This document shows, one piece after another, positions 1-64,000 of a stretch of DNA of 64,000 nt. Both the position numbers and the translations under genes were made by a program. Numbering within the stretch: the stretch's first letter is position 1; every line of letters starts with the position of its first letter. Source of the stretch: Fusobacterium ulcerans ATCC 49185 (GTDB taxonomy: Bacteria > Fusobacteriota > Fusobacteriia > Fusobacteriales > Fusobacteriaceae); NCBI RefSeq assembly GCF_900683735.1, contig NZ_LR215979.1, forward strand, positions 1,860,001 to 1,924,000. Reading direction: 5' to 3'. Under the pieces are notes generated by a model. The model searched no databases and was not told where the DNA came from. It saw nothing but the letters and a program-made list of their open reading frames with translations.

Positions 1-853
1 CAAGTTTTGCAGTTCTACTATCTATATCATATTCTGGATTTACTTCTGCAAAATCTACACATACAACTTTTTTACTCTTCATAATTTCCCTTAAAATTCT
101 TTTTCCTTTTTTAGGGTCAAGACCCATTATTGTTGGAGCTGAAACTCCTGGAGCATCAGAAGCATTAAACACATCCATACAGAAAGTTACATATAGAATA
201 TCTGTATCTGCAAGATATTTTTTTAATTCATCATTTATAAATTTTTCATCATTTTCTTCATCCAAAATTAATACATTATAACTTTTAGCTGTATCTATTA
301 ATCTTTTAGTATTTCCCTGTTTTTTAAAACCAACTATTGAATACTTTACATTCTTATCACTATCTAATATCTGCTTAAATGAAGTCCCAGAAGTAGCTCC
401 ATTATCATAAGATCTCATATCTAAATGTGTATCAAAATTTATAATTCCTATTTTTTTGTCAGGATAAGCTTTTCTAATTCCACTATAAGAAGCAAAAGCT
501 ATATCATGTCCTCCACCCAGTCCTATTGGAAAAAGTTCTTTCTTTATAACATTATAAATTTTTAATGAATACTCTTTTTGTGCTTCCTCTAGAACTTTAT
601 TTTTTAAGTTTTGGTAATCATAAATCCTTAAATTCTCCACTATTGGGAAAGATTGCATAGCTTTTCTTATTGCATTAGATCCTTTTTCAGCGCCTATTCT
701 TCCTTGATTTCTTTTTATTCCATCATCTGTATCATATCCTACAAGGCAGATTCCATATTCTTTGCTAACATTATCAAAAGGTTTAACAATTTGCCAAATT
801 CTCAAGTCAATCTCTTCATTACTATCAAATCTTCCATGCCACAAATCTTTCAT
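1..853 (-). CDS. hutG: Formimidoylglutamase (ureohydrolase family), C-terminus cut by the window edge
   Basis: The protein reads from an ATG at 853 behind a GGAG ribosome site and stays open to base 1, so about 284 residues are visible. It is a Mn-dependent ureohydrolase: the motifs GGGHD, NFDTHLDMR and, later, CMDVFNASDAPG hold the expected His/Asp metal ligands. The N-terminus (LWHGRFDSNEE) resembles HutG more than agmatinase or arginase, which suggests hydrolysis of N-formimino-L-glutamate to glutamate and formamide in histidine breakdown. Family assignment is firm. The substrate is inferred, because no other hut gene is in the window. A promoter and a 19-bp palindrome lie directly upstream, facing a TetR gene. 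Confidence 0.85.
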   Translation of the reverse strand, partial: MKDLWHGRFDSNEEIDLRIWQIVKPFDNVSKEYGICLVGYDTDDGIKRNQGRIGAEKGSNAIRKAMQSFPIVENLRIYDYQNLKNKVLEEAQKEYSLKIYNVIKKELFPIGLGGGHDIAFASYSGIRKAYPDKKIGIINFDTHLDMRSYDNGATSGTSFKQILDSDKNVKYSIVGFKKQGNTKRLIDTAKSYNVLILDEENDEKFINDELKKYLADTDILYVTFCMDVFNASDAPGVSAPTIMGLDPKKGKRILREIMKSKKVVCVDFAEVNPEYDIDSRTAKL

Positions 854-881
854 AATTAAAAATCTCCTTTTTTCATTTTAT

Positions 882-900
882 AAGTAACACCGTGTTACTT
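882..900. promoter_or_regulatory. Candidate TetR operator, 19-bp palindrome
   Basis: AAGTAACAC-C-GTGTTACTT is a perfect 9+1+9 dyad just downstream of the hutG -10 box, close to the expected transcription start. This is a classic repressor position. The divergent TetR-family gene at 1073 is the obvious candidate to bind it. The dyad is seen; the partner is inferred. Confidence 0.6.
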
Positions 901-909
901 AGTTGTTTT

Positions 910-938
910 ATAATAACACATAATTTTTTTTATTTCAA
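910..938 (-). promoter_or_regulatory. Sigma-70-type promoter of hutG
   Basis: On the minus strand, TTGAAA and TATTAT are separated by exactly 17 bp. The start point would fall near 903, at the edge of the palindrome at 882-900. Confidence 0.6.
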
Positions 939-1072
939 GGATAATTATGATTTTTTAGCAATTATATCATATAAAATATATACCATTCGTATTAATAACA
1001 AACATATTTTTTTAAAATTTAAAATATATGTTATAATTATAATGAAATTTAAAATACTTTAAGGAGCGTAAA

Positions 1073-1756
1073 ATGGATTTTGAAAGAGTTAAAACTGAAG
1101 AACAGAGAAAAATTAGAATTCAGCAAATAAAAGATGCTGCTATTAAGTTATTTGATATTCATGATTTTCATGAAATTACTTTAGCTGACATTGCTAAGGG
1201 AACTAATTTTACAAGAGGAAATCTTTATAAATATATCTCTTCTAAAGAAGAAATATATTTATTAGTCACTATAGATGAATTCAATAAATTATTAGTTGAA
1301 TTAAAAATAAAAATAAATAGAGATTTTTCAAAAAAAACTGATGAATTTTCTGAAATATTAGCTAAAGAAATAGAAAAACAAAATAGATTTTTGAAACTAT
1401 TTTCAATCTTATATACTAATCTTGAAAAAAATGCTTCTGAAGAAAAACTTATACAATTCAAAGAAGAACTTAGTTACTGTCAAATTAAATTTATAAAAAT
1501 TATAAAAACTGCATTTCCAAGCTTAGAAGAAGTTCAAATCAGAAAATTTTTAGAAATACTAAGTTGTTTTGTAATTGGTTTTTATCCTCTTGTTTCCCCT
1601 AACGATATCCAAAAAGAAGCTCTAAAAAAAGCTAAAACTGGCTATTATCCTCCTAATTTTAAAAAAGTTCTAAAGGAGCAGATACTATCCATATTAAGAA
1701 GTGTTATTTATCATTCAGGAGAAAAAGTTTCATCTATTCCATACAGGTTAATATAA
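1073..1756 (+). CDS. TetR/AcrR-family transcriptional regulator
   Basis: A 227-residue protein starting at an ATG with an AAGGAGC ribosome site. Residues about 14-60 form a TetR helix-turn-helix (IKDAAIKLFD, then ITLADIAKGTNFTRGNLYKY followed by SSKEE). The remaining, mostly helical residues would form the ligand and dimer domain and are not specific enough to name an inducer. It is transcribed away from hutG, with the 19-bp palindrome at 882-900 between them, so it is probably a local repressor. Control of hutG is inference. Confidence 0.85.
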   Translation: MDFERVKTEEQRKIRIQQIKDAAIKLFDIHDFHEITLADIAKGTNFTRGNLYKYISSKEEIYLLVTIDEFNKLLVELKIKINRDFSKKTDEFSEILAKEIEKQNRFLKLFSILYTNLEKNASEEKLIQFKEELSYCQIKFIKIIKTAFPSLEEVQIRKFLEILSCFVIGFYPLVSPNDIQKEALKKAKTGYYPPNFKKVLKEQILSILRSVIYHSGEKVSSIPYRLI

Positions 1757-1821
1757 TTTTTACATTTTTTATATTTTCACTTTTAGCAATTTAAATTTAT
1801 TTTATGTAAAATAAATAAAAG

Positions 1822-1873
1822 AAAAAGGAAGATACAAAACAGGATTTCTTTCCTTCTTGTTTCTTCCTTTTTA
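1822..1873 (-). terminator. Terminator of the small membrane-protein gene, possibly bidirectional
   Basis: AAAAAGGAAGA near 1822 pairs with TCTTCCTTTTT ending at 1873, with a partly paired interior. On the minus strand the stem is followed by a T-rich run, just after the stop codon at 1879. It could also end the convergent TetR transcript. Confidence 0.55.
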
Positions 1874-1878
1874 CATTT

Positions 1879-1956
1879 TTAAATCATAAACGAAATCTTA
1901 TAGACCATCATTAATGTAATGACAATCATAAGCTGCAAAGAATAACTATTTTCCAT
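1879..1956 (-). CDS. 25-residue hydrophobic small membrane protein
   Basis: A short open frame starts at an ATG at 1956 behind a near-perfect GGAGGAAAGG ribosome site and ends at a TAA at 1879. The product begins MENSYSLQLMIVITLMMVYK and ends ISFMI: a polar N-terminus and one membrane-spanning stretch with five methionines. It has its own promoter (TTAACA - 17 bp - TATAAT at 2020-2048) and a terminator directly after it, so it looks like a complete monocistronic unit. I do not recognise a family. It could be a small membrane-complex subunit or a type I toxin. No antisense RNA promoter was established. Confidence 0.6.
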   Translation of the reverse strand: MENSYSLQLMIVITLMMVYKISFMI

Positions 1957-2019
1957 CCTTTCCTCCAAAGTTCCCACAATATATTGCATATTTTTATTTT
2001 ATATTTAGATATTTTTTTC

Positions 2020-2048
2020 ATTATATCATATTTATCTTTTGTTGTTAA
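2020..2048 (-). promoter_or_regulatory. Promoter of the 25-residue gene
   Basis: On the minus strand, TTAACA and TATAAT are spaced 17 bp, just downstream of the pepA stop. The predicted start near 2013 gives a leader of about 57 nt. Confidence 0.6.
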
Positions 2049-2056
2049 ATACTTTT

Positions 2057-3481
2057 TTATCCTTTTATATATGAATATAATGTTCTGACTACTTGACCAG
2101 TTGCTCCCTTTTTAAAATACTTTCCATTTTTTTCACTAAATGCTGTTCCTGCTATATCTAGATGCATCCAAGGTTTATCTTCTATAAACTCCTGTAAAAA
2201 TTTAGCTGCTGTAATTGACCCTGCTAATTTTCCTGCACTATTTTTTAAATCTGCTGCATCTGATTTTATTATTTCTTTATATTCTTCAAAAATAGGCATC
2301 TGCCAGTATTTTTCTCCCCAATATTTTCCAGCACTTTCCAACTTTTTATAGTTTTCATCTGAATTTGAAAATACTCCAGTTACATTATCTCCAAGAGCTA
2401 CCATTATTGCTCCTGTTAAAGTAGCTGCATCTATTACCTCATCTACATTTTCTTTTCTTATTATATAAGTTAAAGCGTCAGCCAAAGTTAGTCTTCCTTC
2501 TGCATCTGTATTAGTTATCTCTATTGTTTTTCCATTCATACTTCCAATAATATCTCCTGGTCTATAAGCATTAGAACCTATTGCATTTTCACAAGCTGCT
2601 ATTACTGCAGTAACATTTTTCTTTATTTTCATTTTACTAAGAGCACACATAGTTCCTATTACAGTAGCTGCTCCACCCATATCTGTTTTCATATCAAGCA
2701 TACTTGAAGTAGGTTTCAAAGAAAGTCCTCCAGTATCATAAGTAAGTCCTTTCCCTACCAATCCTATTCTCTTTTTGCTTTCTGCATCTCCTTTATATCT
2801 CATTATAATAACTTTTGGTCTATTGACAGATGCTCTTCCTACAGCTAAAAATGCTTTCATCCCTAATTTTTCAGCTTCTTTTTCATCAAGTATTTCTATT
2901 TCAAATCCAAATTCTTTACCTAATTTCTCTGCTTCTTCTGCTAATTTTTCTGGAGTTATTACACAGGCTGGTTCATTTATTAGATCTCTTACTATATTAA
3001 CTATTTTTCCTAATTCTTTTCCTTCAATAATATCAATGTTATTTTTTTCTATAAAATAATATAGATTTAATTTTTTATCTTTTTTCTCACTCATATACTT
3101 ATCAAACTTATAGTCTATATGTTCTGTCACTTCTCCAATTATTTCAAGATCTATTAAGTCACTGTCTTCACTGCCAATAAGAATATCTCCATTTATATTT
3201 TTTAATCCATTATATATTACATCTCTCATAACATCTCTATTTATATTTTCTTTTTTTCCTATTCCTAAAAATAATATTGTTATTAAAGAATCTCCTTCTA
3301 AAAATGAAACCTCTAATTTTTCTCCTTTCTTTCCTGTAAAAGAATTTTTTTCCATCATTTTTTCAATAAATACTTTATTTTTATCTGAAATATATTCACA
3401 AAGTCTTAAATCACCTTCACTAACAAGATTTACTGTCTTTGAATAAATTTTTTCTATCTTTTCTATTATCTCTAAACTCAT
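2057..3481 (-). CDS. pepA: Leucyl aminopeptidase, M17 family
   Basis: A 474-residue cytosolic metallo-aminopeptidase that removes N-terminal residues from peptides. The M17 signature NTDAEGRL is present, and KGLTYDTGGLSLKP plus TDMGGAA carry the metal-binding and catalytic Lys/Asp residues. The N-terminal part (to about residue 160) is the less conserved macro-like domain. Length is normal for the family. The start ATG at 3481 has a GGAGGT site, and a promoter is seen at 3522-3550. It is monocistronic, with the small membrane-protein promoter immediately after its stop. Confidence 0.93.
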   Translation of the reverse strand: MSLEIIEKIEKIYSKTVNLVSEGDLRLCEYISDKNKVFIEKMMEKNSFTGKKGEKLEVSFLEGDSLITILFLGIGKKENINRDVMRDVIYNGLKNINGDILIGSEDSDLIDLEIIGEVTEHIDYKFDKYMSEKKDKKLNLYYFIEKNNIDIIEGKELGKIVNIVRDLINEPACVITPEKLAEEAEKLGKEFGFEIEILDEKEAEKLGMKAFLAVGRASVNRPKVIIMRYKGDAESKKRIGLVGKGLTYDTGGLSLKPTSSMLDMKTDMGGAATVIGTMCALSKMKIKKNVTAVIAACENAIGSNAYRPGDIIGSMNGKTIEITNTDAEGRLTLADALTYIIRKENVDEVIDAATLTGAIMVALGDNVTGVFSNSDENYKKLESAGKYWGEKYWQMPIFEEYKEIIKSDAADLKNSAGKLAGSITAAKFLQEFIEDKPWMHLDIAGTAFSEKNGKYFKKGATGQVVRTLYSYIKG

Positions 3482-3521
3482 TTTTATACCTCCATTTCAA
3501 TAAATTGACTATCTTCCTTTT

Positions 3522-3550
3522 AGTCTACCACTTTATTTTTTTTATTTCAA
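3522..3550 (-). promoter_or_regulatory. Promoter of pepA
   Basis: On the minus strand, TTGAAA - 17 bp - TAGACT. It lies back to back with the promoter of the MORN gene. Confidence 0.45.
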
Positions 3551-3562
3551 TGCAAATATCTA

Positions 3563-3590
3563 TTGATTTTTTTTAAAAACACGGTAAAAT
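3563..3590 (+). promoter_or_regulatory. Promoter of the MORN-repeat gene
   Basis: TTGATT - 16 bp - TAAAAT, ending 20 bp before the start codon at 3611. Confidence 0.45.
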
Positions 3591-3610
3591 AGAAGAGTAG
3601 GTGATCGATA

Positions 3611-4081
3611 ATGAAAAAAACTTTAATTTTATCAATGCTTTTAGCAATATCTTTAGTTAGTTTTTCTGCTCCTAAAACAGCAGATACTTCAAGAATGAGA
3701 GAAGAAAATGGTATTACATATTATTTTAATGAAGATACCCCTTTTACAGGAAAGGTAATAGATAAAAAAGATAGAAACTATTACACTGATGGAAAGCCTG
3801 ATGGAAAGTGGGTAACTTTTTTTCCTAATGGAGCTTTAAAATCTATAGAGAACTGGAAAAATGGAAAATTAAACGGAAAATATGTTATTTATCAAGAAAA
3901 TGGTTTAAAGGTTATGCAAACTTCTTATATCAACGGAAATGACAATGGTGAATATTTTCTTTATCATGAAAATGGAAATCTTCAAGTACAAGGATATTTT
4001 AAAAATGGTGTTCCTTCTGGTACTTGGAAATATTATCATCCAGATGGTAAGTTAAAGGGAAAAGCTGTTTACCCAGATTAG
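3611..4081 (+). CDS. Exported MORN-repeat protein (YwqK-like)
   Basis: A 156-residue protein with a signal peptide (MKKTLILSMLLAISLVSFSA, cleavage near residue 20), followed by repeated MORN-type units of about 22 residues built on the pattern G.W..Y.P.G.L: DGKWVTFFPNGALKS, NGKYVIYQENGLKV, NGEYFLYHENGNLQ, SGTWKYYHPDGKLKG. Such proteins are often labelled YwqK-family antitoxins, but no toxin lies beside it and it is exported, so that label should not be read literally. MORN2-type proteins are known to be numerous in invasive fusobacteria. A periplasmic or surface role is inferred. Confidence 0.8.
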   Translation: MKKTLILSMLLAISLVSFSAPKTADTSRMREENGITYYFNEDTPFTGKVIDKKDRNYYTDGKPDGKWVTFFPNGALKSIENWKNGKLNGKYVIYQENGLKVMQTSYINGNDNGEYFLYHENGNLQVQGYFKNGVPSGTWKYYHPDGKLKGKAVYPD

Positions 4082-4123
4082 GACAAAGATATTATTTTAT
4101 AGTAAAGTATATATTTTTATAGT

Positions 4124-4152
4124 TTGACTTTTTTATAATTTCTATATATAAT
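4124..4152 (+). promoter_or_regulatory. Promoter of the DUF4325 gene
   Basis: TTGACT - 17 bp - TATAAT, a near-consensus promoter about 50 bp before the ATG at 4201. Confidence 0.65.
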
Positions 4153-4200
4153 ATAGGTGAGGGAAGATTTATTATAATAATAACAAAGGAGGGTTCTATC

Positions 4201-4521
4201 ATGAATCTTGTATTAAGCAAAATTTTTGAAACTTCTGTCCTTGTATCTCCTAAGAAAGCTCTACAATTGTGTTCTATGGTTGCTAGGAAAATCAAAAAAG
4301 GAGATAGTGTTGTTATAGACTTCAATGGTATAAAAGCTACCACATTAGCTTTCCTTTATGTTCTTTTCTCTAATATAGTAAAAGAATGTGGTAAAGATGT
4401 AAAAAGCCTTGTATCAGTTGAAAATGCTTCTAAGGAGCTAAAAGAAGAATTCAAATACTTAAAACAAAATTACAAAGAACTTTGTGAAAAATTCTCGCAC
4501 TTGGATGTTATAACAGCTTAA
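4201..4521 (+). CDS. STAS-like protein, DUF4325 family
   Basis: A 106-residue protein with a strong AAAGGAGGG ribosome site. The pattern of a short strand, then SPKKALQLCSMVARKIKKGD, then VVIDFNGIKATTLAFLYVLF matches the STAS-like DUF4325 family, whose members occur alone or next to ATPase/anti-sigma-like partners. No partner lies beside it here. The C-terminal 45 residues are charged and helical. It is monocistronic, with its own promoter and a strong terminator. The family is likely; the function is unknown. Confidence 0.65.
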   Translation: MNLVLSKIFETSVLVSPKKALQLCSMVARKIKKGDSVVIDFNGIKATTLAFLYVLFSNIVKECGKDVKSLVSVENASKELKEEFKYLKQNYKELCEKFSHLDVITA

Positions 4522-4542
4522 AAATAAATTTAAAGATATTAA

Positions 4543-4575
4543 AAAACAGAACTCTCCATTGAGTTCTGTTTTTAT
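4543..4575. terminator. Bidirectional terminator between DUF4325 and kdsC
   Basis: AAAACAGAACTC and GAGTTCTGTTTT form a 12-bp stem with a 6-nt loop and are flanked by A and T runs on both sides, serving the two convergent genes. Confidence 0.85.
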
Positions 4576-4589
4576 TTATACTCCATTTT

Positions 4590-5096
4590 TTATTTTCCTT
4601 CATTAAGATATTTTTCTACTACTTTTTCCCACATACCATTTTCTTTCATTATCTTTTCAAAAAATTCTCTTACTGCCCCATCTCCACCATTTTTTGAAGA
4701 GATAAAGTTTACTCTGTCCAAAACTTCTTTTACTGCATTTTTAGGAGCTGCTGACATTCCCACAACAGACATAACTCCTAAATCATTTATATCGTCACCC
4801 ATATAAGCAGTTTCCTCTAGTGTTATCTTGTATTTATCTAATATCTTTTTTAATTCAGCTACCTTATTTCCAGCTCCCTGTACTAATTCCTGTATTCCCA
4901 ATTCCTCTGCTCTTCTTTTTACTATTACAGAAGTCTTTCCAGTGATAATAGCAGTAATTCCTCCATACTTTATCCATTGAGCTATTGCAAATCCATCTTT
5001 TACATCAAACCCTTTCAAGCTATTATCTTTATCATCCATATAGAGCTTACCATTAGTTAAAGTTCCATCTACATCTAATACAATTAATTTTATCAT
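4590..5096 (-). CDS. kdsC: 3-deoxy-D-manno-octulosonate 8-phosphate phosphatase (KdsC-type HAD)
   Basis: A 168-residue HAD phosphatase of the small tetrameric KdsC group. Motif I is DVDGTLTNG near the N-terminus, motif II is TGK, and motif IV is MGDDINDLGVM. It removes phosphate from KDO-8-P in lipopolysaccharide core synthesis, which fits an outer-membrane bacterium. The start is set at the ATG at 5096 because AAGGAGCAGAGA precedes it. An in-frame extension upstream runs into the rpsT terminator and is unlikely to be translated. A related HAD activity such as sialic-acid phosphate phosphatase cannot be excluded. Confidence 0.85.
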   Translation of the reverse strand: MIKLIVLDVDGTLTNGKLYMDDKDNSLKGFDVKDGFAIAQWIKYGGITAIITGKTSVIVKRRAEELGIQELVQGAGNKVAELKKILDKYKITLEETAYMGDDINDLGVMSVVGMSAAPKNAVKEVLDRVNFISSKNGGDGAVREFFEKIMKENGMWEKVVEKYLNEGK

Positions 5097-5126
5097 TCTC
5101 TGCTCCTTCTGAATATTTTTTATAAA

Positions 5127-5156
5127 GAAAAAAGGATATCCACATCTGGATATCCT
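5127..5156 (-). terminator. Terminator of rpsT
   Basis: AGGATATCCA and TGGATATCCT form a 10-bp stem with a 4-nt loop. On the minus strand it is followed by six T residues, just after the rpsT stop. kdsC lies 30 bp further on, so read-through would feed it. Confidence 0.85.
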
Positions 5157-5171
5157 CAAACATACTAGTAA

Positions 5172-5432
5172 TTATAGTGCGTTTACTTTAGCAGCTAATC
5201 TTGCTTTCTTTCTAGATGCTGTGTTTTTCTTCATGATTCCTTTGCTTACTGCTTTATCTAACTCTTTATAAGCTACTGATAAAGCTGTTTTTGAAGCTTC
5301 TAAATCTTTAGTATCTACAGTTGTTAAAACTTTTTTAGTCATAGTTTTAACTCTAGATTTTACTGCTTGATTTCTTTCTCTGTTTCTCTCTGCTACTAAT
5401 ATTCTCTTTTTAGCTGATCTTGAATGTGCCAA
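5172..5432 (-). CDS. rpsT: 30S ribosomal protein S20
   Basis: An 86-residue, Lys/Arg-rich helical protein that binds 16S rRNA in the small subunit. The N-terminus MAHSRSAKKRILVAERNRER and the late KGIMKKNTASRKKARL are typical of bS20. The start codon is TTG (5430-5432), with a GGAGG site 8 nt upstream and no in-frame ATG nearby. E. coli rpsT also starts with UUG, where the weak start takes part in feedback control by S20. A consensus promoter and a strong terminator make it a single-gene unit. Confidence 0.95.
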   Translation of the reverse strand: MAHSRSAKKRILVAERNRERNQAVKSRVKTMTKKVLTTVDTKDLEASKTALSVAYKELDKAVSKGIMKKNTASRKKARLAAKVNAL

Positions 5433-5477
5433 ATTAAAAACCTCCTAGAAATTTTAAAAATTATATTTTTCCATAAG

Positions 5478-5506
5478 ATGATATCATAAATTAAACAAAA
5501 TGTCAA
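5478..5506 (-). promoter_or_regulatory. Promoter of rpsT
   Basis: On the minus strand, TTGACA - 17 bp - TATCAT, as expected for a strong ribosomal-protein promoter. Confidence 0.75.
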
Positions 5507-5805
5507 CCTAGTGATGACAAGAAGTAATTTTAATTTGTTTAAGTTAAGCTACAAAAGAGACACATCTTCTTGTACAATGGACCATAATTATTTTAACATA
5601 TTCTCCGAAAAAATAAAAGCAGATTTTTAATTTTTTTAATAATATTATCTTTTTTAGATAATTCAGAATAGACTTATTAATTTTTTACAACTTTTATTAG
5701 TATAAATTCTTAATTATCTTTTTTATATGTGAAATATTTTTTCATTAAATTAAAAATATTTCTCATAAAACTAACATATCTTGAGGTAAATTGCTAAGAT
5801 TCACT
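5507..5805. other. Intergenic, no gene seen
   Basis: Very A+T-rich sequence between the rpsT promoter and the end of the xylose operon. I found no open frame with a ribosome site and no clear terminator stem for the convergent end of the operon. Confidence 0.5.
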
Positions 5806-6969
5806 TTATTTTTCTTTTAAAGTTTCATTTATATTTATTAAAAATTTCTCTATATTAGATTTGGGAGTTGCCAGATTCACTCTTATAAATCCCTTACCTG
5901 AATCTCCAAAATGTTCTCCCATGTAAACATTTACTCCTGCCTTTTCAATAAATAATTTTTTTAATTCTTCACCACTTACTTTTAAATCTCTATAGTCTAT
6001 CCAAGAAAGATAGGTTCCTTCAGAGTCTATTAATTTCAATTTAGGAATATGTTTTTTTAAATATTCTTTTAAATAAATCTTATTTGAATGGACATACTCT
6101 AACACTTCATCCAGCCAATAATCACATTCATTATATGCTGCTTCTGTTATTGCTGCAGCAAAAATATTTGGATTATGGATCACTGCTACATCTAATATTT
6201 CTTTTACTTCATTTCTTATTTTTTCATTAGGAATTATCAGATTAGAAGTAATAACTCCTGGAACATTAAATGTTTTTGTAATAGAAGTGCATATTATACT
6301 TATTTCCTGTGCTTCTCTTATACTAGCTACAGGAATATGTTTATTAGGTTTAAATACTAAATCACTGTGAATTTCATCAGCAAGTATTATTAAATTATGT
6401 TTTTTACAAAAGTTTACAATTTCCTGTAATTCATCTAATGTAAATACTCTTCCTGTAGGGTTGTGAGGATTACATAAAATGAATATTTTAGTGTTTTTAT
6501 CAATCTGCTTTTCCAAATTACTTAAATCTAATTTATATTTTCCATTTTTTAAAATTAAAGGATTTTCAATTAAATTTCTTTTATTTTTTACAACTACATC
6601 CCTTAATGTTGGATAAGCAGGTGTTTGTAGTATAATTCCATCCCCTTTCTTTGTCATATTTTGAATTATAAGACTGGTACCTATTCCAACTCTTGGTGAG
6701 TACATAATCCATTCTTCAGAAATATTCCAATTATGCCTTTTTTTATACCAATTAATTACAGACTGATAATATTTTTTAGATAAAATTGTATATCCAAATA
6801 TTCCATGTTCTACAATTTTATGCATGACATTTAGTATTTCTTTTGGAGACCTAAAATCCATATCTGCTACTGCCAGCTGCATTACATCCTTTCCACATAT
6901 CTCTCTGCATCCATCCCATTTTGCACAATTAGTTTCATATCTATTTATTATCTCATCAAATTCTTTCAT
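5806..6969 (-). CDS. MalY/PatB-family PLP-dependent C-S lyase or aminotransferase
   Basis: A 387-residue fold-type I PLP enzyme. It has the MalY/PatB hallmarks: ADMDFRSP near the N-terminus, CNPHNPTGRVF, LADEIHSDLVF, and the Schiff-base lysine in SITKTFNVPG. Members cleave cystathionine or cysteine (beta-lyase) and some act as regulators (MalY of E. coli). It starts 9 bp after the nhaC stop and is the last gene of the xylA-xylB-nhaC unit. Why a C-S lyase would be read with xylose genes is not clear. The family is firm; substrate and role in this operon are open. Confidence 0.85.
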   Translation of the reverse strand: MKEFDEIINRYETNCAKWDGCREICGKDVMQLAVADMDFRSPKEILNVMHKIVEHGIFGYTILSKKYYQSVINWYKKRHNWNISEEWIMYSPRVGIGTSLIIQNMTKKGDGIILQTPAYPTLRDVVVKNKRNLIENPLILKNGKYKLDLSNLEKQIDKNTKIFILCNPHNPTGRVFTLDELQEIVNFCKKHNLIILADEIHSDLVFKPNKHIPVASIREAQEISIICTSITKTFNVPGVITSNLIIPNEKIRNEVKEILDVAVIHNPNIFAAAITEAAYNECDYWLDEVLEYVHSNKIYLKEYLKKHIPKLKLIDSEGTYLSWIDYRDLKVSGEELKKLFIEKAGVNVYMGEHFGDSGKGFIRVNLATPKSNIEKFLININETLKEK

Positions 6970-6978
6970 ATTTTACTC

Positions 6979-8427
6979 CTATATATTAGACTGTTGTTCT
7001 TTTAAATAGTCTTGATAAATAGGACTTTTCTCATCTAATTTAGCTATAAACTTTCCAGTATAACCCCAAATTACAGCAAATATCCATCCAGAATAACATA
7101 AAATTGCCCATGGTAGATATTCTAATGTAGGTACACCTAAAGTTGTTGCCATATAAACTCCTGCTGCTGTCCATGGAACTAATGGTTCAATTACTGTCGC
7201 ACCATCTTCTAATGATCTTGAAAGATTCTTAGGATGCAGTTTTCTAGCAATGTAACTGTTTCTTAACATTTCTCCTGGTATTAAAATCGACAATTGACCA
7301 TTAGAAGTTACACATACTGCAGTAAAACAAGAAATTAATGTTACTAATATTAAACTTCCTGTTGATTTAACATTTTTCATTAGTCTTTCAAGAACTATAT
7401 CTAATGATCCATTTACAGCAATAATCCCAGCAAAGCCATAAGCACAGAATGCTATTAAAACTGTTCCAAGCATAGAATTCATTCCACCTCTATTTAATAA
7501 TCTCGGAATATCTGAAATTATATTGGCTGTATCAATATTATTCATCATAGAAATATTAAATCCACTGATTGTTGCTTCAAAAGCCTGCTGTAAAGTAAAT
7601 CCTTGAAAAATAATAGCGTTAAATAATGCTATACAACTTGAAATAAGCATTACTGGTATAGTAGGTTTCTTTTTTATTGATCCATATAAAACAATTATTG
7701 GAGGCAGTATTACAAGTGGGTTCCATTTAAACATTTGATCCAATGTTTTTAAGATAATTTCTACTTTTTCTGGTGTTGCCATGGCTACTGCTGGCATTTT
7801 AAATCCTGCTATAATATACACTATTCCAGCTAGTATAAATGCTGGCCCTGTTGTGAAAACCATATGGCCTATATGTTCATATAAAGTAGTTCCAGCAGCT
7901 ATTGGGGCAAGATTGGTTGTATCTGATAATGGTGACATTTTATCTCCAAAATACGCTCCTGAAACTATTGCTCCTGCAACTATTGGAAGAGGTATTCCCA
8001 TTCCAGCAGCAACTCCTATTAATGCAACTCCAATTGTTCCTGCTGACCCCCATGATGTTCCTGTACATATAGAAACAAAAGATGTAACTAAAAAAGAAGT
8101 AATTACTATTAATTTAGGATTAATTATTTTCAATCCATAATAAACCATCATTGGTATTGTTCCACCAATCATCCAACTTCCTATCAAAACTCCAACTATT
8201 ATTAAAATCAAAATTGCAGGCATTGTTTTAGATAATTTCCCGACAATAGAGTTCATCATATCATCCCATGTATATCCAAGTCTATAAGCTATAACACCTG
8301 CTATCCCTGCTGAAATCAGCATTAATATCTCTGCTCTAAGTCCATAAACCCCATACCCTATTCCTAATAACAGAACCATTGATATTATAGGAATCACTGC
8401 TTCAATAAAACTAGGTTTTTTCTTCAT
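6979..8427 (-). CDS. NhaC-family Na+/H+ (or organic anion) antiporter in the xyl operon
   Basis: A 482-residue inner-membrane protein with about 11-12 hydrophobic segments. NhaC-family features are TGTSWGSAGTIGVALIG, GAYFGDKMSPLSDTTNLAP and a second similar region near the C-terminus (TSNGQLSILIPGEML). It starts 14 bp after xylB and ends 9 bp before the MalY-like gene, so it should be co-transcribed with xylose genes. NhaC proteins exchange Na+ for H+, and some relatives exchange malate/lactate. No recognisable xylose transporter is in the window. It may handle ions or acid end products of pentose fermentation rather than sugar; this is inference. Confidence 0.8.
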   Translation of the reverse strand: MKKKPSFIEAVIPIISMVLLLGIGYGVYGLRAEILMLISAGIAGVIAYRLGYTWDDMMNSIVGKLSKTMPAILILIIVGVLIGSWMIGGTIPMMVYYGLKIINPKLIVITSFLVTSFVSICTGTSWGSAGTIGVALIGVAAGMGIPLPIVAGAIVSGAYFGDKMSPLSDTTNLAPIAAGTTLYEHIGHMVFTTGPAFILAGIVYIIAGFKMPAVAMATPEKVEIILKTLDQMFKWNPLVILPPIIVLYGSIKKKPTIPVMLISSCIALFNAIIFQGFTLQQAFEATISGFNISMMNNIDTANIISDIPRLLNRGGMNSMLGTVLIAFCAYGFAGIIAVNGSLDIVLERLMKNVKSTGSLILVTLISCFTAVCVTSNGQLSILIPGEMLRNSYIARKLHPKNLSRSLEDGATVIEPLVPWTAAGVYMATTLGVPTLEYLPWAILCYSGWIFAVIWGYTGKFIAKLDEKSPIYQDYLKEQQSNI

Positions 8428-8440
8428 ATTTCCCTCCTTA

Positions 8441-9895
8441 TTAATTATAAAATTCTTTTAATATTGGATAAAGTTTTTTAAATTGGCTATATTTTTCATT
8501 ATAATTTTTTACCATCTCATCACTTGGATAAAGCATTTCCAAAGGTTTAATAATAGTGCTGCATGCCTCATCAACATCTTTGTAAACTCCATCTCCTACT
8601 GCTGCTATTATTGCTGCACCAAATGCAGGTCCTTCCAATGAATTTACTACTTCTGTTTTTAAATTGAAAACATTACATATAATCTCTCTCCAAAGAATAT
8701 TCCTTGCTCCACCTCCACTTAATCTTATAGTTTTAGATTTTATATTCATTTCTTTTAAAATTTCATAAGAATCCCTGAGAGCAAAAGCCACCCCTTCCAA
8801 TAATGCCTTTGTCATATCTCCTATTTTATGGTTTATATTAAGACCTATAAATGACCCTCTTACATTTACATCATTGTGAGGAGTTCTCTCTCCAACCAGA
8901 TATGGCAGAAAGTATAAATCTTTAGCTTCTGATTTTTCTGCTTCTTTTATAAGAGTTTCATAATCAGATGTTTTATTTATTTCTTCTGCCCACCATTTCA
9001 AACATGAGGCAGCAGATAAAATCACTCCCATTTGATGATATCTGCCACTTGCATGACAAAAAGAATGAAGTCTTCCCTTTTTATCATGAATATATTCTGA
9101 ATTATTTGCAAAAACCACTCCAGATGTTCCCAAAGCAACAGAAATATAATCATCATTTACTACTCCCACACCAATAGCTCCTATTGCTTGATCTCCACCT
9201 CCAATTATAATTTTTACATTTTCATTCAGTCCTAATTTTTCTGAAAATTCTTTTTTTATACATCCTATATTTTTATGAGATTCATATATCTTTGCAAAAT
9301 TTTCTTCTTTCAATCCTGAGATTTTTATCATTTCAGCAGACCATTTTCTATTTTTTACATCTAACAGCAACATTCCTGAAGCATCACTCACATCTGTTGC
9401 AAAAACCCCACTTAGCCTATATGCTATATAATCTTTTGGAAGCATTACTTTTGAAATTTTTAAAAAATTCTCAGGTTCATTTTCTTTCATCCATAGAATT
9501 TTTGGAAGGGTGAAACCTGTAAGAGCTATATTTCCTGTATTTTCCAGCAATTTTTTTCTTCCTATATGCTCATTTAAATAAATACATTCTTTTTCTGTTC
9601 TCTGGTCGCACCATAGTATTGCAGGTCTTATTATCCTATCTTCATTGTCTAGTAGAACAAGTCCATGCATCTGTCCACTAAAACTTAAAGCAAGTATAGA
9701 TTTTTCATAACCTATTATTATTTCTTTTAATCCATCATAAACACTGTTAAACCAATATTCAGGATTTTGCTCTATCCATGTTTCTTTTACAAAATTCAAT
9801 GGGTAATCTTTACTTATTGTTTTTATAACATTCCCATTTTTTTCCATTAAAAGAAGTTTTACAGAGGATGTTCCTAAATCTATTCCTATATACAT
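8441..9895 (-). CDS. xylB: Xylulokinase
   Basis: A 484-residue FGGY-family sugar kinase that phosphorylates D-xylulose. It begins with MYIGIDLGTSSVKLLLM (phosphate-1 motif). SFSGQMHGLVLLD and ILWCDQRTEKE are typical of XylB. A second nucleotide-binding region is GGGDQAIGAIGVG, and the adenosine motif is LSGGGARNILWR. The start is the ATG at 9895, 8 nt from a GGAGG site; a TTG one codon upstream is less well placed. It lies 12 bp downstream of xylA, in the usual order. Confidence 0.93.
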   Translation of the reverse strand: MYIGIDLGTSSVKLLLMEKNGNVIKTISKDYPLNFVKETWIEQNPEYWFNSVYDGLKEIIIGYEKSILALSFSGQMHGLVLLDNEDRIIRPAILWCDQRTEKECIYLNEHIGRKKLLENTGNIALTGFTLPKILWMKENEPENFLKISKVMLPKDYIAYRLSGVFATDVSDASGMLLLDVKNRKWSAEMIKISGLKEENFAKIYESHKNIGCIKKEFSEKLGLNENVKIIIGGGDQAIGAIGVGVVNDDYISVALGTSGVVFANNSEYIHDKKGRLHSFCHASGRYHQMGVILSAASCLKWWAEEINKTSDYETLIKEAEKSEAKDLYFLPYLVGERTPHNDVNVRGSFIGLNINHKIGDMTKALLEGVAFALRDSYEILKEMNIKSKTIRLSGGGARNILWREIICNVFNLKTEVVNSLEGPAFGAAIIAAVGDGVYKDVDEACSTIIKPLEMLYPSDEMVKNYNEKYSQFKKLYPILKEFYN

Positions 9896-9907
9896 CAAAC
9901 AAACCTC

Positions 9908-11218
9908 CTAATCAAAAATATAATTATTTAAGATTGTTTCTAACTTTTCCTGTCTTCCTGATTTATTTTTAATTCCATCCAATTTTAAAGCATAGTCTGC
10001 CAATTCTTTTAGTCCTACTTTTCCTTCAATTATCTCTTTTCCTATTCCTTCTTTATAGCTTGCATATCTTTTTTCTATTATATTTTCAAAAACATTATCT
10101 TCTATTAATTTTGCAGCTACTCTTAGACCTTTGGCAAATGTATCCATTCCTGCAATATAAGCATAGAAAATATCATCTAGCTCTATTGAAGCTCTTCTTA
10201 TTTTTGCATCAAAGTTAAGTCCTCCTGTTTTAAATCCTCCATCTTTTAAAATTTCATACATAGCAAGAACTGCATCATATATATTTGTTGGAAATTGATC
10301 AGTATCCCATCCTAAAAGCATATCTCCCATATTTGCATCTACACTTCCAAGCATCCCATTTATTCTTGCAAAACGTAATTCATGCTGAAATGTATGATAT
10401 GCAAGAGTTGCATGATTAGCTTCTATATTTAACTTAAAATCTTTATCAAGATTATAAGTCTTTAAAAAACCTATTACTGTTGCAGAATCGAAATCATACT
10501 GATGTTTAGTTGGTTCTTTTGGCTTTGGTTCAATATAGAATTGTCCTTTAAAACCAATTTTATTTGCATAGTCTTTTGCCATCCCAAGCATTTTTGCAAG
10601 GTTATCAAGTTCTAATTTCATATCTGTATTTAAAAGAGTTTCATACCCTTCTCTTCCTCCCCAGAAAACATATCCTTCTCCATTCAATCTATGAGTAATT
10701 TCAAGAGCTTTTTTTACTTGTGCAGCTCCTAATGCAAATACATCTGCATTACATGAAGTTGCTGCTCCATGAACAAATCTTGGGTGACTGAACATATTTG
10801 TTGTTCCCCATAAAAGTTTTATTCCTGTTCTTTTCATTTCAATTTCAATTAAATCTACAATCTCATCAAGATTTTTTTGATATTCAGCTAAAGTATCAGC
10901 TTCTGGTGCTATATCTCTATCATGAAAACAAAAATATTCCATTCCTAATTTTTCCATAATTTCAAATCCAGCTTTCACTCTTGCTTTTGCTCTTTCCATA
11001 GGTTCTAGGGAATCCCACTCTCTTACAATTGTTCCTTCACCAAATTGATCATTCCCAGCAGCAGTTAATGTATGCCAATACGACATTCCAAATTTTAAAT
11101 GTTCTTTCATTGGCTTACCAAGTATTATTTCATCAGGATTATAATACCTAAAGGCCAATTCATTTTTAGTTTCCTTTCCTTCATATTTTATTTTTCCTAT
11201 CTCTTTGAAAAATTCCAT
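9908..11218 (-). CDS. xylA: Xylose isomerase
   Basis: A 436-residue cytosolic enzyme that converts D-xylose to D-xylulose with two divalent metals. Signature regions are [15 protein letters not shown] (catalytic His and Asp), [33 protein letters not shown] and [18 protein letters not shown]. Length and N-terminal extension fit the class II (longer) form. It is the first gene of the operon, with GGAGG 8 nt before the ATG. A promoter lies at 11264-11292, and one copy of a repeated 23-bp element sits between that promoter and the start codon. Confidence 0.96.
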
Positions 11219-11230
11219 TTTTATCCTCCA

Positions 11231-11253
11231 TTAATTAAATTGACTTAAATTTA
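11231..11253. promoter_or_regulatory. Candidate XylR operator O1
   Basis: A 23-bp sequence with core AAATTGACTTAAATTT, repeated exactly at 11370-11392. It lies downstream of the xylA -10 box, about +4 to +26 from the inferred start, and reaches almost to the xylA ribosome site, where a bound repressor would block transcription. The identical copies are seen; XylR binding is inferred. Confidence 0.7.
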
Positions 11254-11263
11254 TTTTAATATA

Positions 11264-11292
11264 ATATTAAAATATTTTTTGTATTTTGTCAA
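11264..11292 (-). promoter_or_regulatory. Promoter of the xylA operon
   Basis: On the minus strand, TTGACA - 17 bp - TAATAT. The start point would be near 11257, directly beside O1. Confidence 0.7.
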
Positions 11293-11369
11293 TATTAAAT
11301 TTATTTTAAATTAAAACAGTTGCTTTCAAACTGAAATAACACATTATTATATATATGTTTTTAATATTT

Positions 11370-11392
11370 TTAATTAAATTGACTTAAATTTA
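11370..11392. promoter_or_regulatory. Candidate XylR operator O2
   Basis: The second exact copy of the 23-bp element, in the same orientation, 139 bp from O1 and about 90 bp before the xylR start codon. It probably mediates autoregulation of xylR or looping to O1. Confidence 0.65.
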
Positions 11393-11410
11393 AAAGATGT
11401 TAAATTATAT

Positions 11411-11453
11411 TATACAGATTGAATTATAAAATATGCTTTAATTAATCTGTATA
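11411..11453 (+). promoter_or_regulatory. Inverted repeat in the xylR leader
   Basis: TATACAGATT and AATCTGTATA are perfect 10-bp arms separated by 23 bp, followed by TATTTTT. It may be a leader hairpin (attenuator-like) or another protein site. The xylR ATG lies 30 bp downstream. Confidence 0.4.
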
Positions 11454-11483
11454 TATTTTTAAGGAAAGGGGGAAATCATCTTT

Positions 11484-12635
11484 ATGAAAGATGTTATTTA
11501 TCAAAAAAAAGAAAAAATGAAAAATATAAACAGAGTTTATCAATTTATTTCTCAAAATAAATTTTTTACAAAAAAAGAAATTGCTGATTCATTGGATATT
11601 AGTTTTCCAACTGTTGCAAAAATAATAAATCTTTTGCTAGATAAAAAAATTGTTATTGATAAGGGTTATTCTGATAATAATATAAAAAGAAAAGCAAGTC
11701 TTTATGAATATAATCCTAATTCTTTTTATTCTATTGGTATTAAAATAGAACTTTCTTCAGTAAGTTTTATATTAATAAATTTAAATGGAGATGAAATAAA
11801 AAAAACTGTTATTATAAAAAATTTTTTTAATGATGAAAATTTTGTTTTTTATATTATGGAAGAGCTTAAGTTATTTTTAAAAAATTTTCCTTATCAAAAT
11901 CTAATAACAGGAATAGGGATTTCTCTTTCAGGTATAGTTGATAATAAAAGTAAAATATTAAAAATAGGAACAAACTTTAACTTATTTGAAAAAAATATGG
12001 AAATAATTGAAAATACCTTTTCACTTCCAATATACCTAATAAATGAAGCTAATGCAGGAGCTATTGGAGAGTTCTTTCTGAATAGAACTTTAAAAGAACA
12101 GAATATTGTTTTTATTTCTATAGATTCTGGAGTGGGAGCCGGAATAGTAATTGATGGTAATCTTTACAAAGGACATTCTTCAAAAGCTGGAGAATTTGGA
12201 CACTTTACTGTAGAAAATCATGGAAAGAAATGTAACTGTGGAAATGAAGGGTGTCTTGAGATGTATTGTTCAAATAGAGCACTGGTAAAAGCTTTTGAAA
12301 AAGAATTTAATCTTTCTAATCTAAGTTTTATTGAAATTTTTTCTAAGAATTTAGCAGATACTGAAAAGGGTAAAGGGATATTGGAGAAATATACTGATTA
12401 TCTTGCTTCTGGTATAAGGAATTTATTATTTTTATTAGACTTAGATAGAGTTATTATTGGAGGTCTTATTTCAAACTATAGTCATTATATAAAAGAATCT
12501 CTTGAAAAAAAAGTTTTTAATAATATATTTTTTGAAGATAAATCAATTCTGGAATTTTCAAAATATGGTGATTTTTCTAATCTTATAGGAGCGGCTTTCT
12601 TACCTTTTAACGATTTATTTATTCACCTATTTTAA
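11484..12635 (+). CDS. xylR: ROK-family xylose operon repressor
   Basis: A 383-residue ROK protein. Residues about 15-60 form a winged helix-turn-helix (KKEIADSLDISFPTVAKIIN). The sugar-kinase-like domain follows, with INEANAGAIGEF, SIDSGVGAGIVIDG and the zinc motif CNCGNEGCLEMYC that marks ROK regulators. It is divergent from xylA with two identical 23-bp sites between, as in other bacterial xylose regulons where XylR releases DNA on binding xylose. The ATG at 11484 has a G-rich site (GGAAAGGGGG) at a slightly long spacing. It is monocistronic, with a terminator at 12741. Confidence 0.88.
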   Translation: MKDVIYQKKEKMKNINRVYQFISQNKFFTKKEIADSLDISFPTVAKIINLLLDKKIVIDKGYSDNNIKRKASLYEYNPNSFYSIGIKIELSSVSFILINLNGDEIKKTVIIKNFFNDENFVFYIMEELKLFLKNFPYQNLITGIGISLSGIVDNKSKILKIGTNFNLFEKNMEIIENTFSLPIYLINEANAGAIGEFFLNRTLKEQNIVFISIDSGVGAGIVIDGNLYKGHSSKAGEFGHFTVENHGKKCNCGNEGCLEMYCSNRALVKAFEKEFNLSNLSFIEIFSKNLADTEKGKGILEKYTDYLASGIRNLLFLLDLDRVIIGGLISNYSHYIKESLEKKVFNNIFFEDKSILEFSKYGDFSNLIGAAFLPFNDLFIHLF

Positions 12636-12740
12636 AAAAATTGGAACTAAATAAATTAACAGACAGCTTTAAATTAATTGTATTTTTTTATGAAAAATAT
12701 GATATATTACTTCTTTGAGGTTTAATTTAATATTCTTTTT

Positions 12741-12770
12741 ATCACAGAAATATCTGTGATTTTTTATTTT
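12741..12770 (+). terminator. Terminator of xylR
   Basis: ATCACAGA and TCTGTGAT form an 8-bp stem with a 4-nt loop, then TTTTTATTTTTT, about 105 bp after the xylR stop. Confidence 0.85.
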
Positions 12771-12828
12771 TTCTTAACATGTTTTGCTTCTTTATTATTT
12801 TTAAATTTATAATTTCTAAATATATAAA

Positions 12829-12872
12829 ATGGGCAGCTTGCTAGATAAAACTTAATCTAACATACTGCCCAT
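12829..12872 (-). terminator. Terminator of purC
   Basis: ATGGGCAG and CTGCCCAT form an 8-bp outer stem with a further TTAGAT/ATCTA pairing inside. On the minus strand it is followed by TTTATAT, directly after the purC stop. Confidence 0.7.
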
Positions 12873-12885
12873 TCTTTAATTTATT

Positions 12886-13566
12886 TTATGCAAATACCAT
12901 TTCTGTTAAATCCATAGGATCAACTATTTTCCCTGCTTTATATACACGCATATTTCCAGAAGCTATTTCATCTATAAGTATAACTTCTCCATCTTTATCT
13001 ATTCCAAACTCAAATTTAATATCATAAAGATCAAGTCCTTTTTCAGCTAAAGTATCTCTTACTATTGTAGAAATCAATTGTGTTCTTTCTTTCATTGAAT
13101 CATACTGCTCAGAAGTCATTACATTAAGAACTACTAATCCATCTTTAGTTACAAGAGGATCTCCTAAAGCATCATTTTTAAATGTAGTTTCTACATAAGC
13201 AGGTAAATCTCCACCTTCTGTTACATATTCATTATAACGACGATAGAAACTTCCTACAGCTTTAAAACGGCATATTACTTCAAGTCCTTTTCCAAAAGGT
13301 CTTGCTGGTACTACCTCCATAGTTCCTTTTTCTACATTAGCAGATATATAATGAGTTTTTACTCCTGCCTTATTCAATATTTCAAAAAAGTGAACAGACA
13401 TCTTCAAGTTAGCTTTTCCTATTCCTTCTATTTTTAATCCTACTGAGTTTTCCCCTGGATCAAATACTCCATCTTTTCCTGTACAGTCATCTTTAAATTC
13501 AAGTAAGAAATTTCCATTTTCTAATTTGTAGACATCTTTAGTCTTTCCTTGATAAACTTTTTCCAT
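12886..13566 (-). CDS. purC: Phosphoribosylaminoimidazole-succinocarboxamide synthase (SAICAR synthetase)
   Basis: A 226-residue ATP-dependent ligase that joins aspartate to CAIR in purine synthesis. The N-terminus [18 protein letters not shown] carries the ATP-binding GKTKDVY motif, and [30 protein letters not shown] and [13 protein letters not shown] are characteristic. Length is normal for the short bacterial form. It stands alone, away from any other pur gene in the window, with a GGAGG site and its own terminator. Confidence 0.95.
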
Positions 13567-13720
13567 TTGATTCCTCCATTTTATAAATTAATAAATTTTG
13601 AGCTTATATATAGATAAAAATATTCTGTAAGATAAGTATAGTATATTTCCAAAAAAAATTAAAGTATTTTTTTATTTTTTATTTTAATAGTATAAATATT
13701 TTCAAAAATAAGCATATGAA

Positions 13721-13835
13721 AGTGGGTAACTTATAAATAGAAATATAATTTTAAAACTTTTCCAGTAGAAAGAACTCACAAATCTTTCTAATTTCCGAAT
13801 TTCTAAAATTTAATCTAGTTTTTTTGTTACCCACT
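13721..13835. repeat. 115-bp element bounded by perfect 10-bp inverted repeats
   Basis: AGTGGGTAAC at 13721 and GTTACCCACT ending at 13835 are perfect inverted repeats about 95 bp apart. The interior is A+T-rich with a smaller dyad, AGAAAG and CTTTCT. It lies between the end of the flavoprotein gene and purC. It could be a transcript-end structure, a small RNA or a minute transposon-like element. No clear target-site duplication is visible and I saw no second copy in the window. Confidence 0.45.
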
Positions 13836-13858
13836 AATCTAAATTTTTTATTCAGTTG

Positions 13859-15625
13859 TTATTTTGCATTAGCAGCATTTTTCCCAGCAATTCTTCCAAA
13901 AACAATGATATCAGCTATAGCATTTCCACCAAGTCTGTTAGCACCGTGTATTCCACCAGTAACTTCTCCAGCTGCAAACAATCCAGGAACAGCCTTTCCA
14001 TCTTTTCCTATTACCTCTGCATTTTCATTTATTTTTACTCCACCCATAGTATGATGTAGTGCAGGGAAACGTAATGTTGCATAGAAAGGTCCTTTATCTA
14101 TTTTATTTTCCCATATATCTCTTCCAAATTCATCTGATTTTTTATCAACAGATTCATTAAATTTTTTTACAGTTGTAATTAGTGCATCTGCTGGAACATT
14201 TATTTTTTTTGCTAGTTCTTCAAGTGTTGCAGCTTCAACCACTGTATTTTTTCTAATAAGCTCATCTAAATCCTCAGCAGAAGTAGTTTTTCTGTCTGGA
14301 GGTATTATTTTAGAATCATTTATCATATAATATTGACCATCTTTTTGAGCAAATGTAGCCAAACTTATTTCATCTCTTCTTCCATCTTCTCTTACATAAC
14401 GATTTCCATCCTTATTAACGAAAATAACATTTTCTACATTAATAGTTGGTCCAAATCTATCTGCTGGCATTGGAAGCAATTGAATATGTTTCATATCTAT
14501 AACATCAGCTCCAGCATCCAAAGCCATTTTTATAACCTCTCCAGTTGCTCCTGGATGATTTGTATTTTCTATTCCAGCTGGAAGTTTATCTTTTGTATAT
14601 ACTCCATCAGATAAAAATTCACGAACCATTTCACTGTTAGCAGCATAACCTCCGCTTGCAAGAATTATTCCTTTCTTACCAATAAATTCTGCTTCTTTTC
14701 CATCTGCTCCCACAGCAGTTACTCCAATTACTCTATTATCTTTTTTTATTATTCCCATAACTTTAGTATTTGTATATATTTTTCCTCCATGTTGTAAAAA
14801 TGCTTTCTCAAGAGTATTTATATACCCTGTTCCTAATGGGTCAGTTGCCTGATTAGTTCTTGGCCACATTGAACCTACAACTGAACCGATTTTTTCATTC
14901 CATTTCATTCCTAATCCCTCAAGCCAGTCTACTCCACTCATAGCATTTTCTACAAGAGTTCTGACTAATTTTTGATTAGCAACTTTATTTCCACCCTCAT
15001 AAGTTTGAGTAAAATGTTTATCAATTGAATCTTCTATTCCTTGTGCTTTTTGTTTTTTAGGATTAACAGCATTATAAGCTCCACCAGCTCTAACAGTATT
15101 TCCACCTATTATTGGCATTTTTTCAAGTATTATAACTGATTTAGCACCATTTTCATAAGCGGATACCCCTGCTGCAAGCCCTGCACCTCCTGCTCCTACT
15201 ACTATTACTTCTGCTTCTTTATCCAATATTATATTTTCCACAACTTTTTTTGTAACTGGTTTAGATATAGCAGCTATAGATACTCCAGAAAATTTTAATG
15301 CTTCTTTAGTTGCTTCTATTATAGCCTTACTCGATTTTGATGCTCCAGCTACATAATCTACAGAAATACTCTGATTATCTACAATTTCTTTTGGAAGACT
15401 TTCAATAGCATGATCACTTATCCCTTTGCTTTCTTTATGTTCTACAATAACTACACTTTCAATTCTATCTTTTGATGTAGTTACTTCTACTTTTACAGGC
15501 CCTCCATATCCTTCAGAACTTCCTAGATACTTTCCAGGCTTAAAAACAGCTTCTGCTGAAAATATTGTATCACTCAATATCAGCAGTAAAGAAAATATTA
15601 AACTAAAAAAACTTTTTTTCCCCAT
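13859..15625 (-). CDS. Exported flavoprotein reductase: FMN-binding plus FAD-binding fumarate/urocanate reductase-type
   Basis: 588 residues. A signal peptide (about 1-24, ending IFSAEA) is followed by an FMN_bind domain (about 28-112) whose DYVAGASKSS matches the site where ApbE attaches FMN to Ser/Thr. Next is an FAD_binding_2 domain with VVGAGGAGLAAGVSAYENGA, LEKMPIIGGNTVRAGGAYN and a C-terminal HTMGGVKINENAEV. This layout is that of extracytoplasmic flavin reductases of the flavocytochrome c type without the heme domain, which reduce fumarate, urocanate or related acceptors. It is likely a terminal electron acceptor enzyme outside the cytoplasmic membrane. The acceptor cannot be told from sequence alone. 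hutG at the window start keeps urocanate in play, but this is weak. Confidence 0.85.
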   Translation of the reverse strand: MGKKSFFSLIFSLLLILSDTIFSAEAVFKPGKYLGSSEGYGGPVKVEVTTSKDRIESVVIVEHKESKGISDHAIESLPKEIVDNQSISVDYVAGASKSSKAIIEATKEALKFSGVSIAAISKPVTKKVVENIILDKEAEVIVVGAGGAGLAAGVSAYENGAKSVIILEKMPIIGGNTVRAGGAYNAVNPKKQKAQGIEDSIDKHFTQTYEGGNKVANQKLVRTLVENAMSGVDWLEGLGMKWNEKIGSVVGSMWPRTNQATDPLGTGYINTLEKAFLQHGGKIYTNTKVMGIIKKDNRVIGVTAVGADGKEAEFIGKKGIILASGGYAANSEMVREFLSDGVYTKDKLPAGIENTNHPGATGEVIKMALDAGADVIDMKHIQLLPMPADRFGPTINVENVIFVNKDGNRYVREDGRRDEISLATFAQKDGQYYMINDSKIIPPDRKTTSAEDLDELIRKNTVVEAATLEELAKKINVPADALITTVKKFNESVDKKSDEFGRDIWENKIDKGPFYATLRFPALHHTMGGVKINENAEVIGKDGKAVPGLFAAGEVTGGIHGANRLGGNAIADIIVFGRIAGKNAANAK

Positions 15626-15927
15626 TCTTTCCCTCCTTTTTATTTTGTAGTTAACCCTTTATTAATAACCTATATACCTCATCTTTTCATTCTTGTCAAT
15701 ACCAAATAATAATTCTTAATTGGATAAAATTTATTATTTTTTTCTTTTTTCTATGTCTTTTTTTATTTTTTACTAATTATTACCTTTAAATCAAATTTGT
15801 ATTGCGTTTTTTTTAATAAAGTTATATAATTGGATAAAAATAATATTATTTTATTATTTATATCTATATTTTATAAAACATCTTTATTCAATTAACACTC
15901 TTTCATTAAATTTCAAGGGGAGATTCA
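15626..15927. other. Divergent intergenic region between the flavoprotein and the GGDEF gene
   Basis: About 300 bp of A+T-rich DNA carrying the two divergent ribosome sites (GGAGGG for the flavoprotein, AAGGGGAG for the GGDEF gene). I could not settle on a promoter or an operator here. Confidence 0.4.
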
Positions 15928-17838
15928 ATGCAAAAAATTTTTATAAAATATTTATCATTAGTTATGGCTGCAGCTATAATTTCTATGATAACTGTGAGCT
16001 ATATTCTGCAAAACCACAATGCGCAAAATAGAATGAAAGAAAATTCAATTTTAAAATTAAATCAAATAGCTCTTACTATAGAAAATAATAAAAAATCTTT
16101 AACTGAATTAAATGAAATGCTAGATAATAATTATATTACCAAAGCAAAAACATTTGCCTATATAATAGAAAAAAATCCCAGCATTTTACAAAGTTCAAAA
16201 GAATTACAAAATATTAAAAACCTTCTTTCTGTTGATGAACTCCATGTTATTAATAAAGATGGAATTTTAGAATATAGTACTATAGTTTCTTATGTTGGTA
16301 TGGATTTCAGAAGTACTAAACAGACTGAGGAATTTTTAAAACTTATAGACAATCCAACTATTACTTTTGCACAGGAAGTACAGCCTAATGGAATAGAAAA
16401 AAAACTTTTTAAATATGTTGGAGCTGGAAGAAGAGATGCTCCTGGTTTTGTTCAAGTTGGTATTTCCCCTAAGCGTCAATTGGAAGCAATGAAACAAAAT
16501 GAACTTCAATACATATTTTCTCATCTTCCTGTTGAAATAGAAAGTTCTCTATTTGCAGTTGATGCAAAAACTGGTGTAATTGTTGCCCATTCAGAAAAAA
16601 AATATCTTGGAAATACTATGTTTAATCTTGGATTTCCCGTTGATTATACTAGAACATTAGAAAAAGGATGCTTTTTTACAATAGAAGGAAATATCAAAAA
16701 ATATTATTTCATAAAACAATATGATAATCTTCTGCTTGGAATTGGACAAAAAGAAAATGCTCTTTACCGTGAACGTTTTAAGCAGATTTCTATTGTTATT
16801 ATATTTTTTACTTTTATTTTCTTTATAGTAATATTTATGATTAATCTTTTGCTTAAAACCCAAATTATAAATGGTATTAACAAAATTATCTCTTCTCTTG
16901 AAGAAATAACAGCTGGAAATCTCAATACTGAAGTTAATATTGAAGGAAATAGAGAATTTAAAAAGTTAAGTTCTGAAATAAATAAAATGGTAAGCAGGAT
17001 TTTAGAAGCTAATACTAAAGTTATTAATATTTTAAACTCTGTTGACTTCCCTATTGGAGTCTTTGAGTATAAACATGGAGTATCTAATGATCTTTTCATA
17101 ACTGAAAAACTTCCTAGTATCCTCTCTTTCTCTAAAGAAGAGATACAAGAATTTAATTCTGATAAAACGATATTTCTAAAAAAAATAAATCTATTAATGG
17201 AGAAACCTTATGAAGGAAATCATATTTATTTAATTAATTCAAATCCTCAAAAATGGGTGAGAATAAATATAATTCTTAATTCTAACAGCTTATTTGGAAT
17301 AGTTTCTGATGTAACAGAAGAAATATTGGATAAAAGAAAAATTCAATATGAACGAGATCATGACCCACTTACAAAGTTAATGAATCATAAATGCTTTTCT
17401 GAGATGGTAAAAAATATAATTAAAAATAGGCCATTAATTACAGCGGCTATGTTAATGATAGATTTAGACAATTTCAAAGATGTTAATGATACCTATGGCC
17501 ATGACTATGGAGATACATATTTAAAAGAAACTGCATATTTTTTATCAAAACTTTGTGAAAAAAAAGGAATTGTAGCCAGACGCTCAGGAGATGAATTTTG
17601 CATATTTATTTATAGTATTTCAAGTAAAGATGAAGTTAAAAAAATACTTGAGAATTTTTATATTTATCTCAAAGAGAATAAAATTTATTTTCCTGATGGT
17701 AGCAGCGGAGTTATTTCTATGTCAATAGGTCTTTCTTGGTATAATAAAAACTCTACTTTTGAAAGCATGTTAAGGGAAGCTGATGAGGCCCTGTATATTT
17801 CTAAAAATAATAACAAAGGTTATTTTGAAGAAAAATAG
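15928..17838 (+). CDS. Membrane sensor with Cache-like, HAMP and GGDEF domains; putative diguanylate cyclase
   Basis: 636 residues: TM helix at about 8-28, a periplasmic Cache-like sensor at about 30-285 (INKDGILEYST, VDAKTGVIVAHSEKKY), TM helix at about 288-312, a HAMP linker, a PAS-like stretch (about 360-465) and a C-terminal GGDEF domain (DPLTKLMNH, DLDNFKDVNDTYGHDYGD). The active-site signature reads SGDEF instead of GGDEF, and no RxxD inhibitory site precedes it. Cyclases with one changed glycine can be active, so activity is undecided. It lies divergent from the exported reductase and might sense a related ligand. Confidence 0.85.
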   Translation: MQKIFIKYLSLVMAAAIISMITVSYILQNHNAQNRMKENSILKLNQIALTIENNKKSLTELNEMLDNNYITKAKTFAYIIEKNPSILQSSKELQNIKNLLSVDELHVINKDGILEYSTIVSYVGMDFRSTKQTEEFLKLIDNPTITFAQEVQPNGIEKKLFKYVGAGRRDAPGFVQVGISPKRQLEAMKQNELQYIFSHLPVEIESSLFAVDAKTGVIVAHSEKKYLGNTMFNLGFPVDYTRTLEKGCFFTIEGNIKKYYFIKQYDNLLLGIGQKENALYRERFKQISIVIIFFTFIFFIVIFMINLLLKTQIINGINKIISSLEEITAGNLNTEVNIEGNREFKKLSSEINKMVSRILEANTKVINILNSVDFPIGVFEYKHGVSNDLFITEKLPSILSFSKEEIQEFNSDKTIFLKKINLLMEKPYEGNHIYLINSNPQKWVRINIILNSNSLFGIVSDVTEEILDKRKIQYERDHDPLTKLMNHKCFSEMVKNIIKNRPLITAAMLMIDLDNFKDVNDTYGHDYGDTYLKETAYFLSKLCEKKGIVARRSGDEFCIFIYSISSKDEVKKILENFYIYLKENKIYFPDGSSGVISMSIGLSWYNKNSTFESMLREADEALYISKNNNKGYFEEK

Positions 17839-17846
17839 CTTTAACA

Positions 17847-17879
17847 AAAAAATGGCTCTGAAAATCAGAGCCATTTTTA
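17847..17879. terminator. Bidirectional terminator between the GGDEF gene and hbd
   Basis: AATGGCTCTGA and TCAGAGCCATT form an 11-bp stem with a 3-nt loop, flanked by A and T runs, serving two convergent genes. Confidence 0.9.
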
Positions 17880-17890
17880 TTTATATTTAA

Positions 17891-18730
17891 TTATTTAGTA
17901 TAATCGTAGAATCCTACACCAGTTTTTTGTCCAAGTTTTCCACCTCTAACCATTTTTCTTAATAATGGATGAGGTCTGTATTTAGAGTCACCAGTTTCAG
18001 ATTGAAGAACTTCCATAATAGCAAGACATACATCTAGTCCAATTAAATCTCCTAGAGCTAGAGGTCCCATTGGGTGATTAGCTCCTAGTTTCATAGCAGC
18101 ATCGATTCCTTCTACAGATGCAACACCTTCAGCATAGATTCCAACAGCTTCGTTGATCATAGGGATTAATACTCTATTTACTACAAATCCTGCAGCTTCT
18201 TCTACTTGAACTGGAGTTTTTCCAATTTCTTCAGATATAGCTTTTACTTTTTCTACCATTTCAGCTGGAGTATTTAATCCTGCAATAACTTCAACAAGTT
18301 TCATTACTGGAGCTGGGTTAAAGAAGTGCATTCCAATAACTGGTCTGTCTAATCCTGCACCAATTTCAGTTATTGATAGAGAAGAAGTGTTTGTAGCGAA
18401 CATAGCATCTGCTTTACAAATAGCTTGTAATTCTTTAAATGTTTGTTTTTTAATAGCCATATTTTCAATTGCAGCTTCAATTATTAAATCGCAATCTCCA
18501 CAGATTTCTTTTGTTCCAGTAGTTATTTTAGCTAGGATAGCATCTGCTGCTGCTTGTTCCATTTTCCCTTTAGCTACTCTTTTTTCAAATCCTTTAGCTA
18601 TTTTAGCTTTTCCTTTTGCTGCAAATTCTTCATTGATATCGCAAAGAGCTACTGAATACCCTTCAGTTTGTGCAAAAGCTTGTGCAATACCTGATCCCAT
18701 TGTTCCTGCTCCGATTATTCCTACTTTCAT
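17891..18730 (-). CDS. hbd: 3-hydroxybutyryl-CoA dehydrogenase
   Basis: A 279-residue cytosolic NAD(P)-dependent enzyme that reduces acetoacetyl-CoA to 3-hydroxybutyryl-CoA in butyrate formation. The Rossmann motif [25 protein letters not shown] (catalytic Ser), [17 protein letters not shown] (catalytic His) and [16 protein letters not shown] are all present. Length matches clostridial Hbd. It is last in thl-crt-hbd, 91 bp after crt, with an AGGAGG site. No bcd-etf genes follow within the window. Confidence 0.94.
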
Positions 18731-18821
18731 AATTACATCCTCCTAATATCGATTATATTTAATTCAATTAAATTATGTATAGATATACTCTATAATTGAA
18801 AATTAAAGACTTTAGTTATAA

Positions 18822-19598
18822 CTATTTATTTTTGAATCCTTCTACTTTTCTTTTTTCTAAGAATGCTGCCATTCCTTCTTTTTGATCTTCACTTTCAAAA
18901 CAGCTTCCAAATAATTTTTCTTCAATAACTATTGCTTTATCCATATCTACATCTAATCCTTCATTTATAGCTTTTTTACAAGCACGAACTGCGATAGGAG
19001 CATTTTTAGCTATTTTTCCAGCTAATTTTTTAGCTGCTGGTATTAATTCTTCTAAAGGATATACAGCATTTACTAATCCAATTCTTAAAGCTTCATCAGC
19101 TTTTACATTAGTTGCAGCATATATCATTTCTTTAGCTTTTCCTACACCTATGATACGAGCAAGTCTTTGAGTTCCTCCAAATCCTGGAGTGATTCCTAAT
19201 CCTACTTCTGGCTGTCCAAATAATGCATTATCAGAGCAAATTCTGATATCACAGCTCATAGAAATTTCACATCCTCCACCAAGTGCAAATCCATTTATAG
19301 CAGCTATAACTGGAATAGGGAAAGTTTCTAGTTTTCTGAAAACATCATTTCCTATTTTTCCAAAAGCTTCTCCTTCAGCCTTAGTTAAAGTACTCATTTC
19401 TCCAATATCAGCACCAGCAACAAATGATTTTTCTCCAGCTCCAGTAAGTATAAGAGCTCTAGTTGCTTCTAAGTCTACTCCGTCTAAGCAAGCATCTAAT
19501 TCTTTTAAAACTTCACTATTAAGTGCATTTAGAGCTTTTGGACGATTGATAGTTATGATTCCTACAAATCCTTCTTGTTCATATGTAATATAATTCAT
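18822..19598 (-). CDS. crt: Crotonase (3-hydroxybutyryl-CoA dehydratase)
   Basis: A 258-residue enoyl-CoA hydratase that dehydrates 3-hydroxybutyryl-CoA to crotonyl-CoA. FVAGADIGEM, AINGFALGGGCEISMSCDIR (oxyanion hole) and FGQPEVGLGITPGFGGTQRL (catalytic glutamates) are clear. The start is set at the ATG at 19598 because GGGAGG lies at the right distance; an in-frame ATG 8 codons upstream overlaps that site. It is the second gene of the butyrate cluster. Confidence 0.93.
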   Translation of the reverse strand: MNYITYEQEGFVGIITINRPKALNALNSEVLKELDACLDGVDLEATRALILTGAGEKSFVAGADIGEMSTLTKAEGEAFGKIGNDVFRKLETFPIPVIAAINGFALGGGCEISMSCDIRICSDNALFGQPEVGLGITPGFGGTQRLARIIGVGKAKEMIYAATNVKADEALRIGLVNAVYPLEELIPAAKKLAGKIAKNAPIAVRACKKAINEGLDVDMDKAIVIEEKLFGSCFESEDQKEGMAAFLEKRKVEGFKNK

Positions 19599-19629
19599 TA
19601 AACAAACCTCCCATAATTTCATTAAATTA

Positions 19630-19657
19630 GGATAAGAGCGTACTCAAGCCCTTATCC
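19630..19657 (-). other. Intercistronic hairpin between thl and crt
   Basis: GGATAAGAGC pairs with GCCCTTATCC over 10 positions with one mismatch and an 8-nt loop. No T-run follows on the minus strand, so it is more likely an mRNA processing or stability element than a terminator. Confidence 0.5.
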
Positions 19658-19700
19658 ACTTATTTAAAATTGAATGTTATATTTTAATTTAAGAATAAGA

Positions 19701-20882
19701 CTAGTCTCTCTTAACAATAGTAGAACATCCCATTCCACCACCAATACAAAGTGTAGCAAGACCAGTTTTAGCATCACGTTTAGCCATTTCATGAAGAAGT
19801 GTTACAAGGATACGACACCCTGAAGCTCCAACTGGATGCCCTAGAGCAATAGCTCCTCCATTTACATTTAGTTTAGCTGTATCAAATCCAAGATCATGTC
19901 CTACTGCAAGTGATTGAGCTGCGAAAGCTTCATTAGCTTCAATTAAATCAAAATCATTTATTGTCATTCCAGTTTTTGCTAATACTTTTTTAGTAGAAGC
20001 TACTGGTCCAATTCCCATGATTTTTGGATCTACTCCACCTAGAGCTCCAGCTACCCAAGTAGCCATTGGAGTTACTCCAAGTTCTTTAGCTTTTTCTTCA
20101 CTCATTACAACTATTGCTGCTGCACCATCATTGATACTTGAAGCATTAGCTGCTGTAACCATTCCATCTTTTTTGAATGCAGGTTTTAATTTAGCAATTC
20201 CTTCAGCTGTAGTCCCAGCTCTTGGTCCTTCATCTTTAGTAACTACTGTATCTCCTTTTTTACCTTTTATAACTACTGGAACTATTTCTGCATCAAATTT
20301 TCCTTCTTCCTGAGCTTTTACAGCTTTTTGTTGACTTGCTGCTGCGAATTCATCTAATTGTTCTCTAGTTAATCCCCATTGATCACAAATATTTTCTGCT
20401 GTTACTCCCATATGATAATTATTGAATGCATCCCATAAAGCATCATTTACCATAGAGTCAACTATTTCTCCATTTCCTAAACGGTATCCAAAACGAGCTT
20501 TATTTAATAAATAAGGAGCTGCTGACATATTTTCAGTTCCTCCAGCTACAACAATATCAGCTTCTCCAGCTTGAATCATTGCTGCTGCCATATTTACTGC
20601 ATTTAATCCTGAACCACAAACTACATTGATTGTTACTGCAGGAGTTTCTATTGGTAACCCTGCCTTTAGAGAAGATTGACGGGCTATGTTTTGCCCTAAC
20701 CCTGCTTGAATTACGCATCCCATGTATACATGATCTACTTTCTCAGCAGGAACCCCTGCTCTGTTTAAAGCTTCTTTTATAACTAGTGCACCTAAATCTG
20801 CTGCTGCAACTCCGCTTAATGCTCCGCCCATAGATCCTATTGCTGTACGACATGCTCCTGCTAAAACTATTTTTTTTGCCAT
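19701..20882 (-). CDS. thlA: Acetyl-CoA acetyltransferase (thiolase)
   Basis: A 393-residue biosynthetic thiolase that condenses two acetyl-CoA to acetoacetyl-CoA. [14 protein letters not shown] holds the nucleophilic Cys, [11 protein letters not shown] and [14 protein letters not shown] the catalytic His, and [10 protein letters not shown] the second Cys. The start is taken as the ATG at 20882, behind GGAGG, with the protein beginning [20 protein letters not shown]; an in-frame extension upstream contains the ribosome site. It is first of thl-crt-hbd, with a promoter at 20961-20989. Confidence 0.94.
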
Positions 20883-20914
20883 AATCTTATTCCTCCATTC
20901 ATTCATCAAGTGTA

Positions 20915-20943
20915 AAAACTCAGATTCTGATAAATTGAGTTTT
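20915..20943 (-). promoter_or_regulatory. Hairpin in the thl leader
   Basis: AAAACTCA and TGAGTTTT form an 8-bp stem around a 13-nt loop in the 5' untranslated region of thlA. Its role is unknown. Confidence 0.4.
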
Positions 20944-20960
20944 ATTGTAGCTTTAATTTA

Positions 20961-20989
20961 ATAGTAACATAATGTTTTTTTATTTGCAA
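20961..20989 (-). promoter_or_regulatory. Promoter of thl-crt-hbd
   Basis: On the minus strand, TTGCAA - 17 bp - TACTAT, about 80 bp before the thlA start codon. Confidence 0.55.
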
Positions 20990-21248
20990 TAAGAAGATAT
21001 ATAAAATTTATGTTATGGATTATTTTTAATGTATAATGACCAAATTTTTAACATTTCTATTAATAAAAGAACTGTTTATCTATCTTAAAGATTATTTTTC
21101 TATTGAAATATTTAAAATTTTTTATCTAAAATTAATCAATTCTTTTAAAATTTTAATTTTATCTATTTTTTCTCCATTTATATCTATAAATTATACAATA
21201 ACACAAGTATTATAATTTTTTTTGATTCATTTTTAATCTATTGACTTT
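20990..21248. other. Intergenic, no gene seen
   Basis: A+T-rich sequence between the thl promoter and the 3' end of the peptide-binding protein gene. No open frame with a ribosome site and no clear terminator stem was found. Confidence 0.4.
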
Positions 21249-22766
21249 TTATTTTGATTCTTCTATGATATCTGTTTTATAAAGAATATGATTCCCATTA
21301 GCATTGAATATAAAACCATCTACCTTTTTATTCATACCTATAATATAAACTTTATAATCCAATGGGAAAAGAGGTACTTCTTCTGATATTATCTCCTGTG
21401 CCTCTCCATAATTTTTTTCTCTTTTTTCTACTGATGATGTTACTCTAGCTTCATCTAAAAGATTATCAAATTTTTCATTAGAAAAGAAACTTCTATTTCC
21501 AACTGCTCCAGCAGAAGTTGAATGGAGAAGAGGATAATATCCATAGTCAGCATCTCCTGTACTCACATACCATAAACCTATCAGCATGTCATGTTGTCCA
21601 TTTGCAGTAAACTGCAGAAACGAAGAAAGTTCCAGTACTTGTATTGAAATATCTATTCCTATCTCTTTTAAATTAGATTGAATAACCTGTGCCATCTGCA
21701 TTCTTGTTGGTTCTTCATATATCCATAATTCTAATTTAAGTCCATTTTCATATCCAGCTTCTTTTAAAAGTTCCTTAGCCTTCTCAGGATCATAAGGTTT
21801 CAATTTTACATTTTTATCATAACCAAACACACTTGGAGCTAAAAGTGATGGAGCTAACTCTGTCATTCCTTCAAAAACAGCTGTAGATATGTCCTCTTTA
21901 TTTACTCCTAATTCTATTGCCTGTCTTACTCTTTTATCTGTTATTTTCTTAGTATTTATAGATATAAAATCTGTTCCTAAAGAAGACTTGCTTACAAGTT
22001 TAAGCTTATCATCTTTTAAAAGTCCTTTAACATCAGTTGAAGATATATCATATGCTATATCTATCTCTCCTGTTTCAAGAGCTATCAATCTATTAGAATT
22101 TTCTGGAATAGTCATAAATATCAGATTTTTAATTTTAGGTTCACCCATGAAGAATTTATCAAAAGCTTCTAATTCCACCTTTTCTCCTATTCCCCATTTT
22201 TTTATTCTATAGGCTCCAGTTCCTACTATGTTTATTCCCTCTTCATTAGCTGGTACTTCCTTTACTATTGCTATTGAAGAATGAGCAAAGTTATGAAGAA
22301 GAATTGTTGGAGCATTACTTTGAATTATTTTCAGTCTGTAGTCGTCTAATACTTGCAAATCTTTAATAGATTCCACTAATACTTTTGATATTGGTATATT
22401 TAAGTTTCTTTTTAAACTTGCTGCTACATCTTCAGCTTTCATTTCCTTTCCATCTTGAAAAAATATTCCCTTTTTCAAAGTAAGGATAATAGAATTATCT
22501 GGTAAAGTTTCATATTTTTCTACAAGCTCAGGAACTAACTCACCATTTTCATCAAGTGAAAAAAGATTGCTGTATATCTGTTTTGTAACAGCTAAAGTAG
22601 AACTATCTGTATGTTTGTGTGGATCAAAAGAACGTGGTTTATATCCAAAGGCTACTTTCAATGTCTTTTCAATTTTTGCTTCTTCTTTATTCACATTAAT
22701 TTCTGATTTAGTTCCATTACATGCAGAGATTAACAAAGAAAATAACAGGATAATAATAAACTTCAT
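21249..22766 (-). CDS. ABC transporter substrate-binding lipoprotein, peptide/nickel family 5
   Basis: 505 residues with a lipoprotein signal (MKFIIILLFSLLISAC, lipobox LISAC, so the mature N-terminus is Cys16). The SBP family 5 fold is visible from KVAFGYKPRSFDPH, LVPELVEKYETLPD and TLKKGIFFQDGKEMKAEDVA to VRQAIELGVNKEDI. Such proteins deliver oligopeptides, dipeptides, nickel or heme to an ABC permease. No permease or ATPase gene is adjacent, so it is an orphan receptor that must use a transporter encoded elsewhere. It lies 38 bp after the lipase gene and may be the last gene of that operon. Confidence 0.87.
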   Translation of the reverse strand: MKFIIILLFSLLISACNGTKSEINVNKEEAKIEKTLKVAFGYKPRSFDPHKHTDSSTLAVTKQIYSNLFSLDENGELVPELVEKYETLPDNSIILTLKKGIFFQDGKEMKAEDVAASLKRNLNIPISKVLVESIKDLQVLDDYRLKIIQSNAPTILLHNFAHSSIAIVKEVPANEEGINIVGTGAYRIKKWGIGEKVELEAFDKFFMGEPKIKNLIFMTIPENSNRLIALETGEIDIAYDISSTDVKGLLKDDKLKLVSKSSLGTDFISINTKKITDKRVRQAIELGVNKEDISTAVFEGMTELAPSLLAPSVFGYDKNVKLKPYDPEKAKELLKEAGYENGLKLELWIYEEPTRMQMAQVIQSNLKEIGIDISIQVLELSSFLQFTANGQHDMLIGLWYVSTGDADYGYYPLLHSTSAGAVGNRSFFSNEKFDNLLDEARVTSSVEKREKNYGEAQEIISEEVPLFPLDYKVYIIGMNKKVDGFIFNANGNHILYKTDIIEESK

Positions 22767-22804
22767 AAAAAAATCCTCCTAAAGTTACAAAATATTTTTA
22801 TTTA

Positions 22805-24331
22805 TTAATATGGTTCAAATACAAAGACATCAAAAATATCTTGAAGTTTGTAAGGACTAGGAAGTTTTGCCTTTGTTTTTTCCCAAGTTTTAGAAAAAGT
22901 ATTTATATCCATTTCATTTATCTGATTGATAATATGTTTCTTATATGGAAGCTCAGCCCCCATATTTTCTAGACCATGTATCATTTGATTTTTTAATCTG
23001 GTAAAATTTTGTTCATTTATATTAACCATACTGTAATAATCAGCCAAAAATTCTTTAGCCAGACAATACTCCATAGTAATAAGTTTTCTTATAGCACTAG
23101 CTATAAAATTTAAACTTAATCTATTTGAAAAACTCCCAATATTTTCTCCAACATCTTCTAAAAAAGGAAGAAATACATCTTCAAAATGATGATCCTGTAT
23201 AGATTTTGTCAATAACAAAAGATTGTTTAAAAAATTATATTTTTTAAATGTTCTTTTATGAAAATTATTATCCACAAGATAGGAAGCTCCTACATGTTTA
23301 AATAATGAATTGGTAAGGTCTTTAGAATGTCCAAAATTAAATACTCTGCTTTCATAAACAGTATTATTCCTTACTCTTTCTATAAATTTTTCAGCCTTTT
23401 CCAACAGTTCACCCATATTATCAAGCTGAAACACTCCATCAAAAAAATTCTTTTCAAGTAATAGTTCTCTTCTCCTTGATAGAGGCAGCTTCATAAAACA
23501 TTTTTCCAGATTTGTTGTTTTAAGAAGATTTTTTACAAAAGTTTCATCTATGTTAAAATAGACATCATCATATCTATTTACTAGACTTGTCTTACCATCT
23601 TTTATAGCACCTATTTTTTTCAATTCTTTTGATAAAAATTCTAAATATGAAGGTGCAAATTCTTTAAATTTTTCCCGTTCTTCCAAAGTTAAATCTGTAT
23701 TCTCTGCTAATATTCTATCCAAATCTATAAAATCCAACACTGAGATAATTCCATCTCTATTTATTCCCACTCCATTCCAAATATATGTTCTTGGAATATA
23801 TTTGGAATACTTATCTACCATAAGTACAACATATTGAGCTATTCCTCCACCTAAAGAATGTCCTGTTAAAGAAATTTTATCATGAGGTATTTTAAAATCT
23901 TTTATAAGTTTATAATATACTTCCACCCCTTCATAAAACTGTTGGGGAATCTTTCCTAATCCTAGAGCAAGATCTGTTTCTATGAAATCTTTATAAGCAT
24001 CCTCAAGAGGATATTTTTCACTTCCTCTGAAAGATATTACATAATCATCTTGTTTTTTAAATACAACAGAATAAAATCCTGTATTTGTAGATGAAGGATT
24101 TTGTGCTGTCCTGTTATCTACATAATAAACCTTCCAATCATTTAAAATATCTTTAAAGTAGTCCAAAAAGAATCTATCATATTTAGGCTCCAGTATAATA
24201 AATGTTCCATTAAAAATGCTCTTTGCTGTATCCTGATAAAAAATTTCAAGAATAGTTTTTCCGTATTCAGATTCATTGAAATTACAATAAGATAAAATGC
24301 TGAGCATGATATATTCTTTTGCTGTATGCAT
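22805..24331 (-). CDS. Lipase-like (class 3) alpha/beta hydrolase
   Basis: A 508-residue protein without a signal peptide. ISLTGHSLGGGIAQYVVLM carries the nucleophile serine in GHSLGG, and the preceding VVFKKQDDYVISFRGSE resembles the strand and oxyanion region of class 3 lipases. The C-terminal half has no family that I recognise. The start is set at the ATG at 24331 with AGGTGG upstream, rather than the GTG three codons earlier. It is directly downstream of the lipid kinase/phosphatase fusion, which suggests a role in membrane lipid turnover; this is inference. Confidence 0.75.
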   Translation of the reverse strand: MHTAKEYIMLSILSYCNFNESEYGKTILEIFYQDTAKSIFNGTFIILEPKYDRFFLDYFKDILNDWKVYYVDNRTAQNPSSTNTGFYSVVFKKQDDYVISFRGSEKYPLEDAYKDFIETDLALGLGKIPQQFYEGVEVYYKLIKDFKIPHDKISLTGHSLGGGIAQYVVLMVDKYSKYIPRTYIWNGVGINRDGIISVLDFIDLDRILAENTDLTLEEREKFKEFAPSYLEFLSKELKKIGAIKDGKTSLVNRYDDVYFNIDETFVKNLLKTTNLEKCFMKLPLSRRRELLLEKNFFDGVFQLDNMGELLEKAEKFIERVRNNTVYESRVFNFGHSKDLTNSLFKHVGASYLVDNNFHKRTFKKYNFLNNLLLLTKSIQDHHFEDVFLPFLEDVGENIGSFSNRLSLNFIASAIRKLITMEYCLAKEFLADYYSMVNINEQNFTRLKNQMIHGLENMGAELPYKKHIINQINEMDINTFSKTWEKTKAKLPSPYKLQDIFDVFVFEPY

Positions 24332-24340
24332 ATTTACCAC

Positions 24341-25054
24341 CTACATTTTTAAAAGTAATAATATTAAGTAAGTAATTCCCCATCCTAAAAGAGCCCCTAT
24401 TACAGTTTCAAAAAGAGTATGTATTTTTCCTTCTATTCTTGAATGCATTACAAGCACTACCAATATTAAAGAAAGAAAAAATATTTTAGGGTTATTTGTT
24501 AAAAATGTGATTATTGTAAAAATAGAACTGGCAAGGGCACTGTGTCCACTTGGAATTCCTCCTCTCAAAGGAGTTCCTTTTTTAAATAAAAGCTTCATAC
24601 ATATTACAATTATTATTACAAGAACAAAAATAGAAAGAGCTGTATGCTGATATGAATTTTTAAATATATAGAAAGCATTTCTCAACTGAAATGTTATCTT
24701 CTTTTCAAAAATTATATATCCTACAAGAAGGGCATTAAGTGCTGTAACCAGTACAGCACTTGCAGCTATATCTTTTGCTCTTTTAGCTAATGGATGATAT
24801 TCTTTTGTTACCATATCAACACAGCTTTCTATTGCTGTATTAAAAAGTTCAGCTACCCACATCAAGCTTATACTTATTATTAAAGAGAGAGTTTCATATT
24901 TTCCCAAATCTAAAAATAACGAAAGTATAAGAACTATTATTGTACAAAAACAGTGAAACTTCATATGTCTTTCACTTCTTATAGCTTCAAATAAACCTTC
25001 AAAAGCAACATTAAAACTTTCCGTCACTCCCTTTTTTTTCCAGTCATTATTCAT
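24341..25054 (-). CDS. Fusion of DgkA-type lipid kinase and PAP2 phosphatase
   Basis: 237 residues, all membrane-associated. Residues about 1-115 match small DgkA kinases of diacylglycerol or undecaprenol (EGLFEAIRSERHMKFH, WVAELFNTAIESCVDMVTKE). Residues about 130-237 form a PAP2 domain with GGIPSGHSALAS and the later HSRIEGKIHTLFETVIGALLG, which supply the phosphatase His residues. A kinase and a phosphatase of the same lipid carrier in one chain suggests control of undecaprenyl-phosphate pools. The start is the ATG at 25054, 4 bp after ybeY; the longer in-frame start would overlap ybeY by 70 bp. Confidence 0.85.
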   Translation of the reverse strand: MNNDWKKKGVTESFNVAFEGLFEAIRSERHMKFHCFCTIIVLILSLFLDLGKYETLSLIISISLMWVAELFNTAIESCVDMVTKEYHPLAKRAKDIAASAVLVTALNALLVGYIIFEKKITFQLRNAFYIFKNSYQHTALSIFVLVIIIVICMKLLFKKGTPLRGGIPSGHSALASSIFTIITFLTNNPKIFFLSLILVVLVMHSRIEGKIHTLFETVIGALLGWGITYLILLLLKM

Positions 25055-25058
25055 AATA

Positions 25059-25526
25059 TCACATCTCTCTTGTATAACCGAATTGTCCAAGAATTTCCTC
25101 TTCTCTTGTACGCATCTCTTTTTTATCATCTTCCTCTATATGATCATATCCCAATAGATGAAGCAATCCATGAGTCAATACATAGTATAATTCTCTTTTT
25201 AGAGAGTGATTATATTCTGCTGCCTGTTCTTCTACTCTTTCCATAGAGATAACTATATCTCCAAGAGTATCATAAGGACCAATGTCAAAATCTTCTGTTT
25301 CATGATAAGCAAAAGATATTACATCTGTAGGCTGATCTTTTCCTCTATATTGTTTATTAATCACTTGAATCTCATCATTTCCTGTAAAAAGAAGTGAGAG
25401 ATACACTGGTCTATCGCTTTCAAATTCACTTTCAAGAGCTTCTTTTATATATTTTTTCATCTCTTCTTCATTAACAAGATTACTATATCCTTCTATTTCT
25501 AGTGACATATCCACAACTAAATCCAT
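25059..25526 (-). CDS. ybeY: Endoribonuclease YbeY (rRNA maturation factor)
   Basis: A 155-residue zinc-dependent RNase acting in 16S rRNA 3'-end maturation and ribosome quality control. The zinc motif HGLLHLLGYDH has the spacing H-x3-H-x5-H, and the conserved NKQYRGKDQPTDVISFAY precedes it. Length is typical. The start at 25526 has an AAGGAG site. It sits between pgpH and the DgkA-type gene, a gene order that is common in Gram-positive and fusobacterial genomes. Confidence 0.94.
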   Translation of the reverse strand: MDLVVDMSLEIEGYSNLVNEEEMKKYIKEALESEFESDRPVYLSLLFTGNDEIQVINKQYRGKDQPTDVISFAYHETEDFDIGPYDTLGDIVISMERVEEQAAEYNHSLKRELYYVLTHGLLHLLGYDHIEEDDKKEMRTREEEILGQFGYTREM

Positions 25527-25553
25527 ACTTTTCTCCTTATATTTTCAATTTGA

Positions 25554-27626
25554 TTATTTTTGACCTGGATATTTTATTCTTACATGATGTATACTTACAA
25601 GAGATTTTATAAATGTCTGTATAATTATTTCTATCTCTTTAAATGTTAAATCTGCTTCTGAAAGCTGATTATCTTCTATTTTACTATTTATTATTTTTCT
25701 AATCATTTCTTCCATAGCTCTTGGTGTTTTATCATCTATTGATCTCACAGCTGCTTCTATAGAGTCTGCCAGCATAATGATAGCTGATTCTTTAGTTCTT
25801 GGTTTAGGTCCACTATATCTAAATTCCTCTTTAGTTACGCTTGGATCCAAACTTTTTGCTTTATTATAAAAATATGCAAGAAATGTAGTTCCCTGATGTT
25901 CATACATTATATCCCTTATTTCTTTAGGTATCTGATATTGTTTTGCCATTTCTGCTCCATCTTTTGTATGAGATGTTATTATCAGATTACTCATAAATGG
26001 TGATACTTTATTATGAGGGTTTTCTCCATTCTGTTGATTTTCTACATAGAATTTTGGTCTTTTACACTTACCTATGTCATGATAATATGAAGCTACTCTG
26101 GTAAAAATTGCATTTGCTCCAACTGCTGTTGCTGCATTTTCAGACAAAGTTGCCACCATCATTGAATGATGGAATGTTCCTGGAGCTTCCATAGACAGTT
26201 TCTTTAACAATGGATGTGACAAATCTCCCAGCTCTAATAATTTAAAAAGAGTAAGTATATTAAATGTCTTTTCAAAATAAGGCAAAAGAGCTATTGTTAT
26301 CATTCCTGAAATTAATCCTGACAGTACCATTTCTCCTGATTTTAGAGCAGCTCCAAATGTTTCCACCTGTGAGAATGCACTAAGAAGGAAGAACAAAGCT
26401 ATTTTTAACACTGAAAGCTGAATCCCTACTGCTATTAGTCCTGCTCTTGTATTCACTTTCTTTACCAGATATGCTCCAAAAGACAAAGAAGCCACATATA
26501 CCACAAGGAATATGAGATCATAGTCAATAATTGGTAGTAAGAACAGCATCATAAATGAAAACATCAATGTTGCATATCTTGAATTTGTCAGCAAGATTAA
26601 TAAAAATAGTGCTGTATCAACAGGTACCAGATAAATCAAATCATTATTTATAAATCTGAATACCAAGAAAACTGCTGTTATTATCAAGAAAACACTTCTA
26701 TAGTAATTTTTATTCAATATCTCTTTTTTATGTTTATTAAATATTACTGTATAAAACAGTGTAGATATTATAGAGAGATAAGTAAGGTTTGCAAGTATTA
26801 TAACTGTACTCTTCTTATAAGAATAAACACCACATGCTTCTAAAATCTTTATTCTTCTCTCATTAAGAATTTCACCTTTTTTACCTACCAAAGTTCCTGC
26901 TTTGATCTCTATATACTGATCATTTATCTGAGATACTTTCTCTTGAAGTGATCTTTTAGTTTTATCTTCATCATAGATAAAATTAGGTGTTGCAAATGTT
27001 TCAACTACCTGTTTTTTTAGTTCTGGCAGTTTTTTCACTCTTTCATCATAAGGAGGATTATACTTAATAATTGATTTTTCCTGTACAATTCCATTCTCAT
27101 AAAGTCCTTCAAGAAAACTTCTTGTTTCCTTCTGTAATTTTTTTATATCATTTACATTTAAACGAAGTATTTCTTGTATCATATTTTCAGATATTTTTCT
27201 TCCAGTATTTTTTTCCAGACTTTTAAAATCTACCTCATTATGATCTTTTTCCTTCATTGAGTATATATCATTAAAAAAATCATCAAAAGTTTCAAGATAT
27301 ATTCTTCCTGCATCTGCTGAATAAATATATTCTTTTCCTGCTTTCAGTATCATCTCTTCCACTATTTTTTCTTTAGCAGTTTGATCCCTAAAAACTATAG
27401 TTTTAGGAGCATATATATCTGAAATTACCACATCTCCTACTTTATAGTTATTATTACGTGACAATAAAGATATCTTTGAACTAAAAGCAAGAACAAACAT
27501 TATAAGAGTAAGATACAGAATCTTTTCTCTTAAACTGTATGAACTTGAATATATTTCTGCGTCATTTCTATCGCTCCTCTTTATTTCAAACATAAATTTC
27601 AAGCCAAATAAATTAAATTTTTTCAT
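25554..27626 (-). CDS. pgpH: Cyclic-di-AMP phosphodiesterase of the PgpH type (7TMR-HD)
   Basis: 690 residues: TM helix at about 30-50, a large extracytoplasmic 7TMR-HDED domain to about residue 285, seven or so membrane helices at about 285-480, then an HD domain with SMEAPGTFHHSMMVATLSE, SYYHDIGKCKRPKFY and a later DSIEAAVRS. PgpH-family proteins hydrolyse cyclic-di-AMP and so affect osmotic and cell-wall balance. The start is the ATG at 27626 behind AAAGGTGG, overlapping the end of the helicase gene by 14 bp. Family assignment is firm; the second messenger is inferred from characterised relatives. Confidence 0.9.
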   Translation of the reverse strand: MKKFNLFGLKFMFEIKRSDRNDAEIYSSSYSLREKILYLTLIMFVLAFSSKISLLSRNNNYKVGDVVISDIYAPKTIVFRDQTAKEKIVEEMILKAGKEYIYSADAGRIYLETFDDFFNDIYSMKEKDHNEVDFKSLEKNTGRKISENMIQEILRLNVNDIKKLQKETRSFLEGLYENGIVQEKSIIKYNPPYDERVKKLPELKKQVVETFATPNFIYDEDKTKRSLQEKVSQINDQYIEIKAGTLVGKKGEILNERRIKILEACGVYSYKKSTVIILANLTYLSIISTLFYTVIFNKHKKEILNKNYYRSVFLIITAVFLVFRFINNDLIYLVPVDTALFLLILLTNSRYATLMFSFMMLFLLPIIDYDLIFLVVYVASLSFGAYLVKKVNTRAGLIAVGIQLSVLKIALFFLLSAFSQVETFGAALKSGEMVLSGLISGMITIALLPYFEKTFNILTLFKLLELGDLSHPLLKKLSMEAPGTFHHSMMVATLSENAATAVGANAIFTRVASYYHDIGKCKRPKFYVENQQNGENPHNKVSPFMSNLIITSHTKDGAEMAKQYQIPKEIRDIMYEHQGTTFLAYFYNKAKSLDPSVTKEEFRYSGPKPRTKESAIIMLADSIEAAVRSIDDKTPRAMEEMIRKIINSKIEDNQLSEADLTFKEIEIIIQTFIKSLVSIHHVRIKYPGQK

Positions 27627-30267
27627 TGTAACCACCTTTAATGTCAGCTTCCATATCTTTTAATATAGCTGATTTCCCAACAACTTTAATGTTTCTAGTT
27701 GGAATAGACTCCATAAAATATTTCCCATACCTTTTATTAATAACTCTGTTATCCAATATAGTGACAGTTCCATAGTCTGTCTTACTTCTTATTAATCTTC
27801 CTATTCCCTGTTTGAACTTTATTACAGCCTCTGGAATTTGATATTCTATAAAAGAATTTTTCCCTTGAGCTGTTATATTTTCTATTATAGCTTCAGTTAC
27901 AGGATCACTAGGAACTTTAAAAGGAAGTTTTACTATTATTACTGAACTTAATTGCTTTCCTTTGATATCTACCCCTTCCCAAAAAGAATCAGTTCCAAAA
28001 AGAACAGGATTTCGCCCATTCACATACATATTTACTAAATGAGTTCTTGGTGCCATCCCATGTATAAATAATTCTATTCCATTAGCTTCCAAATCCTCTC
28101 TCAATAAATAATAAACATAATTCAATGCTGAATATGAAGTAAATAAAACAAAAGTTTTTCCTTTAGACTTTATTAATAAAGCTTTTAAAAACTCTGAAAT
28201 TTCATCTACAAAGTCTCTATCAGATGGATTAGGAATATCATCTGGTATATATACCTTCATTTGCTTGTCATAATCAAATGGAGAATGTATTACTTTATCC
28301 AGAGTATCTTCTTCTAAACCTATTGATTCCTTAAAATAAGAAAAATCGCTTCCAATAGCAATAGTAGCAGATGTAAATATTATCTGCTTTAAATTGATAT
28401 ATAGATTTTTTTGAAGTTCATTATCTATTTTAAGAGGTGTAGCTACAAGCTTAGAATTACTTTTTCTGCTGTTGACTTCTATCCAGTAGATAAATTCCTC
28501 ATCATCAAAATCATTTATAAATCTAAAATTATTGAAAAAGTTTTCCAGTCTGTCTGTATACTTTATAAAATCATTTATAGTTCCCTGTTCATCTTCTTCA
28601 TCTCTTATTTCCTTTATTAAGCTTCTTACTTTTCTCATATATGAATTATATTCAGAAGTAAATTTTTCTCTAAAATCTATAAGACTACTAAGAAAAGGAG
28701 AATTTTCCATCTCTTCCTTCTTTGCTCTAAAGGTAAATGTTCCCATCTGCCCTTTTGAAAATACTTCTATTATATGGTTGAAATATTCTCTTCCCTCTAA
28801 AAACAGAGATTTATGTTTTATTTTTATATCTTTAATTTCTTTTTCCAGAATACTTCTGCTGTCTAGAGAGGTGCTCTTTATATAATTTAATAATATATCC
28901 AGACTTCCTGTATTTTTTTTCTTTCCTTCTGTTGCAAATATCTGATTCATTATTTTTGTAAAACTATATTTTGATGCCTCATAAGAAAAATAATCTCTTG
29001 CTACTTTTTCTATATTATGAGCCTCATCAAATACTACCAATCCATATTCTGGAAGTATTGAGTATTCAGTATTAAATCCTATCTCTTTTCTAATAGCTAA
29101 ATCTGAAAAATACATATGATGATTTGTTATAAGTATATCTGCATTTTTCTTCTCTTCACGAGATTTTAAGAAAAAACACTCTCCTTTATATGGACACTTT
29201 GCTCCTGCACAAATATCTGTTTCACTTTGAAATAGTTCCCATACACTATTATCCACCTCAAAAGGAAGCTCTGATTTGTCCCCCTTTTCGGTTTTCTTTC
29301 CCCAGCTTATTATTTCTTTAAACTGAGTCTTTTGTGAATTTGAAAACTCTTCAAAATTTACATTCTCTCCTAAAGCCAGATTAAAATATTTTCTATTACA
29401 AAGATAGTTCCCTCTTCCTTTTACAAGGATATATCTAAAATCTCCTTGTACTACTTTTTTAGCTATGGGGATATCTTTATTTAAAAGCTGTTCTTGAAGA
29501 TTTATTGTATTAGTTGATATCACTACTCTCTTCTTATTCTTTATGGCCCATTCTACACTGGGAATAAGATAAGCTAAAGTTTTTCCAGTTCCAGTTCCAG
29601 CTTCCACTATTACTTTCTTCTCATTATTTAAACCAGCCTCTATATGTTTAGCCATATGCAGCTGTTCATCTCTATATTCAAAACCTTTGAAAGTTTGAGA
29701 TAACAGTCCTGTTTTTTCAAAATATGGCTCTATATCTATTTTTACATTACTGTCAGAAAAAAGTTCTACAATTATATAGATATCTGTAAGCCCATTATTT
29801 ACTATATATGATGCTCCTGCCATTCTGTTGGAATACATAGAAGCAATTTCCACATCTGCATCAGATGGGTATAAAAAACCAGAGGGGTGATTATGAATTA
29901 AAACCTCTCCTTTTTTCATAGCTTTGATTATAGCTGGTACAGAATATTTATTTCCCCTTGCAAGTACTTCTACTTCTGTGACTATTCCATTTTCATCTGG
30001 AATACCTCTAAAAAATACCTCATTTCCTCCAGCTTCTTCTATTTCTAGTTTCATTATTTCTCTCACACTTAGAGATATTTTCTCATTTATATCCATCAAT
30101 TTTCCTTTCATCACTAAACTATATATAGACAATTTCCCCTTATATATAATACCTCTTTTTCTCAAAAATATAAACCCTTTTTTTCTTCCCCTTGCAATAT
30201 ATCTCTTCAATATATCTTCTTGAAGTTCTTTTGATGGAAAAAATCCATTTTTAATTTCCTTTGCCAT
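27613..30267 (-). CDS. DinG-type ATP-dependent helicase with an N-terminal JAMM (RadC/MPN-like) domain
   Basis: 884 residues from an ATG at 30267; a start at 30096, with AAAGGAAAATTG before it, is equally plausible because the first domain begins there. Residues about 65-180 hold HNHPSGFLYPSDAD, the HxH-x7-S-x2-D zinc motif of JAMM proteins and similar to RadC. Then comes an XPD/DinG helicase: Walker A EAGTGTGKT, iron-sulfur cysteines (C near GRGNYLCNRK, then CAGAKCPYKGEC), DEAH box VVFDEAHN and a C-terminal GIGRLIRSKTDYGT. A canonical DinG lacks the JAMM part. It is probably a DNA repair or R-loop/branch-processing helicase. First gene of the pgpH-ybeY operon; a TATAAT lies at 30293-30298. 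Confidence 0.87.
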   Translation of the reverse strand: MAKEIKNGFFPSKELQEDILKRYIARGRKKGFIFLRKRGIIYKGKLSIYSLVMKGKLMDINEKISLSVREIMKLEIEEAGGNEVFFRGIPDENGIVTEVEVLARGNKYSVPAIIKAMKKGEVLIHNHPSGFLYPSDADVEIASMYSNRMAGASYIVNNGLTDIYIIVELFSDSNVKIDIEPYFEKTGLLSQTFKGFEYRDEQLHMAKHIEAGLNNEKKVIVEAGTGTGKTLAYLIPSVEWAIKNKKRVVISTNTINLQEQLLNKDIPIAKKVVQGDFRYILVKGRGNYLCNRKYFNLALGENVNFEEFSNSQKTQFKEIISWGKKTEKGDKSELPFEVDNSVWELFQSETDICAGAKCPYKGECFFLKSREEKKNADILITNHHMYFSDLAIRKEIGFNTEYSILPEYGLVVFDEAHNIEKVARDYFSYEASKYSFTKIMNQIFATEGKKKNTGSLDILLNYIKSTSLDSRSILEKEIKDIKIKHKSLFLEGREYFNHIIEVFSKGQMGTFTFRAKKEEMENSPFLSSLIDFREKFTSEYNSYMRKVRSLIKEIRDEEDEQGTINDFIKYTDRLENFFNNFRFINDFDDEEFIYWIEVNSRKSNSKLVATPLKIDNELQKNLYINLKQIIFTSATIAIGSDFSYFKESIGLEEDTLDKVIHSPFDYDKQMKVYIPDDIPNPSDRDFVDEISEFLKALLIKSKGKTFVLFTSYSALNYVYYLLREDLEANGIELFIHGMAPRTHLVNMYVNGRNPVLFGTDSFWEGVDIKGKQLSSVIIVKLPFKVPSDPVTEAIIENITAQGKNSFIEYQIPEAVIKFKQGIGRLIRSKTDYGTVTILDNRVINKRYGKYFMESIPTRNIKVVGKSAILKDMEADIKGGYNEKI

Positions 30268-30475
30268 CTTCTTATTGTATTTAATTAACAATATTATACA
30301 AATATATTGTAATAAATCTATGTATATTTTTTATTCTTCTTCAAAAAATTCAAAAGAATATTTAAAATATTTTTTATCAAAAATAAAATACTTGATAAAT
30401 TTATTTTTATATTTTTAAGAAGTATTTAGAGGAATATTTTCTCTTTTATTATACCAATTATCTCTAAATTTCTAA

Positions 30476-30504
30476 TTGACAGAAGATGCTTTATGAAGTA
30501 TATA
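30476..30504 (+). promoter_or_regulatory. Promoter of the small gene at 30528
   Basis: TTGACA - 17 bp - TATATA. The in-frame ATG at 30486 falls inside this promoter, which supports the later start at 30528. Confidence 0.65.
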
Positions 30505-30527
30505 AAATAATAACAGGAGGTGGTGTT

Positions 30528-30908
30528 ATGGCTATGACAAAAGAATTTGAAGTGAGATTTACGGATTGGCAGGAAAAAGATTACTATACTATCAAGATAG
30601 AGCAAAAATCTATGTACAGATGGAAATTATCCTCTAATATCTGGGGAGAAGAACTCATTAATGTAGATTATCACTCTCCTGACTATTCAGCAAAGGAAAT
30701 AAAAGATAAATTAACAGAAACATTTTTCAACTTTGATTTAAAAGATTATCATATTCACTGGGCAGATACAGCTGGTTTTGTTTTGTTCCACTTGATTGCA
30801 CTATCTGAAGAAAGACTTACATTAGATGTTGTAAAAAATAAATTTGATAAATGGAGCAAAGTAATTCTTGCATATAATAAGATAATTAAACAAGAAGCAA
30901 TCTATTAA
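30528..30908 (+). CDS. Uncharacterised protein of 126 residues
   Basis: Starts at an ATG with a strong GGAGGTGGTG site and has its own promoter and terminator. The product (MAMTKEFEVRFTDWQEK...) has no signal peptide or membrane helix. It is rich in aromatic residues, with WKLSSNIWGEE in the middle and a helical C-terminus. I do not recognise the family. Its codon use and expression signals look like those of a normal resident gene. Confidence 0.75.
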   Translation: MAMTKEFEVRFTDWQEKDYYTIKIEQKSMYRWKLSSNIWGEELINVDYHSPDYSAKEIKDKLTETFFNFDLKDYHIHWADTAGFVLFHLIALSEERLTLDVVKNKFDKWSKVILAYNKIIKQEAIY

Positions 30909-30913
30909 AAAAA

Positions 30914-30940
30914 GAGGGCAGATCGATTTCTGCCTTCTTT
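30914..30940 (+). terminator. Terminator of the gene at 30528
   Basis: GAGGGCAGA pairs with TCTGCCTTC over 9 positions with one G-T pair, followed by TTTCATTTTTTC, just after the stop. Confidence 0.75.
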
Positions 30941-31259
30941 CATTTTTTCTTTAAAATTTGTATTCTGATTAAAAAAACTTGACTATTCAGTAAAGTTTTT
31001 TTCTTAAAACAAACGAAGAACTATCGTAATTCCCAGGTTTTATTATTCTTTTTACAAGGTTATTCCCTTATATTGTGTGATATTATATCATATTTTTTTG
31101 CTGCCAAATTTTATATTTAAAGCTTATAACACACCATACTGATACTTCCTAACTTCTTAGAAATTTTTTAAACATCTATTCTGCAAATAAAACTAAATAT
31201 TTTTTAAGTTTATATCAATAATTTTTGATGATTTTAAAACAAAATATAAAAATAATATT
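30941..31259. other. Intergenic region with one extra hairpin
   Basis: About 320 bp without a gene. It holds a stem AAAAAAACTT/AAGTTTTTTT at 30971-31002 that could act as a terminator in either direction. The rest is A+T-rich with no feature I can support. Confidence 0.45.
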
Positions 31260-31288
31260 TTGATATTGCTCCAATGCGATAGTACAAT
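31260..31288 (+). promoter_or_regulatory. Promoter of the TOPRIM gene
   Basis: TTGATA - 17 bp - TACAAT, giving a start near 31295 and a leader of about 35 nt before the ATG at 31329. Confidence 0.55.
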
Positions 31289-31328
31289 TAAAATAGATTT
31301 TTATATAATAAAAGCTGGAGGTTTAATA

Positions 31329-32822
31329 ATGAAAAATTACAATTTATATCCAAAAGATATAAGAATGGAATATATTAGCTTAAAGGAAGCAATAAATTGG
31401 ATAAATAACTTGAAAGGTAAATGGGTATATATCAAATTTCATAATACATGTTTTTTTAAAAATAATAACTATATTTCAAGTGTTTATACAAAATTTAAAG
31501 TATCATTTGTTCAGAGTGATGATAGTAGTATTTTTATATATGGAAGATATGATGAAGATAAATTAGTATTATCAAATGAAGAAATTATTCAAACAGAAAG
31601 TACCATTGATGAAGATGAAATAAAACTCTTATTAAAAAGACCTGAAGGAGATATAGAGATTTTTTTAAAGCTTTTTTCACCAAATATTGATGACAGATTT
31701 TTAGAGTTAAAAAACAATAATAAAAATTTAATCATAACAGAAGGAAAAACTGATTGGAAATATCTGAAAAATGCATTAAATACATTTCAAGAAAAAGGAC
31801 AATATAGAAATTTGAAAATAGATTTTTTTGAATACGAAGAATTGAATATGGGAAATAAAACCTTAGAAAAACTTTGTAATAGTGTATCAATTTTTGATAA
31901 TGAAGCTTTGAAAATATTTTTATTTGATTCTGATGATGAAAGCATAAATAAAAATTATATAAATAAAAAATATATTAATCATGGAAATAGTGTTTTCTCC
32001 ATGATACTTCCTGTTCCAGATCATAGAAAAAATACTCCTTTAATCAGTACAGAAAATTTATATTTAGATGAAGATATAAAAAAAGAAGATGGTGATGGTA
32101 GGAGATTATATTTAGCTAATGAATTTGATATGAAAACTGGGCAACATAAAATTATACAAAATATATATCATCCAATTTCAAGCAATATAGAATCTAACTA
32201 TATTATTGATAATAAAGTTTTTATTATTAATACAGATATTGAAAATAAATCAGAAATTATGCAAAAGAAGAATGGAAATAATTTAGCATTATCTAAAAAT
32301 CAATTTTCTAACTATATCTTAGAAAAAACTCCCCCATTTGATAGCATGAATATTGATTCATTTAAAATAGTTTTTGACATTATTACAGACATATATACTG
32401 AATATGAATATGATAGAAACTCAAATACTTCTAAGAATTTTACTGAAATATCCAAAGGAATTAAATTAAATATACACGAAAATGGGTTTCAAGACTTATA
32501 CTTATACATTTCTCTAACAAAAGAATATGCATTAAAATTTAAAATGACTCAATTTATATTTTGGGAATTATCCTTATCACAATGTAAAAAAAATATAATT
32601 CTATCTGTTTTTGACAAAAATAAAGAGCTTTTATTTTGCATGCCAATAAAATTAAATGAGCAAATAATTAATTTTCTATATAAAAAATTAAAAAATAATT
32701 CAAATAGGATCTACATACATGTTTGTGATGAGCAAAGAAATTTTATATCAAAAAAAGAAATCCTACACCCTGACCTTAATCATTCAATAATAGGACATAT
32801 TTTACAACAAATATATAATTAA
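31329..32822 (+). CDS. Orphan TOPRIM-domain protein of unknown function
   Basis: 497 residues from the ATG at 31329, which has GGAGG 8 nt upstream. A central TOPRIM fold is suggested by NLIITEGKTDWKYLKNAL (catalytic-type Glu138 in a strand-turn-helix) and KIFLFDSDDES (D200-x-D202 pair), followed by ENLYLDEDI. About 130 residues before and 240 after show no family that I recognise, and no ATPase motif is present, so it is not a full OLD-type nuclease. Lone TOPRIM nuclease subunits occur in anti-phage systems such as AriB of PARIS, but no ATPase partner is adjacent. The TOPRIM reading is likely; the role is unknown. Confidence 0.7.
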   Translation: MKNYNLYPKDIRMEYISLKEAINWINNLKGKWVYIKFHNTCFFKNNNYISSVYTKFKVSFVQSDDSSIFIYGRYDEDKLVLSNEEIIQTESTIDEDEIKLLLKRPEGDIEIFLKLFSPNIDDRFLELKNNNKNLIITEGKTDWKYLKNALNTFQEKGQYRNLKIDFFEYEELNMGNKTLEKLCNSVSIFDNEALKIFLFDSDDESINKNYINKKYINHGNSVFSMILPVPDHRKNTPLISTENLYLDEDIKKEDGDGRRLYLANEFDMKTGQHKIIQNIYHPISSNIESNYIIDNKVFIINTDIENKSEIMQKKNGNNLALSKNQFSNYILEKTPPFDSMNIDSFKIVFDIITDIYTEYEYDRNSNTSKNFTEISKGIKLNIHENGFQDLYLYISLTKEYALKFKMTQFIFWELSLSQCKKNIILSVFDKNKELLFCMPIKLNEQIINFLYKKLKNNSNRIYIHVCDEQRNFISKKEILHPDLNHSIIGHILQQIYN

Positions 32823-32860
32823 AAGATTTATTATTCATTCTAGAAATTTTATTACTAAAA

Positions 32861-32896
32861 AACCCATGTAATTTTATTTCTAAAGTTACATGAGTT
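32861..32896 (-). terminator. Terminator downstream of the autotransporter remnant
   Basis: AACCCATGTAA pairs with TTACATGAGTT over 11 positions with one mismatch. On the minus strand it is followed by TTTTTT. Confidence 0.65.
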
Positions 32897-32958
32897 AAAA
32901 TATATTCTATCTTACTTTGTACAATTTTTTATATTTTTTGAAATCCTTATATCTCGTT

Positions 32959-33367
32959 CTAAAACTTATACCCTAATCCAACTCCTGCTATACATTCTCC
33001 TTTAGTTCTGTTCTTGCCAGAATTATTATGAGAATCTCTTTCTACTGAGTAAGTTCCTTTTATATCAAATAGTATTCCATTTTCTAATTCAAGAGCATAT
33101 TTAGCATTTAATTCTATGCTGTGTTCATTCTTATGAGCTACTAAGATGTCAAAGTCGTTTCCACCTTTAAATCTTCCTGTAATATATTCTTCATCTGCTC
33201 CATCTAATATTTCTGCTCTGTCTAATATTTTTGTATAGTGTACTCTTACCTTTTTCATGAGGTATTACTTTTTTAAGGTCTACTCCTGTTTTTCCTGCTA
33301 CATAATCAAATGACTTAGAATCTGTTTCTATTGCTAGAGTTTTACTTCCTTCATCTGCTCCATCTTC
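32959..33367 (-). pseudogene. Autotransporter beta-barrel C-terminus, truncated and frameshifted
   Basis: The last 99 residues are open (ending CIAGVGLGYKF, an outer-membrane barrel terminus with a final Phe). Upstream in another frame is a further barrel segment (SKSFDYVAGKTGVDLKKVIP, then HEKG). The two join if one A is removed from the run GAAAAAGG near 33250, giving HEKVRVHYTKIL. No passenger and no signal peptide remain. The remnant begins directly after, and in frame with, the stop codon of the small gene at 33368, so this looks like a deletion or recombination junction. Confidence 0.75.
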
Positions 33368-33568
33368 TTATAAAACTCCAATTGATTCAAGTTTTATTTC
33401 GATATATTTTTTTAAATCTTCATAGTATTCATCTCTTACACTTTCATCTAAAAGTATCTTTTTTATTTCCTCAAGCTCCACCAATTTTTCTTTTCCTGAT
33501 TTATGGAAATCTAAATAAATCTCATCTATTCTCTTTTTTAAATCTTTAAAATATTTCTCTCTAGTCAT
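33368..33568 (-). CDS. Uncharacterised protein of 66 residues
   Basis: Starts MTREKYFKDLKKRIDEIY at the ATG at 33568, with AAGGAG 8 nt upstream; the nearer in-frame ATG at 33574 is too close to that site. It is charged and helical, without a signal peptide. It has a good promoter at 33604-33632. The frame ends in a TAA whose in-frame continuation is autotransporter barrel sequence, so its C-terminus may be truncated. Family not recognised. Confidence 0.6.
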   Translation of the reverse strand: MTREKYFKDLKKRIDEIYLDFHKSGKEKLVELEEIKKILLDESVRDEYYEDLKKYIEIKLESIGVL

Positions 33569-33603
33569 TTTCATCACTCCTTTTTAAAGACTTATATAGA
33601 AAA

Positions 33604-33632
33604 ATTATATAATTTATCCTCCAAAAAGTCAA
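33604..33632 (-). promoter_or_regulatory. Promoter of the 66-residue gene
   Basis: On the minus strand, TTGACT - 17 bp - TATAAT. Confidence 0.65.
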
Positions 33633-33646
33633 AACAATATAATCCC

Positions 33647-33675
33647 TTGTTATGTCTTCTTTTTTGTGATATTCT
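33647..33675 (+). promoter_or_regulatory. Promoter of the adenosyltransferase gene
   Basis: TTGTTA - 17 bp - TATTCT, about 50 bp before the ATG at 33724. No cobalamin riboswitch structure is evident between them. Confidence 0.4.
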
Positions 33676-33723
33676 TTAAATATGCAGATTTTCTATATAG
33701 CTTTTTCCAAAGGAGGAATTATT

Positions 33724-34242
33724 ATGAAAAGATACACTCAAATATATACAGGAAACGGAAAGGGGAAAACTACTGCTGCTCTTGGTTTGGCTGTAAGAGC
33801 ACTTGGAAATGGATATCATGTCTACATAGGACAGTTTATGAAAGGACAGGAGTATGGAGAACTCAGAACATTTGCAAAATTAGACAATATCATCATAGAA
33901 CGATTTGGAACAGAAAATTGTATAATTTCTAAAGAACATGTACAACAAATAGATATAGACAAAGCTAAAGCTGGATTGAAAAGAGCTAAAGAAGCCCTTA
34001 TTTGTGGAGATTATGAACTTGTAATTTTAGATGAAATCTGTGTAGCTCATTTCTTTGGTTTAGTAAGTGAAGATGAAATATTAGCTCTTATGGAATTAAA
34101 ACCTGAAAATGTTGAGCTTGTTCTTACAGGAAGATATGCTCCACAGATAATTATAGATCGTGCTGATTTGGTTACTGAAATGAAAGAGATAAAACATTAT
34201 TATAATATAGGGATAATGGCTAGAGATGGAATAGAAAGATAA
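33724..34242 (+). CDS. cobO: Corrinoid adenosyltransferase (CobO/BtuR type)
   Basis: A 172-residue ATP-dependent enzyme that makes adenosylcobalamin from cobalamin or cobinamide. The P-loop is TGNGKGKTTAALGLAVRALG. QFMKGQEYGEL, DYELVILDEI and ELVLTGRYAP are hallmarks of the CobA/CobO/BtuR family. The start is the ATG at 33724 behind AAAGGAGG; an earlier in-frame ATG lies at the transcription start. It stands alone with its own terminator. Fusobacteria use B12 enzymes in amino-acid and diol metabolism; none is adjacent here. Confidence 0.92.
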   Translation: MKRYTQIYTGNGKGKTTAALGLAVRALGNGYHVYIGQFMKGQEYGELRTFAKLDNIIIERFGTENCIISKEHVQQIDIDKAKAGLKRAKEALICGDYELVILDEICVAHFFGLVSEDEILALMELKPENVELVLTGRYAPQIIIDRADLVTEMKEIKHYYNIGIMARDGIER

Positions 34243-34248
34243 AAAATG

Positions 34249-34271
34249 GCTGCTGATGAGCAGCTTTTTTT
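34249..34271 (+). terminator. Terminator of cobO
   Basis: GCTGCT and AGCAGC form a 6-bp stem with a 4-nt loop, followed by TTTTTTT. Confidence 0.85.
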
Positions 34272-34324
34272 ATCCCCTATGATATTATTTCCTAATTTCT
34301 TTGTTACATCCTGTTTATATATTT

Positions 34325-34882
34325 TTATTTAAAAACAGTTGGTACACTTTCTAAAGCTACATTGTGATATACCCAAATACTTATGGATTCATCATCACTT
34401 AATTTTTTAAAAGAGTGCTTTGTATTTGCAGGTATATAAATTGTATCACCAGGATGCATCTCATAAATAACTCCTTTTAAATTCAACTCTAAAACTCCTT
34501 GTACCATATATCCAATTTCATCTGCTATATGAGATTCTGAAATATGGAGAACTTTGTCTGATACTATCATTGCAGTCCCTTTCATATGCCTATTTCCTTC
34601 AGTTATTGTTTCATAACGTACTCCTTCATTATCAAATATAATTCTTCTATCCTTTTTTTCAACTAAAAGCTTTTCAGAATTTAAGTTTAAAAGCAAATCC
34701 GTAAGGGTTATTCCAAGGCATTGACAAATTTTATTCAAGCTTTCAATTGTAGGACTATTAAGACCTCTTTCCAATAAGCTTAAATAACTTATTGATAGCC
34801 CAGATTTAAAAGCCAGTTCCTGCAATGTAGTTTTATGTTGTTTTCTTATTCTTTTTAAAAGAGCGCCTATTTTTTCATCCAT
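34325..34882 (-). CDS. XRE-family regulator with C-terminal cupin domain
   Basis: 185 residues. A lambda-repressor-type helix-turn-helix fills about 8-62 (TTLQELAFKSGLSISYLSLL), and a Cupin_2 domain about 105-180 (VLELNLKGVIYEMHPGDTIY, then IPANTKHSFKKLS). HTH-cupin proteins sense small metabolites and usually control an adjacent catabolic or transport operon. It is divergent from the DUF1904-TRAP-AcnX operon, with a repeated 20-bp palindromic site in both promoters, so it is the probable regulator of that cluster and of itself. The ligand is unknown. Confidence 0.88.
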   Translation of the reverse strand: MDEKIGALLKRIRKQHKTTLQELAFKSGLSISYLSLLERGLNSPTIESLNKICQCLGITLTDLLLNLNSEKLLVEKKDRRIIFDNEGVRYETITEGNRHMKGTAMIVSDKVLHISESHIADEIGYMVQGVLELNLKGVIYEMHPGDTIYIPANTKHSFKKLSDDESISIWVYHNVALESVPTVFK

Positions 34883-34982
34883 TTTTTACCCCTTTTTAAT
34901 ATTGTTATAATTATTCAAATATATTATATCACATTTTAATTTTTTTATATTCCAAAAATACTTTTAAAAATAAAAAGAAAAA

Positions 34983-35002
34983 TTTTATATATATAAAAAT
35001 TT
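34983..35002. promoter_or_regulatory. Repeated dyad, copy 1 (regulator side)
   Basis: A 20-bp sequence containing the 16-bp perfect palindrome TTTTATATATATAAAA, repeated exactly at 35101-35120. It covers the -10 box of the minus-strand promoter at 34990-35018. It is a candidate XRE-cupin operator. The low complexity of the sequence lowers confidence. Confidence 0.5.
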
Positions 35003-35018
35003 TTTAGCGTTTTGTCAA
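34990..35018 (-). promoter_or_regulatory. Promoter of the XRE-cupin regulator
   Basis: On the minus strand, TTGACA - 17 bp - TATATA, with the -10 box inside dyad copy 1. Confidence 0.45.
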
Positions 35019-35057
35019 TATTAAAATGTTCGTTTTATAAAAAAATAGTTAATTTAC

Positions 35058-35086
35058 TTGACTTTTTGTATTTTTAATAGTATTAA
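35058..35086 (+). promoter_or_regulatory. Promoter of the DUF1904-TRAP-AcnX operon
   Basis: TTGACT - 17 bp - TATTAA, with the start point near 35093 and dyad copy 2 just downstream. Confidence 0.55.
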
Positions 35087-35100
35087 TAAATTATAAAAGA

Positions 35101-35120
35101 TTTTATATATATAAAAATTT
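35101..35120. promoter_or_regulatory. Repeated dyad, copy 2 (operon side)
   Basis: Exact second copy of the 20-bp element, at about +8 to +27 of the operon promoter, a usual repressor position. Confidence 0.5.
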
Positions 35121-35149
35121 ATTTTATAATAATAAAAAAGGAGGTTGCT

Positions 35150-35470
35150 ATGCCACATCTTAAAATAAGTGGAATTTCCAAAGAAAAAATTATAGACTTT
35201 TCCAGCAACTTAACTAATATCATTTCCAATATCTCTAATACTTCTATTGATTATATTAAAGTTTTTTATAATCCTATAGAATATATTTCTGGTAAAGAAA
35301 AAAATATTATAATTGCAGAAATATACTGGATGCCTCGTCCTCAAGAAATATGTGATAAATTAGCAATGGAAATAACTAATTTTTTTAAAACAAAAGGATA
35401 TGATTTTATTCAAGTTAATTATAGTGAATTTCCAGGAAATCTTTTTTATGAAAATGGAACTCACTATTAA
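35150..35470 (+). CDS. DUF1904 protein, tautomerase-like fold
   Basis: A 106-residue protein with a strong AAAGGAGG site. It starts MPHLKISGISKEKIIDF and carries EIYWMPRPQEICDKLA and a C-terminal NLFYENGTHY, the pattern of the DUF1904 family. These proteins resemble MIF/4-oxalocrotonate tautomerases, with Pro2 as potential catalytic base once Met1 is removed. It is the first gene of the TRAP-AcnX operon, where a tautomerase could act on an enamine/imine or keto/enol intermediate. The family is likely; the activity is inferred. Confidence 0.75.
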   Translation: MPHLKISGISKEKIIDFSSNLTNIISNISNTSIDYIKVFYNPIEYISGKEKNIIIAEIYWMPRPQEICDKLAMEITNFFKTKGYDFIQVNYSEFPGNLFYENGTHY

Positions 35471-35510
35471 TGACTAAAGTGCTTTTATTAAAATATCAAG
35501 GAGGTAAAAA

Positions 35511-36524
35511 ATGAAATTCAAAAATGCAGTATCAATTTTTTTAACTGGCTTTTTTATTTTAGGCTCTCTTACTTATGCAAAAGATACAGGTAATTTTAAA
35601 CCAGTTGTTTTAAAATTCGCAAATCAACATCCAAGTGACTCAACAGCTTCAAATGCTGACAGAGAAATATGCGAAGAAATAAATAAAGCGACTGAAGGAA
35701 GAGTGAAAGTAGAACTTTATACAGACAGCTCTTTGGGGGATTATACTAGTATATTCGAAGAAACTATGATGGGAACAATAGATATGGCTCATATTACAGC
35801 TGTTGAAACCTATGACCCTAAAATGTCTGGAGCTATGCTTCCCTATTTAGGTTCTAATTATGAAGAATTGGAAAAGGCTTACGCCCCAGATAATTATCTA
35901 TTTAAAACTGTATCTGAAAGTGCTAAAAAATTAGGTTTACATAGTTTTGGTTTTTACTGTGAAGGATTTTCTGGTATAGGTGTAACTAAAGAAATAAAAG
36001 ATCCAGCTATCCCTGGAAAAGAAAAAGATGTTATTGTTCGTATTCCTGGCCTTGATAACTTTGCATTACCTGCTAAAGAATTAGGTTTTAGAACATCTAC
36101 TATTGCATATTCTGATACTTATACTTCTATGCAGACTGGTACAGTTAATGGTTGGGTAGGAGGACCTCCTAATTTAAACTACCTATATTTCCGTGATGTT
36201 ATAAAATATTATTATCACTATCAAATGACTCAAGAAGCTACTCAAATTTTTATGAATGAAAATAAATTTAATTCTCTTCTTCCAGAAGATCAAGCAGCAA
36301 TTACAAAAATTATTCAAAATAAATGTAAGGAAAGTCTTGTTCTTGCTAAAACAGATGAAGAAAAATATATGAAGCTTATGGAAGATGCTGGAATAAAAGT
36401 TATTAAATTCAGTGATGAAGAAAGAGCTAATTTTGCTAAAACTATTAGAGAAAAAGTATGGCCAAAACTTACAAAACATACATCTAAAAAATTTATGGAC
36501 AATCTTTTGAAAAGCATGGAGTAA
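35511..36524 (+). CDS. dctP: TRAP transporter substrate-binding protein
   Basis: A 337-residue periplasmic receptor with a signal peptide (ending LTYAKD, cleavage near residue 24). LKFANQHPSDSTASNADREI, VKVELYTDSSLGDYTSIFEE and YTSMQTGTVNGWVGGP are typical of DctP-type proteins, which bind organic acids, often through a conserved Arg in the central strand (VIVRIPG here). It is followed by 404 bp of non-coding sequence before dctQ, which may allow extra expression of the receptor. The ligand is unknown. Confidence 0.92.
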   Translation: MKFKNAVSIFLTGFFILGSLTYAKDTGNFKPVVLKFANQHPSDSTASNADREICEEINKATEGRVKVELYTDSSLGDYTSIFEETMMGTIDMAHITAVETYDPKMSGAMLPYLGSNYEELEKAYAPDNYLFKTVSESAKKLGLHSFGFYCEGFSGIGVTKEIKDPAIPGKEKDVIVRIPGLDNFALPAKELGFRTSTIAYSDTYTSMQTGTVNGWVGGPPNLNYLYFRDVIKYYYHYQMTQEATQIFMNENKFNSLLPEDQAAITKIIQNKCKESLVLAKTDEEKYMKLMEDAGIKVIKFSDEERANFAKTIREKVWPKLTKHTSKKFMDNLLKSME

Positions 36525-36928
36525 AAATAAATTTAATATTCTAAAATTATTAATAATCTACAATAGTTTTTAATTAAAAACTTATGCTGCTGGGTTTGTT
36601 CTAAAATAATAATATTCAATACAGAATTATTAAAATTAAGGCTAAAATTAATAGATTCAAGCCCAGTATACATAATTAAATCAAAAATATATTTTAAGAC
36701 TATAGTCTATAAAAGTTTTGCCAGATAAAAGTATAATAATTATTTTTTTAAACTTAACATTCATAAAATTTTTCTACTAAATATATCCTCATTCTACTTT
36801 CTACCTAATTCACAAAATAAAGTACATCAATTTGCCAATTAAAAAACTACTAATCTATACTGTTTAAATAAATTTATTATAAATTTAAAATAAAGATTTT
36901 TATATCTTCATTTTATAAAGGAGGAAAT
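36525..36928 (+). other. 404-bp intercistronic region with a long-range RNA structure
   Basis: No gene is visible between dctP and dctQ. Within it, TTATG and CTGGGTTTG (36582-36598) pair with CAAGCCCAG and CATAA (36658-36675) around a small internal loop, one pair being G-U. The enclosed loop contains a further TAATAAT/ATTATTA hairpin. No T-run follows, so a simple terminator is unlikely. It could be a processing or stability element that uncouples dctP from dctQM. Confidence 0.5.
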
Positions 36929-37420
36929 ATGCTTAAAAAATTAGATAATTTCCTAGAAAATATAGAAAATATAATACTTATCATTACAGGTATTGCAGTG
37001 TGTTTACTTATTTTTATTGGTGCTATGATGCGTTACATTTTTAAAATTGACTTTTATGGCTCTGAAGAAATAATTTTGTTTATATCATTTTGGTTATATT
37101 TTACTGGAAGTGCTGTTGCAGCAAAAAAAAATTCCCATATTGATGCTAATATGTTAAGTATTTTTATCAAAAATCAAAAGACTTTACAAATTTTCAGCCT
37201 AATTAAAAATCTAATAGCTCTATTTATAGCAGTTATTGTCACTTTTTGGTGCTATAAATATGTTTCATGGTCTGCTGATATGGGAGCAGCATCTAATGTT
37301 TTTAAATTACCTAATATAATAGGTCAAATTCCTATTTTTATTTCATTCTTTATATGGGATATATACCTGATAAGAGATGTAATAAATAACTTTAAAAATT
37401 TAAAAACTTTTTCTTCATAA
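36929..37420 (+). CDS. dctQ: TRAP transporter small permease
   Basis: A 163-residue inner-membrane protein with four hydrophobic segments. MRYIFKIDFYGSEEIILFISFW and GSAVAAKKNSHIDANML are the conserved DctQ features. It forms the permease with DctM, 23 bp downstream. The ATG has a GGAGG site. Confidence 0.9.
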   Translation: MLKKLDNFLENIENIILIITGIAVCLLIFIGAMMRYIFKIDFYGSEEIILFISFWLYFTGSAVAAKKNSHIDANMLSIFIKNQKTLQIFSLIKNLIALFIAVIVTFWCYKYVSWSADMGAASNVFKLPNIIGQIPIFISFFIWDIYLIRDVINNFKNLKTFSS

Positions 37421-37443
37421 GATTATAGTGAGGTGAAATATAT

Positions 37444-38745
37444 ATGATAATTGCTGTTGCTTTAATAATTTTATTAATTATGTTAATTATAGGAATGCCT
37501 ATCCCATTAGCATTTTTAGCCTCTGCTGGAAGTATTTGTTTTTTAGGTGACTATGATCCATCTTTTTTAATGGTTTATGGTTATAATAAAATAAATTCTA
37601 TTCTATTGCTTACAATCCCATTATTTGTTCTTGCAGGTTCGATCATGGATAATGGTGGAATTGGAGAAAAATTAATAGGAACTGTTGAAAAACGTGTAGG
37701 AAAAGTTAAAGGAAGCCTTGGAATAGTTGCTGTAGTATCTTGTGCTGTTTTTGGAGCTGTTTCTGGAAGTTCATCTGCAACTTTATCTTGTATAGGTTCT
37801 ATAATGACTCCAAGATTAAAAAGAAATGGATATCCTGAAGGATTAATAGGAGCTTTGTTAGCAAGTTCTGGAGTTCTTGGAATTTTAATTCCCCCATCAA
37901 TGTTAATGATTTTATATGCATGGTCAAGTGGACAGTCAGTTCTTGCATGTTTTTTAGCAACAGTTTTACCAGGAATTTTATTAATTATTCTTATAAGCTT
38001 GGTTAATTGCTGGTATGCTAAGAAAAATCCAAACATAAAAGTTTACGATAAAGTAGTTGAAAACATAAATACAAACAAGAATTTTAAAAAGAAAAATGAT
38101 AGTGCTGTTCCTGCTTTATTAATGCCAGTTATTATTTTAGGCTCTATTTATTGCGGAATATTAACAGCTACAGAAGCAGCAGCTTTATCTGTAATATACG
38201 CTGTTCCGGTTGGAGCTTTTTATTATAAAAAAATAGATAAAATAACATTTAAAACAGCTCTTATCCAAGCTGGAGAAACTGCTGGAGTCATTATGGCTAT
38301 GCTTTTTTCTGTTATGATTTTAAGCAGGCTATATGTAAGTGAAAATCTACCAAATATGATTTTACAATTTTTAACATCCATTTCTGAAAAAAAAGTAATC
38401 ATTCTCATCATGATTAATTTATTTATGATAATTTTAGGTATGATTATGGATGACTGCTCAGCAACTATTTTAGCAGCACCTATTTTACTTCCTGTTATTG
38501 TAGCTTTAGGAGTCAGCCCTATACATTTTGCAGCAATTCTTGGAGTTAATATAGGTATGGGAAATGTAACACCCCCTACAGCTCCATTATTATATTTAGC
38601 TGGAAGGATCTCCAAAGCAGAAGTTAAAGAAATGCTGGGACCAGATATAGCATTGATTTGTTTTGCATGGTTTCCTACTTTAATTTTGACTACTTATATC
38701 CCTGCTTTTGGGCTATTCCTGCCAAAACTATTTGGTTATCTATAA
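37444..38745 (+). CDS. dctM: TRAP transporter large permease
   Basis: A 433-residue inner-membrane protein with about 12 hydrophobic segments. IGMPIPLAFLASA, FGAVSGSSSATLSCIGSIM, LLASSGVLGILIPPSMLMIL and GNVTPPTAPLLYLAG are DctM/SiaT large-subunit hallmarks. It drives Na+-coupled uptake of the solute delivered by DctP. The aconitase-X genes follow directly, so the imported solute is probably their substrate or a precursor of it. Confidence 0.93.
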   Translation: MIIAVALIILLIMLIIGMPIPLAFLASAGSICFLGDYDPSFLMVYGYNKINSILLLTIPLFVLAGSIMDNGGIGEKLIGTVEKRVGKVKGSLGIVAVVSCAVFGAVSGSSSATLSCIGSIMTPRLKRNGYPEGLIGALLASSGVLGILIPPSMLMILYAWSSGQSVLACFLATVLPGILLIILISLVNCWYAKKNPNIKVYDKVVENINTNKNFKKKNDSAVPALLMPVIILGSIYCGILTATEAAALSVIYAVPVGAFYYKKIDKITFKTALIQAGETAGVIMAMLFSVMILSRLYVSENLPNMILQFLTSISEKKVIILIMINLFMIILGMIMDDCSATILAAPILLPVIVALGVSPIHFAAILGVNIGMGNVTPPTAPLLYLAGRISKAEVKEMLGPDIALICFAWFPTLILTTYIPAFGLFLPKLFGYL

Positions 38746-38769
38746 AATACAATTAAGGAGATGAAGAAA

Positions 38770-40053
38770 ATGCTTAAATTAACTGATTACGAAAAAAAAA
38801 TGCTGAATGGAGAAATGGGTGCTTTTAAACAAAAAGCTTTAGAAAAAATTATTGAATATGCAAAAGTATTAAATGCTGAAGAATTATGCGAAGTTACAAA
38901 GGCTACTGTATATTATGGGGCTCATCCTTATCTAGATGTTATAAAGTCAGATGATTATAATGAAGTCTTCTCAAAAATGATGTTATGTAGTGATGATAAA
39001 ATATATGAAATTGGTGATTTCTCTGATGAATGTTTTATCCAAACCTGCTGCAGTGGATGTGATTATTATTGTTATGAACCTATAAATATATCAAAAGAAG
39101 TTTTTGAAAAGAATAAAAAATATCTGCAAATCACAAGACCAAAAGGAGTCAATATTGTTGGTTCTTGTACTCCATATCTAAGCGGATGGATTCCAATAAG
39201 AGGAGAACATTTTGTCTCAACTGAATCAAGTAATATCCTAATGTGCAATTCTGTTTTTGGAGCATGTGGAAATGCAGATGGTTTAGAGGCTTCAACTTGG
39301 TCTGCCATATGTGGAAGAACTCCAAAATGGGGGAATCATATACTAGAAAATAGACATGCCACTCATATTTTTGAAATCCAATGTAAAAGTGATACTGAAT
39401 ATGATTGGGATATAATTGGAATTATCTTAGGAAAAATATTACCAGGAAATGCTCGTCCTGTTGTAACAGGAAATTTTAAACATCCTAATCTCAATAAATT
39501 AAAACGACTCTTTGCTTCACTTGCTACTACAAGTGGATGTGAAATATGCCATATTGTTGGATGTACAGCTGAAGCTCCAACTTTAGAAGCTGCCCTAAAT
39601 GGACATACTCCTCTTGGAACTTTTGCAATAACTCAAAAAATGTATGATGATGCTTTATCTACAATATGTGATGAAGGTAGTGAAGCTGTACAAATGGTTG
39701 TATTAGGATGTCCACATTATGCTTTAGATGAGATTAAAAAAGTGGCAGATTTATTAAAAAATAAAAAAGTCAATGAAAATGTTTCTTTACAGGTCTGGAC
39801 AGATTTAGCTATTCAAAAACTTGCTGATATTAATGGTTATACAGAAATTATTGAAAATGCAGGAGGGCATCTTTTAAACAGTTCTTGTCCTCTAGTTTGT
39901 GGACGTACTATTTTTGATAATGTAAAAACAGGATTTGTAACAGATGGTGCAAAACAAGCTCACTATTTACACAGTGATTTAAAAAATATAAAAATATTTT
40001 ATGGAACTACTGAAAAATGTATTGATGCTGCAATAAAAGGATGGTGGGATTAA
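38770..40053 (+). CDS. Aconitase X catalytic (large) subunit
   Basis: 427 residues. NSVFGACGNADGLE, ICGRTPKWGNHI, VVLGCPHYALDEI and LNSSCPLVCG match the AcnX catalytic domain (DUF521), with cysteines placed for an Fe-S cluster or metal. Characterised AcnX enzymes dehydrate cis-3-hydroxy-L-proline (bacteria) or mevalonate 5-phosphate (archaea). The start is taken as the ATG at 38770, because AAGGAG directly abuts the ATG at 38761. The swivelling small subunit follows after 1 bp. The dehydratase class is firm. The substrate is unknown, since the neighbours (TRAP, serine-dehydratase-like enzyme) do not match a described AcnX pathway. Confidence 0.88.
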   Translation: MLKLTDYEKKMLNGEMGAFKQKALEKIIEYAKVLNAEELCEVTKATVYYGAHPYLDVIKSDDYNEVFSKMMLCSDDKIYEIGDFSDECFIQTCCSGCDYYCYEPINISKEVFEKNKKYLQITRPKGVNIVGSCTPYLSGWIPIRGEHFVSTESSNILMCNSVFGACGNADGLEASTWSAICGRTPKWGNHILENRHATHIFEIQCKSDTEYDWDIIGIILGKILPGNARPVVTGNFKHPNLNKLKRLFASLATTSGCEICHIVGCTAEAPTLEAALNGHTPLGTFAITQKMYDDALSTICDEGSEAVQMVVLGCPHYALDEIKKVADLLKNKKVNENVSLQVWTDLAIQKLADINGYTEIIENAGGHLLNSSCPLVCGRTIFDNVKTGFVTDGAKQAHYLHSDLKNIKIFYGTTEKCIDAAIKGWWD

Positions 40054-40054
40054 T

Positions 40055-40480
40055 ATGAAAGAAATTATTCTAAAGGGAAGACCTGCATTTCCTGGAAAAG
40101 CTTCTGGAGAAGCAATAGTATGTCCTGACAGTATTCAAGGTTGGGCAGGAGTTGATGATAAAACTGGGATAATAATAGAAGATTCAAATATTGAAAAAGG
40201 AAAATGTATTGATAAAAAAATATTAATATTACCATATGGAAAAGGATCTACTGGATGGTCTGGGCATTTTCACTCTGCTGCAGTTTCTGGTTTTAAACCT
40301 TCAGGTTGGCTGTTTTCTAAAATAGATTCAAGATCAGGAGTAGCTTCAGCTGTTTTATCAATTCCTACTATTGCTGATTTTCCTGATGACATAGATTTAT
40401 TTTCTTTAATAAAAACTGGTGATTTTATAGAAATGGATGGAGATACTGGAGAAGTTAAAATCATAAAAAGAGATGAATAA
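40055..40480 (+). CDS. Aconitase X swivel (small) subunit
   Basis: A 141-residue partner domain (DUF126). GRPAFPGKASGEAIVCPDSI, LPYGKGSTGWSGHFHSAA and GDFIEMDGDTGEVKI are characteristic. In AcnX enzymes this domain closes the active site with an essential Ser in the PxxxGSTG region, present here as YGKGSTGWS. It starts 1 bp after the large subunit, so translation is probably coupled. Confidence 0.9.
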   Translation: MKEIILKGRPAFPGKASGEAIVCPDSIQGWAGVDDKTGIIIEDSNIEKGKCIDKKILILPYGKGSTGWSGHFHSAAVSGFKPSGWLFSKIDSRSGVASAVLSIPTIADFPDDIDLFSLIKTGDFIEMDGDTGEVKIIKRDE

Positions 40481-40508
40481 AACATCTATTTTTTAGAAGG
40501 GGGAACAC

Positions 40509-42062
40509 ATGAAAAAATATCACAGCATCTTTAATGATGTTTTAGGACCTATAATGACAGGACCTTCAAGTTCTCATACTGCTGGATGTGCAAGAATTGG
40601 TAAAATGATAAGAATTTTATATGGAAATGATATAGAAGAAGCTGAAATTATATTTGAAAAAAATGGTTCTTATCCCAGTACTTACAAAGGTCAAGGAACA
40701 GATTATGGTTTTGTTGGAGGACTTTTAGGATTTTCTCCTGATGATATAAGACTAAAGCACGCTTTAAAAATAGCTGAAGAAAGTAATCTTAAAATAACTT
40801 TTAAATCAGAAGATTTAGGAATGAACCATCCCAATGAAGCTGAAATTAGAATATATAGAAACAAAAAATTAGATATGAAAATTATTACCCGTTCTACTGG
40901 TGGGGGAATGTTTGAAATAATTAATATGGATGATTTTGACATATCAATAACTGGTGAAAATAAAAAAATTTATATTTCTACAAAAGAAAATTCATTAATT
41001 CAAGAAATTAAAAAAATTCTTTCTCCAGATCATTATTATTTACAGGAAAAAAACAGTACAATTCTTTTTGAAATATTAATAATTAATAGTGAAATTGAAA
41101 ATAAAATTAAATATTTAAAAAATGATAATAGAATTATTTTTTATAGAACAGCAGATGTTATTTTGCCTGTAGCACTAAACAAAGAAAACATACCACTATT
41201 TTTTAATGCCGCAGAAGCTATTGAATACAATAAAAGTGAAAATTTAAATCTGTGGGAGCTCGCAATCAGATATGAATGTAGTATAAGTAATATTTCAAAA
41301 AATGACATTGTAGAAAAAATGAAAAACATATTATTTTTTATGAAAAAATCTTTATTAATAGATATTAATGATAAAAATACTGAATTTCAAATACTTTCTA
41401 ATAATTCTGCTAAAATAGAAGATAAATTAAAAAATGAAAATATAATTGACATGGGGGTTTTAAATAAAATTATGCTTTCAGCAGTTAAAACTATGGAAAA
41501 TAATTGTAAACATAATATCATAGTTGCTGCTCCTACAGCTGGTTCTTGTGGTGTAATTCCTGCTACAATTGTTTATTGTGGAGAAAAAATAAATGCTGAA
41601 GAAGATAAAATTATAAAAGCACTGTTAACATCAGGTCTTATTGGTGTCTTTATTGCTAATCAATCTACTTTTAGCGCAGAAGTTGCTGGATGTCAGGCAG
41701 AAAATGGGGCAGCAAGCTGTATGGCAGCAGCTGGAATTATTGAATTATTAGATGGAAATATTGAAGAATGTTTTTCTGCAGCTTCATTGGCACTGCAAAA
41801 TCTGCTGGGATTAATTTGTGACCCTGTAGGAGGCTTAACTGAAGTTCCTTGTATAAGCAGAAATGTTTTAGCTTCTATAAATGCGGTTTCATCAGCTAAT
41901 ATGATAAAATGCGGTTATGATGCAGTTATTCCTTTAGACGAAGTCATTACTGCAATGTATGAAGTTGGAAAAATGCTTCCTAACGAATTAAAATGTACTT
42001 GCAAAGGTGGTTTATGTAATACAAAAACAGGAAAAGAAATATACAATAAAATTAAAAAATAA
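40509..42062 (+). CDS. Single-chain Fe-S L-serine dehydratase-like ammonia-lyase
   Basis: 517 residues joining the beta-type N-terminal part (FNDVLGPIMTGPSSSHTAG, GSYPSTYKGQGTDYGFVGG, MNHPNEAEIRIYR) and the alpha-type C-terminal part (AAPTAGSCGVIPATIVY, EVAGCQAENGAASCMAAAG, ICDPVGGLTEVPC). The cysteines for an oxygen-labile [4Fe-4S] cluster are kept (CDPVGG, then CTCKGGLC near the end). Such enzymes deaminate L-serine to pyruvate. Here it ends a TRAP-AcnX operon, so it may act on a serine-like hydroxy-amino acid from that pathway. The middle (about 190-310) is poorly conserved and longer than usual. Fold firm, substrate open. Confidence 0.83.
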   Translation: MKKYHSIFNDVLGPIMTGPSSSHTAGCARIGKMIRILYGNDIEEAEIIFEKNGSYPSTYKGQGTDYGFVGGLLGFSPDDIRLKHALKIAEESNLKITFKSEDLGMNHPNEAEIRIYRNKKLDMKIITRSTGGGMFEIINMDDFDISITGENKKIYISTKENSLIQEIKKILSPDHYYLQEKNSTILFEILIINSEIENKIKYLKNDNRIIFYRTADVILPVALNKENIPLFFNAAEAIEYNKSENLNLWELAIRYECSISNISKNDIVEKMKNILFFMKKSLLIDINDKNTEFQILSNNSAKIEDKLKNENIIDMGVLNKIMLSAVKTMENNCKHNIIVAAPTAGSCGVIPATIVYCGEKINAEEDKIIKALLTSGLIGVFIANQSTFSAEVAGCQAENGAASCMAAAGIIELLDGNIEECFSAASLALQNLLGLICDPVGGLTEVPCISRNVLASINAVSSANMIKCGYDAVIPLDEVITAMYEVGKMLPNELKCTCKGGLCNTKTGKEIYNKIKK

Positions 42063-42278
42063 CTTTTATATTTATTTACAATTTCTTTCAAAATATTCTA
42101 TACTCAGCCAACTATCTAAGATTAATATTCTGTTTTATAGAAAACTCTAGTAACTGCTTTTTTATTCCGATTAAACCATTAATTAAAGCATCTTTAGTCC
42201 TATATTTTTTAACTATAATGAAAATAAATACATATCTTACAAAGTTTTTTTAATTAAAATCATTTAACTTTTTAAATA
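42063..42278. other. Intergenic, no supported gene
   Basis: On the minus strand an open stretch of about 45 codons ends near 42118 (YRTKDALINGLIGIKKQLLE), but it has no start codon with a ribosome site. It may be a gene remnant or chance. Confidence 0.35.
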
Positions 42279-42322
42279 TAACTGCATCCCTAAGCTTTTA
42301 ATAGTAGAAAGGGATGCAGTTA
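42279..42322. terminator. Terminator between the serine dehydratase-like gene and nhaC2
   Basis: TAACTGCATCCCT and AGGGATGCAGTTA form a perfect 13-bp stem with an 18-nt loop. On the minus strand it is followed by TATATTTAAAAA. It sits between two convergent genes. Confidence 0.75.
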
Positions 42323-42354
42323 AAGAATATATGAATACTCCCCCAGTTATTCTT

Positions 42355-43806
42355 TTATTCCATTTTATTTCTGATTGCATCTAGTTCATTTAAATTTTCT
42401 ACATCAATAACTTCAACATCTTGATCTTGAAGTTTCTTTCTGAATACTGCTATTCCTAAGTATGCCATAATAATAGAAACAATTGGATTTATTAAACTTA
42501 AAAAGGCATAAGGAAAATAAGCAAAAGTAGAAACACCTAAAGTAGCAGATTGATATGCTCCACAACCATTCCATGGAAACATAGGAGACCAAAGCGAACC
42601 TCCATCCTCCAATGTTCTAGATAGATAATATCTTTCCAGTCCCATGTCATCATAAACTTTATAATACATTCTTCCTGGAATAATATTTGCTAGATATTGA
42701 TCTGTAAGAACAAAATCACACAAAATTCCAGTCACAATAGTTGTAGCTACAAGGCTTCCAACTGAATGAATATATTTTATTACTTTTTCCAAAATTACCT
42801 CAGTAAATTTTGCCTTTTCCAGAATACCTCCAAAACATAGAGCAAAAATTATAAGAGAAATTGTCCATAACATTCCATTGACTCCACCCCTAGTAAGCAG
42901 CTTATTTACAATCTCTACATTAGTTTCCCCTACATATCCATTTTGCAAAACATTCAAAACATCCACAAGACTTGCTTTCTGAAAAATCATGGCAAGTATA
43001 CTTCCAACTGTTGTTGCAAGTAGCAGAGAAGGAATAGCAGGAACCTTCTTTACAGCTGTTATCAATACTACTATTGGAGGTATTAATAGCCAAGGGCTAA
43101 TAACAAAAGTAGTAGAAAGTGCATCTTTTATTAAGCTTATATTCTCTAAATTTATTGATGAAGTATCATATCTTAATCCTATAATCAGATACAGCAAAAG
43201 TGCTATTAAAAAACTTGGAACAGTTGTATACATCATTGATCTTACATGTAAATATAAGTCAGTTTCTGCAGTAGCAGCAGCAACATTGGTGCTGTCTGAT
43301 AGAGGAGAAATCTTATCTCCAAAATATGCTCCTGAAATAACCATTCCTGCTGTTAGTGCAGGATTAATTCCAAGACCTGTTCCAATTCCCATAAGAGCTA
43401 CCCCTATTGTCCCTCCAGAAGTCCAAGCACTTCCAGTTGCAACAGATACAATTGCACATAAAATACATCCTGTAGGCAGAAAAAACTTTGGAGAAATCAA
43501 TTCCAATCCATAAAAAATCATTGCTGGAACAGAACCTGCTAAAACCCATGAACCAATCAACATTCCCACAATCATAACAATAATCAAAGCTTCTACAGCT
43601 CTATAAACACTTTCAATCATTCCACTTCTTATTTCAAGCCAGCTGCATCCTACTTTCAATGCCATGGCTCCTGCAAGAATAGTTGAAATTACAATAGGAA
43701 TATGTGGATCTACTTTTAATACAAGCATAGAATAAACAATGATTACTGCCATTCCTACAATAGGAACCAAAGCCTCCCAAATTTTAGGTTTTCTTGCTAT
43801 CCTCAT
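42355..43806 (-). CDS. NhaC-family antiporter under a sigma-54 promoter
   Basis: A 483-residue inner-membrane protein, a paralogue of the NhaC protein at 6979-8427. It shares ATGSAWTSGGTIGVALMGIG, GAYFGDKISPLSDSTNVAAA and a C-terminal SRTLEDGGSLWSPMFPW region. Members exchange Na+ and H+, or organic acids, across the cytoplasmic membrane. The -24/-12 promoter and two upstream dyads put it under enhancer control, most likely by the NtrC-type regulator encoded next door. That is unusual for a housekeeping Na+ pump and points to solute exchange on demand. The substrate is unknown. Confidence 0.83.
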   Translation of the reverse strand: MRIARKPKIWEALVPIVGMAVIIVYSMLVLKVDPHIPIVISTILAGAMALKVGCSWLEIRSGMIESVYRAVEALIIVMIVGMLIGSWVLAGSVPAMIFYGLELISPKFFLPTGCILCAIVSVATGSAWTSGGTIGVALMGIGTGLGINPALTAGMVISGAYFGDKISPLSDSTNVAAATAETDLYLHVRSMMYTTVPSFLIALLLYLIIGLRYDTSSINLENISLIKDALSTTFVISPWLLIPPIVVLITAVKKVPAIPSLLLATTVGSILAMIFQKASLVDVLNVLQNGYVGETNVEIVNKLLTRGGVNGMLWTISLIIFALCFGGILEKAKFTEVILEKVIKYIHSVGSLVATTIVTGILCDFVLTDQYLANIIPGRMYYKVYDDMGLERYYLSRTLEDGGSLWSPMFPWNGCGAYQSATLGVSTFAYFPYAFLSLINPIVSIIMAYLGIAVFRKKLQDQDVEVIDVENLNELDAIRNKME

Positions 43807-43846
43807 ATCTTTCCCCCTTTATTTTCATGATATTTGATATAATATA

Positions 43847-43865
43847 TAGCAATTACTATGCCAAT
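43847..43865 (-). promoter_or_regulatory. Sigma-54 (-24/-12) promoter of the nhaC2 gene
   Basis: On the minus strand TTGGCATAGTAATTGCT has GG and GC separated by exactly 10 bp, with the TTGGCA and TTGCT contexts of RpoN promoters. The start point would be near 43837, about 30 bp before the ATG, and a GGGGG ribosome site fits between. Confidence 0.75.
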
Positions 43866-43921
43866 AAGAAAAGATATGTTTTACTTTAAACAGCAGAGAA
43901 AATACAATTAAATTTAATTAA

Positions 43922-43966
43922 AAACAGGAAATATATTTCCCAACTTGAGAAATATATTTCCTGTTT
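43922..43966 (-). terminator. Perfect 18-bp hairpin: terminator and/or tandem enhancer sites
   Basis: AAACAGGAAATATATTTC at 43922 pairs perfectly with its complement ending at 43966 around a 9-nt loop. On the minus strand TTTTTAATT follows, so it can end the response-regulator transcript. Each arm is itself a palindrome (GGAAATATATTTCC at 43927-43940 and GAAATATATTTC at 43949-43960). Their centres are 21 bp apart, two helical turns, and lie about 97 and 118 bp upstream of the sigma-54 start. This is a typical place for NtrC-family activator sites. Confidence 0.7.
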
Positions 43967-44086
43967 CTTTATTCTTTAAAAAATAATATTTTTAGATCTA
44001 TGAAACACTTTTGCAATATAAATTTTCTCTTTTGAATTGAATTTGAAATTTTTTAAATTATATTTTATGTATCAAAGAAAGAAGTA

Positions 44087-45460
44087 TTACTCTTTAAGAG
44101 ATTGAATCCATTCTCTAAGATTATATTCTAAAATTTTATTATTTAACTGACGTTTGCTGATATCCAAGGCAGCTGCAGCCTTAGATAAATTTCCTTTGCA
44201 CTCTCTGATTTTAGAACGTATAAATTCCATTTCAAATTGGTTTCTTGCATCTCGCAAATTTTCATAAGAATGTAGACTTCCATCTTCTTCTGTGTGCTGC
44301 AGATATCTTTTTGCATTCTTAAAATATATAACAGAACCTTCTGCTAAAACTATCAAACGTTCAATTATATTTTTTAATTCTCTGATATTCCCTGGATAAT
44401 GATAGTTTTTTAAAAAATTCATAGTTTCTTCATCTATATATTCTATTTTTTTCTTCAACTCCATTTCAAATTTTTTAACAAAAAAATGAATAAAACTTTC
44501 AATATCTTCTGGTCTCTCCCGAAGAGGAGGAACATGGATAACAATTCCATTAATTCTGTATAAAAAATCTTCTCGAAGAATTCCACTCTTAACAGCTTCA
44601 TAAATATTTTTGTTAGTTGCTGAAATCAATCTGATATTGACATCCATTTTTTTACTTCCACCAACACGCTCTATTTTTTTATCTTCCAGTACTCTTAAGA
44701 GCTTTACCTGTGTATTCATTGAAACATCTGCAATTTCATCAAGAAACAATGTTCCATGGCTGGCCTCTTCAAATTTTCCTATTTTTTGTTTAATTGCTCC
44801 TGTAAAAGAACCTTTTTCATGTCCAAACAACTCTGATTCAAGAACTCCTTCTGAATATTCCTGACAATTGACTGGAACAAATGGAAAAGTATTTCTTTCA
44901 CTTTTTTCATGTATATATCTAGCTATTACTTCTTTTCCAACTCCAGATTCCCCAAGAATTAAAACAGATATATTACTTCTAGCAACTTTTTTACATATAT
45001 CTAATATATTTTGCATATCAGTATTATTTGATTCAAGCAAAGATATTTCCTTATTTTGATTTTTTAGTAAACTATTTTCTAATTTGAGCTGCTTTAACTG
45101 TAAAAACCTCTCAATATCCAGAAGTAAAGTACCTGGATCATTGCTTTTAATAAAATAATTATATGCTCCACTCTGAATTGCCTGAACTGCTGTTTCAACT
45201 GTTCCATATGCAGTAACAATAATAACTCCTACCTCAGTATCATAATCTTTTATCCAGTGAAGAAGTTCTATCCCTGTTTCATTTTTCATAATCAAATCTG
45301 TTACTACCATGTCAATTTTATGGTCCTTGATGATTTCTCTTGCTTCTGCAATACAGGAAGCCATATAAACATAATACCCCTTCTCCTCTAATATTAGAGA
45401 AAACATCTCTCTATAATCTGCTTCATCATCTACAATTAAAATTTTATAATCTGCAAGCAT
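44087..45460 (-). CDS. NtrC-family sigma-54-dependent response regulator
   Basis: 457 residues in three domains. The receiver is at about 5-120, with D11, D12 and phospho-acceptor D55 (VVTDLIM), then VTAYGT and the Lys in FIKSND. The AAA+ domain is at about 145-370: Walker A GESGVGKEVIARYIH, GSFTGA loop in GHEKGSFTGAIKQK, Walker B GTLFLDEIADV. A Fis-type helix-turn-helix closes it (LSKAAAALDISKRQLNNKI). The intact GSFTGA loop implies contact with sigma-54. It lies 13 bp after the sensor kinase, and the only sigma-54 promoter I found in the window is that of the neighbouring NhaC gene. Confidence 0.93.
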   Translation of the reverse strand: MLADYKILIVDDEADYREMFSLILEEKGYYVYMASCIAEAREIIKDHKIDMVVTDLIMKNETGIELLHWIKDYDTEVGVIIVTAYGTVETAVQAIQSGAYNYFIKSNDPGTLLLDIERFLQLKQLKLENSLLKNQNKEISLLESNNTDMQNILDICKKVARSNISVLILGESGVGKEVIARYIHEKSERNTFPFVPVNCQEYSEGVLESELFGHEKGSFTGAIKQKIGKFEEASHGTLFLDEIADVSMNTQVKLLRVLEDKKIERVGGSKKMDVNIRLISATNKNIYEAVKSGILREDFLYRINGIVIHVPPLRERPEDIESFIHFFVKKFEMELKKKIEYIDEETMNFLKNYHYPGNIRELKNIIERLIVLAEGSVIYFKNAKRYLQHTEEDGSLHSYENLRDARNQFEMEFIRSKIRECKGNLSKAAAALDISKRQLNNKILEYNLREWIQSLKE

Positions 45461-45473
45461 CTAATTCTCCTTT

Positions 45474-47477
45474 TTAAAAATGAATAGAAATAAAAAACTT
45501 TGTGCCCATCCCATATTGACTTTCAACAGAGATATCTCCATTATATTTTTTGACTTCATTATATACAAGATATAGCCCAAGCCCTGTACCATATCCTTCT
45601 CCTTTTGTTGTATAAAAAGGATCAAAAATATAAGGAAGTCCCTCCTCTGATATTCCCACTCCATTATCTTCAATTAAAAAGTGAAGAGAATCCTCTGCAG
45701 AAGAAATAGAGATTTGTATCAAATTATCATCTTTGGTAATTGAAAAAGCATCAATTGCATTTTCAATAAGGTTAATCAAAATAATATTAACAGCTTCTGC
45801 ATTTAAAGTTACCATAGGGTTTCCCTCTAAGTTGACATGGTACTTGATTTTTTTAGCTTTTAATTTTGTTTCCATTAAAGTCATTATATTACTTACTATT
45901 GTTTCAATGTTTTCTTGAGTACATTTATCAGATGCTGTTCTTGAAAATCTAAGTAAATGTTCAATCAGATTATTAACTCTTTGAATTGAATTTTCCATCA
46001 TACTTATAGCTTTTTCCTGTGATTTATTAGATACTTTCATTTTAATAAGATAAATTCCATTCCTTATTGTTCCCAGAGGGTTTCTGATTTCATGTGCCAA
46101 ACCAGCTGATATCTGACCTATGGTTATCATTTTATTTTCTTGATGAAGCTTTCTCTCTATAATAAGTTTTTCTGTTATATCTTCTATACTTAAAATTCTA
46201 AGTTTTTCTTCTCTTGAAATATAAGGAGAAAGTTTAACTTCATAACATCTATTTTTTAATGTATTTCTAAATTTAAGACTAAGATCTTCCTTCCATTGAG
46301 GATATTTTGATATTTCCAATAATTCAGATAAAAAAGAGAATTCAAAAAGACTTTTTTCCACTACATCCTTCCTACTCTGAGAAAGCAAAGTCAAAGAGGC
46401 ACGATTACATTCTATCACTACACAAGCTTCATTGATAATAAACAGAGCTATGTCCAGATTATTCAATATCATACTGATATTTTTCTTATTTTCTTCAATT
46501 TCTTTTGTTTTCTCCAACACTCTTCTTTTCAGAAAATAATTCCATATATAAAGGCCTATTAAACAAATGAGCAAAATAATTGCAATATTGATAAATGATT
46601 CCAGTTCCCTCTTTTCTCCTCTTATAGATTCAGAAATTCCAAACCATTTCTGTTGAACCTTTGGCACTATATGATTTTTTTTCATCTGTAAAATACCCTT
46701 ATTAAGTATGGACAGCAATAAATCAGAATCTTTATTTACTGCCAATACTACATCCTTTTCATATAAAAGAATCACATTATATTTCTGAGTTTCATAAACA
46801 TTATACTCTTTCCAATAGGTAGAAATAACAACTTCATCTCCAATTGCAGCATCAACAATCCCTTGCTGTAAAAGTTCCAAAACTGTTTTTGTATCATTTA
46901 CTAAAACAAATTGAACCATTGGTTTTCTTTCTTCTTTTAAAAAATTATTGATATATTCTGCTGCTAAATCTCCTTTTGGAATTGCTACCTTTTTCCCTGA
47001 CAATTCCATAATATCTAATATATTACTCCCATCTTTTGGAGAAATAACAACAGTTTTTAATCGATATATTGGGATAGAAAAATTAAATTCCTTTGCTCTG
47101 CTTTCACTGGGAAACATATCTCCCACATCAATCTTATGCTCTCTCAAAGCTTCCATTAAATTATAAAAAGTATACATATTTATAGTAATAGGTGTTGCTG
47201 TTTCAATTGACAAAAAGTTTACATAATCAACAATCAATCCAGCATACTCCCCTGCAGTATTATCATAATAGGAAATTGGAGGGGCAGTAATATCACTTCC
47301 CAACCTAATTGGGCTATGAAATTTCAAATAATCCCTTTCTTTTTCTGTAATAGGTGATGAATACTTCAAATATGTTGGAAGAGTTGTTCCGTATTTCATA
47401 ACTACAATTTGATTCCATAAAATAACACATACAACTACCATAATTACAAGAATGAAATGTCTTTGAATATTTTTCAT
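45474..47477 (-). CDS. Sensor histidine kinase with periplasmic solute-binding (SBP family 3-like) domain
   Basis: 667 residues. TM helix at about 8-26; extracytoplasmic domain at about 45-280 resembling amino-acid-binding proteins (IRLGSDITAPPISYYDN, SRAKEFNFSIPIY, GKKVAIPKGDLAAEYI, QQGIVDAAIGDEV); TM helix at about 290-312; PAS-like domain at about 325-440. The kinase follows: GLAHEIRNPLGTIRNG with the phospho-His, N box LINLIENAIDAF, then EDNGVGI and GTGLGLYLV. It probably senses an amino acid or organic acid and phosphorylates the adjacent NtrC-type regulator. The ligand is unknown. Confidence 0.9.
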   Translation of the reverse strand: MKNIQRHFILVIMVVVCVILWNQIVVMKYGTTLPTYLKYSSPITEKERDYLKFHSPIRLGSDITAPPISYYDNTAGEYAGLIVDYVNFLSIETATPITINMYTFYNLMEALREHKIDVGDMFPSESRAKEFNFSIPIYRLKTVVISPKDGSNILDIMELSGKKVAIPKGDLAAEYINNFLKEERKPMVQFVLVNDTKTVLELLQQGIVDAAIGDEVVISTYWKEYNVYETQKYNVILLYEKDVVLAVNKDSDLLLSILNKGILQMKKNHIVPKVQQKWFGISESIRGEKRELESFINIAIILLICLIGLYIWNYFLKRRVLEKTKEIEENKKNISMILNNLDIALFIINEACVVIECNRASLTLLSQSRKDVVEKSLFEFSFLSELLEISKYPQWKEDLSLKFRNTLKNRCYEVKLSPYISREEKLRILSIEDITEKLIIERKLHQENKMITIGQISAGLAHEIRNPLGTIRNGIYLIKMKVSNKSQEKAISMMENSIQRVNNLIEHLLRFSRTASDKCTQENIETIVSNIMTLMETKLKAKKIKYHVNLEGNPMVTLNAEAVNIILINLIENAIDAFSITKDDNLIQISISSAEDSLHFLIEDNGVGISEEGLPYIFDPFYTTKGEGYGTGLGLYLVYNEVKKYNGDISVESQYGMGTKFFISIHF

Positions 47478-47869
47478 AAAAGCCCCCTAGATCTTATGAA
47501 TCAATTAAAAATTTAATATTTTAAAAAGTATAAGAAAAGAGCTAAGATAGAATTTCTTTGTTCCTCTCAGCTCAATTTTATTTTTCTCTTTTTTTGATAT
47601 TTTAAATATTTTTAGATATCTAAAGTAGGTATTATTTACTTTAAGACTCTAAATTTCTCACTAGTTATATATTCAGTATAGCATAAAATAAGGATACTGT
47701 ATATATTCCATTTTTCTTTCAGCACAAGAAATAGTTTAAGATATTATAAAACTATCTTTAAGAAAAAATCTGAAAACAAAAAAATTTGTTAAAAAAATCA
47801 AGAAAGTGAGTTTTGCTTCAATTATGAAAATATAGGAAGAACTTTCTCTTTTTTCTTTTATTTTAAAAT
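47478..47869. other. Intergenic, no gene seen
   Basis: About 390 bp between the kinase start and the end of the XseA-like gene. It must hold the kinase promoter, but I could not fix one, and no dyad like the one at 43927 is present. Confidence 0.4.
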
Positions 47870-49201
47870 TTATTCATTATACTTTATTTTTATTCCTAAT
47901 TTTTTTAATAGTGCTTCATTAACTTTTCCAGTTTGCTGCATTTTATTATCTTTTTGAAAAGCATATATAGCTTTTTCTCCTTTATATCCTTTCCATAACA
48001 ATACTGTAAATACCTCATCTTCTGAATAAACCAATTTTTTTGTTGAAATTTTTTTAGGAAGAGTTGTTGGTATATCTATATTTTGTTTCATAAAAAAGGT
48101 AGAAAAAACTATATATCCTAGTAAAAATATTATAATAAACAAAGATATTACAAATTTTAAATTTAATTTTCTTACTTTCTCCTCTAGCCCTTTTACTTTT
48201 TTATTCTGTCTCTCTTCTCCTATTCTTTCATTTATAATTTTATTATTTTTATTTTCTAGTTTATTTTTAGTAATATTTATTATTTTTATGAGATCCTGTC
48301 CTAAATATGAAGGAGTTTGGCAATCTATATCAGCTAATTGACACAACAATCTAGAATTATCATCTGAATGCCCCAAAGCTGTTATAAATGGAATATTTAA
48401 TTTTACTATTTCATTACAAAAATCTATATCATCAAAAAGTTTCATCTTACTTCCTCCACCTTTAATGAAAACTAAGTAATCATATGAAATATTTTGTTTC
48501 TGAGCTTCACTAATTTTTTTTTCAATTTCTTTTACAAGTTCATATTCTTTCATAAATTCATAATCATTGAAGGAAGTTCTTATTATATTTTCATCACCAA
48601 CTGGTGTAAAACCAAAAAACTTTTGAATTTCATTTTTATAATTTCCATTTTTATAAAGATCATTCATTATATCAGTGTCATTAGTTCCATTATTTCCCTT
48701 TAAGCTTGTTATAATTAAAAATCTTACTTTTTCCTTTTTCTCTAATTTTGAATAAATTATATCAATTTCTTTTTTATTTTCCTTAGCTTTGATTTTAAGT
48801 AAACTTTCTTTTAATCGAATAGCACTTAAGAAATCTGGATATTCTTCAGCACTTTCAATTTTTTTAGCCTTAATTAATTTCATTTGAGTGTATAATTTTA
48901 ATTTTACAGAATATCTATCAGGAAATACTTTCAATATTCCTGTCATTTCATAATTTTCTCCATTTTTTAAATCCTTTCTAGTTTCTTCAGTAGTTAAAAG
49001 AGTTATTTTATTTTTATTAACATCTTCTAATTCATCAAAAAAATAATATGATTTTTTTTCAAGAACCATATTATATTTTCCAATCAGTGTTACTTTATTT
49101 TTAGATTTAAATTCTTCATATTCTTTATTTTCCCAGATGTTGAAACTATTAAACTTAATTATTTCTTTCTTCTTTTTTTCATAAAAACCTGTATTATCCA
49201 A
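47870..49201 (-). CDS. Membrane-anchored XseA-like protein with a C-terminal peptidoglycan-binding-like domain
   Basis: 443 residues from a TTG start with AAAGGAG upstream. Residues about 35-115 resemble the OB-fold of the exonuclease VII large subunit. Residues 155-300 keep its catalytic-core motifs: IKGGGSKMKLFDD (247-258), ALGHSDDNSRLLCQLADID (275-293) and TPS (296-298). The long coiled coil of XseA is short (about 305-347) and is replaced by a TM helix at 349-371 and a C-terminal domain (about 398-437, AIYAFQKDNKMQQTGKVNEA) like PG_binding_1. The nuclease core would be cytoplasmic and the last domain outside. This is not the housekeeping XseA. No XseB partner is adjacent. The function is unknown. 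Confidence 0.75.
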   Translation of the reverse strand: MDNTGFYEKKKKEIIKFNSFNIWENKEYEEFKSKNKVTLIGKYNMVLEKKSYYFFDELEDVNKNKITLLTTEETRKDLKNGENYEMTGILKVFPDRYSVKLKLYTQMKLIKAKKIESAEEYPDFLSAIRLKESLLKIKAKENKKEIDIIYSKLEKKEKVRFLIITSLKGNNGTNDTDIMNDLYKNGNYKNEIQKFFGFTPVGDENIIRTSFNDYEFMKEYELVKEIEKKISEAQKQNISYDYLVFIKGGGSKMKLFDDIDFCNEIVKLNIPFITALGHSDDNSRLLCQLADIDCQTPSYLGQDLIKIINITKNKLENKNNKIINERIGEERQNKKVKGLEEKVRKLNLKFVISLFIIIFLLGYIVFSTFFMKQNIDIPTTLPKKISTKKLVYSEDEVFTVLLWKGYKGEKAIYAFQKDNKMQQTGKVNEALLKKLGIKIKYNE

Positions 49202-49395
49202 TATTTTCTCCTTTAAAATTTATTTATAATTTCTTAATAAAGAGATTTTTAATTCATTTTTTTAATTTTTTTACTAGTTTTTAAGTGCTGTTATAAATTT
49301 ATTTTACTAATTTTTTTAATTTAAAACCATTCTTTTTTAAATTTTATATTTATAATCTTTTATTATTTTGTTCTATTAATGCGATTGCAAAAAAT

Positions 49396-49413
49396 AGCTG
49401 CCAATAGGCAGCT
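49396..49413 (-). terminator. Terminator of the fadA-family transcript
   Basis: AGCTGCC and GGCAGCT form a 7-bp G+C-rich stem with a 4-nt loop. On the minus strand it is followed by ATTTTTTG, about 30 bp after the adhesin stop. Confidence 0.85.
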
Positions 49414-49440
49414 GATTTTCTTCAATTATAGTATTATTTT

Positions 49441-49803
49441 TTATTTTATTGCTTCAAATATACTAATTATTTCTTCCTGTTTTTTCATATCTGCTTCTAG
49501 TTCTTTTTTAGCCTGTCCATATTTTTTTGCTAATTCTTGATATTGTGCTTTATAAAATCTATTCTCTTTTACATTTTGAATTATTTTTTCCTTTTCTACT
49601 ATTTCTGAATATACTTTTCTTTGTGAAGCTAGTGTTCTCTCTGCTTCTTCTGCTTCAGCTTTTCTTTGATTGTACATTGCTTTTTCTTCTGCCTCTAATT
49701 TTTGAAGATTGAGTTCAAGCTGTTCCAGTGTTGACATTACATCTGTTGCTGAATATGATATTGCTGATACTACTAATATACATCCTATTAACATCTTTTT
49801 CAT
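49441..49803 (-). CDS. fadA: FadA-family adhesin
   Basis: 120 residues with a signal peptide (MKKMLIGCILVVSAISYSA, cleavage near residue 19). The mature part is an uninterrupted helical hairpin with the FadA landmarks: a run of charged heptads, then RFYKAQYQELAKKYGQAKKE. FadA of F. nucleatum binds cadherins and builds filaments; paralogues (FadA2, FadA3) are common. This copy is about 9 residues shorter than classical FadA. It lies 12 bp downstream of the SurA-N-like gene and after a giant autotransporter, so the three probably form one surface-protein operon. Family firm; receptor binding not assured. Confidence 0.85.
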   Translation of the reverse strand: MKKMLIGCILVVSAISYSATDVMSTLEQLELNLQKLEAEEKAMYNQRKAEAEEAERTLASQRKVYSEIVEKEKIIQNVKENRFYKAQYQELAKKYGQAKKELEADMKKQEEIISIFEAIK

Positions 49804-49815
49804 TTTCTTTCCTCC

Positions 49816-50244
49816 TTATTTGTTCTCTTCTTTTTTCTTTGGATCTTCTACCTTTATATATTCTTTTAAAGTATCATTTATTTTATATTTTTCTACTAAT
49901 TCATTTATTACTTTTACCTTTTCTTCACCTAGTTTTTGATTAAATAATGCCTGTTGAAGTTGTGGATATACTTCTACTGTATTCTTATCTTTTAATATTT
50001 CTGTATTATTTTTATATACTTCTAATAACTCGTAATCATATATTTTTACTGTTTTCTGCGCTATTGAATTAAGATAGAATTCTATTTCCATATTAAGTTT
50101 CATTTCCTCAAGATACTTTTTTTCCTCCTCTGTATATTCTTTCTTTTCCATTTCTGCAAGGATAGCTTTTCTTACTAAAAGCTGTGCAATAGCATCCTTA
50201 TTTTCTCCTAAAGTTTCCAATTCTTTTTTTGTTAATTTAATCAT
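49816..50244 (-). CDS. SurA-N/SurA-like helical protein beside the adhesins
   Basis: 142 residues from the ATG at 50244 (GGAGGAGA site 5 bp upstream; a longer in-frame start includes that site). No signal peptide or membrane helix. The pattern LGENKDAIAQLLVRKAILAE, then EFYLNSIAQKTVKIYDYELL followed by EVYKNNTEI, resembles the N-terminal helical domain of SurA/PrsA chaperones without the prolyl isomerase part. It may be a chaperone-like partner for the autotransporter or FadA protein. The lack of an export signal argues for a cytoplasmic role. Function inferred, moderate confidence. Confidence 0.6.
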   Translation of the reverse strand: MIKLTKKELETLGENKDAIAQLLVRKAILAEMEKKEYTEEEKKYLEEMKLNMEIEFYLNSIAQKTVKIYDYELLEVYKNNTEILKDKNTVEVYPQLQQALFNQKLGEEKVKVINELVEKYKINDTLKEYIKVEDPKKKEENK

Positions 50245-50317
50245 TGTTATCTCCTCCAAGTTATTATGATTTTTTTATTTCTCTTTGTTAAAAAACTTTT
50301 TTTATAATATTTTAATA

Positions 50318-51290
50318 CTAGAATTTGTAATTGAATCTTACTCCATATTTTACTGATGAATCTTCTCTGTTTCCTTCATCTGCTGCCTCTACTTCAAATG
50401 TTACTCCCATATAGTTGGCTTTCTCCACTGTTAGTCCTACTTTTCCTATCAGTTTTCCTTCTCTTTCATCTGGAGTAATCAAGCTGTAGTATCCTTCTCC
50501 TCCATTTTTTAGTCTTGCTTTGTTTCCATCATAGTTATCTCCAAGTTCATATGCATACTTTACATCTGCTGTTACTTTTACTGATACATCATTTCCTGCA
50601 TAGATTCTTTGGGATGCTTTCACTCCTGCTCCCAGTTGTGCGCTTAAGTAGTCATTATCTTTAATCTGTACTTCAAGTCCGCCATTGCTTCCTGCGCTTT
50701 CTGTAAAACCATCTACTTTTCCATACTCTAAATCTAAATCTGCATATATATCCAATTCCCTTGATAAATCTGTATAGATAACTTTTGTTATTCTGTTATC
50801 AAGTGCTACAGAGTAAGTATTGTACTCTCCCTTATTCTCAAATGTTTCATGAAGGTTAAGCTTTCTCTCAGCTATATGTCTGTTATATCCTAGTTCTATT
50901 CTTGACAGCCATGATACTTTATGTTCTTCACTTAGATTTTTAACTCTATGTACTCCTGCTCTCAATGAATACACATCCTCTTTTGAATCATTTTCAAATT
51001 CAAATTTCGATCCTGTAAATCCTAGTGTATATCCGTATTTGCTTCCATACTCTGTTCCTTCTTTTTCTTTCATGTAAAGAAGACCCATTATCTTGTAATC
51101 ATAATCTTCTATTCCTAAAGTTGGATCTTTGTAGTCTCCATCAGTATAGATTACACTATACTTACTGCTGTCTTTAGTTAGATTGTATGATGATTCAAGC
51201 TCATAGAAAGAGTTATCAAATGCTCTGTTGATATCCTGCATTCTTCCCTGAATAGTTGAATAGATATCTCCTCTTGCTTCTGCAAGTTTT
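50318..51290 (-). repeat. Barrel-coding segment duplicated at 61681-62651
   Basis: The last 970 or so bases of the giant autotransporter gene match 61681-62651 with only about a dozen substitutions and two 1-base gaps. Upstream of this the two genes diverge quickly. Confidence 0.85.
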
Positions 51291-54200
51291 CTAGAAGCTT
51301 CCTCTCCAAATTGGTCTCCACCAAATTCATTAAGATATGCATTTAAATTTTTTAATATTTCTGCATCCCTACCTATTCCATTACTGTTGGCAAGAATATT
51401 ATCCAATCCTTTATCTAGTGCATCAAACTGCTCTCCTATTGTGATATCAGCATATGGTCTTTTTACAATAATGAGATCTCCACCATCTGTCATTTTTGCT
51501 ACAAATAGAGGTGATGTTACTGGTGTAAGTTTTGTTCCAGTTATTACTCCTGTTGCTGTATTTACAAAATCTTTTATTTCATATGTGATTCCATTTCCTG
51601 TTGATGCAAAGTTTGGAAGAATGTTTACTTCTCCACTTACACTATGAGCATTAAACAAAGGTACTCCTGTTGTTACATCTACATACGCACCATTTATTAT
51701 CAGATTTCCGTCTGTTGTAAGTGTTCCTCCTGCAGAAACATAATTTCCATTGATTTTAATACTTCCATCTGAAGTAATTTCTACAGACCCCATTTGTGCA
51801 TTAGCTAATCCTGCTAACTGTGTTCCTGTTCCACCATTTACTACAATATGTCCTGCATTTACTGTATTTCCAATTCCTTCTATTCCTACTCCATTATTTA
51901 CTGTTATTGTTCCACCATTAAAAAATGTTGCTCCATTTCCTACAAGCATTCCAACACCTGCATTTACAGTTATATCCCCATAATTTTCTATTCTAGCACC
52001 ATTATAGGCTGCCATCCCTACTGTTATCGCTCCACAGTCTGCAAGTGTTCCTCCAAGATTAATATTGGCTCCTGCTGCATTGACAGCTACTGCTCCATCT
52101 CTTACAAGGATTCCTACTCCTCCATTATCTATATTTATTGTTCCAGTATTTGTAAACTTAGTTTCAATTCCTGTTCCATATACTCCTACTGAATGATCAT
52201 GATTTACTGTTATTGTTCCTGAACTTGTTGCCACAGTTCCTTCTCCAATATATATACCTACTGAATTTTCATGTTTTGTTGCATCATCATGGTTTCCATT
52301 TACATTTGTTTCTCCTACAGTTATATTTCCTGTATTTGTTACTATATTTTTTCCATTTGAGTAGATTCCTACTGCTGCCATTCCCAAATCCATATTAACA
52401 TTGTTATTAATTGTAGCAGAATTAGAAGTCACAGTTGATGAAATTATATTTCCACCTGCATCTTTAGTAATTATAACTTGCTGCACATAAATTCCATATC
52501 CACTGTTTCCTACAGTCCAGTCATTTCCTGCTGTAGTTGTTATAGTTCCTGTTCCATTCAGTTTATATATTCCTACTGACCCTGTATCTCCTTCCCCAGT
52601 TCCTTTGTCTGCAATAATCATATTTCCATTATGTGTTACATTACCATTTCCTTCACTTACAATACCTATACTTGTATTTGTACCAACTGCCATATCTCCT
52701 GTTACTAATGCATTCATTCCTTCTTTAGCATATACTCCTATAGAATTGTTATTTCCAAGAGTTATTCCTGTTGACATTGTTAAAGCAATATCTCCACTTC
52801 CTGAACCATAGATACCTACTCCATTATCTCCTACATTCATAGTTGTTCCACTTTGGCTAATATTTCCAGTCATATTTTTTCCATAGATTCCTATGCTGCT
52901 GTTTCCTACTGAAAGATTCCCTGTAGTTCCTGTATATGTTCCTCTATCTAAAAATACTCCAATTGATGAGTATTTCATTGGATCATCTGCATTTAATGAA
53001 CTTGGTGCATCTACTGATATATTTCCTGTAACTTTTATTGTACTATTTTCTCCATATATACCAATATTGTTGTCTCCTCCAGCTACAGATATTCCACCTA
53101 TAGTAAGATTAGAACTTCCTTTCGCCATTATTCCTACTTGATTAGCTGTTCCAGCTCCTCCAAGAGAAATTGTACTAGATATATTTCCTGTTGAATTATT
53201 TAATACTGCACCTATTGTATAGTTTCCTATTTGTGTAATTGTTGGCATTATTCCTATTGATGCTACACTATCATAATAAACCCCTATAGAGTATTTAGCT
53301 GGATCAAAAGCTGTTTCAGCAATTCCATTTTGAACTGTAATTGATGTTGTTATAAATGATGGAGCTGTGTTTTGTACATATACTCCTATTCCACCACCTT
53401 TAGCTATTATAGTTGAAGTTCCATTCGCAGTTACACTTCCTCCTTCTGCTACTATTCCTATTTGATTATCAGCTGTGATATCTCCTGTAAAATTCAATAC
53501 AGTTCCTTTGGAATACATATATATTCCATTTGTACCTACTGTTATATTTCCAGTATCAGTAACTGTAACTGTTCCAGTTCCTTCAGCATACACTCCTATT
53601 CCTTTATCCCCAGCTGTAATTGCTGTTGTTCCTGCTAAAATTATATTAGAATCTTTTGCTACTACTCCTATTGCACTCTTACCTGCACCTGAATCTCCTA
53701 CTGTAATACTTCCATCTATTGTAGAAGAAGTTGTTCCTGTTGCCATTACTCCTACACTTTCATTTCCTAAAGCAATAGTTCCTGCATTTATGTTTGAAGT
53801 GACTCCATCAAGAACTAATCCTGTATTTCCTGCAGTAGTTGAAGTTATATTATTCACTGAAAGATCATGTATGCTCCCTTTCAGATATACTCCTATTCCT
53901 TCTGTTCCTGTTATAGTCATCTCATTATTTTGTATTGATGTAGATACTGCATTATAGTTTGAATATATTCCTATTCCCTTATCTCCTACATTAATATTTT
54001 TTGTACTCACTATATCAGCTACATCTGTATATATTCCTATAGAAGGCGTAAAAGGATCTATACTTGATTTTCCACTTACATTAATAATCCCATCATTTAT
54101 TATTGTAACTGCTGCTAATGGATTACTTGTTCCTTTCACTGCTGCAAGCCCTATTCCTCCACTATGAACTGTTAGTGTCCCTCCATTATTTTTTATACTT

Positions 54201-57200
54201 TTTGCCACTATAGTTTTATTGTCATATGTTCCCAGAAGCCCTGTTGATTTTTCTCCTACATCTAAATTACCAGCTGAAGTTAAGTCTCCATTTGAAGTTG
54301 CTATAAGTGTTCCTAATCCTTCTACAACAAAATTACTTCCAAGATTAAGAGTTCCACCACTGTTAAATACTCCTATTCCTCCATTTAAAAAATTAAATGT
54401 AAGTTTCTCTGCAGTTGTTCCTAGATTGGCTGTACCTCCATCTAAATATATTCCCGTTCCTCCATTTATATCAAGAACTGTTGTTTTTGTTGTAAGAATA
54501 TTTCCTTTATTTACATATATTCCTACTCCATTATTTCCAATGGTTATCTTTCCATTATGTGTAAGAGTCTTTATTCCAGAATTAGGTTTTGTACTATCTT
54601 CTAAATATACTCCTACTCCATTTTTTGCATTTATATTTACTTTATCCAGTGTATATGCTCCAGCAGCATTTAAAAGAATTCCTACTGATGTTTTGCCATC
54701 ATTTGCTCCACTGGTAGTTTCTTCTTTATTATTTCCTGTTTCTATATTTACATTCTCAAATGTAACTGTATCATCAAGAAGGTATACTCCTACAGAACCT
54801 ACTCCTGTTGTTACATCTTTTGATATCACTGAATGTCCCTTGGCAGCAACTCCTACTGCTCCTTCTCCTTCTACATTTACTGCAAAATCTATTTTGGCAT
54901 TATTTCCATATACACCAACTCCATCTGGCTTTATATCTAATGTTCCAGTTTTTATTTGTCCTGCAGCTGTTCCATTTAGAGATATCCCTACTCCTCCTGA
55001 TGTAATAGTTCCACCAGTTCCATCAAAACTGTTAGTAGCACCATCTACATATACTCCTGTTCCTGTAGTTGTAGTTATTTTTCCTGTATTTTTACCCGAA
55101 CTTGTTCCTGTTCCTGCTATATACATTCCTAGATTAGCTCCTGCTATTATCTCTTTTTCAGATATATTTTCTATTATTGCTATTTTTCCTGTACCAGCTT
55201 TAGCAACCATTCCTACAACTGTTTTATCTTGGGCACTAGCTGTTCCACTCATTGTAATAGTTCCTGAGTTGGTTCCCTTACCTTCTTCTACATATATCCC
55301 TATACTGTCATTATCAGCCATTGTGATATTTCCAGTTGAAGTTAGTTTTGAATCTCCTCCTACATATGAACCAATATTTTCAGTTTTTCCTGCTGTTGAT
55401 GTTATATCAGCACTATTAGTAAGAGTTATCCCCTCTCCTGCATATATTCCTATACTTTTACTTCCTATGAGAGAAATAGCTGAACTATTTGTTGCATTTC
55501 CAACACTATAATATAATCCTATATTATTAACATCAGTTACTGTATTATTTACAGTTATTGTTCCTCCAGCTGTAGAAGCACCATTTGTAAGATACATTCC
55601 TATTCCCTTACCAGTATCTGTATTTAAAGTAAGACCTCCTGTTCCTATAGTTACAGCCCCTCCACTTCCATATACACCAACTGCTCCTACAGAATTTGTT
55701 CCTCTAGCTGTTACAATTCCAGATACAGTTGATTCTCCAGCTATATATACTCCTGTTGTTTTATCTCCAGTTGCTGTTATATTTATATCTTCTAAAGTGT
55801 TATTTCCATTAGAATATATTCCTATTGCTTCATTTATGACACTTAATTGCCCCTCTGTATATTTATCCCCTGTAAATGTACTTCCAGTACCATCTGCAGT
55901 CCTTTCAAGATATATTCCTACTGTTTTATTTCCTGAAGCGTCTGTAGAATTAACTCCATCTACTTCTACCTTTTTACCTATTCCTATTTTTACATCAGAA
56001 TTTTTTCCATATACATAGATATTTTTATTTATATTATCACTTGTAAATTTTACATTATCTGTAAATTTTACTTCTGCGCCTTCAGCATAAACTCCTACAC
56101 TTGAATTTCCATCAAATGTTATGCCATTTCCAGCAATTTCAGCTATTGCTCCTGATTTTACATAAATTCCTGTAGAACTATTTGCTTTTAAATTAATTTT
56201 TCCAGTATTTATTGCCTTAGCACTAGCTCCTTCTGCATACATTCCTATTTGAGAAAAATCATTAACATCAATTATTCCTGCTGTTGCATCATTAATAATA
56301 TTAGCAGTTGTAGTGTACATACCTACAGCACCATTTTTACCAGATGTAAGCTCAATAGTTCCTGTATTTTTTGCTTTATTATTTACAGTTCCATCTATAA
56401 AAATACCTACTCCATTTCCACCCACTTTTAAATTACCAGAAGATGTAATATTCATATTTTTTACATATATTGCTGTCCCCTTTTTAAATTCAGATGCATC
56501 TATATCCAAATTTATAGTTTTATCATCAATTCCAGTATCTGATCCATTGTAAAAAATACCTGTTTTAGCTGTATCTTCATTATTTTCCAAAGTAACTGCT
56601 ACTGCTGTAATAGTTGATGTTCCATCAACCATTACTCCTATTCCACCAGAACCAAGATTTAATGTTCCAAGTGCTGTTATTTCACTATTATTTGTTGCAT
56701 ATATTGCTACTCCACCACTTCCAACTGTAATATTACCAGTATTTGAAATTATAGATTTATTCCCATAAATTCCAACTGCAGCAGAAACTCCTGAATTTCC
56801 AACTGTTATACTTCCTGTATTTTCAACAAAAGCTCTATCTTTTCCTACAGAAGCTACATTATTTTCAGCATAAATACCCACTCCTGAAGTTCCTTTTACA
56901 ATTATATCTCCCTTGTTAGAAATCTCTAAAACTTTAGTAGTTGTATCCCCACCATCTGTTCCATATGATTCAGGAGTATCTGGACTCCCATCAGGTTTTA
57001 TTTTTGTTGCTAATCCAACTATTCCTACTCCATTTGCAGTTTCAGCAGTTCCAATATTAATAGTTCCCGTAGCTGTATTTTCTATTTTACTTCCATTTAC
57101 TCCTACAGCTCCACTTCCACCATCAGTTTCTATAAGACCATTATTTTGTATATGTCCATAACTTACATATATCCCTGCTTGATTTCCTCCACTTATTTTT

Positions 57201-60200
57201 ATTTCACCATTATTTATATATCCAGAATCACTATTTTTTCCACTAGTATTAGCAGTCACATTTGACCCAAGCACTAATCCATTACCATTGATAGAAGTTA
57301 TTTCAATACCAGAATTAATAGTTATTTGTTCTCTTTCCATTCCAATATCATTAAAGGCATCTTCTCCTTTTGTATCTCCTTCAGACTTAGCATCTAAATC
57401 TATATTTTGAGCTATTACCATTGTTCCACCTTCAAGATAACTATTATACCAGTGCCCATTTTCTTGAATAGCTGCAACTTTAGGAATAGTTGCTAAATGT
57501 CCTAGATATCCTGTTTCTCCATTCCATGTTATATTTTGATTTTTAAATACACCTAGATTAATTCCATTATTTTGCAGACTTATTGTAACATTACCCATAC
57601 CATTATATTTTGCTGAAGTTCCTGCTTCACTTGCATAGTCATCTCTCTCTCCAGAAAACACTGCTCCATTATACATTGTTATTGTAGTTGCCCCTGTAAA
57701 GTTTATCTTTGAAGTATCATCTGCAAAGAAAGGAAGTTTTTGATAGTGATCTCCTGCTTTAATATCCTTATGTTCAATAGTTCCCCCACCAAATTCTACA
57801 TATCCACCTTTAAGACTTGCAAGCCCGCCACTGACTCCTGTTTTTATCTTATTTCCTGTTCCTCTTAAATAAACTTTAGCATTTGCTCCATTTGCAAAAG
57901 CTCCCAATCCATTTATTTCTGCATTTCCTGTTACTGTAATAGTTCCATTTGCAATAGCATATCCTCCGATATTATTATACTTTTTATTTTCAGTAGTTAC
58001 TCCACTATCTATAGCTTTTATATCTGCATTGATTTTTACAGTTCCATTATCTGCATAACCTATTATAGAGCCATATCCATATCCCTCAGCAGCTTTTTTT
58101 ACAGTGATTAATCCTCCATCTTTTGCGAAAAATGCTATTCCTTCTTTACTCATCATATTGAGGTTTTTATCCACTATTATTTCAGTAGGTTTTCCTTCTA
58201 AATTATTTCCAGCTAATGATGTTCCTGCAGCTGTCCATTTTCCTTCTGCAAAGGCAATAATAGTTCCCATTCCTGTATCAGCTTCTGATGTACTTGTTCC
58301 ATTTATTCCATCAGAAAAAGTGGTAGTTTTTATTCCTTGTATGTCTATAACAGTTCCATTTTTAGCAAGGAACATAAATCCATTTTTAGAATATTTTCCA
58401 AACTTTATATCAAATTTATCCATTATTAAATTATGAATAGGGTCATTTGTAAAATATGATATATTTGACAGTTGGGTAACATCTACTCCATCTCTTTGCC
58501 CTGATATAGCATAGACACCTACATTTCCATCAACAGTTGTATTTGTATATCCATCTTTTTCAAGTTGTCCTCCAGCTATTTGTGTAGCCTCTCCTGTTGA
58601 ATTCAATTGTGTTCCAATATTAAAATATAAATCAAAATATCCCTGATGAATTCCCACATCATATCCTGATATTTTTTTATTGAAAAAGATTCCAACATTT
58701 TCATCTCCATACATTTCCATGGGTTTTGAAGGGTCTAGCTTAACATAAGGAATATAAGCTTCCACTGATCCTTCTCCTAATGAGCCTGCTCCTGGTTTTG
58801 TTATATACTTTGATTTATCAGGAACCCATGTAAGAAATGAAACTCCTATATTAGATGCTCCATTAAATATAATCTTTCCTGTATTTTCTATTTTTAATCC
58901 ACCAGCAAAATTTCTTACTGCATAAACACTATTTGTCTTAGTATCAATAGTAATATTTGCATTTCCTGCAAATTTTGTAGCAAATTGTTCTCCTCCAAAA
59001 TTTTTATTTTCTTGAGCTGGGCCACTTCCTTTCAGATGAAAAACTGTATTTTCATCTCTTAGCACATTTATTGTTACATTTTTCATTGTAGTCTGACCAC
59101 CTCTAAAAGCTTCAGCATTTATAAAGGCAGCTTTACCATATAGGTTGGCAGTTACATTTTCCAAATGAACATCCGCCACTAGATGAAATGCTTCTGTTCC
59201 TGTAGCTGGAGCTCCATCTGATATCCCATTAACATTTCCTGCTACATAGAAAGTCCCGCCAGTTATTCTATTTCCAGATAACCCAGTCCATCTTCCATTA
59301 TATGAATTAATTATACTTAAGTGCCTTTTATCATAATTTCTAGCACCATCAAAGCCAGAAGCAGTCTGTCCTCTATATGAATCTTGTGCAGCCCCTGTAT
59401 ATCCTGCTGTATTAGTTATTACTCCCTCAGTTGTAACTCCAGACCAAAATGTTCCCCCTGTAACATTAATATTATCTCCTAATGAAAGGTCACTAGAACT
59501 TGAGGGATTAGTATTAGCTACTGGATTAGTACCACTCATCCATGCCCATGCAAAATCTGAAAATGGACTTGCATCTGGTTCTACTATATTTAAAACTCTA
59601 TCTGGTTCTTCAGGAGCTGGAGAAGTTATTGACTCAGGTGTCTTTACATTTAGTGATACACTTATCTTCACAGGAGTTATATTAACTTCTGGTGGAACTA
59701 AAACTGGAGTCTTTATATCTGGTGTTGTTATTGTTATTTGATTGTTTTGTGTTATAGTTATAGGAACTTCTATTACTCCAGGTGTTGAAGGAATATTTAC
59801 TCCTGGTACGCCAACTACTGGCAATTTTGGAGCTGTTGGAGTCAATGGTTCTGGTAAATCTCCCAAAACTACTTCTGGTGCTGATACATTTACTGATACA
59901 TTTGGATTAATTTGTGGCAATACTGGTTCTACTGGTTTGATATTTGCTCCTACTTCTATTGTTTCCCTAAATGTACTTGTATCTACAGCCACTCCATTTC
60001 CTGCCATCAGCATATCTTTTCCTATATTTCCTGTAGACTTTAATATGCTTCTTCCACTTCTTGTTCCATAATGCTTGTTTATTGCATCTATCGTTTCTGA
60101 AAACTCTTTTTCTGTTACATCTTTCATTTTTCCACTATCTAAATGCTGATAGCTGAAAAAAACTTGTGTGCTGTTGAATAAAGGCTTAGAGTAAAAATCT

Positions 60201-60463
60201 CCCTTTCTTACAAGTTCCACAAAGTTTGAATTGTATTCTTTTATTAATCTCTCATTTTCTGCTATTTTTCTCTTTATTTCTTCCCGCTCTGTTTGTATTC
60301 TGCTTAAAAGATCTCCCTTACTTTCCTGTATCTCCTCTGCTGTTATTTCTGCCCCTATTGATATTCCTCCTGTTATCATGAAAACTATCAAAAGTGATAA
60401 CGAATAACTTACTTTTCTCTTCAAAAATCTTTTTAAAGACTTTTCAATATCAATTTTTTTCAT
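50318..60463 (-). CDS. Giant type V autotransporter adhesin, 3381 residues
   Basis: Begins with the fusobacterial autotransporter module: extended signal peptide (1-38, ending GISIGA), a coiled stretch (about 40-75) and a Pro/Val-rich linker at about 175-295. The passenger (about 300-3020) is a glycine-rich beta-helix made of dozens of degenerate units of the form GVGIY, NSTGNITVG or NNGTI. A short linker (about 3020-3110) follows, then the beta-barrel to the final GVRFNYKF with C-terminal Phe. Secreted to the surface and probably an adhesin. It is upstream of the SurA-like and fadA genes with no strong terminator between. The barrel is nearly identical to that of the gene at 61681. A weak promoter-like pair lies at about 60638-60668. 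Confidence 0.93.
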   Translation of the reverse strand: MKKIDIEKSLKRFLKRKVSYSLSLLIVFMITGGISIGAEITAEEIQESKGDLLSRIQTEREEIKRKIAENERLIKEYNSNFVELVRKGDFYSKPLFNSTQVFFSYQHLDSGKMKDVTEKEFSETIDAINKHYGTRSGRSILKSTGNIGKDMLMAGNGVAVDTSTFRETIEVGANIKPVEPVLPQINPNVSVNVSAPEVVLGDLPEPLTPTAPKLPVVGVPGVNIPSTPGVIEVPITITQNNQITITTPDIKTPVLVPPEVNITPVKISVSLNVKTPESITSPAPEEPDRVLNIVEPDASPFSDFAWAWMSGTNPVANTNPSSSSDLSLGDNINVTGGTFWSGVTTEGVITNTAGYTGAAQDSYRGQTASGFDGARNYDKRHLSIINSYNGRWTGLSGNRITGGTFYVAGNVNGISDGAPATGTEAFHLVADVHLENVTANLYGKAAFINAEAFRGGQTTMKNVTINVLRDENTVFHLKGSGPAQENKNFGGEQFATKFAGNANITIDTKTNSVYAVRNFAGGLKIENTGKIIFNGASNIGVSFLTWVPDKSKYITKPGAGSLGEGSVEAYIPYVKLDPSKPMEMYGDENVGIFFNKKISGYDVGIHQGYFDLYFNIGTQLNSTGEATQIAGGQLEKDGYTNTTVDGNVGVYAISGQRDGVDVTQLSNISYFTNDPIHNLIMDKFDIKFGKYSKNGFMFLAKNGTVIDIQGIKTTTFSDGINGTSTSEADTGMGTIIAFAEGKWTAAGTSLAGNNLEGKPTEIIVDKNLNMMSKEGIAFFAKDGGLITVKKAAEGYGYGSIIGYADNGTVKINADIKAIDSGVTTENKKYNNIGGYAIANGTITVTGNAEINGLGAFANGANAKVYLRGTGNKIKTGVSGGLASLKGGYVEFGGGTIEHKDIKAGDHYQKLPFFADDTSKINFTGATTITMYNGAVFSGERDDYASEAGTSAKYNGMGNVTISLQNNGINLGVFKNQNITWNGETGYLGHLATIPKVAAIQENGHWYNSYLEGGTMVIAQNIDLDAKSEGDTKGEDAFNDIGMEREQITINSGIEITSINGNGLVLGSNVTANTSGKNSDSGYINNGEIKISGGNQAGIYVSYGHIQNNGLIETDGGSGAVGVNGSKIENTATGTINIGTAETANGVGIVGLATKIKPDGSPDTPESYGTDGGDTTTKVLEISNKGDIIVKGTSGVGIYAENNVASVGKDRAFVENTGSITVGNSGVSAAVGIYGNKSIISNTGNITVGSGGVAIYATNNSEITALGTLNLGSGGIGVMVDGTSTITAVAVTLENNEDTAKTGIFYNGSDTGIDDKTINLDIDASEFKKGTAIYVKNMNITSSGNLKVGGNGVGIFIDGTVNNKAKNTGTIELTSGKNGAVGMYTTTANIINDATAGIIDVNDFSQIGMYAEGASAKAINTGKINLKANSSTGIYVKSGAIAEIAGNGITFDGNSSVGVYAEGAEVKFTDNVKFTSDNINKNIYVYGKNSDVKIGIGKKVEVDGVNSTDASGNKTVGIYLERTADGTGSTFTGDKYTEGQLSVINEAIGIYSNGNNTLEDINITATGDKTTGVYIAGESTVSGIVTARGTNSVGAVGVYGSGGAVTIGTGGLTLNTDTGKGIGMYLTNGASTAGGTITVNNTVTDVNNIGLYYSVGNATNSSAISLIGSKSIGIYAGEGITLTNSADITSTAGKTENIGSYVGGDSKLTSTGNITMADNDSIGIYVEEGKGTNSGTITMSGTASAQDKTVVGMVAKAGTGKIAIIENISEKEIIAGANLGMYIAGTGTSSGKNTGKITTTTGTGVYVDGATNSFDGTGGTITSGGVGISLNGTAAGQIKTGTLDIKPDGVGVYGNNAKIDFAVNVEGEGAVGVAAKGHSVISKDVTTGVGSVGVYLLDDTVTFENVNIETGNNKEETTSGANDGKTSVGILLNAAGAYTLDKVNINAKNGVGVYLEDSTKPNSGIKTLTHNGKITIGNNGVGIYVNKGNILTTKTTVLDINGGTGIYLDGGTANLGTTAEKLTFNFLNGGIGVFNSGGTLNLGSNFVVEGLGTLIATSNGDLTSAGNLDVGEKSTGLLGTYDNKTIVAKSIKNNGGTLTVHSGGIGLAAVKGTSNPLAAVTIINDGIINVSGKSSIDPFTPSIGIYTDVADIVSTKNINVGDKGIGIYSNYNAVSTSIQNNEMTITGTEGIGVYLKGSIHDLSVNNITSTTAGNTGLVLDGVTSNINAGTIALGNESVGVMATGTTSSTIDGSITVGDSGAGKSAIGVVAKDSNIILAGTTAITAGDKGIGVYAEGTGTVTVTDTGNITVGTNGIYMYSKGTVLNFTGDITADNQIGIVAEGGSVTANGTSTIIAKGGGIGVYVQNTAPSFITTSITVQNGIAETAFDPAKYSIGVYYDSVASIGIMPTITQIGNYTIGAVLNNSTGNISSTISLGGAGTANQVGIMAKGSSNLTIGGISVAGGDNNIGIYGENSTIKVTGNISVDAPSSLNADDPMKYSSIGVFLDRGTYTGTTGNLSVGNSSIGIYGKNMTGNISQSGTTMNVGDNGVGIYGSGSGDIALTMSTGITLGNNNSIGVYAKEGMNALVTGDMAVGTNTSIGIVSEGNGNVTHNGNMIIADKGTGEGDTGSVGIYKLNGTGTITTTAGNDWTVGNSGYGIYVQQVIITKDAGGNIISSTVTSNSATINNNVNMDLGMAAVGIYSNGKNIVTNTGNITVGETNVNGNHDDATKHENSVGIYIGEGTVATSSGTITVNHDHSVGVYGTGIETKFTNTGTINIDNGGVGILVRDGAVAVNAAGANINLGGTLADCGAITVGMAAYNGARIENYGDITVNAGVGMLVGNGATFFNGGTITVNNGVGIEGIGNTVNAGHIVVNGGTGTQLAGLANAQMGSVEITSDGSIKINGNYVSAGGTLTTDGNLIINGAYVDVTTGVPLFNAHSVSGEVNILPNFASTGNGITYEIKDFVNTATGVITGTKLTPVTSPLFVAKMTDGGDLIIVKRPYADITIGEQFDALDKGLDNILANSNGIGRDAEILKNLNAYLNEFGGDQFGEEASRKLAEARGDIYSTIQGRMQDINRAFDNSFYELESSYNLTKDSSKYSVIYTDGDYKDPTLGIEDYDYKIMGLLYMKEKEGTEYGSKYGYTLGFTGSKFEFENDSKEDVYSLRAGVHRVKNLSEEHKVSWLSRIELGYNRHIAERKLNLHETFENKGEYNTYSVALDNRITKVIYTDLSRELDIYADLDLEYGKVDGFTESAGSNGGLEVQIKDNDYLSAQLGAGVKASQRIYAGNDVSVKVTADVKYAYELGDNYDGNKARLKNGGEGYYSLITPDEREGKLIGKVGLTVEKANYMGVTFEVEAADEGNREDSSVKYGVRFNYKF

Positions 60464-61151
60464 ATATCTTTTCCCCCTCGGACTTTTACTACTACTAGAT
60501 TTAAACTTGTAATATATTTCATCAAATTTCTGATTTAGAAATATTTCATTATCATTTAACTATATTTCTAAAGTTCTTCAAATTTACAATTCTCTGTCTA
60601 TTTCAAAACTGGTTTTACTCCTGTTATTTTTATTGCAATTATATTTTCATTTTAAATACTTTTTCCAATAAATTTATTTATATATTCTCAACTATTTCTA
60701 CTCTTGATTAAATATAGCTTTCATAAAAAGTTAAGAAATAAAGAGTAAATAATATTTCTATTAAGTTTTAGTTTTGATAAAATATAATATAAATTAAAAT
60801 CATTGTCATATTATGTCATTATTTCACATAATCAATAATATATAGGAAAATAAAATTGATAAATAAAGATAGAGATTGATTTGGAGGGGAAGTTTATATA
60901 ATTAAACTGGTTTTTGAATAGTATAGAGAGATAAAAAATTTAAAATAGCTTTACTTTGCTATATATTCTTTATTTTAAGAATTTTTTCTCTATCTTCAAA
61001 TATATCAATTTTTTATTTTTTTAAATATTTATCTTAAGTTATATATTTTTTATAATTATGGAAAATACATAAACAATTTATATTATATTTTTATTCTTTT
61101 ATATATTTTTTATCTTTTAAATCCAGCATTTTATGCTCAATTTTCATTTAT
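60464..61151 (-). other. 688-bp intergenic region upstream of the giant autotransporter
   Basis: Very A+T-rich with no supported gene. A weak promoter-like pair (TTGGAA - 19 bp - TATAAT on the minus strand, 60638-60668) would give a leader of about 170 nt. A small hairpin, ATTTCT-gattt-AGAAAT, lies at 60526-60542. No terminator stem is clear for the gene ending at 61152. Confidence 0.4.
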
Positions 61152-61606
61152 TTAACTATTACTCTCTTCTTTTGTTATTTCATCATTCTCTACCAATGTA
61201 TATGGTATGTTTTCCAATACTTCTTTTAATTGTTCGTTATTTAACTTTAGTCTTTTTAAAATAACTTTTGAATTTTCTATATAGATGCTTATAAGTCCAG
61301 TGCTGTTTTCTAAAACTTTTTCCAGTAGAATTACTACATTTGCTTCTTCTTTACTTTCAACTGAATTTAAATATTTTAATTCTAAATATCTTTTATTTAA
61401 TATTTCTCCTCTTAACCAGTAAATATTTCCTAAAAATTTATAATAAAATTTTATTCCTTTCTGTTTTTTTTTAATTTCCTTACTGAGATATAGTTTCTTA
61501 TAAAATTTAAAAGGCAAATAAGGAAAATGAGGAAAAATAAAACTACTGCTATCAAGTAAGTTCTGTTGCATGTCATTAAAAATTCTATAATCTTCTCTTT
61601 ATCCAT
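61152..61606 (-). CDS. Small single-TM protein interrupted by a frameshift at an A9 tract
   Basis: The frame starting at 61606 (MDKEKIIEFLMTCNRTYLIA, one TM helix at about 17-38) stops after 51 residues at 61451. The second frame, running to 61152, continues KGIKFYYKFLGNIYWLRGEI and ends EITKEESNS but contains no usable start of its own: its only Met, at 61571, has no ribosome site. A run of nine A residues at 61464-61472 lies exactly at the switch. Ten A residues would join both parts into one protein of about 150 residues. The case may be phase variation, slippage, decay or a read error. Family not recognised. It lies between the two autotransporter genes. Confidence 0.6.
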
Positions 61607-61638
61607 AGTATTTATTTCCCTTTTTTTTGTTATTTTTA

Positions 61639-61670
61639 AGTATGAGACCATTTTTCAATGATCTCATACT
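61639..61670 (-). other. Hairpin between the second autotransporter and the TM gene
   Basis: AGTATGAGA and TCTCATACT form a 9-bp stem, with CATT/AATG pairing further inside. The minus strand lacks a T-run after it, so it is more likely an mRNA end or processing structure than a strict terminator. Confidence 0.5.
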
Positions 61671-61680
61671 ATTTTAATTA

Positions 61681-62651
61681 CTAGAATTTGTAATTGAATC
61701 TTACTCCATATTTTACTGATGAATCTTCTCTGTTTCCTTCATCTGCTGCCTCTACTTCAAATGTTACTCCCATATAGTTGGCTTTCTCCACTGTTAGTCC
61801 TACTTTTCCTATCAGTTTTCCTTCTCTTTCATCTGAGTAATCAAGCTGTAGTATCCTTCTCCTCCATTTTTAGTCTTGCTTTGTTTCCATCATAGTTATC
61901 TCCAAGTTCATATGCATACTTTACATCTGCTGTTACTTTTACTGATACATCATTTCCTGCATAGATTCTTTGGGATGCTTTCACTCCTGCTCCCAGTTGT
62001 GCGCTTAAGTAGTCATTATCTTTAATCTGTACTTCAAGTCCGCCATTGCTTCCTGCGCTTTCTGTAAAACCATCTACTTTTCCATACTCTAAATCTAAAT
62101 CTGCATATATATCCAATTCCCTTGATAAATCTGTATAGATAACTTTTGTTATTCTGTTATCAAGTGCTACAGAGTAAGTATTGTACTCTCCCTTATTCTC
62201 AAATGTTTCATGAAGATTAAGCTTTCTCTCAGCTATATGTCTGTTGTATCCTAGTTCTATTCTTGATAACCATGATACTTTATGTTCTTCACTTAGATTT
62301 TTAACTCTATGTACTCCTGCTCTCAATGAATATACATCCTCTTTTGAATCATTTTCAAATTCAAATCTCGATCCTGTAAATCCTAGTGTATATCCATATT
62401 TGCTTCCATACTCTGTTCCTTCTTTTTCTTTCATGTAAAGAAGACCCATTATCTTGTAATCATAATCTTCTATTCCTAAAGTTGGATCTTTATAATCTCC
62501 ATCAGTATAGATTACACTATACTTACTGCTGTCTTTAGTTAGATTGTATGATGATTCAAGCTCATAGAAAGAGTTATCAAATGCTCTGTTGATATCCTGC
62601 ATTCTTCCTTGAATAGTTGAATAGATGTCTCCTCTTGTTTCTGCAAGTTTT
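61681..62651 (-). repeat. Barrel-coding segment, second copy
   Basis: Nearly identical to 50318-51290, in the same orientation and about 11.36 kb away. It is a substrate for homologous recombination or gene conversion between the two autotransporters. Confidence 0.85.
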
Positions 62652-64000
62652 CTAGATGTTTCTCCTTCAAATTGATCTGCAGAAAGCCCTTCCAAGTATG
62701 CATTCAATCCTTTTAATATCTCTGCATCTTTTCCTATTCCTCCACTGTTAGCAAGAATATTATCAAGTCCTTTATCCAATGCATCAAACTGTGTTCCTAT
62801 TGTCAAATCTGCATATGGTCTTTTTGCAATAGTAAGATCTCCATCTCCTGTCACTTTTGCAATAAATAGAGGTGATGTTATAGGAGTAAACTTTGTTTCA
62901 TCCAATGCTCCTGCTACTGCATTTACAAAATTCTGTATTACATATGTGATTCCATTTCCTGTTAGTGCAAAGTTTGGAAGAATATTTACTTCTCCACTTA
63001 TGTTTCCTGCATTGAATACTGGCATTCCTGTTGTTACATCTACATATGCTCCATTTACTACCAGATTTCCTACTGTTGAAATTGTTCCACCTTTTCCTAT
63101 GTAATTACCATTAATATGTATATCTCCATTTGAGTCAATTTTTATACTTCCTACTTCTGCACTTCCTACACCTGTAGTTTCAACTTTTGTCCCTGAATAT
63201 CCAGGTATAACTACAATATTTCCTGTATTTTCAAGAATTCCTTGACCTTCTATTCCTACTCCATTTTTTACCTCTATATATCCATTATTTTGGAATTTTG
63301 CATTTATTCCTACTACCATTCCTGCACCTTTATCTACCTTAATAACTCCATTATTAATTATTTCTGCAGTGTTATATGCTGCCATTCCTACTGTTATTGC
63401 TCCATAATCACTATCTACATTTCCTAAATTGATAGTCCCTGCATTGACAGCTACAGCTCCATTTTGTACTAGGATTCCTACTCCACCTTTATCAACATTG
63501 ATAGTTGCTCCTGATGCATTTGTAATATGTGTTCCTTCTCCACTTCCATAAATACCTACTGAAAAATCCTCTTTTACATTTATAGTTCCAGTATTATTTA
63601 CTGTAGTTCCATTTGTTACATATATACCTACTGAGTTTAGATGTTTTTCTTTATTATTAGGCTCTCCATTTATATTTGTTTTCCCTACAGTTATTGTTCC
63701 ACTATTATTTACTGTATTTGTTCCACTAGAATAGATTCCTACTGCTGCCATTCCTAATGTCATATTTGCTTTATTGTTAATTGTTGCTGACTGTGATGCT
63801 TTCTGTCCTGCATTTTGCTTCACAAAGATTCCATATCCGCTGACTCCTACATTGAAAGTGGTATTCATTGTTGTTTCTATAATTCCTCCTCCATTCAATT
63901 TGTAGATTCCAACTGAACCTTTATCATCTTTTCCATTTCCCTTATCAGCAATAATTATATCTCCATTCTGTGTTACATTACCATTTCCTTCACTTACAAT
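61681..64000 (-). pseudogene. Second autotransporter, 5' end outside the window, C-terminus frameshifted
   Basis: The frame is open from the window edge (beginning IVSEGNGNVTQNGD) to a premature stop at 61841 (ending ARLKMEEKDTTA). The passenger shows the same glycine-rich units as the giant autotransporter, followed by an almost identical barrel. Compared with that gene, one A is missing from a run of six (AGACTAAAAA then TGGAGG, near 61867) and one base is missing about 35 bp further on (TCTGAGTAATC versus TCTGGAGTAATC on the plus strand). The remaining barrel sequence to the stop at 61681 is intact in another frame. Either the gene cannot complete its barrel, or these are base-calling errors. 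Confidence 0.8.

Follow-up and report, generated by a model that had tools for sequence, protein, structure and literature searches.

Enzymes of the AcnX family catalyse dehydration α,β to a carboxylate, and the catabolism of quaternary amines in acetogens relies on proteins of the MttB superfamily (MtgB, MtpB, MtcB and MtyB). Two AcnX activities are known, cis-3-hydroxyproline dehydratase and mevalonate-5-phosphate dehydratase, and two structures have been solved, with roles assigned to individual residues (PMC8184944). In AtAcnX, the amine of cis-3-hydroxyproline is held by Asp203 and Thr72, while a Trp stacks on the hydroxyproline ring; the same dehydration is performed by two-subunit enzymes of Type IIa (PMC8184944). 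The bacterial Type-II subclasses IIc–IIf, described in 2021, are without the landmark residues of both known activities and are uncharacterised (PMC8184944). A further system to be considered here is the Fe-S L-serine ammonia-lyase, for which His61 has been proposed as the base (PMC12647591).

The window analysed, a stretch of 64,000 nucleotides from the Fusobacterium ulcerans genome (complete, single contig, 3.84 Mb, 29% GC), carries the single AcnX of that genome within a cluster of eight intact genes, which fill positions 34325–42062 with all eight reading frames open. In a Pfam profile search all eight scored above the curated cut-offs, confirming the gene identities given in a sequence-only reading of this DNA. 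Seven genes are co-directional and the regulator is transcribed away from them, with intergenic gaps of mostly 1–41 bp and one of 404 bp between the genes for DctP and DctQ. The features are:

34325..34882, minus strand: HTH (Cro/C1) and cupin regulator (Pfam HTH_3 and Cupin_2), divergent from the operon
34982..35001, no strand: candidate operator copy 1, 20-nt near-palindrome ATTTTATATATATAAAAATT, exact copy
35100..35119, no strand: candidate operator copy 2, identical 20-nt ATTTTATATATATAAAAATT, exact copy
35150..35470, plus strand: DUF1904 tautomerase-fold protein, as predicted (PF08921, 68 bits)
35511..36524, plus strand: TRAP solute-binding protein DctP (PF03480)
36929..37420, plus strand: TRAP small permease DctQ (PF04290)
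37444..38745, plus strand: TRAP large permease DctM (PF06808; TIGR00786 above cut-off)
38761..40053, plus strand: AcnX large subunit, apparently of an uncharacterised Type-II subclass (PF04412, 318.6 bits against a cut-off of 31.5)
40055..40480, plus strand: AcnX small (swivel) subunit (PF01989, 66.4 bits against a cut-off of 27)
40509..42062, plus strand: single-chain beta+alpha serine dehydratase-like Fe-S lyase (PF03313 and PF03315; 517 residues)

All eight genes are found in the same order in a sister species of the same genus (genome G028, locus L042) and in a Bacillota genome of the order of a Tissierellales MAG (locus L092), in both cases with the divergent regulator; between the window and L092, protein identities in gene order are 40, 43, 66, 56, 75, 57, 68 and 49%. 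Since order and regulator recur in this way in the sister species and in the Bacillota, the cluster is a real functional unit beyond a chance neighbourhood, and the earlier proposal of an operon with its own conserved regulator holds. DUF1904, AcnX and the lyase are together in G028 and L092; DUF1904 and a relative of the lyase also occur elsewhere without AcnX. With one genome taken per species, AcnX of this kind is rare: of 98 genomes from the phylum of the window, 2 have it, and of 391 sampled from the class to which the Tissierellales MAG belongs, 3 have it, with one fragment in addition; a scan of the collection for AcnX returned one locus only. The genomes carrying L006, a locus discussed below, and L092 are absent from those 98 and therefore belong to another phylum. 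Between the sister species, the DNA of the cluster is 93–99% identical (promoter 93, DctQ 99), compared with 88–92% for nearby flanking genes, a difference that hints at recent exchange or strong constraint.

When the large subunit is aligned to the solved AcnX enzymes, its cluster cysteines C136, C317 and C376 match those of TkAcnX (110, 283 and 342; Type IIb), and the carboxylate and hydroxyl ligands are kept as Glu155, Ser156, Lys398 and Tyr402; the small subunit retains the general-base Ser (in GKGST) and the pocket Trp. At the positions of Asp203 and Thr72 of AtAcnX, the window has Tyr and Gly, the Asp203 column being uncertain by one residue, with Tyr at both candidate sites. The mevalonate-5-phosphate landmarks, Leu27 and Val64 of the small and Ala47, Ser50 and Asn79 of the large subunit, are likewise absent: W30 and Gly occupy the former, and Tyr52/His55 or Tyr51/Ala54, together with Cys for Asn, the latter, where the TkAcnX stretch was placed by the numbering of the paper and not by alignment. 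Because the substrate-binding residues of both activities are missing while the catalytic residues are intact, the window AcnX reads as neither of the characterised kinds, as had been suspected earlier and as the comparison with PMC8184944 bears out; it fits the description of IIc–IIf, the subclass letter being left off. With AtAcnX-type enzymes it has in common the fold, the catalytic Ser, Glu, Lys and Tyr, the pocket Trp and presumably Fe-S dehydration α,β to a carboxylate, whereas it is divided into two subunits and keeps other genomic partners. With the archaeal Type IIb mevalonate-5-phosphate dehydratase it shares the two subunits, the three cluster cysteines and the carboxylate and hydroxyl ligands, but it has no phosphate-binding residues and no isoprenoid genes nearby, and its host is bacterial.

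These residues also bear on the simplest explanation, namely a plain cis-3-hydroxy-L-proline pathway in which AcnX makes Δ1-pyrroline-2-carboxylate and the other genes act as helpers. This is the best-known bacterial AcnX activity, the pocket Trp is kept, and a two-subunit Type IIa enzyme does carry out the reaction (PMC8184944). The pathway is nevertheless very unlikely here: the amine-binding Asp203 and Thr72 are absent, the set of cluster cysteines is that of Type IIb and not of Type I, and the NCBIfam cis-3-hydroxyproline dehydratase model gives 160.4 bits against a cut-off of 700, a score that is weak evidence alone, as that model represents the fused form of Type I. Moreover, the cluster has no Δ1-pyrroline-2-carboxylate reductase, and the Fe-S lyase would have no role.

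For DUF1904 we know of no established activity. Pro directly follows Met in all 15 aligned members, and an AlphaFold2 model (pLDDT 91.7) compared with Foldseek matched 4m1a, a solved DUF1904 structure, at E 8.6e-10 and MIF at E about 1e-8 (Z about 14, rmsd about 2 Å), in addition to other tautomerases. The predicted fold is thus that of the tautomerase/MIF superfamily, with its Pro-1, which backs the tautomerase idea put forward for this protein at the outset. DUF1904 is also encoded away from AcnX, and as its neighbours in Clostridia are mostly unrelated to catabolism, its use alone as a pathway marker was rejected.

The lyase, in turn, resembles the Fe-S L-serine ammonia-lyases (TIGR00718/719/720) in its alpha and beta domains, in the GPSSSHT motif and in three cluster cysteines, C395, C437 and C448, equivalent to 343, 385 and 396 of LpLSD. 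It differs from them in being a single chain of Type-1 parts and in falling below the NCBIfam cut-offs, at 238.1 against 243.2, 147.5 against 161.2 and 197.3 against 345.1 bits, the first two being near misses. The proposed base His61 (in KGHGTD) is replaced by Gln62 in the window and in L042, L092 and L128; close to its C terminus, the window protein has K-C-T-C followed by GGLC in place of [RK]-E-T, that is, C-T for E-T and two further cysteines; the canonical Type 1 and Type 2 enzymes of the set have His and Glu at these sites wherever they can be aligned. The C-T form is common to a group of single-chain relatives, nearly all of which also have the Gln (in the lyase tree, the rows of L107 and L110, out-of-frame read-throughs, and of the shortened L105 were disregarded). 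Elsewhere, the window genome encodes two canonical L-serine dehydratases and a cysteine desulfidase-like protein. The two replacements and the two canonical dehydratases make it probable that the lyase has a substrate or mechanism other than that of a typical serine ammonia-lyase; it is a homologue of the serine dehydratases but not a standard one. The genome of L128, which has no AcnX, encodes a closely related lyase that stands alone, and the lyase step therefore need not depend on AcnX.

Other single-chain lyases, some of the C-T group among them, are found in varied surroundings. One adjoins a D-cysteate sulfo-lyase scoring above its NCBIfam cut-off (L132, 4667–7296), and another a glycyl radical enzyme with its activase (L131, 164–5695). 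In L136 (292–7693) and L137 the lyase shares its operon with a TRAP transporter and with a dehydrogenase read as opine-type, L136 also having ornithine cyclodeaminase-family genes. In L130 (5057–10360) it accompanies a DctA/GltP-type carrier and members of the proline-racemase and DapA families, which may make up another imino acid pathway.

In a maximum likelihood tree of 28 large subunits, the window AcnX belongs to a clade of 16 members (support 100/100), in which the three from TRAP operons form a nested group (100/99). Genes for MttB-family methyltransferases lie beside or near 11 of the 13 other members (L006, L032/L088/L089, L033/L090/L091, L094, L095 and both AcnX of L096), L093 and L034 being the two without such a link; the partial L097, outside the tree, is a further MttB-adjoining case. 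Frequent companions in the clade are RidA, a BCCT transporter, a corrinoid protein, DUF1904 and a four-subunit 2-oxoacid:ferredoxin oxidoreductase, and the closest AcnX outside the TRAP operon (L006 and L032/L088/L089) have DUF1904, RidA, BCCT, MttB and all four oxidoreductase subunits around them. The MttB genes do not stand beside AcnX by chance: G098 has 2 of them in 4.2 Mb, one lying 2.4 kb from AcnX, and in G547 and G543 one of the 4 present in each adjoins AcnX, so that from gene counts a random locus in these three genomes would fall within 5 kb of MttB in roughly 0.5–2% of cases. Where a genome holds about 40 MttB genes, as the acetogen-like ones do, chance proximity is about 9%, and such cases count for little as evidence. 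The two published accounts of acetogen MttB-superfamily catabolism that were searched make no mention of an aconitase.

The AcnX of the window and, in one case (L006), its regulator have relatives in MttB-bearing clusters, but the TRAP form departs from the described catabolism in that TRAP replaces BCCT and that a search of the three TRAP-form genomes (G000, G028 and G613, the completeness of the last not being stated) returned 0 matches to MttB; MttB demethylation is therefore not part of the TRAP form. These observations weigh on a second explanation, by which a betaine-like or N-methylated hydroxy acid (hydroxyproline betaine or a carnitine-like compound) enters the cell and is dehydrated with its methyl groups still on, the methylated nitrogen being held by the aromatic residue that stands for Asp203 (Tyr or Phe throughout the clade). 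That substitution and the MttB and BCCT links of the rest of the clade give the idea a small but appreciable chance. It is still unlikely, given the missing MttB, a transporter of the TRAP and not the BCCT type, and the fact that a quaternary nitrogen cannot form an imine, which would leave DUF1904 without a job.

A second AcnX locus of the acetogen-like genomes (L033, 2049–11846; L090; L091) contains BCCT, MttB, a corrinoid protein, a dehydrogenase read as opine-type, a PanB-like protein and a 262-residue PRK07475-family protein. In L096, a histidine ammonia-lyase-family enzyme (5491–6993) is encoded near BCCT, MttB, MocA-/xanthine-dehydrogenase-like genes and the two AcnX pairs, a neighbourhood that we take to resemble the ergothionase setting. 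AcnX matches on plasmids (at most 36% identity) were set aside: those whose surroundings were read are of other subclasses and have FAD oxidoreductases or acyl-CoA genes nearby.

The HTH-cupin regulators beside AcnX in the window, L092, L006 and L093 are 39–47% identical to one another, compared with 24–30% to the HTH-cupin protein of L038 (26% for the window regulator), which lies near a different AcnX subclass. The regulator common to the TRAP locus and the MttB cluster L006 (46–47% identical) suggests that their inducers may be related. Between the regulator and DUF1904, the two exact copies of the 20-nt near-palindrome lie 118 nt apart, and the window holds 4 matches at up to 2 mismatches against 0.10 expected, which makes the pair a candidate operator; in L092 and L006, where it was looked for, the repeat is not conserved. 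Consensus promoter matches were disregarded, at 53 against 53.3 expected from shuffles, and an Rfam search of the window gave no match. The 404-bp gap (36525–36928, 17.8% GC) has equal length and 96% identity in L042 and measures only about 20 bp in L092. Downstream of the cluster, on the opposite strand (42355–47477), the window encodes an NhaC/ArcD-type antiporter, followed by a sigma-54 response regulator and a sensor kinase with a solute-binding-like domain; these genes do not adjoin the cluster in L042. Further on (50318–60463) there is an ORF of 3381 residues, probably a large surface protein.

With DctP, DctQ and DctM all present, the TRAP transporter is complete. DctP is closest, but weakly, to isethionate- and sialate-type binders and to other DctP proteins; this similarity is too low for ligand prediction, and its structure model (pLDDT 60) is too poor for that purpose. 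A third explanation takes up these matches, the substrate being a hydroxylated acid that lacks an amino group, for instance a sugar acid or a sulfonate-like compound, and the lyase acting on an amino acid formed from it or co-imported. Other fused lyases do adjoin a D-cysteate sulfo-lyase and a glycyl radical enzyme, and AcnX Type IIb acts on an amine-free hydroxy acid. Such a substrate is distinctly unlikely, however, as the tautomerase, RidA and ammonia-lyase partners all point to enamine/imine chemistry and the DctP matches predict little.

From the observed gene content, conservation, residue patterns, clade and neighbours, we infer a substrate class and a series of reactions. The cluster may be an inducible catabolic operon for a β-hydroxylated α-amino or cyclic imino acid, a reading to which we give somewhat less than an even chance; any named compound has a far lower probability, a hydroxyproline-like ring being a first guess. 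The HTH-cupin protein would sense the substrate or an intermediate, and the TRAP transporter would import the substrate. The AcnX pair would then remove water across C2–C3 by means of its Ser base and [4Fe-4S] cluster to give an enamine, whose conversion to the imine would be accelerated by Pro-1 of DUF1904, hydrolysis yielding a 2-oxo acid; finally, the divergent Fe-S lyase might carry out a second β-elimination, with loss of ammonia, on the product or a side product. An enamine or imine fits because RidA and a tautomerase are the partners, and a 2-oxo acid because the relatives carry 2-oxoacid:ferredoxin oxidoreductase. In the relatives without the lyase, AcnX and DUF1904 (which accompanies it in L006, L032, L088 and L089) or RidA would act after a corrinoid N-demethylase and before the oxidoreductase, so that these relatives probably start from a similar compound in its N-methylated (betaine) form. 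The place of that oxidoreductase and demethylase is taken by the Fe-S lyase in the TRAP form.

The hydroxylated amino or imino acid of the sequence-only reading is supported as an inference, with the retained pocket Trp among the points in its favour. As an aromatic residue and Gly stand in for Asp and Thr, the substrate may lack a free amine or be something other than an amino acid, and the loss of the amine-binding Asp, together with the weak resemblance of DctP to isethionate and sialate binders, is the main warning on the substrate class. The same RidA and tautomerase-type partners could also serve to detoxify or salvage some reactive analogue of an amino acid instead of a carbon and energy route, and a lyase of the same subgroup does stand alone in L128. 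This is hardly to be expected, since a dedicated importer and the ferredoxin-reducing oxidoreductases of the relatives are typical of catabolism.

Returning to the catabolic operon, a broader proposal can be made tentatively, and with rather more doubt than belief: the clade may represent a third AcnX activity, one that dehydrates hydroxylated amino or imino acids, N-methylated in many cases, and that would link corrinoid demethylation of betaines to breakdown of the carbon skeleton, the TRAP operon being the version for an already demethylated compound, with a new Fe-S lyase.

All parts of the cluster are members of known superfamilies; in the literature searched, no function is described for their combination, for the AcnX subclass or for the lyase variant, and a full-text search returned no paper joining AcnX with MttB, nor one joining AcnX with a TRAP transporter and a serine dehydratase-like lyase. 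An operon with its own importer, regulator and rare partners offers a testable handle on one uncharacterised Type-II AcnX subclass, and the demethylase-type neighbours of its relatives narrow the search for the substrate. As the MttB link suggests, anaerobes, gut acetogens probably among them, may draw on more than the methyl groups of betaine-like compounds in the diet.
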